The translations under genes were made by a program, and so were the position numbers. From IMG/VR virus record IMGVR_UViG_3300017786_000026, positions 1 to 42,018 of that record: 42,018 nucleotides of DNA. One strand, 5' to 3'. This document shows positions 1-42,018 of the stretch, piece after piece; position 1 is the stretch's first letter; each line of letters opens with the position of its first letter. The stretch is from a virus. The notes beneath the pieces are model-generated. The model saw nothing but the letters and a program-made list of their open reading frames with translations, was not told where the DNA came from and searched no databases.

Positions 1-4
1 CATG

Positions 5-940
5 TTATAGTGTGTCTACCTCTCCAAATGGGTTAATCTCTGAAAAGTCAATAAAGTTATTACCGATCGATTCGAATTCTTCGTTATCTGCAAATGCATC
101 GTTCGTATCCAGCGGTGTGATTGAATCTTTATAAGAACTTGGTTCGGTAGGATCTTTAAGAGCAATTGAATACGATGCTTGCGATCTCTCTCCAATTAAA
201 TTACCAACAACATCACTCGTTAGGCTAAACGATAGATTAGTACCATCGCTTGATTCAATACCAACCACATCAACTTCTCCACTTCGCACTTCAGCAATCT
301 CTCCGCTAATTGTAACTTCTGGAGAACCGCCTAAAGACTGTGTAATATTTTCACCAACGATAAACGAACCAGTTCCAGTTCCAAGATTAAATGTCGTACG
401 AGTTGCGAAATTGGTTTCGATCGAATCAATCTCTTCTACACCAGTATCAATCGCTTCGTTACCGTATTCAAATAGCTCACATGTAAGCTTATACGTCGGC
501 ATATTTTGAAGTTGATAGAATGGTGTATCTCCATCAACATATCGAATTTCAAATAATCCTTTAACCAATGGGAGATAAATTAAATCTCCTTCATTCGGTC
601 TGATTAACTCGTTAGGAGCATTACCGAATCTACCAATTAAATTATTCCAACGTTTACGTGATAAAACAAAACTAATTTGATTTCTTACTTCTAATCCAAA
701 CTTACTTAAAAGGTTGCCATCTCCTTCGTAACCATCAACCGCATCAACATACATTTCAATCATGTATGCTTCTCCGAACTTACTTAACTCTTCCTCATTA
801 AAGACAGAGGTTTCATTGACGATAGTTCTTGGTATATAATAGCACTCATGCCCATATATACGAAGACTCTCTATAATTATATCTTCATAGAGATGTTGCT
901 CGCCTTGAGTACCATGAGAAAAATAAACGTTTCTTGGCAT
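5..940 (-). CDS. gp14: Neck protein gp14 (head-tail connector)
   Basis: Neck subunit that with gp13 closes the filled head and forms the platform for tail attachment. The 311-aa protein matches T4 gp14 in order: an N-terminal segment with GHECYYIPR near residue 30 (T4 has GVECYYVPR), then YEGDGNLLSKFGLEV, then EGDLIYLPLVKGLFEIRYV and DTPFYQLQ around residues 115-145. T4 gp14 is about 256 aa. The extra length here is mostly a beta-rich insert at about residues 175-265 with a FIVGENI motif, like inserts in other marine phage virion proteins. It lies six bases downstream of gp13, as in T4. Its TAA stop at bases 7-5 is followed by an ATG at bases 3-1, probably the start of the next gene; gp15 would be expected by T4 order. 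No Shine-Dalgarno sequence is visible. Confidence is high from the motifs and synteny. Confidence 0.93.
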   Translation of the reverse strand: MPRNVYFSHGTQGEQHLYEDIIIESLRIYGHECYYIPRTIVNETSVFNEEELSKFGEAYMIEMYVDAVDGYEGDGNLLSKFGLEVRNQISFVLSRKRWNNLIGRFGNAPNELIRPNEGDLIYLPLVKGLFEIRYVDGDTPFYQLQNMPTYKLTCELFEYGNEAIDTGVEEIDSIETNFATRTTFNLGTGTGSFIVGENITQSLGGSPEVTISGEIAEVRSGEVDVVGIESSDGTNLSFSLTSDVVGNLIGERSQASYSIALKDPTEPSSYKDSITPLDTNDAFADNEEFESIGNNFIDFSEINPFGEVDTL

Positions 941-946
941 AATACA

Positions 947-1891
947 TTATCCCATGAATAGATCGATGGGTTTTTCATAAGTTAGTTGCATAGTCTCTTC
1001 GATCTTTTCGATATCTTGAACAGCATCATCATAGATTTGACGACCGTTAAGTGTGACTCCACCTGGAAGTTGCATTCCTTCAAACTTAATAAGATTTAAT
1101 CCCCACTGTCGTTTAATGAGAGCTGTAAGATATTTCTTTAAAAGCATATCGTTATATACATCTGTATACGTATCAGGATCTAAAATTTCATGACCTTCTA
1201 CAATAATGTATATTCCTTCTCGTAAATCATCGCCTTCGATATAAACTCGATTTTGATGGCGAGAGAATGTACTTCTTTCACTCATACCATTAATTTTAAG
1301 ATCGATTAAAGACATATATTGCTTTGTCATTTCGTAATCAATCAAAACTCCTGGATGACGTAAGTTATAAAGATCATTCAAATGCATTTGATACTCAATT
1401 GAAAACATTCCAGCTTGTGATGAACTTGCTTTAATTGGAAATATATTATTTACAAATATCATTGAATCGGGTAATTCAACAAACCCATTTTCAATATCAC
1501 CCTTTGTTACGGCTGAAACTGTTGTGCTTTCTGATCCATTCGTAATTGTTTCTGTAGCAAATTCAGCGCCATTTACAGTAACATTATTATAACGTATTGT
1601 TGTAGAATCTGGAATAGAAGTTATAGAGGCTATAGCTCCAGATGTTTCACCCTTTACCGCATTACCTACTTCAAAAACAGATGAATCTGCAACAGTTAAA
1701 CTAGAATTTGTAACTCTGTGTTTACGATAATTCCGTACTATCGAATCAGAATGATATTCTTGATAAAACTGTAAAGCTTCGTCAACGCGATCTTCTAATT
1801 GATCTTCATCAACATTAATTTCAATTACTGGAGCACCTAAGGCTCGAAGAGAATAATCGATTAATGTTTGTCTTGAATTAGGTTTAGCCAT
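947..1891 (-). CDS. gp13: Neck protein gp13
   Basis: Neck protein working with gp14 to complete the DNA-filled head before tail joining. The 314-aa length is close to T4 gp13 (309 aa). Matches include LRALGAPVIEINV near residue 16 (T4 has LRRLGAPIINVEL), then EALQFYQEYHSD, and near the C-terminus LPGGVTLNGRQI followed by a terminal IDLFMG (T4 has LPGGVTIDGQRL and FGILVG). Residues about 60-130 form a Thr/Ser/Val-rich beta insert containing VFEVGNAVKGETSGA, absent from T4 gp13 and resembling the insert in the neighbouring gp14. The gene lies 30 bases after the fibre chaperone and 6 bases before gp14. No late promoter element directly precedes it, so it is probably read from the promoter in front of the 1089-aa fibre gene. 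Confidence 0.94.
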   Translation of the reverse strand: MAKPNSRQTLIDYSLRALGAPVIEINVDEDQLEDRVDEALQFYQEYHSDSIVRNYRKHRVTNSSLTVADSSVFEVGNAVKGETSGAIASITSIPDSTTIRYNNVTVNGAEFATETITNGSESTTVSAVTKGDIENGFVELPDSMIFVNNIFPIKASSSQAGMFSIEYQMHLNDLYNLRHPGVLIDYEMTKQYMSLIDLKINGMSERSTFSRHQNRVYIEGDDLREGIYIIVEGHEILDPDTYTDVYNDMLLKKYLTALIKRQWGLNLIKFEGMQLPGGVTLNGRQIYDDAVQDIEKIEETMQLTYEKPIDLFMG

Positions 1892-1921
1892 GATTCTATC
1901 TGTAAATTACAAATTTTTATA

Positions 1922-2305
1922 TTATGGAGCTGTTGGAAATGTTACATCACCATTTTCATCAAGATTATCTGTCAAATCTCTTAGCGCTTGTCGATATGTT
2001 GCCCACTCAGAAACTTTATCTGCATCAAGAGGTGAATCACTTAATTGTGTCCAATCTGAATTAATAAGAAGGATATTACGCTTTGATCGTACTCTGTTCT
2101 TAAAAACATCGATATTTTCAATAACGTGTTTATGCTTAAGTGTTTTTAATGCTCCATCAATTAAAAATAAATTTTCAGTTGATGATTCTAGTTGAGAAGC
2201 GAGTTCATCCGTAACTTCTACAGCAGATGGCGAGTTCTTTTCTATATCATTTGCTGCTACTTTGTAAGCATGTTTACTTGATTGATTTACTAGTATATAT
2301 TTCAT
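1922..2305 (-). CDS. Tail-fibre assembly chaperone (Phage_tail_APC-like)
   Basis: The 127-aa protein is likely a non-virion chaperone that folds or trimerises the fibre encoded just upstream. Its C-terminal half carries the signature of the phage tail assembly chaperone family (Pfam Phage_tail_APC): RNILLINSDWTQLSDSPL followed by WATYRQALRDL and a terminal FPTAP, at about residues 76-127. The N-terminal 70 residues are unassigned but include a small beta-rich start (MKYILVN). It follows the stop of the 1089-aa fibre gene by nine bases, the usual fibre-then-chaperone order. The only GGAGG-like sequence upstream lies inside the final codons of the fibre gene, about 19 bases from the ATG, too far to be a normal ribosome site. 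Family assignment is strong; the client fibre is inferred from position. Confidence 0.85.
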   Translation of the reverse strand: MKYILVNQSSKHAYKVAANDIEKNSPSAVEVTDELASQLESSTENLFLIDGALKTLKHKHVIENIDVFKNRVRSKRNILLINSDWTQLSDSPLDADKVSEWATYRQALRDLTDNLDENGDVTFPTAP

Positions 2306-2314
2306 ATTATTTTA

Positions 2315-5300
2315 TTAAAATCCTCCATCTACTACATTTAATCCAGCAAAAGTTGCTCCTACTCCTCCGTATGCAGATAATGCTGATGTCGGCACTTCAA
2401 TATCACTTGCATTTGAGTTGTTAAATGGACTACCGGTTATAGTGATTAGAGATGGGTCGGTTGCTCTTAAGCGTACAATAAGAGGAGTACCACCGGTAAA
2501 AGTTACACCATTAGAGTCAAATGCTCCATTGCCTAAAGCAGTAAGATGTGCAGGTAAATCAATTACAGTTGCATCATAGTGGTCTTGAAATGCATCAGCA
2601 GCAATATTTAAACTAGTGCCACCTGATTCAAATGTAACATTACTCAAGGAGTAAGCAGATGAAAAGGCATTGACACCAATCGAAGTTACATTATTGGGAA
2701 TTGTAAGAGAGGTTACAGAGTTTATCTGAGCGAAAGCGTCATCACCAATAGTTGTTACACTTGAACCAATCGATAAAGATGTTGTGGAAGTAAGAGATTG
2801 TACGAACGCTTCATCACCGATAGTTGTTACACCATCGCCAATAGATACAGTTTGGATATTGCCGCCGCCAAAATTTTTGAACGCTTCCTGACCGATAGTT
2901 ATAATATTATCTGGAATAGTTAACGTATTAGCACTTGGAGCCGAGTTGACTCCAGTACATCCGTGAAAAGCTTCAGCTCCAATAGCTGTAATGTGACTAG
3001 GGAAATTTAGAGTATTTAAACTGGCGCAGTCTTTAAATGTACTATCAGGAATTGTTGTAATTCCAGTACCTATAGTATAAGCAGTTATACTAGTACCACT
3101 AAATACACCAGTCCCCATCGTGGTAACATAATCTGGAATATCAACGGTTCCGCTTATATAAACATTATTAAGATAAACCTCATTTCCAAGAGTAGTTATT
3201 TGTGGAGTTATGAGTGTTCCTTGTGTTGATCCTTGCGCAAAGCACTGATCACCAAATCCTGTAACACCCTTATTTAATTTTAAATTAACATTATAATAAG
3301 TTTTATTTTTAAAAAGTTGTGCTGGAAGAATTCCAGTATAGGCTCCAATATATGCGTATTCAATATCAACTGTCGGCATATGTGTACTGCCTATATCTAC
3401 AACAGCAGCAGCATTTTGTCCAGCGTTTTGTTGATATACATTAAAATTAAACTCTCCATCATCTACATAAGCCTTTGTAGCTAAGTGTGTACTTGCGGTT
3501 GGTGTATCGGCGGTTGCAGTACCACTAACATCTAATTCACCTGTTAACGATAATACACCAGTAGTAATGTTACCACTAAGAAAATCGGTGCCGCCGGAAG
3601 AATCACTTATATTAAAGCAGCCACCGCTTGCAGCGCTTATGTTCAAGCTGTTTTCGTTAAGGAGTAGATTGTCGGCGGATACACTAACCGCGGCGCCAGT
3701 CACAGTAACGTTATTGCTACCTGCGGTAAGATTTAGATTACTTGGGGCTGATACCGTATTAGTTGATACACTTCCACTCGCAGCGATATCGCCACTAACA
3801 TCTAATTCAACTCCTGCAGTAGCAGTTTTACCAATACCAACTTCACCTGTAGCGTTAATACGCATTCTTTCAATAACAGCAGCATCACCACCAGTATCAT
3901 TGGGTCGAGTAGAGAATATTAGATTACCACTCCTCAACCCTGATTCAGTATCGATAGAATCTATGGCTGCATTGACATAAGGATGATGACCATCCGATTC
4001 GAGGCCAGACATATCAAATACTATACCTGTACCAGTGCCTTGCGCGTCAGTGTCATTAGTTAGTCGAAGCTGACGAACGAGATTACCACCACTCACAGCT
4101 TTTCTTACGTGTAATGGTGATATAGGACCGCTAGTTCCTATACCAACTCTATCATTAATTGAATCGACCGTTAGTGTTTGTGAATCAATAGTTACCGCTC
4201 CGCTAACTGTTAAACCTGTTAAAGTACCAACACCTGTAATGTTTGGTTGAGAGGCAGTTGTTAAAGTTATTGCATTTATGCCTGCTTCTGCTAAAGTTTG
4301 ATTTATAAAATTACCTGAACTTGAAACTAACAATTCACCGTCTGCTAATGATGTGAGTGTAACATCATTCATTTCGGCAATAGTATCTTCACCTTGAACC
4401 GCACTTTGAACAAATGCTGTAGTAGCAATTTGTGTATCATTTGTTCCAGCAGCTGCTGTCGGTGCAGTAGGAGCTGTTCCGACCAAATTACCATCAACAT
4501 TACCTGTAATAGTTCCTGTAAATGTAGTAGGTTTGTGTATTGTAACACTTGCTCCACCCTTAGGTATAGTTAATACATCAGTGTTGGCAGCAGTACCATC
4601 TTTGTGCGTTATTACAAATCTTCCGTGATCAGTTGTACCAACAGCTCCATAAAAACCCATTTGGACAACTTCATCTGTACCAGAATGTTCAAAGTGTAAA
4701 CCGTCTGTTGCATCGCGACTATCTAAAAATGTGATTTTTTTATTAGTTGCTATAGTAGCGTCGCTTATTACTTTTGTTAAAGTAGTACTAGCTGTTCCGA
4801 TCTCTATATTATCAGAATCTATTTTTATCTTATTACTTCCAGATGGGCTATTTCCGAAAAATGTAATGTTACCTTGCGCAGCGTTTCCATACATTTGTTG
4901 AAGTATAAAAGTATCGGCTGCAGCACCTCCCCAACGAAATGACATTTCCTCTTGTACCGCATTAGTTCTTTGAAGTCTAATACCACCTTGTTTAAAATAA
5001 GCATTTTGTCTAACAATCCCCACATTTGCAGCAGTTGCTGGTACCGTAGGTAATAATATACCACCATCAAAATTTGCAGGATCTCCAGTAAATGTAGGAC
5101 TTGCGGCTGGAGCAATTCCTGCTTCGGCTAAAGTATTATTTACGAAATTGCTTCCGCTGGAAACTAACAATTCTCCATCAGCGATTGATGTAAGTGTAAC
5201 ATCATTCATTTCAGCGATTGTATCTTCACCAGCCACAGCAGCAGTTACGAATGCAGTCGTTGCAATCTGTGTTGTATCTGTTCCAGCTACCGCTGTTGGA

Positions 5301-5584
5301 GCAGTTGGTATTCCAGTAAGAGGTGGACTTGCTAAAGGTGCTTTTAAATTTATAAGATTATTAATAGTAGTATGAAATACATCATCATCATTCAGCGCTT
5401 CAGCTAATTCATTTAGTGTATCTAAAGATCCCGGAGCAGAATCGATTAAATTATTAATTGCAGTTGTTATTGCGGCATCAGTACCTCCTTTAGTATATGC
5501 AGCTTCAGACATAAAGTTTCCGCTGGAATCTGTTGACTCTGGAGTAATTGATAGTAATGTGTTTCCTATGTAAATTTTAGCCAT
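2315..5584 (-). CDS. Tail fibre/adhesin with BspA-like leucine-rich repeat tip
   Basis: Large fibre-type virion protein of 1089 aa. The N-terminal ~150 residues are followed by two near-identical modules with GEDTIAEMNDVTLTS and ADGELLVSS (around residues 90-160 and 370-440). Fibre shaft motifs come next: DRVGIGTSGP and GEVGIGKTATAGVELDVSG, then HLATKAYVDDGE at about residue 700. From about residue 770 to 1020 it changes to tandem BspA/LRR_5-type repeats (ITTIPDSTFKDCASL, ITAIGAEAFHGCTG, VTTIGDEAFV, VTSIGVNAF), each with the I-x-x-I-G-x-x-A-F pattern. It ends in a short ~70-residue cap (VPTSALSAYG). BspA-type repeats are known from bacterial and eukaryotic surface adhesins; a host-binding role is inferred. 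A TATAAATA late element lies 16 bases upstream, and a fibre chaperone gene follows. No Peptidase_S74 chaperone domain is visible at the C-terminus. Confidence 0.88.
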   Translation of the reverse strand: MAKIYIGNTLLSITPESTDSSGNFMSEAAYTKGGTDAAITTAINNLIDSAPGSLDTLNELAEALNDDDVFHTTINNLINLKAPLASPPLTGIPTAPTAVAGTDTTQIATTAFVTAAVAGEDTIAEMNDVTLTSIADGELLVSSGSNFVNNTLAEAGIAPAASPTFTGDPANFDGGILLPTVPATAANVGIVRQNAYFKQGGIRLQRTNAVQEEMSFRWGGAAADTFILQQMYGNAAQGNITFFGNSPSGSNKIKIDSDNIEIGTASTTLTKVISDATIATNKKITFLDSRDATDGLHFEHSGTDEVVQMGFYGAVGTTDHGRFVITHKDGTAANTDVLTIPKGGASVTIHKPTTFTGTITGNVDGNLVGTAPTAPTAAAGTNDTQIATTAFVQSAVQGEDTIAEMNDVTLTSLADGELLVSSSGNFINQTLAEAGINAITLTTASQPNITGVGTLTGLTVSGAVTIDSQTLTVDSINDRVGIGTSGPISPLHVRKAVSGGNLVRQLRLTNDTDAQGTGTGIVFDMSGLESDGHHPYVNAAIDSIDTESGLRSGNLIFSTRPNDTGGDAAVIERMRINATGEVGIGKTATAGVELDVSGDIAASGSVSTNTVSAPSNLNLTAGSNNVTVTGAAVSVSADNLLLNENSLNISAASGGCFNISDSSGGTDFLSGNITTGVLSLTGELDVSGTATADTPTASTHLATKAYVDDGEFNFNVYQQNAGQNAAAVVDIGSTHMPTVDIEYAYIGAYTGILPAQLFKNKTYYNVNLKLNKGVTGFGDQCFAQGSTQGTLITPQITTLGNEVYLNNVYISGTVDIPDYVTTMGTGVFSGTSITAYTIGTGITTIPDSTFKDCASLNTLNFPSHITAIGAEAFHGCTGVNSAPSANTLTIPDNIITIGQEAFKNFGGGNIQTVSIGDGVTTIGDEAFVQSLTSTTSLSIGSSVTTIGDDAFAQINSVTSLTIPNNVTSIGVNAFSSAYSLSNVTFESGGTSLNIAADAFQDHYDATVIDLPAHLTALGNGAFDSNGVTFTGGTPLIVRLRATDPSLITITGSPFNNSNASDIEVPTSALSAYGGVGATFAGLNVVDGGF
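4275..4478 (-). repeat. Internal fibre repeat, second copy
   Basis: Encodes the second copy of a ~68-residue module of the 1089-aa fibre, running from TAPTAAAGTNDTQIATTAF through GEDTIAEMNDVTLTS to NQTLAEAGI. It differs from the first copy (5112-5312) by scattered substitutions. The copies lie about 830 bases apart in the same frame. Boundaries are approximate. Confidence 0.8.
5112..5312 (-). repeat. Internal fibre repeat, first copy
   Basis: First copy of the module, from TAPTAVAGTDTTQIATTAF to NNTLAEAGI. The segment after it (PAASPTFTGDP) is the common phage fibre SPTFTG motif, so this is a shaft building block that has been duplicated. Boundaries are approximate. Confidence 0.8.
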
Positions 5585-5600
5585 TGTAATTTCTTTCTTT

Positions 5601-5608
5601 TATTTATA
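5601..5608 (-). promoter_or_regulatory. T4-type late promoter element before the 1089-aa fibre
   Basis: Minus-strand TATAAATA, an exact match to the T4 late promoter box used by the phage gp55 sigma with gp33/gp45. It lies 16 bases from the ATG at 5584, the longest spacing of the nine elements here. This one leaves room for a short leader, which contains a weak purine run (AAAGAAAG). Confidence 0.7.
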
Positions 5609-5610
5609 TA

Positions 5611-5946
5611 TTATCCAACAGTTACTCGAGGAGTAATATCAACTTGACCTTCGACAACGCGCGTTACGATCGGAGTAGAATCTCCTGAACGTATTTCAAT
5701 GTCGTAAACGTATCTTCCTGCTTTAAGAGCTCCAGTTTGTGCAGCAGTTAAAGAACCAGTTAATTCTTTATTGGTATTATTTATGGAAATAGTAAAATCA
5801 ACTGCATTCGTAGAAGTATAAGTCTTACGTAATTGTCCTTTATGTGTATAACTAGTTAAATCAGTCGACCCGACAGTATGTGTAAGATCAACAATAAAGT
5901 TAAAATCTGATCCTTGATCGATATATAAATTGGTGTAAGTCGCCAT
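5611..5946 (-). CDS. Conserved marine-phage virion protein, 111 aa
   Basis: Small beta-rich protein of a family I recognise as recurrent beside fibre and baseplate genes of marine T4-like phages. It starts NLYIDQGSDFNFIVDLTH, has LRKTYTSTNAVDFTISI near residues 39-55, and ends LTAAQTGALKAGRYVYDIEI ... RVVEGQVDITPRVTV. The GRYVYDIEI and EGQVDITP segments resemble the N-terminal BppU-like or Ig-like domains that attach receptor-binding proteins to baseplates, so a fibre adaptor role is plausible but inferred. It has its own late promoter element five bases from the ATG and is separated from the next fibre gene by 26 bases that hold another late element. No signal peptide or membrane segment is seen. 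Confidence 0.72.
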   Translation of the reverse strand: MATYTNLYIDQGSDFNFIVDLTHTVGSTDLTSYTHKGQLRKTYTSTNAVDFTISINNTNKELTGSLTAAQTGALKAGRYVYDIEIRSGDSTPIVTRVVEGQVDITPRVTVG

Positions 5947-5951
5947 ATTAT

Positions 5952-5960
5952 CTATTTATA
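5952..5960 (-). promoter_or_regulatory. Late promoter element TATAAATAG before the 111-aa gene
   Basis: Minus-strand TATAAATAG with five bases between the G and the ATG at 5946. The T4 late box normally spans -13 to -6, so the transcript would begin at about the base before the start codon. Confidence 0.72.
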
Positions 5961-5963
5961 ACT

Positions 5964-6212
5964 TTATTGATATGTATGTGTAGTCGGTTGTCCTGATATC
6001 AAAGTATCAGATTCTCCATCTCCCCAATGAGCAGACGATACACCTGGAGAAAATGTAGCTTTTACAGTAATTGTATCTCCAGATGATGGATTATTAAATA
6101 GCCATATTCCATCAGGATCAGATTCACTCGACCATACTATATCTGTGCCTAATCGAACCTCCAATACAGAATCTGATCCAACTTTTATATCTGTTGCGTT
6201 ATATAAAATCAT
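5964..6212 (-). CDS. Small virion-type protein with truncated PKD-like domain
   Basis: The 82-aa protein begins MILYNATDIKVGSDSVLEVR then LGTDIVWSS, a start I associate with marine phage tail proteins. It then runs into a PKD-like segment with AHWGDGESDTL and THTY. In PKD domains the WGDG and HTY motifs are followed by another beta strand (about 15-25 residues); here the protein stops one residue after THTY, so the fold appears cut short. The gene lies 9 bases after the LRR gene and 17 bases before the 111-aa gene. It may be a genuine short accessory protein, or one half of a PKD-LRR protein whose parts have been separated. No late element or Shine-Dalgarno site precedes it. Confidence 0.65.
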   Translation of the reverse strand: MILYNATDIKVGSDSVLEVRLGTDIVWSSESDPDGIWLFNNPSSGDTITVKATFSPGVSSAHWGDGESDTLISGQPTTHTYQ

Positions 6213-6221
6213 AATAGTATG

Positions 6222-7535
6222 TTAGTTAACTCTTGCTGAAGTGCTATAGACATTTATTTTATCGATGTTATTATCGTCAAATTCACCAGATTGGATATGC
6301 AATTTTATATTAGAAGTAGAAGAAACCAGAGAGGAATACATATCAGCATAATCAGAAAGATTATAAGTTCCGGTTAAAGAATTTAAATCATCATCATTAG
6401 TTATTGTAACAGTTACAGTGCTTGCTTCTTTACTTGCTCCGATTTGAATTTGAATTGTGAGCGTAAATTTATTTCCGGTTGCAGCAGCAAGAGGTTGCCA
6501 ATTTGCATTTGTTCCTATAATTTCTGATAACGACTCTTCATCTCTATCAAATTTCTGATAAAGTTTCATACGAGGAGTAGGATCATTATACTTTGTTTGA
6601 AACTTAGTCATGAGAGCTAAATTAGGTCCATCTAGTACGTGGCTTCCTGACTGGGAAAATGCTCCTATATCTACTAAAGCTATCAATAATGATCTTTCTG
6701 CCACTGGTTGAACTTCATCTGCAGTAAGTACATTATTACCATAATCAAAATTTACTGAAACATTAATAGTACTACCAACTCTAGATCGTATCGAACTTGA
6801 TGTTCGTATATTTCTAAATGGCGAAGATACTGTTATTTTATTATTTACTGTATCGTTTTGCCAATGAGTAGTACCTTCCCAATCTGGATGGTTACTAGTA
6901 GGACCATTGGTGTATCCTTCTGCTGTAGTAAACGTGCTATCTATACCTCCATTGATTGTAACTGTCCACCCTTTACTCTCTAGACTTAATTTTGCGGCAT
7001 TATAATTTCCAAGAGAAGGTATTGAGTTTGTTCCACCGAGATTAATAGTTCCGCTATTTAACCCATCAGTATCTAAAATGTTTAATACACTATCTACTGC
7101 ACTTTGAGATAAATCATTATTCAAAAGATTTAGTGTTTCTAAACTTGTAAAATTTGCAATGTGATCAAAAACACCAGCTGGGGCAGTTGTTAAACTATTA
7201 TTTGATATATCTAACAATGTTAAACCAGTAAGACTACCAATATTGGGCACTGATGTAATTTGATTATTTGATACATTTAAAGTTGTTAAACCAATAAGAC
7301 TACCGATATTTGTAAGAGTAGAAATTGCGTTATTTGAAATATTTAATTCTTCAATTGCAGTATTATTAGTAGCTGAAAATGTTACCTTAGAAAGATCATT
7401 ATAAGATGCTTTTAATTTCGTTAAGTTCTTAAGCTTAGTTAAAGACAATGTACCTCCAACTGCATTTGCACTTGAAGCCCTATCAAAATCTAATTCGGTA
7501 ATTCTATCTAAATTTGTTAAAGAAAGGGTTTTCAT
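6222..7535 (-). CDS. Leucine-rich-repeat tail protein, 437 aa
   Basis: Residues 1-190 are canonical leucine-rich repeats with the LxxLxxSxNxLxxL pattern: LTKLKASYNDL, IEELNISNNAI, LTTLNVSNNQI, LTLLDISNNSL and LETLNLLNNDL. The ~22-residue spacing is like internalin/SDS22-type repeats. Residues 200-437 are beta-rich without LRRs and end FDDNNIDKINVYST, resembling the last strand of LamG/ConA-like jelly rolls. The protein begins almost directly with repeats, without the capping or anchoring domain usual for LRR proteins. It lies in the fibre cassette between an 80-aa connector and a PKD-like small protein, so a host-surface adhesin on the virion is the best inference. No secretion signal is present, which argues against a bacterial internalin-like effector. 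Confidence 0.8.
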   Translation of the reverse strand: MKTLSLTNLDRITELDFDRASSANAVGGTLSLTKLKNLTKLKASYNDLSKVTFSATNNTAIEELNISNNAISTLTNIGSLIGLTTLNVSNNQITSVPNIGSLTGLTLLDISNNSLTTAPAGVFDHIANFTSLETLNLLNNDLSQSAVDSVLNILDTDGLNSGTINLGGTNSIPSLGNYNAAKLSLESKGWTVTINGGIDSTFTTAEGYTNGPTSNHPDWEGTTHWQNDTVNNKITVSSPFRNIRTSSSIRSRVGSTINVSVNFDYGNNVLTADEVQPVAERSLLIALVDIGAFSQSGSHVLDGPNLALMTKFQTKYNDPTPRMKLYQKFDRDEESLSEIIGTNANWQPLAAATGNKFTLTIQIQIGASKEASTVTVTITNDDDLNSLTGTYNLSDYADMYSSLVSSTSNIKLHIQSGEFDDNNIDKINVYSTSARVN

Positions 7536-7564
7536 GATAAGTACTAATTACAAATGTCACTATT

Positions 7565-7807
7565 TTAAATAGTAATAACATATAACGTTGCGCTATCGAT
7601 TTGACCACTACTCAATTGGTTATATTCATTTTGAGTAAGCTTCACAACGTTATTAATATTTGTACTTTTTACATATGAATCCAATAATTTATTTGGTGTA
7701 ATCTTTTTAGTTTCATTCTGATTAACAATTACTAAGGAATCATTAACTAAATCTAGATCTACGATCTCTAAAGCATTTAAACTTGTTATTTTTTTATCGA
7801 CGGCCAT
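7565..7807 (-). CDS. Minimal fibre connector protein, 80 aa
   Basis: The protein combines two motifs of larger neighbours. Its first ~45 residues (KKITSLNALEIVDLDLVNDS then IVNQNETKKITPNKL) resemble the N-terminal anchor of the 1261-aa fibre (KISNLPDLSNRDLINGNE then IVDHDN...FRISLDTL). Its last ~25 residues (VVKLTQNEYNQL ... ATLYVITI) match the C-terminal end of the adjacent 300-aa protein (VRHLTQLEYDAL ... TTIYIVNN). Both are common in marine phage tail fibres. With nothing between them it may be a bare adaptor. It is 12 bases downstream of the 300-aa gene and probably co-transcribed with it. It could instead be a remnant of a longer fibre, but the reading frame is clean. Confidence 0.7.
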   Translation of the reverse strand: MAVDKKITSLNALEIVDLDLVNDSLVIVNQNETKKITPNKLLDSYVKSTNINNVVKLTQNEYNQLSSGQIDSATLYVITI

Positions 7808-7819
7808 ATTAAAAGGGGT

Positions 7820-8722
7820 TTAATTGTTAACAATGTAAATAGTTGTAGGATCAGTCGATACATCACTTACTAAAGCATCGTATTCTAATTGAGTTAAATG
7901 ACGCACCGAAGTAACAGGACTTTCTGTGTCAGCACGATCATTTTGAATAGGTGATCCTGTAGATTCAATATCACCCGTTCTTGCTCCAGTTGTTATTTCT
8001 GTACGAGTAGCAGATCCAAATGAACATGTTTTTATTGTTCCATCAATATTAACATCAAGAAGTACTTCATCACCATTCTTACGAACAGTAAACATATTAT
8101 AGGGAAGTTTATCCGCTGCTTCTTCACCTTGAACAGAACCTCCATCTAAAATAGAAGTACTAGAATTTTTTAATGTAAATGAAACATTTTGATCTGCACA
8201 ACGTACTGATGATGTTCTAACTCCGTTATTTGTCCATTTTCCAAATTCAGCCACATCAGTTGGTGTTCGAACATTAGATCCAATTGCTATAGAATAATCT
8301 CCAGCGGATGTATTACTATGACCAATTGCTATAGAATAATCTCCTCCTGCAAAATTTGATATACCGAATGTTGATGCTTCAGCTGTATCTTCTCCAATTA
8401 CATTAGCTAAACCATATGTAAGTGAATCATTCGTACGTCGAGTATTTGTATTACGACGACCAAAAATAAGATCAGATGCTGATATAAACTGCAAATTAAG
8501 AAAATCTATTGAATTAGTAATTGATTGTACATCAGTTAGTAAACTACTAATTTGTCCAGGAAAGTCTGAAGATGCTACCTTTCTAACAGTATTATCTGCC
8601 TTTTTAATATACAAATTACCATCTGAATAGTTAATAGCTATTTCACCATATGATAAACTACCCTGAGCTGGAATCGATCCGGTTACTTCGCTCTTTGTAT
8701 GAATTATTTTTGAATATGCCAT
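7820..8722 (-). CDS. Tail fibre-like protein, 300 aa
   Basis: The N-terminus (about residues 15-50) carries the common phage fibre motif PAQGSLSYGEIAINYSDG followed by NLYIKKADNTV. Residues about 120-150 contain a short repeat, GDYSIAIGHSNTSAGDYSIA then IGS, of the YSIAIG type found in trimeric autotransporter heads and phage fibres. The C-terminus ends LTQLEYDAL ... TTIYIVNN, a motif shared with the 80-aa protein next door. The length suggests a short fibre rather than a long tail fibre. An AATAAATAG late element sits three bases before the ATG and overlaps the stop codon of the upstream 1439-aa gene. The virion location is inferred from motifs and context. Confidence 0.78.
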   Translation of the reverse strand: MAYSKIIHTKSEVTGSIPAQGSLSYGEIAINYSDGNLYIKKADNTVRKVASSDFPGQISSLLTDVQSITNSIDFLNLQFISASDLIFGRRNTNTRRTNDSLTYGLANVIGEDTAEASTFGISNFAGGDYSIAIGHSNTSAGDYSIAIGSNVRTPTDVAEFGKWTNNGVRTSSVRCADQNVSFTLKNSSTSILDGGSVQGEEAADKLPYNMFTVRKNGDEVLLDVNIDGTIKTCSFGSATRTEITTGARTGDIESTGSPIQNDRADTESPVTSVRHLTQLEYDALVSDVSTDPTTIYIVNN

Positions 8723-8725
8723 ATT

Positions 8726-8734
8726 CTATTTATT
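8726..8734 (-). promoter_or_regulatory. Late promoter-like element AATAAATAG before the 300-aa fibre
   Basis: Minus-strand AATAAATAG with three bases to the ATG at 8722. The first base differs from the T4 TATAAATA box but fits the NATAAATA form reported for cyanophage late promoters. It overlaps the stop codon (8735-8733) of the 1439-aa gene. Confidence 0.6.
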
Positions 8735-11700
8735 AATTTTTTTCTATATGTGTTAATAGTGTTTGCATAATACTTTTAAGAGAAGGAAAATTCCAATCGC
8801 CGAACCAAACAATTTTTCCGTTTACATTATCAGAAAGAGATCCGGATTTAGTTTGATTATCCCACATATGAATTCCGCCGCCTTTGATGAGTGATACTCC
8901 ATTACTCTGACTTTCTATAATACCACCTGTTGCAACACCTCGCAGTGATACGTTAGGATGTACTATTCCTAAGTTAACAGCTTCGTCTGTGGTACGGAAA
9001 CTCTTAGTAGTACCACTTGCTTGATACAACCATTTAGTATGAATATTTCTTACGTTTAATACTGGCGGGTCGGTTGGCTGCTGGCCAATGGCGGGTACAA
9101 TGCCTCCTAACTCTTGAATAAGACTTTCAATTCTATGATCGGTGTGACGAGTAACATTCATATTTTCAGAGAATATGAATAAAGTGCCTCCCCTTATAAC
9201 ATATTCTTTTATTTTATCTATAGTTGTGTTTGGCATACCCTGCACCCCCTCCTCCACGCCTGGAGCTGTAACTAAAATACCGAACTCAGGATCACCGCTT
9301 GTTGGCAATAATCGTTCATCAAAGTCTGCCCACTCAGAGTCAGCGGTATAAGATGGTCGAACAAATTGTTCTATTAATACGTCATGTTCAACCCCTGTTT
9401 TAAGATAGCTATCCCAAATTGAATTGTATATAGCATACCTACTGCCTAAATTATTAAGTACTAACATATCAATATCAAATTGATCAAGTCCTGGGAAAGA
9501 AGTTGTTGTTAATCCTGGAGTTGAGTCTACGTCATAATACCAAAAGCCGTTAATCACTACCTGCTGTTGTGAATTTTTTTCACTTCTCCCTGGTTGATTT
9601 GATTTAAATGTAACCTTCGAGCCACTAACTGGAAGAAGTATCTGCGCAGAACTTCCGCAGTCATCATCTGAATTAAATCCTTTAGAACCCTGAACCTCTC
9701 TAAATTCTCCGTCAGGATATTTGTATGAAGTAACATGCTCGTGTGCATTCGACCCGAACTGGTGTACCGTAGCATCAACTGCATAGACTCGAGCTAATTC
9801 CGCAGTACTAAGATTACAAATATCACCAATAGTAAATGAAAATTCAGTATTCTTCGCATAAGTTGCATTACTATAATTTAAGAAATCTCCAGTTGTACTA
9901 GCGAATTTTGGAAGAGTTGTTATAACAGATGCATTTAATGTTTTATCAACATATCCTTTTGTTGCTGCATGTTTGTCTGCAGTTGGTTCTTTTTCTAAAC
10001 TTACCTTTCCGAGTGAAGAAATGCTTAATGCGTTTTGAGAGTTTTCACTTTTAAAACCAAGCTTTAATGTATTATTATTTTTTTCTAATATAAAATATGA
10101 ATTTTCATTACCAAGCGCTACTGCAGTTTCTGATGCAATTCCTCCTCTTGCATATATATCTCCAGCAGAATATGTATCACCAGTAGAAGATCTAATATGG
10201 AATACTTCTTTGTCAATAGCTGTAGAAGTATTATAAATTGATAAGGCGTGTTCATCATTATTATTATCAGCGACGTCAATAAATAAACCACCGCTATCGC
10301 TCTTATCACTAGCAGCTATAAGCGCCGCAAAGTTTGTGCCGTGAGAATAATGTCCTGTTCCTTCTGCTGGTATTATACCTTTATCGAGATGAGATAAAGT
10401 TGGTGCAGTAAACATTGAATTAGCTAAACGTGCAATTCCTCGAGTACCACTGGGCGTAGTACCGATTGTAATTGCTCCGCTTGCTTGGAATGTATCTGAT
10501 ACAGCTCCACCCAATTTAGTATCAAGGTCGGAAATAACAGTGTCGACATATCCTTTATTAATTAAAGCGTTGTCATCTTCTATAATAGTATTTACTTTAC
10601 CACCCTTTGGAATTTCAATAGTAGCATTACGATTTACAAATATAGCACCAACTCCTGCACCATCAGTAGCTTGAGGTCCAATCGTCATTCTATCAAGTGA
10701 TGACCCGCTTTTCCAAATACCAAATCGTTTAGTTTGTCCATCAGCATTAGATAAAACAAGCTGTGGATAACCATCGTTTTGTAAGAATAAGTAAGGTCCG
10801 CTCGATCTTATGCTACCAGCAACATCAAGCATTTGTTTAGGCTCTGTTGTACCAATACCAAGTCTACCATTTTCATCAAATCGGGCTGACTCATTTACAA
10901 AATAATCGTTATTATTATTATCAGTTGCTCTTAGGAATGCAATTTGTCCCGTTGAAGCTGATCCTTGAATAAATTGAATACCTGAAGATCCTCTGTCATT
11001 TGTTCCTTTTACAAAAGCTTGTGTAATATCTTCAACGCGACCTTGGAAGAAAATATTTCTATCTTCAAGATATCCTGCTTTCCAAATATTTTCAGCACTT
11101 CCAGAATCGCCTCCTGGAATTGCTTCTCGTAAGATTCTTAGTACATTTGCGAAGGTACCAGGTTGTGGAGTATTGTCATCAACATTGAATAAGTTAAAAT
11201 CAACATTCCATCTTGGACTAAATGTTCCTGGTAAATTTACTACTGCAGCAGTATCACGCGAATTTGATGTTAATAGTATTTCGCCTGTTTCAACAAGAGT
11301 TACAACAAAAGCCAATCCAAAGGGTCCTCCCGTATTTTGTGCAGTTATACCTAATCTATCATTTCCAGTAATTTTAAAGGTGTGTATTCCAGCTTGCCGC
11401 CAATCAGATCCACTTCCAATTACATTACTATTATGATAAAGAACATATTCATTGTCAACAACAATATAAACCTTAGCTTCTTTTCCAATATTACTATTAG
11501 AAGGATTAGTGAGTCGCAAATTTCCACCAACCATCGCTGAACCCCTATTGGTTGATAAGAATCCGTATGCTCTATTAGCTACGTCAAATTGATTAACTTG
11601 AATTGCTCCTCTAAATTGTCCTGATACAGTATCATCAGCTGAACTTTTTACAACAAGTTTAGCAGTTGTTGGAGTGCCTTCAGCGTTACTTCCTAAACTA

Positions 11701-13052
11701 GTAATACCCAATTTCTTTGTAATAAGAACGCTATTATTTGATTTAAATCTTACTAGATTGGTGTCATCATATTCGTTAGTCGTAGTATTAAGTTTACGAG
11801 ATGTAACAACTAAATCGCCTGCAGCTGCATTAGAGGAATTGAACATCCATCCATGAGAAGTATTTGCGAGAGATCTTAAACCAATTATTCCTTCTCTTCC
11901 ACTAAGAAATACGTGACCAGCTTCATCAGATCTAGCTCCAACACATAAATCATAATCTGGATTTTCTACGTTTGAAACACCAAGTCTACCGGTAATATTT
12001 GTTTTACCAGCAACATCTAATGCAACTCCAATTGAAGCAACCTTTCCTATACCAACTTCACCGGTACCATTGATAATTATTCTTCTATTAGTCTCATCAT
12101 TGCCTCCAGTAGAAAAGAATAATCCATTACTACTATTTTGTCCTATACGACAATCAAAATCATCACTACTAGTATCTTTAAAATCAATAAATGGTCCATT
12201 ATCATCTGTAATATTTCTACTTATTTCAATAGAACCGTCTGAAGCATTTAACTGAACAAGACCTGCGCCTGCAACAGATTTAATATTTCCTGCAACTTCT
12301 AATTTTTCAATAGGATTTGTAATTCCTATACCAACTTTACCAACACTCGTAATACGTAAACGTTCCGATGAAGTACCAGTACTTTCGGTAAAGAAGTGCA
12401 TTGAATTATCTGTGTTATGATATTGAATCTGTCCAGATCTACCGCTTTTATCGTCTCCAAACTGAACCGCGCTGAAGTTATCTTCTTTTGATTGAATAAT
12501 TAAAAGACAATCAGAGTTATCTTTCCTAATATTTAATGTTCCAACCGGTTCTGTAGTTCCTATACCAACTCTACCGGTACTATCAATGCGCATTGCTTCT
12601 TCTGGCTTTGGATCAGTTTTACCAAATGTAAAGCATGTAGAAAATACAAGTGATGAGCTTGCATAAGTATCGTTGTCGTTCTCGTTAACAGAAGCAATAC
12701 GAGAAACTAATTGGGTATTTTGAGAAACTGCAGTTGTTGAATTATAAAAATCAATTGATGCACCTGATCCTTTACCAGTACTTGTTGTAGTGGCATTAGA
12801 ATTTGTAATCTTTAATTCCAGTAATGGAGTTATTTGATTTTGTGTATACTCTTTTGTCCAGTTAGATTTTTGAATAAACGATTTTACGCCGTTTATCTCT
12901 TGATTTCCAGTAAGAGATACGAATTTAGTACCTAAAGCATCGAGTTCATCATATATGTCCTGAAGATTAATCTTAATCGAATTAGTCTTAAGTCTCCATT
13001 GATTAAATGTATCAGTTTCAAATACGTCTATAAAAAGTTCTTTTCGTGCCAT
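8733..13052 (-). CDS. Large tail fibre with GATase/ThuA-like C-terminal domain
   Basis: 1439-aa fibre. The N-terminus (DTFNQWRLKTNSIKINLQDI, residues 13-32) is the anchor seen in marine myovirus fibres. The shaft has VGIG motifs (GRVGIGTTEP ~160, GKVGIGITNP ~232, GEVGIGK ~325, GRLGIGTTEP ~725) and connector motifs INKGYVDTVI and HAATKGYVDKT. From about residue 1170 to the end the character changes to an alpha/beta pattern: FDIDMLVLNN, HDVLIEQFV, FGILVTAPG, IKEYVIRGGTLFIFSEN and KIVWFGDWNFPSLKSIMQ. The KEYVIRGGTLFIF strand-loop is typical of class I glutamine-amidotransferase/ThuA-like folds, but no Cys nucleophile elbow is visible, so I infer binding rather than catalysis. An AATAAATAG element precedes it by four bases. 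Its exact place on the virion is unknown. Confidence 0.85.
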   Translation of the reverse strand: MARKELFIDVFETDTFNQWRLKTNSIKINLQDIYDELDALGTKFVSLTGNQEINGVKSFIQKSNWTKEYTQNQITPLLELKITNSNATTTSTGKGSGASIDFYNSTTAVSQNTQLVSRIASVNENDNDTYASSSLVFSTCFTFGKTDPKPEEAMRIDSTGRVGIGTTEPVGTLNIRKDNSDCLLIIQSKEDNFSAVQFGDDKSGRSGQIQYHNTDNSMHFFTESTGTSSERLRITSVGKVGIGITNPIEKLEVAGNIKSVAGAGLVQLNASDGSIEISRNITDDNGPFIDFKDTSSDDFDCRIGQNSSNGLFFSTGGNDETNRRIIINGTGEVGIGKVASIGVALDVAGKTNITGRLGVSNVENPDYDLCVGARSDEAGHVFLSGREGIIGLRSLANTSHGWMFNSSNAAAGDLVVTSRKLNTTTNEYDDTNLVRFKSNNSVLITKKLGITSLGSNAEGTPTTAKLVVKSSADDTVSGQFRGAIQVNQFDVANRAYGFLSTNRGSAMVGGNLRLTNPSNSNIGKEAKVYIVVDNEYVLYHNSNVIGSGSDWRQAGIHTFKITGNDRLGITAQNTGGPFGLAFVVTLVETGEILLTSNSRDTAAVVNLPGTFSPRWNVDFNLFNVDDNTPQPGTFANVLRILREAIPGGDSGSAENIWKAGYLEDRNIFFQGRVEDITQAFVKGTNDRGSSGIQFIQGSASTGQIAFLRATDNNNNDYFVNESARFDENGRLGIGTTEPKQMLDVAGSIRSSGPYLFLQNDGYPQLVLSNADGQTKRFGIWKSGSSLDRMTIGPQATDGAGVGAIFVNRNATIEIPKGGKVNTIIEDDNALINKGYVDTVISDLDTKLGGAVSDTFQASGAITIGTTPSGTRGIARLANSMFTAPTLSHLDKGIIPAEGTGHYSHGTNFAALIAASDKSDSGGLFIDVADNNNDEHALSIYNTSTAIDKEVFHIRSSTGDTYSAGDIYARGGIASETAVALGNENSYFILEKNNNTLKLGFKSENSQNALSISSLGKVSLEKEPTADKHAATKGYVDKTLNASVITTLPKFASTTGDFLNYSNATYAKNTEFSFTIGDICNLSTAELARVYAVDATVHQFGSNAHEHVTSYKYPDGEFREVQGSKGFNSDDDCGSSAQILLPVSGSKVTFKSNQPGRSEKNSQQQVVINGFWYYDVDSTPGLTTTSFPGLDQFDIDMLVLNNLGSRYAIYNSIWDSYLKTGVEHDVLIEQFVRPSYTADSEWADFDERLLPTSGDPEFGILVTAPGVEEGVQGMPNTTIDKIKEYVIRGGTLFIFSENMNVTRHTDHRIESLIQELGGIVPAIGQQPTDPPVLNVRNIHTKWLYQASGTTKSFRTTDEAVNLGIVHPNVSLRGVATGGIIESQSNGVSLIKGGGIHMWDNQTKSGSLSDNVNGKIVWFGDWNFPSLKSIMQTLLTHIEKN

Positions 13053-13056
13053 AGGT

Positions 13057-13065
13057 CTATTTATT
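13057..13065 (-). promoter_or_regulatory. Late promoter-like element AATAAATAG before the 1439-aa fibre
   Basis: Minus-strand AATAAATAG with four bases to the ATG at 13052. It spans the final codons and stop of the upstream 68-aa gene. With T4 geometry, initiation would fall on the A of the start codon. Confidence 0.62.
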
Positions 13066-13263
13066 CATTTTAACGAGAAGTGTTTTAACTAAATACTTTA
13101 GCTCGGTTATCTCGTCTTTTAATTCATTAATTTCTTTTGAAGATTTTTTGTGATATTTTTTTCTTAGTAATGCTGCTTCATATCCTGCAGAATCATTATT
13201 AAGTATTGCATTTGTTAGTTCATCTCTTTCAAGTGCATTATTATCTTTTACTATTAGACGCAT
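13057..13263 (-). CDS. Small coiled-coil protein, 68 aa
   Basis: Unrecognised function. The protein starts MRLIVKDNNALERDELTNAI and its second half is a charged heptad-like helix (KEINELKDEITELKYLVKTL), predicted to form a coiled coil. I chose the ATG at 13263, two bases beyond the upstream TAA, rather than the in-frame ATG at 13278, because the earlier start overlaps the DUF4815 gene and adds only MQLCK. It lies between the DUF4815 structural gene and a fibre gene, so a trimerising linker or assembly factor is possible. Coding reality is supported by tight packing and a clean frame ending at the next late promoter. It could be analogous in position to T4 wac (fibritin), but it is far too short to call that. 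Confidence 0.68.
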   Translation of the reverse strand: MRLIVKDNNALERDELTNAILNNDSAGYEAALLRKKYHKKSSKEINELKDEITELKYLVKTLLVKMNK

Positions 13264-13264
13264 T

Positions 13265-16200
13265 TTACACAGTTGCAATTGCTCTAAAATCTTTTACTGT
13301 AGGAACAATAGCATGATCATTAGAAGTCAATACAATTTTAACTTGGAAAGATGTAAATAGCGGCACTGTGCTAGCATTACCAGATGCATCCGGTAAACTA
13401 AAATCTTTTATATATCGAACTTCAGCATAATCGTCATAATCATTAAGAAGTAGAGAACTTTCTGGATCAATTCGGATAAATGGAATATCTTCTATATTAT
13501 CTTCTGATCTTTTAAATCGCGCATAAACTAATACATTACTACCAGAATATGGTCTATTAATATTTAAATATGAATCTAATCTATCTGAAGGATTATTTAA
13601 TGCAACCTCTCTTGTCATATAGACCGCGGTTGCTTTACCGTGATCAGCAGCTAGTTCTGAATCAATTGCCGCACTGTTATCGTCAAGCTGTATTAAACTA
13701 TCTGAAGCTATATTGTTGACATCACCTTCTGGTCCAATAATGTTCTTAACAGCAATAAGAGAAATTCTATCTAAGTCAACAATTGGTGATATTTTTCGAT
13801 TATTGGTATCTAAACTTATTTTTACTTTTAAATTATCATTATGTGTAAGAGGTGCACCAACCGCTGTTGAAATATAGTGATTTTCATTTGGAACAATTAC
13901 TTCGTAATCTCCACCGTTAACTGATATTTCGAATTTTATTGATGTTTCTGGATGCTCGATAAAATCTGTATTTAATTGAACCTGAGAATATTCGAGAGTA
14001 CCATCAATTTCATCAGCAGCTATTTCTGGATTATACTTACTACCATCAGCTTTTGTTGTACTAATTCCTCGCGCTTCTAAAACAATTTCTCCACTCGATT
14101 GGAAGTTAGTTTCTCGAACACGCATCTTAAAGTCTTTCATTTGATCAGGCGTCCAAGTAGAAGCATTTTGAGATTTAAACGATACACCTAAGAATGGATT
14201 TTTTGAAATATATTCTCCAGTATTAACATCATTTTTACCAACTTCAGATAACCATTGACGATATTCTGATGAATTAGATTCTGTGACCATTGCGTATTCT
14301 AATCCATACTGAAGATATATCGGAGAATCAAATGTAAAGGTTGTTATCGCACTTGCATCTTCGGATGTAGCAACTTCACCGGGTTGTTTTATTACATCAC
14401 TTCCTGGAACTCTCCGCTGTGTTGGCATACCATTTTCCATTTCAACTAAATACAATTTCAAAGGAATGTTTTTAGTTGATGCGTGGCTAAAATATAAATC
14501 TACAGAATGAATAAAGAGTCCACCTGGATTTTCTCCAATAATAAATGATTGAGCGAGTGGATCATACCACTGTGTGCGAGTAACTCCAGTAGAAGTTTGA
14601 ATCCTTGAGTGTGTAATACGTTGGTCTTGTCTTACAATTGTTCGAGTTGTAACAAGCGTTCTTTGTTTTGTTTGAACTTTACCTTGAGCAGTATATGCTG
14701 CATCTGCACTTGTAGTAGCTGCAGGATCTGTAGCTGTTTTACCATCTGATAAGATAACCTTTCTTTCTCCACATGGAAATTGAAATTCCTTATTGTTTGG
14801 TACAACAAACCAGCCGAAAACATCACCTCTAATATCAGTAATAATATCATCACCAGCAGTTGCGTGTCCTAAGCTTCCTACAATATCAGTAGGCTCGTCA
14901 TTATGATAAACTTTTACTGAAGCATTAGTGGACCATTCTCTATAGCCACTGGGTACTTCTCCTAATGTTGAAATAGGTATACCGCTTGAATATTTAGTAA
15001 TATCTTTTCCATCAAAGAATACTTTTAGTTTAGTATTAGGCTTAAATAATTTTCCGCTAAAATAGATTTTACGAGAACGAATAAATGGTACAAAGCTTAC
15101 ATCAATAACACGATCATCTTTTACATTAGTAACGCTGTTTATTGAAGCAGTGGTTTTAATTCCTGTACGAACTTGTTTTGATGTCGTTACGGTTGTATTA
15201 ACTTTACGAACCCAACCTCGACCAGGTCCGAGTCCCCAAGGAATTCCGGCGCGATTCCTACTTTCCTTTGTAGTTGTTGTTACAGGCTTACCTGTCCACG
15301 TTGTTTGCCATGAATTCCACCTTGTACCCATTTGATTAATTCGATCAACTTCCGCTCTTAAATCAGAAAGATTGCCACCAACTTCGTTTATAATATTTGG
15401 TGCTCTTCGAGTTTCCATCCATTCATCAGATGAAGGAGAAAGCTTAACTGATCCTAACCACGTTGCTACATCGTATGGATTAACACTAATTGATACAGCA
15501 GCTTTTTGCTGATCAATCCATGTTGGTCCAGCGGTATATGAAAGAGTAGATATACCATCGCGAGTTGTTATATTAGTACTATCTAAATTATTACCGGTCC
15601 ATGTAAGTGGAACGCTCCGCGTTTCAAAATATGGTCGAAGGATAGGATCGTCAGGATCCATCGAATTATTGTAGTGTGGATCAAATACATTTCCTACCTC
15701 ATGGCCTTGGAAACTATCAACAATAATTCCATTTTTAAATCTTTCATATGGATTACCACTTGTTGTTTCAAAAATTTGTTTACCAGATGCTTCTCTTTCA
15801 AGTAAAGAAAGCGTTGTATAATATTCTAAATTATTTACGCGTGAATTAATCTTGCCGATATCTCGCATTGTATATCTACGATTATCAATGAAGCTTGTTT
15901 CAATCATAGTATGACAAAACGTGTATGCAGGAATATGTAACGTATAAAGATGCATCGCCGTTGAAGGAACACTCGGTTCTTCAGGAACTATAGCTGGAAC
16001 TCCTTGTATAAGTTTAAATTCGCTATCTTTTGTAACAACTAATTTATCAATGCGAGAAAGATAATATTGAATTTTTGAATCAATTGTACTATTTGGATCT
16101 AAGTGTGTACCAGGATCATTATCATCGACTTTTGCTCTGAAATCTAAACAATCAGAAAGACGCATATCTTTATATGTTGAAATATTTCCGTAATCTACAC

Positions 16201-18592
16201 TATATGAATCCCTTGAGAAATAATGTCCTGATTGGTGAGAATAATATTTGTAAGATACTTTGATACCTCCAAGACCAGATCCACCATCTATTCCTGCACC
16301 GGTATATTTAATTGCTCCTTTCTTATAACATCCATCTCTTTGGCCGTTATCAAGAAGAAAGTCACTTTTAACATCTGTTTCTGTAGGAGTACCATCAACA
16401 TCAAGTAATGTAGTGATTGTATCTATTTCATAAATATCGTAATTAGCAAGAGGAATTATAGCACCTGTTGCAACTGCATTCGTAACTGCTAATGCCTCTT
16501 CAGGACTTGCAGTTGTAACCGTTTCTAATGTTTTAGTCTTTCTACCTAAGCTTGAACGAAATGAAGCTATAACCTTAACTGTTCCAGAAGAAGAATTATC
16601 TATAGTACTTGCAGCTCCTAACACAATTGTAGTATTATTTGTATTCGGAGTAATGACAGCACTAGTGACTTCGTGTACAACATCTAATGCATCTATTATG
16701 ATATATGCATTTTCACCAATTTCTTCAAATCTATCCGGAGTAGTGACTGTAAGAGTTACGCTATTTCCAGATACATTTCCGGAAGTCGGAGTAAATATTT
16801 TCCTCTGAGTAAATTCAATTTCACCTGTATCACCTTTAACCGAACTAATAAAATCTGCAGGAAGTTTGTATATTGATCTATTAAATTGTGGTTCATTTAA
16901 AGCAAAATTAGTATTCGAATCAAGAGTAAACTCAAAACTTAAACTCGAATTTTCAATTGTATCTACACCATCTAAACTATATGGATCTCCGTTTCCATCA
17001 AGCTCAAATTGAATATCATAAATGTATAACCTATACTGAGTACCATCATATTCCATTGAACGTACTCGACATTTTGCTTTAGTTGTATTACCATCTTTAA
17101 TGTCATATACCGTATCTACATCAAATGAAGGTGCACCCTCTACCGAAGAACTTAAAACGTATGAACCAAGATTAGCAGTAGAAAAAACTTGCTCAAATCC
17201 AGGATTTGTAGTACGAGCTTTTTCTCCTATTACTTCCATTCTTTCAGGCTCAGCAATTCGATAACCATCAACGTATGATACAGATGGCTCAACTCCAACA
17301 ATAAATCGCGATTTAGCAAACCGTATTGTTTCATCTACCTTCGTTGGATCGGTTGCAATAGTTGCTAAGCTGCGTTCGCTGCCAATAGTTGGATCAGAAA
17401 TATCATTAGCTGGAATAACCATATCGCTATCTGCCATTTGTGCTAAAGTATATACACCACGACCACATTTAGAATCGTCATCCGTATTATTATAAAATCC
17501 TGTAATATCAATAAGGTATGGATCTACTGTATAATCTCCGCTATCTTCTCGTGTACGCTCAGCTAATACATCTGTAATTCCGCTAAATTCTGGTTTAGCA
17601 ACTTGAACAACTGCACTATCATCAACTTCTAAAAGAAATAATGTATCACCAATATCTGTAGAGTAACCGAAAACATCTACACTGCTTGATATAAAAGAAA
17701 AATCATTATCTGATACATCCTTACTTAATATAACCAAATCAAGATTAATAGTATAACGATCTGCGCCAGGAGCGGTATTATTTGGATATCCAGCAGCATT
17801 ATCAAGTAAAGATTCATCTGATTGATAATTTACAACGGTTTCAATAACTTTAAATACAACTTTAGCATTTAAAAGATAATCGGCAGCCGGAACAATTGCA
17901 TAAACATGTTGTGTTTCAGCATATACAAATTGTCCTTTTACAAAGAAAACACCTTCTTCTGATTTTGCGTGGATAGCCTTTCCTACCTGAACAACTGTGC
18001 CGATATCCTGTCCTGATGCATAAAGTGTTTCATTGCCTCGATCGGCTGCAATAAGCTCATCTAATAGCTCTATTGTATCAGGTGTTGGTGTTCCATCAAT
18101 ATCTCGTTCGGCAGAAAACACTTGTACATTATCCTCTGCTACAGTACTATCTTGTACAGAACTTAGATATTTAATATAAAACCGATAATGATTTGGTGTA
18201 GAAAGCGCTTGATAATGCAGTACTTCAGCTTGAATAAATTTTCCACTGCTTTTGTAGTCTAAACGAATACCTTTAACAACACTTAAATAAGGTGGTAAAT
18301 CGGTAAGACTTGCATCTAGATTTATATCAACATAGCTTAAAGAACGATCTAATGATGCTTCTGTAGCTAATTTTGGTACTGGACCTTCTTTAAAAATACC
18401 GCGACCTAATTTGTCAATCTGGTTTTGCAGAATAGACTGCATTTGATTAAGCTCACGTACTTGTACGCTAACTCCTGGTTTAAAAAGAATGCGAAGAAAG
18501 TTCTTTTCTTCAGCAGTCTTTTTGTTAAATTTTAAGTCCGGTCTAGCGAAATCATCGTTATACGGCTGTACTTGGTAGGTTTTTATAGCCAT
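13265..18592 (-). CDS. Large virion structural protein, DUF4815 family
   Basis: 1775-aa peripheral baseplate protein. The N-terminal ~60 residues match the DUF4815 family of marine phage virion proteins: YNDDFARPDLKFNKKTAEEK then NFLRILFKPGVSVQVRELNQ and QIDKLGRGIFKEG. The central part holds beta-rich Val/Thr segments and a helical stretch YTMRDIGKINSRVNNLEYYT. Near residue 1340 is QWYDPLAQSFIIGENPGGLF then IHSVDLYFS, and later TTFTFDSPIYLQYGLEYAMV, a jelly-roll-like block recurrent in this family. T4 has gp9-gp10-gp11 after gp8; this gene directly follows gp8 through a TAATG overlap, so it probably supplies the gp9/gp10-like outer wedge and fibre-attachment function. That equivalence is inferred from position and not from alignable sequence. 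Confidence 0.85.
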   Translation of the reverse strand: MAIKTYQVQPYNDDFARPDLKFNKKTAEEKNFLRILFKPGVSVQVRELNQMQSILQNQIDKLGRGIFKEGPVPKLATEASLDRSLSYVDINLDASLTDLPPYLSVVKGIRLDYKSSGKFIQAEVLHYQALSTPNHYRFYIKYLSSVQDSTVAEDNVQVFSAERDIDGTPTPDTIELLDELIAADRGNETLYASGQDIGTVVQVGKAIHAKSEEGVFFVKGQFVYAETQHVYAIVPAADYLLNAKVVFKVIETVVNYQSDESLLDNAAGYPNNTAPGADRYTINLDLVILSKDVSDNDFSFISSSVDVFGYSTDIGDTLFLLEVDDSAVVQVAKPEFSGITDVLAERTREDSGDYTVDPYLIDITGFYNNTDDDSKCGRGVYTLAQMADSDMVIPANDISDPTIGSERSLATIATDPTKVDETIRFAKSRFIVGVEPSVSYVDGYRIAEPERMEVIGEKARTTNPGFEQVFSTANLGSYVLSSSVEGAPSFDVDTVYDIKDGNTTKAKCRVRSMEYDGTQYRLYIYDIQFELDGNGDPYSLDGVDTIENSSLSFEFTLDSNTNFALNEPQFNRSIYKLPADFISSVKGDTGEIEFTQRKIFTPTSGNVSGNSVTLTVTTPDRFEEIGENAYIIIDALDVVHEVTSAVITPNTNNTTIVLGAASTIDNSSSGTVKVIASFRSSLGRKTKTLETVTTASPEEALAVTNAVATGAIIPLANYDIYEIDTITTLLDVDGTPTETDVKSDFLLDNGQRDGCYKKGAIKYTGAGIDGGSGLGGIKVSYKYYSHQSGHYFSRDSYSVDYGNISTYKDMRLSDCLDFRAKVDDNDPGTHLDPNSTIDSKIQYYLSRIDKLVVTKDSEFKLIQGVPAIVPEEPSVPSTAMHLYTLHIPAYTFCHTMIETSFIDNRRYTMRDIGKINSRVNNLEYYTTLSLLEREASGKQIFETTSGNPYERFKNGIIVDSFQGHEVGNVFDPHYNNSMDPDDPILRPYFETRSVPLTWTGNNLDSTNITTRDGISTLSYTAGPTWIDQQKAAVSISVNPYDVATWLGSVKLSPSSDEWMETRRAPNIINEVGGNLSDLRAEVDRINQMGTRWNSWQTTWTGKPVTTTTKESRNRAGIPWGLGPGRGWVRKVNTTVTTSKQVRTGIKTTASINSVTNVKDDRVIDVSFVPFIRSRKIYFSGKLFKPNTKLKVFFDGKDITKYSSGIPISTLGEVPSGYREWSTNASVKVYHNDEPTDIVGSLGHATAGDDIITDIRGDVFGWFVVPNNKEFQFPCGERKVILSDGKTATDPAATTSADAAYTAQGKVQTKQRTLVTTRTIVRQDQRITHSRIQTSTGVTRTQWYDPLAQSFIIGENPGGLFIHSVDLYFSHASTKNIPLKLYLVEMENGMPTQRRVPGSDVIKQPGEVATSEDASAITTFTFDSPIYLQYGLEYAMVTESNSSEYRQWLSEVGKNDVNTGEYISKNPFLGVSFKSQNASTWTPDQMKDFKMRVRETNFQSSGEIVLEARGISTTKADGSKYNPEIAADEIDGTLEYSQVQLNTDFIEHPETSIKFEISVNGGDYEVIVPNENHYISTAVGAPLTHNDNLKVKISLDTNNRKISPIVDLDRISLIAVKNIIGPEGDVNNIASDSLIQLDDNSAAIDSELAADHGKATAVYMTREVALNNPSDRLDSYLNINRPYSGSNVLVYARFKRSEDNIEDIPFIRIDPESSLLLNDYDDYAEVRYIKDFSLPDASGNASTVPLFTSFQVKIVLTSNDHAIVPTVKDFRAIATV

Positions 18593-20238
18593 TAGAATTG
18601 AATAACAAGTTTAACTTCATCTGTTTGGTTAAAATTTCTATTTATGGGTTTTCTGTTTTCATAAAATATAACTTCACCAGTTCCTGACATATACTCAGCT
18701 TCTCCTACATCCTGTAGTCGGTATTCCTTGCCGTCACTATAACCATCAATATTTGTAAGCGTGATTTGTGGAGTTTCTTCTCCAGTTCCATCTTCTTTTT
18801 TAAATTTTTTAAAATTAACTTTAGGAGAACTATTTTGATGATAGTATATTCTATCATTCTCAGTATCAACATAGTCTAGCCAAGCTCTTGCTCCAACGTC
18901 TGCTGAGAGACCGCCAACTTGTTCTATAATATAGTCTCTTCCAATATAATCATTAGTTAAAGGAGTACCTTGATTAACCTGTATGTATTTTAATGAGTCG
19001 TATGCTTCATCCTGAGTATATTGACCTTGGTTAATATCGGCATCTACAACAGCAGCACTCGCTGTATCACCGGTTGCGTTTCTTATTGGGTTTTTAATTA
19101 GACTAATTTGTCGAACATCAACGTTATAACCAGTAGGAGCTTCTCCATCAACATCACCTATAAAATCGACTGCAATGCCTGCGTAGAAAGATGGTAGATC
19201 TCTATCTGGAAATCTTCCAAGACCTTCTTCAGGTAACAATAGTGGTAAAATGTGAACTTCTTCATTAACTTCTCCGGTTCCAGTTTGAACAACTATAGAA
19301 GCAGTTACATAACCTAATTTCCAGGGTATAATATTCGCGGCTGGTTTATATTTAATTGATTCAATTCCGTTATTAAACACTACTTCAAAATCTCCAACAG
19401 CTGTACCTGCAGTATTTTGATTTTGATTGTGTATTACTACATCTTCTGAAGGTACTAAATCTCCGCTAGCAGAATCACGTTCTGTCCCCTTTATTGTTAT
19501 AATTGTAGAATCAGATTGAGGTATAGTAGTAGCTGTTGATCCACCATTAACAATTTTAAAATCATAAATTAATCCTCCAGTAGAAGTTAAGATTTGATCA
19601 TATTTATCGGTGGGCGCTTGTGTATAATCTACAAACTGATCGGTGTAAAATTTCGAATCTTCATCTAAACTTGAAACAAGTGTCCAAATATAACCTTCAC
19701 CGTTTGAAATTGCTTGAGGGTTACCACCGGTAAAGCTTAAATATTCATCATTTCCTGCACCAGAAGGAATTGCAACTGATGATGGAGTTACTTCACCATT
19801 TCCATCAGTATTTGCAAGACACATATATATGCGATCATTAGAAGTGACATAACATGGGTAGTATGCAACTCCGTCAATTGTTTCATAATCGAAACATTTT
19901 GGATCTGTTGGATCATATGTTTTATAGATTCTATCAAATGCCCAATTATTTCTTGGAATAACATTAAAAATTTCTGAATTATCTGTAGTTCCAGATATTT
20001 TAGCTAAAATCATAAGATTTTGCAATACGTCGTTTTTATCGAGATCAGTATCAACTGGTAAGGGGGCAGAAAACTGCCGACTATATTCAGTTACGACGTT
20101 ATTTAAAGAATCAGTCGTATCAGACCAACTATCAGTCTTACCTAATCCAATAAAATAATTGTCTGATCCATTTTTTAATTCATTAGTAAATATCGCTCTT
20201 GCGTTTTTTCTAAATTCTGATGTGATTATTGCTGCCAT
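18592..20238 (-). CDS. gp8: Baseplate wedge protein gp8
   Basis: Wedge subunit that with gp6, gp7, gp10, gp25 and gp53 forms each of the six baseplate sectors. At 548 aa it is longer than T4 gp8 (334 aa), but landmarks align in order: TSEFRKNARAIFTNEL at the N-terminus (T4 TSKFRTEKMLNFY), YFIGLGKTDSWSD (T4 FITFGRSEPWSS), FNVIPRNNWAFDR (T4 DAVIPRRDWGDTR), GEGYIWTLVSSL (T4 GDGYVWEYLFEI), IRQISLIKNP-type strand VRQISLIKNPI (T4 FRQISIITNPL) and the terminal ENRKPINRNFNQTDEVKLVI (T4 ENRPPIIMAMDQTEEINILF). The extra length lies mainly between residues 220 and 350. A TATAAATA late element precedes it by five bases, and its stop overlaps the DUF4815 start. Confidence 0.95.
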   Translation of the reverse strand: MAAIITSEFRKNARAIFTNELKNGSDNYFIGLGKTDSWSDTTDSLNNVVTEYSRQFSAPLPVDTDLDKNDVLQNLMILAKISGTTDNSEIFNVIPRNNWAFDRIYKTYDPTDPKCFDYETIDGVAYYPCYVTSNDRIYMCLANTDGNGEVTPSSVAIPSGAGNDEYLSFTGGNPQAISNGEGYIWTLVSSLDEDSKFYTDQFVDYTQAPTDKYDQILTSTGGLIYDFKIVNGGSTATTIPQSDSTIITIKGTERDSASGDLVPSEDVVIHNQNQNTAGTAVGDFEVVFNNGIESIKYKPAANIIPWKLGYVTASIVVQTGTGEVNEEVHILPLLLPEEGLGRFPDRDLPSFYAGIAVDFIGDVDGEAPTGYNVDVRQISLIKNPIRNATGDTASAAVVDADINQGQYTQDEAYDSLKYIQVNQGTPLTNDYIGRDYIIEQVGGLSADVGARAWLDYVDTENDRIYYHQNSSPKVNFKKFKKEDGTGEETPQITLTNIDGYSDGKEYRLQDVGEAEYMSGTGEVIFYENRKPINRNFNQTDEVKLVIQF

Positions 20239-20243
20239 AGTGT

Positions 20244-20251
20244 TATTTATA
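20244..20251 (-). promoter_or_regulatory. Late promoter element TATAAATA before gp8
   Basis: Minus-strand TATAAATA, five bases from the ATG at 20238. Unlike most others here it is followed by A and not G. A second, weaker CATAAATA lies at 20282-20289 over the end of the preceding gene, so the pair may act as tandem late promoters for gp8 and the DUF4815 gene. Confidence 0.68.
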
Positions 20252-20284
20252 AAGATTTGTATTAGTATTTTTTAATAAATTTAT

Positions 20285-20797
20285 TTATGTATTTCGTATG
20301 TTAGTGTTATTTGGAACCATAAAAACTGCCCAAGTTTGATCATATTTGACCGGAGGAATATTATATTCAGCATTTCCATCGAATTCAATCGCGTGATATT
20401 GATCTATAGTATGCTTTTTATTCTTAATGTATAATACATTGTTTTTAGTAAGTGAAAATGATAGAAACTTACCTAAAGATTTGCCTCTGGATGGTCTACT
20501 AGAAGTTTGTCTATTTACAAAATTACCAATTGAAAGATGTAGTATATTAAAGACCAAAGCACAATCAAGTATACCAATATGATTTAAAACATTTTGTAAC
20601 ATATCATAATGTGGATAAACTAAAAATTCGTTAGTACTAATTTTATAATACTCTGACATTGTTTCTTCATTTTTATAATCGTGATTTCTACCTTTTAATA
20701 CATCCGCGTATAACAATTTGCTATATCCGATATTGGTTTTACAGTAATTGTGATAATCATCTAAGACATCTTTAATATGACTAAAATTATATACCAT
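20285..20797 (-). CDS. Hypothetical protein, possible relative of the adjacent dioxygenase
   Basis: 170-aa protein not recognised with confidence. Parts resemble the adjacent 2OG-Fe(II) oxygenase: LSIGNFVNRQTSSRPSRGKS (89-108) against the oxygenase YLPGNFIPPHVDKGNS, and EFDGNAEYNIPPVKYDQTWA then VFM (138-160) against AFDGTTPIHWVPKVNTIRYS then AVIL. In this comparison the iron ligands H103, D105 and H168 and the 2OG-binding R177 of the neighbour are not conserved. The only HxD in this protein (H63-Y-D65) lies outside the comparable position. It could be a non-catalytic jelly-roll partner, a divergent enzyme with relocated ligands, or unrelated with chance similarity. The start overlaps the oxygenase stop by 11 bases, indicating translational coupling. 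It is the last gene before the gp8 promoter. Confidence 0.62.
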   Translation of the reverse strand: MVYNFSHIKDVLDDYHNYCKTNIGYSKLLYADVLKGRNHDYKNEETMSEYYKISTNEFLVYPHYDMLQNVLNHIGILDCALVFNILHLSIGNFVNRQTSSRPSRGKSLGKFLSFSLTKNNVLYIKNKKHTIDQYHAIEFDGNAEYNIPPVKYDQTWAVFMVPNNTNIRNT

Positions 20798-21347
20798 ACA
20801 AAATTACTGCACTATATCTAATTGTGTTAACTTTAGGAACCCAGTGTATAGGTGTAGTTCCGTCAAATGCAGCTCCGCGTCCCTTTATATCTTGAAATGA
20901 TTTTGTCATTCCTCTTTTATTTGATTCTTCAACTGGAATATTATCGTAATAAGCCTGCGGATTTCCAAATACTAAATTATTTTTTTCATTTGTTTGAAGC
21001 GGTACTGTAACAGTATGTAGGCTATTTCCTTTATCCACGTGTGGTGGAATAAAATTACCTGGTAAATATATATTTAATTGTACTTCAGTTGGTTCAAGAC
21101 CGTTACATGTTTTATCTTTAAAAATATCTTTCCATAAAGTAGGGTATTTTCCCTCAGTTATTTCAAAAGAATAATAAGATCCGACATCGTTATTAATGCC
21201 CATATTCTGGTAAACACTTGAGCGGTCCATCGCCTTCTCATGATCATTAAATAATTCAATTAATTTATCGCATTCTTTCTCGCTAAGAAACTTTTCTTTA
21301 ATAGATAACCGCGAAGAAATTTTAGACAGATGATCATCATAATTCAT
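20787..21347 (-). CDS. 2OG-Fe(II) oxygenase
   Basis: 186-aa double-stranded beta-helix dioxygenase that would couple 2-oxoglutarate decarboxylation to hydroxylation of a substrate at an Fe(II) centre. The facial triad is visible: H103 and D105 in LPGNFIPPHVDKGNSLHTVT, and distal H168 in GTTPIHWVPKV, followed by R177 (NTIRYSAVIL), the expected 2OG-binding position nine residues later. An N-terminal helical region (KFLSEKECDKLIELFNDHEK) is typical of the prolyl-4-hydroxylase-like superfamily. Such genes are frequent in marine T4-like phages, but the substrate is not known. Its position between a fibre/helper pair and gp8 makes a virion protein, such as the 1261-aa fibre, a candidate substrate by inference only. 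A metabolic or host-targeting role is equally open. Confidence 0.88.
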   Translation of the reverse strand: MNYDDHLSKISSRLSIKEKFLSEKECDKLIELFNDHEKAMDRSSVYQNMGINNDVGSYYSFEITEGKYPTLWKDIFKDKTCNGLEPTEVQLNIYLPGNFIPPHVDKGNSLHTVTVPLQTNEKNNLVFGNPQAYYDNIPVEESNKRGMTKSFQDIKGRGAAFDGTTPIHWVPKVNTIRYSAVILYGI

Positions 21348-21370
21348 AATATGTGTTATTTACGCAAATG

Positions 21371-21946
21371 CTATTTTTCTCGATTTATAGCTATTCCAAA
21401 TTTATCTTCAATTGGTCCTTTAACAATTTGTATGCTATTTTCAAACTGATCATCTCTACTTAGATAGTGATAATCATCACTATTTTTATATGCTTGTTTA
21501 TATTTATAATTTTGAGCTCTGCGCGCAGCAATATAAGAATGCATTGCTTTGAATTCAGCAACTTCACTACCAGACATATTATTTTCGTCAATAATCTTTT
21601 TGATCATATTCATTATAATATTAGACTGTGTATGCTCTGGATATTCACTTATAATTGTTTCTTTAGCAGTACGGTTTACAATAGTTTCAACAATAAACTC
21701 TTTTCTATCTTCAAGTTTTATTACTTTGCCATTATCGTAATCGCCTTCGTCCCACACATGGGTTTTACTATCAAATTCAACCTCTTTCCATTTATAAAGA
21801 TCGGCATCTAATTTAGATGTATCAACACCAATCAGTGTAGAAGTATACACTCCATTGTGTTTATTAAATACAATTACTTTTTTAGCAGTATTTTCAAAAT
21901 TAGAAGCCTGCTTCTCTAGTTTGTCAAGTAGAAATTTATCAATCAT
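21371..21946 (-). CDS. Probable fibre-associated helper protein, 191 aa
   Basis: Not assignable to a named family with certainty. It begins with a helical segment (MIDKFLLDKLEKQASNFENT), then a beta-rich middle ending VWDEGDYDNGKVIKLEDRKE. A helical part follows, with ETIISEYPEHTQSNIIMNMI and EVAEFKAMHSYIAARRAQNY at about residues 100-155. The pattern of Trp-rich GDYDNG strand followed by V-x-E...YP-x-x-x-Q-x-N-I helices resembles tail-fibre assembly proteins of marine phages. It follows the 1261-aa fibre gene by 13 bases, mirroring the fibre-plus-chaperone order at 1922-5584. Its upstream leader is nearly pure A in the sense strand, with no Shine-Dalgarno site. No transmembrane segment or signal peptide is seen. 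Confidence 0.7.
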   Translation of the reverse strand: MIDKFLLDKLEKQASNFENTAKKVIVFNKHNGVYTSTLIGVDTSKLDADLYKWKEVEFDSKTHVWDEGDYDNGKVIKLEDRKEFIVETIVNRTAKETIISEYPEHTQSNIIMNMIKKIIDENNMSGSEVAEFKAMHSYIAARRAQNYKYKQAYKNSDDYHYLSRDDQFENSIQIVKGPIEDKFGIAINREK

Positions 21947-21959
21947 TTTTTTTTATTTT

Positions 21960-24900
21960 TTAACCTGTTACTCTAAGTTGTGTATAAGCGAAGGTGGATT
22001 TAGATCCGGTAGCGTGATCAACTCCAACACCTCTTGCAATCTGCCTCCACACTGTTGTAGAAAGTACTTCCCAAAATCCAATAACCTGATCTACCTTATC
22101 TCGATTATACGTTCCATTTCCACCCCAATATTTATCTTGGAATGTTACATAACCTTTTACGATTACTATATCACCAACTGATACAACTCCCTTTAAATGC
22201 GCTATTCCGCTTTCAAGTGTAGCTGAATTAATCGCAGCACTAGAACTTGTTTGATTAACTGAACCCATATAATAATGTATTGCTCCACCTCCACCTATTC
22301 TCTGATTTACATAAGATTCTGTTGCATATCCTGACAAGCTTGGTATAGTTAAATTTCCAGTGTGATAAACGATATTACTACCAATTTTAATTTGATCACC
22401 TTTAATAATTGTTTCGTTATAGCCACCAGGACCGCCGACACCGCTAGAGTTCCAATTACTAATCTTCGGTGTATTTACACTCAATCCTTGTTCAGCATTT
22501 ACATAAACATACTCATGAGTTTGACCAGTAATTTTACCGCTTGATTCACCGGCATTTAAAATAAGTTGTTGACCGACTGAAGTTTTTATCTCCTTTGTTT
22601 TAACAGAAGTTATTGGAGTAATTATATCAGGAATTAGAGCATCTGAAATAGTTCCAGTATTTAAATTTGATGCATTTTTATAATAAGAACCGTGTTGTCC
22701 ATCTAATAAATCAGCATCTAATCCAGAAGCAGATCCATCATTACCAGCATGCCATATTTGATGTTCGGTAATACCGCTATCTGGTGTAAGAACAAAGTTT
22801 TTATTACCAGGAACATCAATTACAAGGTTATCAATCACTGTACCAGCAGCGTCATTTGTTACACCAATAACAAGATCCGATTTTTCACCACTAGTATTGT
22901 TAACACCGTGGGCATGGTATTGAATAAATCCAAAATCAGAAGCATGATTAATGCTAGTTCCATCCTTTTCAGATTTGAAAAAGATTCCACTTACACCCTC
23001 ACTGCTACCTTCAAGTATTAAATTAATACCATTTTTTACATAAGTACACGCCGATCTTACCGCTGCTCCAGGATCTACTGTTCCAGCAATAGTAAGAGCA
23101 GCAGTCATTGATTGATTTAATGTACCAGCTTTTCTTATATAATTATCGTCAGGGAATGTTTCTGCCTGTTTAGATAAAACATATTCTTTGGTCGCTAAGG
23201 CTAGCGGATTAGAGTTGATAACTTCTCTAGTTTGATCTGGAGCAATTATAGTTCCTTTAATTTCTACTCCTCCAGTATAATCTCCTGCATAATTAATAGT
23301 TAGCTTATCTCCACCACTATGAACAAGTGCTCTACCGTTATGTGTGTTACCTGTTCCAGCACGAGTAGAATTGAATATTTTAAAGTCTGTTCCAGTTAAA
23401 AGTATGTGACCACCAACACTCAAATTATCACCTATAGTGGCAACATTAATAACTCCTAAATCATTAGGAATAGTAACCGTTGTAGTGTCCCATTGTGGTC
23501 CAAAATCCGTGAGGTCTGTAGGAGCAATTTTCTTGGTATCAACATACCCTTTGTTAATTAAATGATCTGCTGCTGTACCTTGTACAGGTAGTGAAACCTT
23601 TTTAGATTGAGTATCAATTACAAGTGTAGAGGATTGTAAGCCGGCGCCTTCGTGACGAAAATAATGTGTATCTGCATTATAAAATGCTCCTATGGTTTCA
23701 GTTAACGCAATGTTAGCATGCTTACCAGCTGGTGTTTCGGGGGCGAGTGCCGAAAGAAGTAGGGTTTGACCTGCAGGGCTTTTAATGTTTTCTGTTATAA
23801 TATCACCAGTAGCAGTAATATCCCCGTCTCCAGAAATTGTTACGATGTTTGCTGTTCCAGCTGTAAAGTTAATATCCTGTGTAGTCTCAACAACTCCTAA
23901 ATGAAGATTACCTCCTGTTTGTACTATTTCATTCTGATCAATACCAAGACCGTTATTAGTATCTCCAATGAACAGCGGGATATTATTAAAATTAATTCCG
24001 CCAATTGTATCATTTGCATTTCCATCAATAACTACCGCGCTATAAAAAATTGATGATCCAGAGGTAAGTTTTAATCTTGGTGTTGAAGGAGAAAATCCAC
24101 CGCCAGAACGAGTATTGAACTCAATATCTCCTCCTCCGCTATTAATAGAAAACTTTCCAGTATCGCCGGAAGCACGATTAATACTTGCTTGAGCGACTAA
24201 GCTTGAATTAGCTGGTTTAAAAACTAAACTAGTGTTACCTCTAACATTTCCATTATCGCCGATATCAATTCGTGTTCCAACTGCATATAAATTATTTGCA
24301 ATTGTAACATCTCCAGAAGAATTCCAGTGTGGTCCAATTAATTCGATCTTTGGACTAGTTACTGCTTCATCAACTATTTCAGGAGTATTGACAGAGTCAT
24401 CCGCCATATGATTATTTGCTATTACATCATCTTGAATCTTATCACCTGCAATAGGGTTAAGAAGAATGTCTGCACGATCTACATATGCTTTTGTTACAAC
24501 TGCTTGGTCTCCAGATGTAGATATAGTTGATAAAGTCATATCATCAACTTTCACTACGCCTTTAATGCTTACGCCTCCAGTAAAATCACCTTCATGATTA
24601 ATTTTTAATTTATCTCCTGTATCATGAACAAGTGCTCTACCATCGTGTTCAAGACCAACACCTCGACTAGCTGCATTATATATGCTAAACGTTGTTCCAC
24701 TTTGTGAAATGTTTCTACCAGTAACAATGTCTTGAGTAACATTTAAATTATTTTCAATTTGAACAGAAACAGAATTCCACTGTGGTGATCCAGAAGTTAA
24801 TTTGGCAGGAGTTATAGTAGCATCTACTATTTTATCAGCAGCAATAATAGTGTTATCTAAAATATTAGAATTTGCTATAGAGTTATCTGCAATTTTAGAA

Positions 24901-25745
24901 TTATCAACTGCATTAGCTGCAATTTTATTAGATGTGATAGCTGAATTAGCAATAAGACCTGGGCCAATAGCAAGTTCTTTAATATTTAACCGATTAGAAA
25001 AATCGGCTAAGCCGTCGCCATCAGCGTCGCCATTGTTAGAATCATCAATTCTAAACTGATTGAGATTTACTTGGCTTGTTCCAATTTTATCGGTGTAATC
25101 AATTGTATCGAATTGTTCTTCAATTTTCTTAAAGTTATCGAGCTCAGGTTTAACACCAGCGAGCAAATCTGTAAAATCTTGTGCAACTTCTGTATTTAAT
25201 CTAAATTCATTTAATACGTGAGTAGCAGAATTACCACGAGCAGTTGAGCTATCACCAAAATATGTTTTAATTGCTGTATCAAATAGTCCTTCTTTATATA
25301 CAACGTGTTGATCAACTGCAGCTGCAGTAACTAACTTTTCATCTTCAGTCGTATTACCGATCGAAATTATATCATCAGTACTTGTATCGCCAGAAACAAT
25401 TGCACTTGCATTAATATGATCAAATATTATATCTCCAGGCTCAAGCTTATATTTTTGAATCGTTACAGTTTGAGTAGTACCGTCTTCTCGAAGATATTCT
25501 AAGGTAAACTGATCATTACCATCATCGGTATTTTCATCAGTATTATCATTCTGGTTTGCTCCTTGTACTACGCTAAGACTCGTTAATTTTTCATGTCCTT
25601 CGCCACTTAGAAAAAGTGTATCTAAAGAAATCCTAAATGTTTGTAAATTTCCTGCGTTATCGTGATCAACTATAGGAAAAAACTCATTTCCATTGATAAG
25701 ATCTCTATTGCTTAAATCAGGTAAATTTGAAATTTTCGTGCTCAT
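21960..25745 (-). CDS. Modular tail fibre protein, 1261 aa
   Basis: Fibre with an N-terminal anchor (KISNLPDLSNRDLINGNEFF then PIVDHDNAG) shared with the 80-aa connector at 7565-7807. The shaft has three related modules opening with a G-P-x-W motif: GSPQWNSVSVQIENNLNV (~330), GPHWNSSGDVTIANNLYAV (~475) and GPQWDTTTVTIPNDLGV (~755). Two of them continue into a second shared block around GRALVH..GDKL.IN. Further fibre motifs include LINKGYVDTKK, ALATKEYVLSK and LLDGQHGSYYKNASNLNTGT (~1020). The C-terminal ~100 residues (VGDIVIVKGYVTFQDKYWGG ... TFAYTQLRVTG) look like a compact beta tip. It interrupts the T4 gp7-gp8 order and is led by a strong late element. A receptor-binding role is inferred. 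Confidence 0.85.
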   Translation of the reverse strand: MSTKISNLPDLSNRDLINGNEFFPIVDHDNAGNLQTFRISLDTLFLSGEGHEKLTSLSVVQGANQNDNTDENTDDGNDQFTLEYLREDGTTQTVTIQKYKLEPGDIIFDHINASAIVSGDTSTDDIISIGNTTEDEKLVTAAAVDQHVVYKEGLFDTAIKTYFGDSSTARGNSATHVLNEFRLNTEVAQDFTDLLAGVKPELDNFKKIEEQFDTIDYTDKIGTSQVNLNQFRIDDSNNGDADGDGLADFSNRLNIKELAIGPGLIANSAITSNKIAANAVDNSKIADNSIANSNILDNTIIAADKIVDATITPAKLTSGSPQWNSVSVQIENNLNVTQDIVTGRNISQSGTTFSIYNAASRGVGLEHDGRALVHDTGDKLKINHEGDFTGGVSIKGVVKVDDMTLSTISTSGDQAVVTKAYVDRADILLNPIAGDKIQDDVIANNHMADDSVNTPEIVDEAVTSPKIELIGPHWNSSGDVTIANNLYAVGTRIDIGDNGNVRGNTSLVFKPANSSLVAQASINRASGDTGKFSINSGGGDIEFNTRSGGGFSPSTPRLKLTSGSSIFYSAVVIDGNANDTIGGINFNNIPLFIGDTNNGLGIDQNEIVQTGGNLHLGVVETTQDINFTAGTANIVTISGDGDITATGDIITENIKSPAGQTLLLSALAPETPAGKHANIALTETIGAFYNADTHYFRHEGAGLQSSTLVIDTQSKKVSLPVQGTAADHLINKGYVDTKKIAPTDLTDFGPQWDTTTVTIPNDLGVINVATIGDNLSVGGHILLTGTDFKIFNSTRAGTGNTHNGRALVHSGGDKLTINYAGDYTGGVEIKGTIIAPDQTREVINSNPLALATKEYVLSKQAETFPDDNYIRKAGTLNQSMTAALTIAGTVDPGAAVRSACTYVKNGINLILEGSSEGVSGIFFKSEKDGTSINHASDFGFIQYHAHGVNNTSGEKSDLVIGVTNDAAGTVIDNLVIDVPGNKNFVLTPDSGITEHQIWHAGNDGSASGLDADLLDGQHGSYYKNASNLNTGTISDALIPDIITPITSVKTKEIKTSVGQQLILNAGESSGKITGQTHEYVYVNAEQGLSVNTPKISNWNSSGVGGPGGYNETIIKGDQIKIGSNIVYHTGNLTIPSLSGYATESYVNQRIGGGGAIHYYMGSVNQTSSSAAINSATLESGIAHLKGVVSVGDIVIVKGYVTFQDKYWGGNGTYNRDKVDQVIGFWEVLSTTVWRQIARGVGVDHATGSKSTFAYTQLRVTG
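23250..23400 (-). repeat. Fibre internal repeat, downstream copy
   Basis: Encodes TGTDFKIFNSTRAGTGNTHN then GRALVHSGGDKLTINYAGDY then TGGVEIKGTI, matching the copy at 24520-24690 with the same order and spacing. The copies lie about 430 residues apart. Boundaries are approximate. Confidence 0.75.
24520..24690 (-). repeat. Fibre internal repeat, upstream copy
   Basis: Encodes SGTTFSIYNAASRGVGLEHD then GRALVHDTGDKLKINHEGDF then TGGVSIKGVVKVDD, the partner of the copy at 23250-23400. Identity is high in the GRALVH..GDKL core and in TGGV.IKG, and lower elsewhere. Confidence 0.75.
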
Positions 25746-25750
25746 TAATT

Positions 25751-25759
25751 CTATTTATA
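25751..25759 (-). promoter_or_regulatory. Late promoter element TATAAATAG before the 1261-aa fibre
   Basis: Minus-strand TATAAATAG followed by AATTA and the ATG at 25745 (five bases). It lies in the 19-base gap after the gp7-like gene and would drive the fibre, helper and oxygenase genes as one unit. Confidence 0.72.
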
Positions 25760-25764
25760 TATTT

Positions 25765-28700
25765 TTAAGTGTTGATTTCGATGTTTGCTTGTTTAGTATT
25801 TCCTGCAGTATAGATTACACCGTCTCTAAAGAATTGATCAACTTCAGGACTTGATGGAAGAGTCGTTGAGGTATCAGTATTTATTGCTCCCTTCCAAGCA
25901 ATTAATATTGTTCTATTTGCACTGTTATTGTGTCCAACTACTAATCCCTCAATTGTAATATTGGCTCCGTCATTATCTACAATATTCTGAAATACTATAT
26001 CTCCGTGGACTATATTTCCTCCTGATATTACAGAAGTTATAGTAAATTCAACCGGCGCAGATACATCATCATCATTTGTTGCATCATTCCACCAATTACC
26101 TATATAATCATCGATAAGCAATTCGTTATTAAGTGGATTTGAATCATCTCTTTCGATATAAAATCCATCAGAGCTTTCAGTATCAAGTTGATTAATTTTT
26201 CTAAAGATAGCACCAACATTCATAAAGACATCGCTATTATCAAGCGCATCTTTAATAGTTATAGGAAGATAAGAACTAATATCATCAACGTCTTTAAACT
26301 TTAAGTTTTGCTCATAGTCTCTTTTAGTAAATACTTTTTGTGGCACTAATGAAGGTATAACATACTTGAATGCCATAAGAACCGATCTTACAAACAATTC
26401 TGAATTAATATCAATGCTCGACGTATCTTGCAGTAAGTATGCTTGGTTCTGTTCTTCTGCTCCATATACGCTTATAGTCTCTTCTTTATTTCTTAACTGT
26501 GTTGCTAAAATAGTTGCAGTAGTTGCACTGCCTGATACAGCTATATCACCATTAATAAATATATTGGTGTCATCTCCTGATCTTTTAATTATTCCAGTAA
26601 ATTGATCACCGTCTGGTTTAATTTGTGTTATGATACCCTGTTTAATAGATTCTACAAATGTCACTGCGTTTGTTGCACCTGACCAGTTTGCTAACCATGG
26701 TGTGAATTGCGTAGTTGGTTCTGAGGTTGAAATTTCAGTTGGTGTATTATCAGAACTATCTTTAATGGTCCATATATAATTACTGATAGTTGCAACATTA
26801 AACGATAGAGAAGTACCTCCTCCACCACCTAGACCAACGTCCGTAATAGTAATTGTTTCACCTGCAATAAAACCACTTCCAGTTTTTACAATAGTAATAT
26901 CAGCGGGTGTAACAATTCCTCCAGGGGCTACTGTAATACTAAATTCAGCACCTTGACCATCACGGTTTGAGCTAGTATTTTCGTCTGATATTCTAACAAT
27001 GAATGTACCAGGTGTACGATCTTCAGATGTAGCATTTACGAGTGTTCCTATAGTCGCAACACCTCTTTCAGCAACTGTTAATACACCATTTCCACTCGAT
27101 TGAGTGTAACCACTACCATCAGCAGCTATACGATACTCTCCACTAATATCTGCATGATTAGCAACTGTTATACCAAATCTTGATTCGAAATTACTCTGTG
27201 TAACTATATCTGCAATTTGAAGTGGAGCTCCATTAACGTTTACTACTCTAATTTCAAAATCTTCAGATGGATCTCCATCTGAATATGTTATACTATAACG
27301 TGATGCTAAGTTATTACCAGGTACAGATCTTGCTAATTTTGTCCATAATCCTGCTTCAAATATAAATCTACGAGTTCTTATATCTCCTTGTAACCAACCA
27401 GGTTGGAACATAGGAAGATGATAACCACCGTTTTCGCTTGGTGCTGTAAGATCTTGAAGCCACCGTAGATCTTCTAATGGTTGTTTAGTTCTGAATGGTG
27501 CTAAATATTCGTCTTCTACTTTAAGAGTACTATAATTTTTTCGTGTATTTGAATTAAATTCTATATATTTAGGACCATACCAATGGTTATCTCTTATTAC
27601 AAGAAGAATAACACTTGCAAAGAATTTAAGACCAGCTGGGTGGACTAGATTTAAAAAAGTATTTTCCCAGTCTGATACCTTTAATCCACTTCGGATATTG
27701 TATGAAAATCTTTGCCAATAATTGCTATCTTGTATACGACCAGTAGAAGATGCTCTTCCCTTTCGGTCATAATATTCACCAATATAATCAAGTGTATAGG
27801 TATGATATAATGAAATATCATTTGATACATTATTTAATCTTCCATCTCCCCAGTAAATAGTTTCTTCTTCTGACTTATTAATTCCGTAGTCAACAGTTAT
27901 TTTAAGTTGGGTGTTATCTTTGACATTACCGTCATTATCTTCATGTTGAACTTCTGGAGGATCAAAATATAGGAATGAATTAAACGTGTGTCCATTTAAA
28001 TCATCAAAGGAAAATGCTCTATCTGCATACGGAATAGAAGTCATTTTAGTGGCACCGATAGCACTTCCTATTATTTTATCAAATATAAGTCTATAAAATG
28101 ATTTTACATTTCTGTCGAAATAATCTGTTATTTGATTTTTTATATCATTATCAATAGCTTGAGTATAATATTGTACGTGACTAATATCTCCGTAAAACAA
28201 ACCATTTTGATTTTTTCCAATAATAAAATTAGCTTCAGGAGATATAGTTAAGTGCCGAAGAGTATTTCCTTCTATAATTGTTTCGAAATTTGAACCGTCA
28301 AAGGAAATAGAGACATAACCATTGTATCTGTCAGCCTTTCCTTTTATTATCATCAGATTAAACTTATTAACATTAACCGTTTGCGAGTCTAAGTATATCT
28401 CTGATGAAGGAGCAGTTGAAATGACAAAATCCCCTTTATATTCATTATCAGTTATTTTATAGCCAGCGTTTTCTTCATTACCTTCATACACATATTCTAT
28501 TAATGGTTTTTCTACTGATGTTGTATGTATTAATTCTGGATAAGAAAGAACTGCGTTATATGATAAAGGTTTATTATCTACTGTTTTTAGAACTGCACTA
28601 TTATTTAATCTTCCTCCATAAGATGTAACAGCCGGTAAACCATTATAAGGTTCAACAAATGGGAATGACTGAATAATATTATCTGCTACTTTTCCATAAA

Positions 28701-31700
28701 CATCATAAGCGACATTTGTAGTATTTTCATTACTGAATATATCAGAGCTTGGACCATTTAATATTCTATTAACGCTATCCGGTTCCAATGAAATTGCAAA
28801 TCCTTCATTAACATTATCAACAACAATATTAGCTCCGTAGTTTAATCCTACTCTAAATTCATCTTCATTTTTTTGACTAAATGGTATAGAACTACCGAAT
28901 TCTTCAAATGATTTCCATACATTTTGAGCCGTTGTATATTGACTTTTAATATAATATAATTTTGCACGAGTATTATGTTGTGCTTTATTATATACATCAG
29001 AGAAATTATATTGCTGTACAAATTGTTGTGCGTTATTTATTCCACCATTTACTAAAAGTAAATCATCTCCAAAAAATTGAAAAGAATACTGTCTTGATCC
29101 ATTATGTGTAATATAGTTATCTCTTCCATCAGTTATTTTTAATAATGAATTATAATAACTAATCCAAGATGTAGGAGATAGTTTCTCCCATATATTAATG
29201 CCATACGAAGAAGCTTTTATAATAATTGATCCGCTTTCACTTATTTCAAATTTTCCTCCATCAAGTAAAGAATTAATGCCAGTTGTAACAGTATTACTAT
29301 AATTACTTGATAGATTTTTTTCTATTTCTTCAAATTCTGTATGACCAATAGACTTGTTATAAAATGAAATATGAGCGAATGCGTTATTACTATAAATCTT
29401 AAGTTGTGTCGATGAATCAATTCCGATAACAGGACTTCTTTCTCCATCCGGATTTGATGTAGTTGATATCAAATCAACTGATTTCGATCTTTTAAATCCA
29501 TTAATAGAATATCGTATTCCAGTAATTACTTTTTCTGGGTGTATTGATAATTTACCAGTTGTAAATTCAATCGTTACATTATTCCATTCTCCTAATTTTA
29601 TTTCGCTGTCAAAATATTCATCACTAAATATCTCACGCGGATTGGCATCTAAAATAACATTAGTATCTGCCTTATCTAAAGATATGGGATAATCGATTTT
29701 TCCGGATTCTTGTGATACAATTTGTAATATATTTTTTCGCGTTGCTGCATCTTTAACTATACGAAGAGTAATATTTCCGATAGTTAATATATTACTATTT
29801 TGAAATACGTTAGATACTTTAAATCTTGTAGATAAAGTAAAACTATCATTTAAAGAGAAATTAAAACTAGTTCCAGACGTCTCTATTATAGAATCAAAAA
29901 TAACACCAACATCCTTTGATGTATCATTAACTATACTCGGCGAGTCAAATCGTGAAAATCCATTATTCGATAACCATGTTCCACTTGTTAGATTATTACT
30001 AACATTAAATTCAAAATTCGGTACAGGAGGATTAGACAGTGCAGCAGGCAAAGTTGTATATTTTGTAGGGAGCCAAAATCCAGTTGGGTCAAGGTTGTAT
30101 ACACGAATAATTTGTGCGATATTATCATTATTAAGTGAGTGAGTACCAACAACAATTTGTGATCGTTTTAATTTAACATGCACAAAATCTACTAATCCTG
30201 CGTGTGTAGTTGGAAGATCTAAAGATAGCGTTTGAAAATAATTGTATCGGTTGTATTCATCTACTTTAAATACAATAATACGAGATGAACTACCAATAGG
30301 TCTATCCAATAAAACTAGATATTCACTATCTACTGCATAATCTAAAATATCCCATAGTCTTTCTCCGTCGTAAATATCTGTACCACCAATTGTGATATCT
30401 TGCCATGGCGCATATGTACCATTATGTTTATACGCTATAGACAAATAACCTCTATTGTGCAAAGTAAAGATATGGTCATTATTATTTTTAACGTAATCAC
30501 AGTGCGGTAAAACAGGAAGATTTTCGTCTCCAGGTTTACTTCCTTTATTCCATTTTACACCGATATCATACGGGTTTATACTCATAGGATTTGCTTTCCA
30601 ATCAGTATAATATACCGTATTTTCTTTATTTTTAATTGACCATCTGCTTTCTGCCGATGAAGTATTTTGTTCAGCATGAATAAAGGTGTCTATAGTAGCT
30701 TTAAGCGAAACTTGGTATGCTTCTACTTTACCTTTATTTGTACCTTCTTGATCATTTCCGGGAGATGCTACTATAACTCGTGTACCGGTACCATTTATAC
30801 TTACATTTTGTCCACCATTACTAGTACTTCCAAATCCTTCAATGTTTTTACCGCCCTGTTTCCACAATCCTACTTTACTTGAATAAAAGAAAACTCGAGC
30901 TTGTCCCGAATTACTACTTGTATTATCATTACCTGGAGATCCAATTACAACAACGTCTCCTTTTGAATTTAAACTAACGCTTGCTCCACAATTATCTCCT
31001 TGGTACTCTCCTTCAAGTGTTTGTCCAACTTTATTCCAAACGTTTCTATCACTAAGAGAATAGATTTCAACTTTTCCTTTATAATTTTCTTGTGTTCCAT
31101 CACCAATAATACCAACCGCAAATGTTTTTCCGTCATTACTTAAACTTATTGGCACTGAATCTCTATTCAGTCTCTCTTGTGGATTAAATCTTACATCTGA
31201 TCCTATTTGTATCCATGTATTGCTAGATAGATTATAAACATAAGCTCTTACAACCATTGCAACTTGACCAGAATCATTTATAACGTGTGTTCCAACAAGA
31301 AGAGTTAGTCCATCGTCACTTAATCTGACAGTATTTCCGCTAATAGGATCAGCATCTGTTTCAACAACGTTTTGACCTACTTGAGACCATGATGCACTAG
31401 GAGATCCAGCTGTAGGAGAAAATGAAGCATTATTTTTATAAACAATAACTTCATTAGATGTTCTTTCTGGAATTCTAGCACCAATAGTTTTTCCGCCGTC
31501 AATTTCTCCGAATTGAGGATTTATACCAGTCTCAATAGTAAAAGAATTTGAAGTAATTGCTGGTCCACTTCTTATGTAAGTAATATCTGTTGTAGTAATA
31601 GAACTAATTTCAAATAGTCCATCGTATTGATGTGATACACCACTTACATATACGTGAGTAGAAGCGACATCAAATTCTCCACCACCAGCAATAGTGGCTA

Positions 31701-34539
31701 TTGTTCCATCAGAGCTAAATGAAAGAGTTGGATCTGCAGGTAAAAGTTGTGTATAGTCAGCAATTCGATCTCCATTAATATCGTCAAATGGAAAGTCAGT
31801 ATCTCCAAGAGATGCGTTAATATTTGATGGAGCTGATTGAAAATCATTAATTACCCAGCCAATTTGAAGACCAGATCCGACAGTAGGCTCAAATTCAATT
31901 CGATAGGTTGTTGGGCCAGATTCATCGGTAAAACTATAAGTGGGCTTACTTGATACGGTAGAATTGGTTTTTGTATATGTATCTCCATTATAAACAAAAC
32001 TGGTAATATCTGCGCTAGCAACTTTAATGTTATGTGTTGTACCAAATCCGTTAAAGTCTTCTAAAAGTAAACCTGCTCCTTCTTCAGTTCCAATATCAAA
32101 GTCTATATTAGGATTAGCTCCAGACCCAATTGCTAAAATATTTCCTTCTCCGTTTAAACTAACGCTTGCTCCTAACCGACTATTATCTACGCTTCCAATA
32201 TCTATAGAAGATGCAGAAGATCCTACCGCATGATTCCATTGGTTTTGGTCATCTAAGTGGTATACCTTTACTTCTCCACTAAAATCTTCTCCGTCTTCAG
32301 GATCTGAATCGGTTGGATCTTGTTTTTTAGGAGCTCCAATAGAAAGCACATTTCCAATAGCATTTAAACTAATATCACTTCCTAAAAGATCGAATGGAGT
32401 ATCGCCGTCAATATCAGATCCAAGTCTCTCCCATGTATTCGCTTCTTCACCAATTCTTAAAGGCGCATTTATTGGTATTGTGACACTTTGATTTAATCTT
32501 ACAATAATATGTCTCCTGACGGTGGGATTACCCATATCCATAGGACCATTTAGTATATTTGCTACTGTAACCTTATTCGCTGAGTCAGGTTCTGGTAATC
32601 CACTTCCAGATATAACTGTTCCGACAACTATACTATTTAAAACACTAGCTTTCTCTATCGGCACTCTTATAACTAAATCAGTATTATTTAATACGGCTGA
32701 ATTAGCATGACCATTAGCTACTGTATATACTCGTACGCTTCCAGAATTGGTACCACCTCCGTCATTTTTAGCTGATCCAATAGCAAGTGTAAGACCGTCT
32801 TCGCTTAGTGCAGTTACTCCGCTAAAATCATTATTAGCTTCTCCATAAATTGAACTGCCGATTTGTAAATTATCTGGACCATCGAATGTATTCGTAGATG
32901 GATCAAAATCATAAAATCTCAAATCATCTTGGGTAAAAGTATCTAGTACTGGATCATTTTCGTGTACATAAACAAAATTTCCAGAATCTTTAGGAAATTG
33001 TATGAGTGTTTTTTTCCATTTTCCGTTATAGTCGTATCCTAATGGAGATAAAAACGATTCCATATGATCAAGCTTATCACCTTCTAATGAGCTTAAACCA
33101 ATCGATGTTCGATCAATAAAATTAGAAAATATATATGATTCTCCATCCGCATCGAGCTCAATTCTTGGCTCTCCTACATCAGCAAAAGATCTTCCAATTT
33201 TATTCGTTGTTTTATTAAAAAATAATTCGTGAGAATTAAAAGATTCAAAATCTTTTGATAAGGAAAACAGAGGTTGAATTTCTGTATTTTCCTTATTAAT
33301 TCTTGGAAAAGCACGAACCACAAACGTGTGTTCTTCAGTATTAAGAGAAATCTCTGGATTATTACCAATATCTCCAAAATCAATAAAAGCACTGCTGCCA
33401 TTTAGTTTTATTAAATCTGTATTATCAACAAAGCTTGTCCCTTGTTGAAAGTAACCTCTAAACGTTTTATTTAATACTGTAGAGTCCCATGTTTCAGCAA
33501 CAGAATTTAAATTCTTCTTTGTATCTAAATCAACAACTAACTGATCAACAGCCGGAGCAGTATCATACAATACTATTTTTTCTGCTCTAATAATATTGCC
33601 AGTTCCTAGTATTTCATTATCGTCATTTTTTAATTGAAATGGCGTCCAATTATATTCTGTCCCTAAATCTTCGGTAGTAATAGAAGTTGTAAACGATTGA
33701 GTAAATTCGCTATTTTTCCTTTTCCAGTCTCCAGCAGAAAGCTCAAATAATCTTTTTTTCGGATAAGATACTTCTACGATTTCGTCAAAAAACAAACGAA
33801 AAAATGTTGTAATACTTTCTTCTGAACCTTTGAGAGTATAATACTGTACAATCTTTTTATACAAAGATACTCTATCCATTACTGCAGAATCAGGAATATT
33901 TTTAGCAATTTCTCCTTGAATACCATCTAAATATTTTTCTGATATTTTATCAATATCATGCTCATCAACTATTTTATTAGTTTCGTATGTAGGAAGACCT
34001 TCAGTATTGAGATACTCATAATAATCTTTAATTAAAGTTATGAATCTTTCTGAACTTTCTCGCAACTGTTGTGGAATAAGTTCTTCAACACGAAGAGATT
34101 CTGTATTTGCAGCAGTAGTATCGAAGGGATCGAAGTTCCTTTGGTTTGAAGCAACTGAAATAACTGGTTCTGATGCTGTTGTAGAAATATTTGTATATGA
34201 AACTATAGTATTATTTACATTATATGTTGCATATTCTTGATATCGTAAATTGTTATAAGTTGTATCAAGCGGTGGATTTGCAGCACCATGATTCATTTCA
34301 CTGGTAGGCATATAAAATACTTCTCTATCTAATCCAGTAAATGTGTGCGAGTGATACGCTCCGTCAATTAGTGTAGGATCAGTATAAAGTGGATAAAAAT
34401 ATCCGAAAACACCATCAGTATTTCCGCTATTACTTTGACCTCTTAAATAATAAACTGAACCAAAAACTCCTGACGAAGTAGTAGTAGTATTACTACTTGT
34501 TATAGTATTATTGGTACCTGATGAGGAATGATATGACAT
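25765..34539 (-). CDS. gp7: Giant gp7-like baseplate wedge protein, 2924 aa
   Basis: Almost three times the length of T4 gp7 (1032 aa). The position after gp6 and a conserved block at about residues 150-290 (IPQQLRESSERFITLIKDYY, YYTLKGSEESITTFFRLFFD then EIVEVSYPKKRLFELSAGDW) identify it as the marine-type gp7 wedge. Other regions, approximate: a LamG-like segment 375-470; seven propeller-like repeats 570-1275 with the S-L-x-x-x-G-x-x-L-A-I-G ... G-x-V-x-V-Y pattern, interrupted in repeat 3 by ~220 residues; LamG-like segments 1520-1745 and 1970-2140; a PKD-like IYWGDGRLNN ... LYHTY near 2230; a beta module with GSGFIAGETITITDVGLGGG near 2570; and a conserved C-terminal part (FVRSVLMAFKYVIPSLVPQK). 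No late element precedes it, so it is probably read through from gp25-gp6. The gp7 assignment is good; roles of the added modules are unknown. Confidence 0.83.
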   Translation of the reverse strand: MSYHSSSGTNNTITSSNTTTTSSGVFGSVYYLRGQSNSGNTDGVFGYFYPLYTDPTLIDGAYHSHTFTGLDREVFYMPTSEMNHGAANPPLDTTYNNLRYQEYATYNVNNTIVSYTNISTTASEPVISVASNQRNFDPFDTTAANTESLRVEELIPQQLRESSERFITLIKDYYEYLNTEGLPTYETNKIVDEHDIDKISEKYLDGIQGEIAKNIPDSAVMDRVSLYKKIVQYYTLKGSEESITTFFRLFFDEIVEVSYPKKRLFELSAGDWKRKNSEFTQSFTTSITTEDLGTEYNWTPFQLKNDDNEILGTGNIIRAEKIVLYDTAPAVDQLVVDLDTKKNLNSVAETWDSTVLNKTFRGYFQQGTSFVDNTDLIKLNGSSAFIDFGDIGNNPEISLNTEEHTFVVRAFPRINKENTEIQPLFSLSKDFESFNSHELFFNKTTNKIGRSFADVGEPRIELDADGESYIFSNFIDRTSIGLSSLEGDKLDHMESFLSPLGYDYNGKWKKTLIQFPKDSGNFVYVHENDPVLDTFTQDDLRFYDFDPSTNTFDGPDNLQIGSSIYGEANNDFSGVTALSEDGLTLAIGSAKNDGGGTNSGSVRVYTVANGHANSAVLNNTDLVIRVPIEKASVLNSIVVGTVISGSGLPEPDSANKVTVANILNGPMDMGNPTVRRHIIVRLNQSVTIPINAPLRIGEEANTWERLGSDIDGDTPFDLLGSDISLNAIGNVLSIGAPKKQDPTDSDPEDGEDFSGEVKVYHLDDQNQWNHAVGSSASSIDIGSVDNSRLGASVSLNGEGNILAIGSGANPNIDFDIGTEEGAGLLLEDFNGFGTTHNIKVASADITSFVYNGDTYTKTNSTVSSKPTYSFTDESGPTTYRIEFEPTVGSGLQIGWVINDFQSAPSNINASLGDTDFPFDDINGDRIADYTQLLPADPTLSFSSDGTIATIAGGGEFDVASTHVYVSGVSHQYDGLFEISSITTTDITYIRSGPAITSNSFTIETGINPQFGEIDGGKTIGARIPERTSNEVIVYKNNASFSPTAGSPSASWSQVGQNVVETDADPISGNTVRLSDDGLTLLVGTHVINDSGQVAMVVRAYVYNLSSNTWIQIGSDVRFNPQERLNRDSVPISLSNDGKTFAVGIIGDGTQENYKGKVEIYSLSDRNVWNKVGQTLEGEYQGDNCGASVSLNSKGDVVVIGSPGNDNTSSNSGQARVFFYSSKVGLWKQGGKNIEGFGSTSNGGQNVSINGTGTRVIVASPGNDQEGTNKGKVEAYQVSLKATIDTFIHAEQNTSSAESRWSIKNKENTVYYTDWKANPMSINPYDIGVKWNKGSKPGDENLPVLPHCDYVKNNNDHIFTLHNRGYLSIAYKHNGTYAPWQDITIGGTDIYDGERLWDILDYAVDSEYLVLLDRPIGSSSRIIVFKVDEYNRYNYFQTLSLDLPTTHAGLVDFVHVKLKRSQIVVGTHSLNNDNIAQIIRVYNLDPTGFWLPTKYTTLPAALSNPPVPNFEFNVSNNLTSGTWLSNNGFSRFDSPSIVNDTSKDVGVIFDSIIETSGTSFNFSLNDSFTLSTRFKVSNVFQNSNILTIGNITLRIVKDAATRKNILQIVSQESGKIDYPISLDKADTNVILDANPREIFSDEYFDSEIKLGEWNNVTIEFTTGKLSIHPEKVITGIRYSINGFKRSKSVDLISTTSNPDGERSPVIGIDSSTQLKIYSNNAFAHISFYNKSIGHTEFEEIEKNLSSNYSNTVTTGINSLLDGGKFEISESGSIIIKASSYGINIWEKLSPTSWISYYNSLLKITDGRDNYITHNGSRQYSFQFFGDDLLLVNGGINNAQQFVQQYNFSDVYNKAQHNTRAKLYYIKSQYTTAQNVWKSFEEFGSSIPFSQKNEDEFRVGLNYGANIVVDNVNEGFAISLEPDSVNRILNGPSSDIFSNENTTNVAYDVYGKVADNIIQSFPFVEPYNGLPAVTSYGGRLNNSAVLKTVDNKPLSYNAVLSYPELIHTTSVEKPLIEYVYEGNEENAGYKITDNEYKGDFVISTAPSSEIYLDSQTVNVNKFNLMIIKGKADRYNGYVSISFDGSNFETIIEGNTLRHLTISPEANFIIGKNQNGLFYGDISHVQYYTQAIDNDIKNQITDYFDRNVKSFYRLIFDKIIGSAIGATKMTSIPYADRAFSFDDLNGHTFNSFLYFDPPEVQHEDNDGNVKDNTQLKITVDYGINKSEEETIYWGDGRLNNVSNDISLYHTYTLDYIGEYYDRKGRASSTGRIQDSNYWQRFSYNIRSGLKVSDWENTFLNLVHPAGLKFFASVILLVIRDNHWYGPKYIEFNSNTRKNYSTLKVEDEYLAPFRTKQPLEDLRWLQDLTAPSENGGYHLPMFQPGWLQGDIRTRRFIFEAGLWTKLARSVPGNNLASRYSITYSDGDPSEDFEIRVVNVNGAPLQIADIVTQSNFESRFGITVANHADISGEYRIAADGSGYTQSSGNGVLTVAERGVATIGTLVNATSEDRTPGTFIVRISDENTSSNRDGQGAEFSITVAPGGIVTPADITIVKTGSGFIAGETITITDVGLGGGGGTSLSFNVATISNYIWTIKDSSDNTPTEISTSEPTTQFTPWLANWSGATNAVTFVESIKQGIITQIKPDGDQFTGIIKRSGDDTNIFINGDIAVSGSATTATILATQLRNKEETISVYGAEEQNQAYLLQDTSSIDINSELFVRSVLMAFKYVIPSLVPQKVFTKRDYEQNLKFKDVDDISSYLPITIKDALDNSDVFMNVGAIFRKINQLDTESSDGFYIERDDSNPLNNELLIDDYIGNWWNDATNDDDVSAPVEFTITSVISGGNIVHGDIVFQNIVDNDGANITIEGLVVGHNNSANRTILIAWKGAINTDTSTTLPSSPEVDQFFRDGVIYTAGNTKQANIEINT

Positions 34540-34551
34540 AATTTTTTAGTA

Positions 34552-36624
34552 TCAATAACCTCCATAACTACCACCAGAGGATGAACTACCAGAGGATGAA
34601 CTACCAGAGGATGATGAGCTGCTTGAAGAACTACCAGAGGATGATGAGCTGCTTGAAGAACTACCAGAGGATGATGAACTACTTGAGGATGATGAACTAC
34701 TTGAGGATGATGAACTACTCGATGCTGTAGAACCACTGGAGCTTACAATCGATGAAGTCCCCTGTGGTGCTAGATATTCAGAGCGCTGTCTTAAAAACGG
34801 TCTATAATCATTAACTCCAGATGAACCAGATACTGCGATAGTGTCAACTTCTGGGGTAATAGTTGTTTTACCGATATCAATTGAAAGAAGTTTATTTCTT
34901 TTTGATACTATATCATTTGAGGCTGGAGTAACAAATATATTCAACGTTTCTGTTTTATTAAGAGGCAAACTATCTATCGATATTGTTCCGGTATCGGTAT
35001 TAATAGTTCCTACATTTAAATTTACGTTTCGTTTAATTCCATCTGCACCAATAGTAAAAGTATATATTCGCCTTTCGTTATCAGATCCAATTATAGGAGC
35101 ATCTTCTAAATTAAGAGAAATTCCATTATACATCCAAGAATCTGAACTTAATATGGGTTCTTCTTGTCCAGGATCAACAAATAACTGCATTTGGAAATCA
35201 ATCGGAGTAGAGGTAAGTTTACCATATTCAAATACTATTCTTTTATATGTAAATACTCGAGCGAATGAATTTATAATAGATATATCTAAATTATCGATTA
35301 TTGAAAGTAAATGAGAATATCGAAATACTCCATCAAATTTTTGTAAATTATTTAAATTAAAATCTTCTAATGCATTATCTATAAGACTTGAAAGTTGACC
35401 AGTTGATAAAGAAGTTCTATTTGAATCGTACTTAAATAATATATCTAAATAAATGTATGTAAAATCTGGATCAACCAAAACTGGTTCAATTCCAATTACG
35501 CGTTTTGATTCAAGTTCTTCTAAAAGATAAGTCTTATCTAAATCGGTCAATGTCGGAGAGTCATATGGTTTGATAGATGCATATACTTTACCGTATTGAG
35601 GAGGATCATTATCTTCTCCTCCCCATACTGACACAGTTTCTATGTTATTTAAAATTCCATTAATTAAAGCTTTATAGTCTTGTGAAGTTACCGCTCTATT
35701 TTGTGCAATAAACGAAAGAGGAGCATTTTGTCGAATACTTTCGATGTTTTCTTTTTCACTTCCATTTGTAGCTCTTGATATAACAGTAATAAGGGGAGAA
35801 GATGTTCCTGGACTTGAAAATTTAAATACATTTGCTCCATTGGCTTTTGATCCCTGAGTACTTAAGTACTTAATCTTAATTACGTTTAACGATGACGGCT
35901 TTTTACCAAAGATATTGTCACCAAATTTAATTTCATAATTGCCATTATAATTTTCATTAATAAAGTATGCAGCAGTAGATGGACCAACATTTGCAAGATT
36001 TTCAAATAAAGAAAAAGTTTCAACTGATGTAGAATATGCGTTGTCAAATACATCAACAGTTATATGCTCTAAATCAATGTTTTCATCTTCAATAATATAT
36101 TTTTGATCAATGTTTCCAGATTCAACAACAAAAGTAATTTCTTTCATTTTACCTTCATATACAGCAACTTCATCAAACACATATCTTCCATTCACTTGAT
36201 CAAGAGGAGTTGTATAATCATCAACCGTTATAAATGTATATGCTGTTTCATTAACACTAGCACTAAATTTCTGTCCCTTGTAAAGAGTATATGTAGAAAG
36301 ATTGCGATTAGCTGATGCAGAAAACTCTAAAGAAACAGTTGCCATTGCAGCTGATTTACTTTTTGGAGTATATCCTAAGAGCTTGGCTCGTGAAACAACG
36401 TTCGAGCGAATTTGCGCTGAATCAATAAACGATTCGTTCATAGCATTATGTGCTACGACTGCATTATAGTGTGTATTATATGCAAGTATATCTAAAAGCT
36501 GATTAAGACCAGATCCTTCAAAGTCAAAATCTCTGTATTCAAGATTAGACTGATTTTTAAAATAGTCTTTAAGATTATTTTTAATTTGATCAAAATCTAG
36601 TTCTGTGACATTAAGTTGTTTCAT
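34552..36624 (-). CDS. gp6: Baseplate wedge protein gp6 with poly-serine tail
   Basis: Wedge core subunit; in T4, gp6 dimers join neighbouring wedges into the inner ring. The 690-aa length is near T4 gp6 (660 aa). Supporting segments are YRDFDFEGSGLNQLLDILAY and NTHYNAVVAHNAMNESFIDS near residues 30-70, then ANRNLSTYTLYKGQKF, NENYNGNYEIKFGDNIFGKK, APLSFIAQNRAVTSQDYKAL and VSVWGGEDNDPPQYGKVYAS; this is the gp6/J-like (P2 gpJ) wedge pattern. The last ~65 residues are almost all serine with periodic glycine, ending GGSYGGY; I know of no such extension in T4 gp6. It starts in a TAATG overlap with gp25 and is followed after 12 bases by gp7. Confidence 0.92.
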   Translation of the reverse strand: MKQLNVTELDFDQIKNNLKDYFKNQSNLEYRDFDFEGSGLNQLLDILAYNTHYNAVVAHNAMNESFIDSAQIRSNVVSRAKLLGYTPKSKSAAMATVSLEFSASANRNLSTYTLYKGQKFSASVNETAYTFITVDDYTTPLDQVNGRYVFDEVAVYEGKMKEITFVVESGNIDQKYIIEDENIDLEHITVDVFDNAYSTSVETFSLFENLANVGPSTAAYFINENYNGNYEIKFGDNIFGKKPSSLNVIKIKYLSTQGSKANGANVFKFSSPGTSSPLITVISRATNGSEKENIESIRQNAPLSFIAQNRAVTSQDYKALINGILNNIETVSVWGGEDNDPPQYGKVYASIKPYDSPTLTDLDKTYLLEELESKRVIGIEPVLVDPDFTYIYLDILFKYDSNRTSLSTGQLSSLIDNALEDFNLNNLQKFDGVFRYSHLLSIIDNLDISIINSFARVFTYKRIVFEYGKLTSTPIDFQMQLFVDPGQEEPILSSDSWMYNGISLNLEDAPIIGSDNERRIYTFTIGADGIKRNVNLNVGTINTDTGTISIDSLPLNKTETLNIFVTPASNDIVSKRNKLLSIDIGKTTITPEVDTIAVSGSSGVNDYRPFLRQRSEYLAPQGTSSIVSSSGSTASSSSSSSSSSSSSSSSSSSGSSSSSSSSSGSSSSSSSSSGSSSSGSSSSGGSYGGY
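34571..34720 (-). repeat. In-frame tandem repeats encoding the gp6 serine tail
   Basis: On the plus strand the region shows nested units: a 15-base unit CTACCAGAGGATGAA (about two copies), a 30-base unit containing GATGATGAGCTGCTTGAAGA (two copies), and an 18-base unit CTACTTGAGGATGATGAA (about three). All lengths are multiples of three, so copy changes would keep gp6 in frame. Sense translation is serine runs broken by glycine. Confidence 0.85.
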
Positions 36625-37058
36625 TATCGTAAGCGTTGTAAATAAAAATTAATTTCTTCTCTTGTGGGTGAAAATATTATATTAAAACCAATAGTTACTT
36701 CGTATGCATTTCTGTCTGAATTATCTGATACTTCAACTGTGTGTCCGTTTGTACGTGGTTCATATTTTTTTAAAACATATATAATTTCTTCTTTAATTGC
36801 ATTTGCTGTAAATGCGTCTGCAGGTTCAAACAATAATGCTGTTACATTTGAACCAATTTCTGGATGAAATGGTCTTTCATTAAAATTTGTTAAAACTAGA
36901 GTCTTAACTGCTTGTTTTACCGCATCTAGATCTTTAACTGATGCTAAATCTCTTGTACCTGGATGAGTGCGTGGAAAAAATAAAGGAAAATCTGTATACA
37001 GATTTTTATGTGCAACTTTTTGTGGTGCTGGATTAACATCTGATAGTGCATTCGACAT
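36624..37058 (-). CDS. gp25: Baseplate wedge protein gp25
   Basis: 144-aa member of the gp25 family (T4 gp25, P2 gpW), the most conserved wedge component, which links the wedge to the hub and the first sheath ring. It shows the family pattern: DLASVKDLDAVKQAVKTLVL, NFNERPFHPEIGSNVTALLF near residues 57-76, and the signature EPR in VLKKYEPRTNG, followed by the strand YEVTIGFNIIF. Length is close to T4 gp25 (132 aa). A TATAAATAG late element lies five bases before its ATG, and its stop overlaps the gp6 start as TAATG. It therefore leads a predicted gp25-gp6-gp7 unit. Confidence 0.95.
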   Translation of the reverse strand: MSNALSDVNPAPQKVAHKNLYTDFPLFFPRTHPGTRDLASVKDLDAVKQAVKTLVLTNFNERPFHPEIGSNVTALLFEPADAFTANAIKEEIIYVLKKYEPRTNGHTVEVSDNSDRNAYEVTIGFNIIFSPTREEINFYLQRLR

Positions 37059-37063
37059 GTAAT

Positions 37064-37072
37064 CTATTTATA
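37064..37072 (-). promoter_or_regulatory. Late promoter element TATAAATAG before gp25
   Basis: Minus-strand TATAAATAG with five bases to the ATG at 37058. It abuts the gp5 stop codon (37075-37073), so it fills nearly the whole intergenic gap. Confidence 0.72.
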
Positions 37073-38218
37073 CTAATTAAGGAAGATATTCGGTGCAGTA
37101 GTTACTTGATTTCCGCCATATGCTTCTGTACATGTTCCAGTTGTATTTTCGGTAATAGAACCAGTAATCTCAATAAGTTGACTATTTCCTACTCTATGAA
37201 CATGAGTGCCTCCTATATGCTCATACTTACTACCAGTAACCTGAATATTCCAGTCACCTATAATTTTAGTATTACATCCTCCATCAATTGTAAGATTACA
37301 ACCGCCTTCGATATAAACATTCTCTCCTTGCGCAACAACCTTATAGTTTTTGCCAACGATTACCTCTGTTTTATCACCGATTGGAGTAATTTCAGTGTAC
37401 GTTCCAGTGCGGTGAATAGTAGATATTCTTTCTTTTCCAGGAGTTACATCGTACTCAACAATGTGTGCTGCTTCATTCTCGTCGTTTGCTCTTTCATATG
37501 CAGTCACATGATTTTGTGGATATGTAGGAGTCATTACATCGTCGATCGCTGGAAATAGCCAATCTCCTCCTGGTGCCGTAGGTAAAACTCCGTCTTTAGT
37601 TTTATTAGGATCTCTGACTTTATTAGCTACGATCTGCACTTTGTCGTATATGTCTCTCAGCGATACCTTCTTTGTATAACTAAATCCTTGTTTATATTTT
37701 TCTTCTTTAACTTGTGCAGATATTGGAGTATCAGGCATATTAAGATGTAATCCTAAATCTTCCTCTGGAGAGTCTTCGTCATCTGGATTTGTTTTGACCG
37801 GTTTTCCAGCAATTGGAGGTTCGTCAGCATTTTTCTTATTGCTCGGATATCGTTCAGTTGGATCAGAAAAGCCTTTACTATAATCTTCTGGGCGTGATGT
37901 AATGGATGGAATAGATCCCATAATCACAGGATCTTGGGCATTAACACCATCTCGAAAGAAACCAATGACCCACGTTCCTCGTAATAGACCTGTTGCAGAT
38001 TGACCAACACCTGACATCGATGCTGATGTAACAGGTAACATCGTCATTGCCCATGGCAAATCTTCGGTAGGTATACCAGATTCAGCTTTATCGTCGTTAT
38101 GATATCCGTAACATCTTACGCGATATCTACCCATCTCCATTGGATCATCAATGTCTTCAATTACACCGGTGAACCATGCAAATCCGCCACCATTATTAAT
38201 AAAATTTTCTGGATTCAT
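37073..38218 (-). CDS. gp5: Baseplate hub/spike protein gp5 without lysozyme domain
   Basis: Central spike that pierces the outer membrane on sheath contraction. Residues ~10-105 form the gp5-type OB fold: WFTGVIEDIDDPMEMGRYRV then RCYGYH, LPWAMTMLPVTSASMSGVG and LLRGTWVIGFFRDG then PVIMGSIP. Residues ~110-290 are a charged linker without a lysozyme core; T4 gp5 carries one at this place. Residues 295-374 are ten perfect octads of the triple-stranded beta-helix type (consensus V/I-x-G-x-x-x-x-x), including VAQGENVY, IEGGCNLT, VTGSKYEH, IGGTHVHR and VGNSQLIE. Absence of lysozyme is common in marine T4-like phages. A late element three bases upstream overlaps the stop of the hub gene before it. 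Confidence 0.92.
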   Translation of the reverse strand: MNPENFINNGGGFAWFTGVIEDIDDPMEMGRYRVRCYGYHNDDKAESGIPTEDLPWAMTMLPVTSASMSGVGQSATGLLRGTWVIGFFRDGVNAQDPVIMGSIPSITSRPEDYSKGFSDPTERYPSNKKNADEPPIAGKPVKTNPDDEDSPEEDLGLHLNMPDTPISAQVKEEKYKQGFSYTKKVSLRDIYDKVQIVANKVRDPNKTKDGVLPTAPGGDWLFPAIDDVMTPTYPQNHVTAYERANDENEAAHIVEYDVTPGKERISTIHRTGTYTEITPIGDKTEVIVGKNYKVVAQGENVYIEGGCNLTIDGGCNTKIIGDWNIQVTGSKYEHIGGTHVHRVGNSQLIEITGSITENTTGTCTEAYGGNQVTTAPNIFLN

Positions 38219-38221
38219 GAT

Positions 38222-38230
38222 CTATTTATA
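38222..38230 (-). promoter_or_regulatory. Late promoter element TATAAATAG before gp5
   Basis: Minus-strand TATAAATAG with three bases to the ATG at 38218. It overlaps the last codons and stop of the gp27-like gene (stop at 38228-38226). Confidence 0.7.
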
Positions 38231-39584
38231 GTTCAATGCCAAATGAGTCTTTCTTTACCCGTACCTCTGAGAAATACTGTCCACCCTCAAAAATATGATT
38301 TACAGAAGTAATTAAGTGTCTTCCAGATAAATGTTCGTCAAATAAATCTCCATGAGAAGTTGGTTTATTTTTCATATTTGCCAATAACTCCTTCATTATT
38401 GCAGGATCTACAGCTTTTGGAAATTTTAAATTAATCACCGTTCCAGGATTTAAATTAAGATCACCAAAAAGTTTTATATCATGAGATACCGACTCGAGCG
38501 CCTCTTCAATCGCCCGCGTTTTTCCATTGGTATTTTCTTTTAACTTATTATAATTTATATCTTCTTCACCGTATGATAAGTTATTCACTGAAATATGTTC
38601 AAGATGAGACTGAGGCATTAAGTTTAATGTCTCTTCGTTTACATCAAATTGTGTTGATAACGAAGTTTTTTGGTTTAACGTTAAACCCTGATTAAAATCA
38701 TTCTCGTAATTATAATCATATTTTGTATATGTTTTATATGAATAATCTAAATAGTTATTTTCTGATGCCCATCCTCCATTTGCACCTTGATAAACTTTTC
38801 CAAGTTTAAGATCTGAAGCTACATCGAGAACGCGGGAAACTCTTTCATCGTAATCTTCTTCTGTATACGGTTCGTAACTAAACTCTCTTGTATCAAAGTA
38901 AGTGTGATATTCTTCTGCGGTCATTAAATTATGTAATGAAGATAATCTAATTTTATTATCTAAAGAATGATAAAGAAAAAATGGAGAAAATGCTTCATCA
39001 TATGTTTTTGATCGTAACCATTCAGCAGCTTCAAGAGGTGTTTGCCACCGAATGATACCTTTCATTCGTGATGTAGTGGTTCCGTTTACTTCTACACCTC
39101 CCATAAAACCAAGATCTTCGGTAATAATTTTTTTAATTTCTTGGTCAGTAGTATTTGTAAAAGATCGCGATATTTTAGTAAGACGAGAATAGTATGCGTG
39201 ATCTGATACACATGCGATATTATAAACGTTTGTGTGTTCTGCTGTAGCACTCGCATAAAGAGGATATTCAGTGACAATAAAATCTAGATCGATTTTTTTC
39301 TTGCTGGCCGAACCATTACTATTCGGATTAGTTATAACAACTATTTTAATTTTTTCTTGACCAATAAGAGGAGTACTTTCAAAAAAGTTTGCTGTATCTT
39401 TTATACTAATTTGTGCAATTATATTCGCTGAATAAAGAGATTCAGTTATATTTAGTTTAACTACAATATTTTCTATATCATATTTTTTACCATCATGTGA
39501 GGTTAATACAATTCTATCAATATTATATGCTCCTGGAGTTAACGATTTGCTTGCCCCAAAATTTGTCCGTTGATTCCTAGCCAT
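38226..39584 (-). CDS. gp27: Baseplate hub protein, gp27-like
   Basis: 452-aa hub subunit expected to form the trimeric ring that holds gp5 and caps the tail tube. Similarity to T4 gp27 (391 aa) is weak but follows the same order. There is a beta-rich N-terminus with YDIENIVVKLNITESLYSAN, a middle helix-strand LEAAEWLRSKTYDEAFSPFF, and near the C-terminus FGDLNLNPGTVINLKF (T4 IGNFNLTPGVKIIF) and ITSVNHIFEGGQYFSEVRVK (T4 VDEVIHELSNNNSVTHLYM). The position directly before gp5 supports the call, though in T4 itself gene 27 lies elsewhere. It begins in a TAATG overlap with gp53. The alternative is an unrelated hub protein of the same fold. Confidence 0.78.
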   Translation of the reverse strand: MARNQRTNFGASKSLTPGAYNIDRIVLTSHDGKKYDIENIVVKLNITESLYSANIIAQISIKDTANFFESTPLIGQEKIKIVVITNPNSNGSASKKKIDLDFIVTEYPLYASATAEHTNVYNIACVSDHAYYSRLTKISRSFTNTTDQEIKKIITEDLGFMGGVEVNGTTTSRMKGIIRWQTPLEAAEWLRSKTYDEAFSPFFLYHSLDNKIRLSSLHNLMTAEEYHTYFDTREFSYEPYTEEDYDERVSRVLDVASDLKLGKVYQGANGGWASENNYLDYSYKTYTKYDYNYENDFNQGLTLNQKTSLSTQFDVNEETLNLMPQSHLEHISVNNLSYGEEDINYNKLKENTNGKTRAIEEALESVSHDIKLFGDLNLNPGTVINLKFPKAVDPAIMKELLANMKNKPTSHGDLFDEHLSGRHLITSVNHIFEGGQYFSEVRVKKDSFGIEL

Positions 39585-40759
39585 TACTTAAGTAATTTTT
39601 CTTTATATCGCTCAGCAAACTCGTCAATATGTTCTGGACGTATAACTCGAATTTTCATTGCTTCTAATGCCTTTTCAGCAAGGTCGTCCTTAATTGATAC
39701 AAAACTTGCTTCAGTAGAAGTATATGTTTTAACAAAACTTGGTATGTATTTTCTATTGCGACTAATTGAGGCATATTCAGATATCTCACCTTGATCAAAT
39801 CCATCTACTTTTACTGATGAAACATTAGTATCAATATCACCAACAATATATCCATTTGGCATTTGTATATCACTTGGATTATATACACTTTCATATGCAT
39901 CAAATGCAGTAGATTTTTCTTCTATAAATTCGTTATCAAGAAAGTGTGATGGAGCATTATACGACTGTTCAAAAAATCTATGTGAAACAAATGCAATTTT
40001 TGAGAAAAAAGTGTCTAAAAAATATTTGTAATATGCGTCACTTCCTTCAACATAAGTATCTGTAGTACCATCTTGAATAAATGAATAATAAACAGTTGTT
40101 TGGTTCATTCTTGTCCACTCTAACGCTTCTTTTATCCATTCAGTCCGTTGTTCTACAAACCTACTATACGCTGTGCTGGCTTGGTCTAAATCTGGTTCAG
40201 TATATACTATACTCCAGCGCCTGTTGTTAGAAAATTTTCCTAAATTATTAATATCATACACCCAAAGTTGGTATCTTTGATCATCAAACTGAAGTATCTT
40301 TGCTTCAATTGAATTTTCTTCTCTATCATATGATCTTACTCTTATATTTTCATTACTTAAATTTAAACCACCAAAATAATTTACCATTTCAAAACTATTT
40401 TCGTATTTACGTGCAACTGGATATTGTCTAGGAATAAAAACAAGAGTTGAATATTTTCCATAATCTTGTTCAAGCATTAATTCAAACTGACGATAAGATT
40501 TTGGCCATGTATTTAATCCCTGTTTAAGAGATTCGTTTATAACAAAGAATGTCCAATAATGATCAGGTGTACCGTATAATCGATTAGATACAACATCGGG
40601 TCTTTCTCCTTCAATTATATTATAATATGCGTAAGTTGTATAGTTGTCAATAAATTCTTCATTTACATCAACGTATCGAAACATATCAGTAACATCGGTT
40701 TTAACACCATTTGCATTAATATCGTATTGTATTTTTGGAAACTGTGAGAAGAATGACAT
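39584..40759 (-). CDS. gp53: Baseplate wedge protein gp53
   Basis: Wedge component that links neighbouring wedges during baseplate assembly. The N-terminal 110 residues match T4 gp53 (196 aa): VTDMFRYVDVNEEFIDN (T4 MTDIFRNYKDYFKR), YAYYNIIEGERPDVVSNRLY (T4 RTYYIKGSPRPEELANAIY) and GTPDHYWTFFVINESLKQGL (T4 GNPQLYWVLLMCNDNYDPY), the LysM-like motif set. At 391 aa it is twice the T4 length; the added C-terminal ~200 residues have no recognisable domain (RFVEQRTEWIKEALEWTRMN, YYKYFLDTFFSKIAFVSHRF). It starts two bases after the gp48 stop and overlaps the hub gene by TAATG. T4 also places gp53 directly upstream of gp5. Confidence 0.92.
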   Translation of the reverse strand: MSFFSQFPKIQYDINANGVKTDVTDMFRYVDVNEEFIDNYTTYAYYNIIEGERPDVVSNRLYGTPDHYWTFFVINESLKQGLNTWPKSYRQFELMLEQDYGKYSTLVFIPRQYPVARKYENSFEMVNYFGGLNLSNENIRVRSYDREENSIEAKILQFDDQRYQLWVYDINNLGKFSNNRRWSIVYTEPDLDQASTAYSRFVEQRTEWIKEALEWTRMNQTTVYYSFIQDGTTDTYVEGSDAYYKYFLDTFFSKIAFVSHRFFEQSYNAPSHFLDNEFIEEKSTAFDAYESVYNPSDIQMPNGYIVGDIDTNVSSVKVDGFDQGEISEYASISRNRKYIPSFVKTYTSTEASFVSIKDDLAEKALEAMKIRVIRPEHIDEFAERYKEKLLK

Positions 40760-40761
40760 AA

Positions 40762-41682
40762 TTATCCGGCTTTAAATGGAGCAGGTTTTGGTTGTTCAAG
40801 TTGAGTAACTGTAAGAGGACGACCGTTTCTATCAATTCCACGATTGCCGAGCTGATCATTTTCCATTTGCATTATATCATGTCTATTTAATGAACGAGTT
40901 TCCTGGAATTGTACTTCTAAATCTACTTCAAGAGGAGCATTATCTGTAAAATAAACATTACCAGTAGCATTAAAGTTTGTATTGACACTTATGCAATACG
41001 AGGAATATATACGAGGAATATATGGATTTTCTGTACCAGAATCCATATTCATAAATTTAACTGTCCATACTGGAGGATACTCAAGAGTAATGGTATTATT
41101 TTCTCCTCCTTTTGAAGCATAAATAAAATGTCTAAATCGAGATTGTATTTTTCGAATAAGATCTGATTCTGATGAAGAGCGAGCAATCATTTTAAATTGG
41201 AATCCAAACTGTCTTACACCATTTGTAGTAAATGTTGAATTCGTATTGGGATTATTAATTTGTTGAGTAGCCAACGATATTGAATCTTTGAATTTATCAG
41301 GTAAAAGTTTTGCACCCAACGATTTTGCTTGTTCTTTATTTAATGTCTTTATTTGACCAAGTATATCACCAACTCCAGCAGATCCACTTACTGCATCAAC
41401 TGCTCCAGCCATCAGTCCAAGATCTGCTGTTCCATATTCAGCCCCATCATCAAATGCTATATTCGCTGGCGCAGGAAACCATATATGGTGTCGATGAACC
41501 GTTCCATTTAAAACTCTTTCATGGGCGGTAAATACCATACATGGACGAGTAAGATCACCTCTCATTTCTGGCGGATAAATAAGAGGAGCCATATCAACAA
41601 CACCTGGTTCAGAGGGTTTTTCACCTTCTTGGACCAACTTTTTGTTTCTGCCCAATAATGTTTCGAAATAATTAATTGCCAT
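40762..41682 (-). CDS. gp48: Tail tube cap / baseplate protein gp48
   Basis: 306-aa protein that with gp54 caps the baseplate hub and starts tail-tube polymerisation. The C-terminal part matches T4 gp48: NNTITLEYPPVWTVKFMNMD (T4 NPTVWMVKNF), then APLEVDLEVQFQETRSLNRH (T4 STFTLEITMREIITLNRA). The middle contains RQFGFQFKMIARSSSESDLI then RKIQSRFRHFIYAS, equivalent to the T4 block FTWDLTPRSTEDLMAIINIY. A Gly/Ala-rich segment (GLMAGAVDAVSGSAGVGDIL) in the N-terminal half is a possible amphipathic or tape-measure-contacting stretch. It is the first gene of the minus-strand block, led by a TATAAATAG element seven bases upstream and divergent from gp4. Confidence 0.88.
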   Translation of the reverse strand: MAINYFETLLGRNKKLVQEGEKPSEPGVVDMAPLIYPPEMRGDLTRPCMVFTAHERVLNGTVHRHHIWFPAPANIAFDDGAEYGTADLGLMAGAVDAVSGSAGVGDILGQIKTLNKEQAKSLGAKLLPDKFKDSISLATQQINNPNTNSTFTTNGVRQFGFQFKMIARSSSESDLIRKIQSRFRHFIYASKGGENNTITLEYPPVWTVKFMNMDSGTENPYIPRIYSSYCISVNTNFNATGNVYFTDNAPLEVDLEVQFQETRSLNRHDIMQMENDQLGNRGIDRNGRPLTVTQLEQPKPAPFKAG

Positions 41683-41689
41683 AACAATT

Positions 41690-41698
41690 CTATTTATA
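41690..41698 (-). promoter_or_regulatory. Late promoter element TATAAATAG before gp48
   Basis: Minus-strand TATAAATAG with seven bases to the ATG at 41682. It sits inside the 24-base gap between gp48 and the divergent gp4 gene, and would start the gp48-gp53-hub unit. With T4 geometry it gives a leader of about two bases. Confidence 0.75.
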
Positions 41699-41700
41699 AT
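41695..41700 (+). promoter_or_regulatory. Possible -10 box (TATAAT) facing gp4
   Basis: Plus-strand TATAAT, six bases before the gp4 ATG at 41707, overlapping the minus-strand late element. No -35 element can be identified with confidence (the sequence upstream is coding for gp48). It may be chance in A+T-rich DNA. Confidence 0.3.
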
Positions 41701-41706
41701 AAAAAT

Positions 41707-42018
41707 ATGACATACAAGGGAAGATATACTGTAAAGAATCCGGACAAATACGAGGGTGATCCTACGAAAGTAGTGTTTAGATCGTTATGGGAAAGGCAGG
41801 TCTTTAAATTTATGGATACGAATCCTGATGTAATTAAGTGGCAATCAGAAGAAACCATTATTCCGTATCGGTGTAAGACTGATAATAAAATTCATCGGTA
41901 TTTTATGGATGTTAAGATGGTTACAAAAGATAAGACGTATCTCATTGAAATAAAGCCAAAAAAACAAACTGAGGCACCGAAAGAACCAAAGAGAAAGACG
42001 AAAAGATATATTACTGAG
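41707..42018 (+). CDS. gp4: Head completion protein gp4 (partial, 3' end cut by window)
   Basis: The first 104 residues are present, without a stop. The translated start is MTYKGRYTVKNPDKYEGDP, followed by FRSLWERQVFKFMDTNPDVI then KWQSEETIIPYRC, then HRYFMDVKMV and TYLIEIKPKKQTEAPKEP. This is the gp4 (gp50/65) head-completion family of T4-like phages, which has an endonuclease-like fold: a PD-(D/E)xK-type arrangement with E29, D68, E81 and K83, where the usual P before D68 is M. In T4 it acts with gp2 in finishing packaged heads before tail joining. T4 places gene 4 directly before gene 53; here it is kept nearby but transcribed in the opposite direction from the gp48 block. No Shine-Dalgarno sequence precedes the ATG. 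Confidence 0.9.
   Translation, partial: MTYKGRYTVKNPDKYEGDPTKVVFRSLWERQVFKFMDTNPDVIKWQSEETIIPYRCKTDNKIHRYFMDVKMVTKDKTYLIEIKPKKQTEAPKEPKRKTKRYITE

Follow-up and report, generated by a model that had tools for sequence, protein, structure and literature searches.

A 2OG oxygenase and its inactive relative, encoded beside the tail fibre from ocean phages to phiKZ, suggest a two-part enzyme that modifies the fibre tip

A unit of four genes was found in many tailed bacterial viruses, among them phages of the ocean and phiKZ, a giant Pseudomonas phage. It encodes a tail fibre with a variable tip, a helper of about 190 aa, a 2OG oxygenase, and an inactive oxygenase, here called the partner, and it suggests a two-part enzyme that modifies the fibre tip. 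Computation established that the oxygenase carries the full set of ligands, that the fold of the partner is complete but offers no usable iron site, that the partner is under purifying selection, and that both are co-inherited with the helper and the fibre.

The analysis started from the IMG/VR record IMGVR_UViG_3300017786_000026, a viral contig 42,018 bases long; this whole stretch of DNA is called the window in the following. On its minus strand, the genes have the order tail fibre, 191-aa protein, 186-aa 2OG oxygenase, 170-aa protein, T4 gp8-like baseplate protein, and DUF4815 protein. An earlier note on this DNA had described the two central, overlapping ORFs, and both were recovered as given there; their overlap amounts to 11 bases. 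The features are:

21960 to 25745, minus strand: tail fibre protein of 1261 aa, encoded immediately upstream of the helper; its C-terminal tip travels with the module
21960 to 22262, minus strand: fibre tip (last 100 residues and stop codon), the proposed substrate region
21371 to 21946, minus strand: 191-aa helper, a probable fibre-assembly chaperone (role inferred from position); phiKZ gp136 family, phrog_13209 (E 1e-17)
20787 to 21347, minus strand: 186-aa Fe(II)/2OG oxygenase, prolyl-4-hydroxylase-like; phiKZ gp137 family, phrog_2297 (E 6e-12)
20787 to 20797, minus strand: overlap of the oxygenase and partner reading frames, 11 bases
20285 to 20797, minus strand: 170-aa inactive protein with a 2OG-oxygenase fold (partner); phiKZ gp138 family, phrog_14616
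18592 to 20238, minus strand: T4 gp8-like baseplate wedge protein, a neighbour outside the module; Pfam Phage-Gp8 (E 2e-12), phrog_438 (E 4e-33)

Two further proteins of the window were recorded as side observations. A protein of 437 aa encoded in the tail gene region (6222-7535, minus strand) contains leucine-rich repeats (LRR_4, E 7.5e-12), and a 2924-aa protein (25765-34539, minus strand) had only weak matches to baseplate-wedge and FG-GAP models.

Scans of IMG/VR for close relatives using the window proteins alone found nothing, and searches of named phages with the same proteins gave only weak matches. The gp8 neighbour gave the first access to relatives, and profile searches then extended the set. 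Two alignments were compiled, A8 with 32 partners and A9 with 30 oxygenases. A8 leaves out the loci L054, L057-L060, L075, L076, L078-L082, and L084, which are identical or close to rows that were kept. A9 leaves out L054, L055, L057-L060, L075, L076, L079-L082, and L084 as well as the truncated L031 and L077. The named-phage loci L047-L052 are absent from both alignments. Loci that were found later (L086-L114) are outside the site table, and the residues of one of them, L111, were read by eye.

The earlier note had inferred a kinship of the two proteins from short motifs that they share. However, BLASTP of the 170-aa protein against the 186-aa protein alone detected no similarity (E=15), and the motifs alone therefore proved little; what upheld the kinship were deep profiles. 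In the first profile-profile comparisons, which contained few relatives, homology was not shown in two cases and was borderline in a third (E=0.0028). When the 32 partners were compared with the 30 oxygenases, 140 columns could be aligned with E=1.7e-6 and a probability of 89.9%, whereas the best of 200 column-shuffled controls reached E=0.032. A reversed profile gave E 0.1, and the unrelated family of the 191-aa helper gave E 0.46 and 0.54.

The predicted structures led to the same relationship. AlphaFold2 models were obtained with a pLDDT of 87.3 and a pTM of 0.84 for the window partner, and with values of 95.1 and 0.90, respectively, for the window oxygenase. The barrel strands of the partner model (82-88, 94-97, 109-115, 120-124, 127-131, 135-140, 145-147, 154-162) correspond one-to-one in their order to those of the oxygenase model (86-94, 99-103, 109-116, 120-128, 148-153, 158-162, 168-170, 177-185). 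With VIA-align, the best match of the partner model had a Z of 13.5 (3dkq) and spanned model residues 1-165, N-terminal helices included; the best 50 matches listed comprised 49 named oxygenases or 2OG enzymes and one uncharacterised protein (2rg4). The 170-aa protein is thus predicted to have the fold of 2OG oxygenases, a double-stranded beta helix; any other fold would have refuted the idea of a jelly-roll pair put forward in the earlier note. The top Foldseek match of the partner model was PHD2 (E 9.5e-7), and some cupins followed lower down. In the BFVD viral structure library, the best match was PhiPA3 protein 157 (E 4.4e-10, TM 0.74/0.77), which belongs to the same family that the sequence searches had given. 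The profile phrog_14616 matched 29 of the 32 members of the partner family, the window partner not being among them. Searches of solved structures by sequence with phiKZ gp137 and gp138 gave no match, and the partner profile reached only E 0.45-0.91. Taken together, the evidence makes it close to certain that the 170-aa protein is a remote paralogue of the oxygenase encoded next to it, and that it is inactive.

Next, the co-occurrence of the two genes was quantified from both sides. For the marine type, the oxygenase was adjacent in all 17 contigs of the partner-based scan, and the partner was present in all 15 contigs of the oxygenase-based scan. For the phiKZ type, the corresponding numbers were 33 of 33 and 30 of 30 loci, with L058 belonging to both sets. 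Partner homologues that never co-occur with the oxygenase had been named beforehand as a possible refutation; instead, they accompanied it at every recovered locus, in both directions, although distant solo oxygenases beyond the reach of the patterns used might exist. The helper was present at all pair loci except at contig ends (L031/L046, which represent one contig, and L077). Among the records of isolated phages, all of which are Pseudomonas phages, 72 contained the oxygenase, 71-72 the partner, and 72 the helper; the record sets were taken as equal from these counts, with the best 60 of each set listed. Because many loci and records are near-copies, the independent cases are far fewer than the counts. 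A scan of the GTDB species genomes with one pattern set yielded no relative of the phiKZ-type partner, and no prophage context is therefore known.

The oxygenase and the partner are separate ORFs at every locus examined, but the junction between them is not uniform. It consists of the 11-base overlap in the window, a four-base overlap in L003, L007, and L013, and a four-base gap in L002, L004, and L010, and in L111 the gene order is swapped to helper, partner, and oxygenase. Translational coupling, which had been proposed for the pair, is no more than suggested by the 11-base overlap of the window, given the different junctions at other loci and the reversed order in L111. The four-gene unit also persists in differing genomic surroundings. 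Because co-inheritance outlasts the change of gene order in L111, it points to a functional tie between the oxygenase and the partner that goes beyond a shared operon. The oxygenase frame of L009 (4884-5450; the same contig as L028 and L045) is divided between two ORFs, whereas it is whole in the near-identical L010 and L015; the split reflects either an error in sequencing or a disrupted gene.

In named phages, the unit corresponds to phiKZ genes 135-138 (also reached through fnug), PhiPA3 154-157, and Noxifer gp150-147, and it is also present in PA1C, 201phi2-1, QdP_Psa3 (115 kb), and Milchi, whose baseplate genes are T4-like. The gene order of phiKZ 135-138 and its orthologues is the same as that of the window, namely fibre, helper, oxygenase, and inactive partner, and profile-profile comparison gave E 7e-15 for the partner and E 6e-21 for the oxygenase. 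The arrangement had been expected to be new for phages. It is new as a recognition, but it was present all along, unrecognised, in the sequenced phiKZ genome. Most of the named phages list the fibre gene as a virion structural or tail fibre protein, and the other three genes carry the labels hypothetical or 'DNA endonuclease'. The annotated start of PhiPA3 gene 156 (NC_028999.1, 144859-145341) appears to be too late, as the similarity is complete only in an open frame that begins 165 bases upstream. Co-sedimentation of PHIKZ135 with the 30S subunit is described in the portion of PMC10914614 that was available, and was counted neither for nor against the interpretations given below. The portions available of PMC11849849 and PMC5694885 contained nothing on these genes.

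In 48 of the 49 loci listed, a fibre ORF immediately precedes the helper; at the remaining locus, L083, the helper itself is cut by the start of the contig. One phage type comprises fibres with the module (the window, L002, and L003) and fibres without it (L011 and L016). They have common N-termini of about 250 aa with 46-69% identity, and the N-terminal 250 aa of the window fibre are 47-51% identical to both the module-less L011/L016 and the module-containing L002/L003. In contrast, within that phage type the last 100 aa of fibres with the module did not match those of fibres without it (best E 0.056). The tips of the module-less L011 and L016 align with each other at 52%, and the module tips match one another weakly (E 0.002 to 0.2). 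Hence, in this one phage type, the tip type and the module are present or absent together despite the common fibre N-termini. Across the groups, the similarity of the tips is weak but chained: the window tip matches marine tips with E 1.8e-3 and another marine group with E 3.7e-4, and the chain continues from marine A to marine B (2.9e-6), from marine A to the Milchi type (2.6e-4), and from the Milchi type to the phiKZ type (6.9e-4). Homology of the tips across all groups is not established, as several pairs have none and phiKZ-type against marine tips gave only E 0.14-0.26. The tips are very variable, no residue is conserved in all module loci compared, and no shared target residue was found, so that no one position stands out as the site of hydroxylation.

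The helper had no credible Pfam match. Matches to SUMO/SMT3 tags were weak and were judged to be due to chance, and the same applied to a model of a DNA-packaging protein, which weakly matched only 2 of 11 helpers. Two neighbourhoods of fibre genes are described for completeness. L008 lacks the module and shares gp8; its fibre has another end, which is followed by genes of 65, 186, and 118 aa (3175-4493), and the 186-aa gene looks oxygenase-like by eye but has no Pfam match at E<=0.01. In L111, a second 2OG oxygenase of the ordinary kind (PF13640, E 6e-14) is encoded just upstream of the module fibre together with a Phage_tail_APC protein (433-1092 and 1085-1447), and the two represent another neighbourhood of an oxygenase and a tail chaperone.

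We propose that the pair is a two-subunit, 2OG-dependent protein hydroxylase for the phage's own tail fibre, a proposal that we consider evenly poised between right and wrong. Catalysis, complex formation, and the substrate are undemonstrated, and we know of no reported activity of the pair and of no modification of the fibre. The 186-aa oxygenase would be the catalytic subunit, and the partner would be a degenerate, non-catalytic paralogue in the same enzyme, which is inferred to bind the fibre tip, the active subunit, or both. The helper of about 190 aa would chaperone the tip, and the complex might hydroxylate at least one tip residue during assembly and thereby tune folding or receptor binding. 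A protein substrate is favoured over DNA or metabolites because the closest folds are peptide and protein prolyl hydroxylases and because the tie to the fibre is tight. It counts against a mechanism involving the fibre that marine phages often carry 2OG oxygenases for unrelated reasons. A more specific version can be advanced only tentatively, as a serious possibility that may well turn out to be wrong: that the pseudo-oxygenase subunit recruits the receptor-binding tip of the fibre, that a heteromeric 2OG hydroxylase oxidatively modifies this tip, and that tip, helper, hydroxylase, and pseudo-hydroxylase form a mobile cassette common to T4-like marine phages and phiKZ-type giant phages.

Alternatively, the partner could act alone, as a second fibre chaperone or as a ligand-binding jelly roll that does not bind the oxygenase, and the genes would be clustered since both serve the fibre. 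Chaperone genes beside fibre genes are indeed common, the conserved Trp residues of the partner could form a binding site, and divergence is faster in the partner (26-37% identity to the window copy) than in the oxygenase (44-57%). However, the partner shares its descent and its fold with the oxygenase, and neither was found without the other at the scanned loci, which would not be needed for a separate chaperone. This explanation thus seems unlikely, but it retains some weight.

For the oxygenase, the proposed catalytic subunit of the hydroxylase, the ligand set is complete. The residues H103, D105, H168, and R177, which represent the HxD...H iron triad and the 2OG-binding Arg, are invariant in all 30 aligned sequences. 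The Pfam family PF13640 matched the window oxygenase only with E 0.02 and 16.2 bits, under the cut-off of 27, and it matched 11 of the 30 oxygenase relatives at E<=0.01. The closest solved folds are prolyl 4-hydroxylases, with the algal enzyme 3gze as the best VIA-align match (Z 16.5), followed by the Pseudomonas putida P4H (4j25/4iw3, Z 15.7/15.2) and the chlorovirus vCPH (5c5t, Z 14.8). The best 50 structural matches listed were 2OG oxygenases, although the absence of a nuclease among them is no proof. Both phiKZ gp137 (NC_004629.1, 141934-142413) and phrog_2297 are labelled 'DNA endonuclease' in RefSeq/PHROG. This label looks wrong because of the full set of 2OG-oxygenase ligands and the prolyl-hydroxylase-like fold of the family.

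The main alternative with respect to the substrate is that the oxygenase acts on a target other than the fibre, for example in DNA or RNA repair of the AlkB kind or on host metabolites, and that the partner is a specificity subunit. For cyanophage 2OG oxygenases, a role in DNA repair or 2OG metabolism has been suggested in the part of PMC3037559 that was available. The RefSeq label of gp137 would also be compatible with a nucleic acid target, and AlkB-family chains are among the listed structural matches of both the partner and the oxygenase. Nevertheless, the oxygenase is always inside the fibre gene cluster at the loci seen, its best structural match is a prolyl 4-hydroxylase, and the presence of the module tracks the type of fibre tip in one phage group, such that a non-fibre target appears improbable.

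The partner differs from the oxygenase at the catalytic residues. In the profile alignment, a Trp is opposite the first ligand His of HxD in 31 of the 32 partners; this pairing adjoins an alignment gap and is less certain than the other assignments. The position of the HxD Asp, two residues after the Trp, is occupied by Asp in 9, by Glu in 6, and by Gly in 10 of 32 sequences. The distal His is retained in 31 of 32, and the Arg is replaced by Gln (18), Asn (6), Ala (2), Gly (2), Glu (1), or Ser (1) and remains Arg in only 2. The window copy is more extreme. Its HxD region reads FVNRQTSS and contains no Trp, Tyr145 takes the place of the distal His, and Gln154 takes that of the Arg, whereas its Trp156 is conserved across the partner family. 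Thus, neither the HxD...H iron triad nor the 2OG-binding Arg is present. Read by eye, the L111 partner also lacks the Trp and has a Tyr at the distal His place, whereas the phiKZ-type partner keeps both the Trp and the distal His. The claim of the earlier note that HxD, distal His, and Arg are all missing therefore applies to the 170-aa protein but not to the family at large, because the loss of the distal His is particular to the window and L111. As the ligand residues are replaced, normal 2OG chemistry by the partner is very unlikely, as far as its sequence can tell. In all 7 pairs tested, the pN/pS of the partner was 0.14-0.34, indicating purifying selection; in one of these pairs, the oxygenase had a pN/pS of 0.7, which is uninformative due to the few changes.

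The residues retained leave room for the view that the partner is not dead but has a different mode of binding metal or 2OG and a catalytic or sensing role, given the nearly invariant distal His and the Asp or Glu two residues past the Trp in 15 of 32 sequences. As the first His is almost always exchanged for Trp, the Arg is nearly always lost, and the window and L111 copies lack the distal His as well, we regard this as very improbable. A mere coincidence of gene neighbourhood, with the likeness reflecting a common cupin or jelly-roll arrangement without a functional tie, could cite the cupins among the Foldseek matches, but it is scarcely credible in view of the 140-column profile homology with its clean controls, the 2OG oxygenases among the VIA-align matches listed with the N-terminal helices included, and the complete co-occurrence from either side.

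Returning to the two-subunit hydroxylase, the closest parallel is OGFOD1/Tpa1p, the eukaryotic uS12 prolyl 3-hydroxylase. According to the part of PMC4396695 that was available, the catalytic and the C-terminal jelly rolls of OGFOD1 pack tightly onto each other, and the C-terminal domain has no metal site. In both systems, a catalytic jelly roll of the 2OG type is combined with one that is metal-free, which for the phage proteins rests on sequence and predicted fold. However, in OGFOD1/Tpa1p they are two domains of one chain that acts on a ribosomal protein, whereas in the phages they are encoded by two genes beside a tail fibre gene. By analogy, the partner may be inferred to pack on the oxygenase as in OGFOD1/Tpa1. 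For prolyl 4-hydroxylases, a tandem inactive paralogue is not known. Phage tail fibre assembly chaperones include the T4 gp38-like, Phage_tail_APC, and TAP proteins. Like the helper, they are encoded by a small gene directly after the fibre gene, but the helper lacks a credible Pfam match, and the equivalence rests on position. That phages can encode a single 2OG oxygenase is well established. The active/inactive pair was not found described in the open-licence literature searched (titles and abstract openings) on phiKZ gp137/gp138, phage 2OG oxygenases, tail fibres, and pseudoenzymes, and neither was an obligate pair of this kind on separate genes within a fibre cassette.

These results offer a testable function for a set of unassigned genes in phiKZ, a model giant phage. 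The pair would be a clean natural case of co-evolution of an enzyme and a pseudoenzyme with the parts on separate genes, and it would potentially go beyond the precedent of enzyme plus pseudo-enzyme if a modification of the fibre were shown. If the fibre tip is the substrate, receptor-binding proteins of phages may be oxidatively modified, and a fibre expressed alone would miss this modification, which would matter for how fibres are understood outside their native phage.
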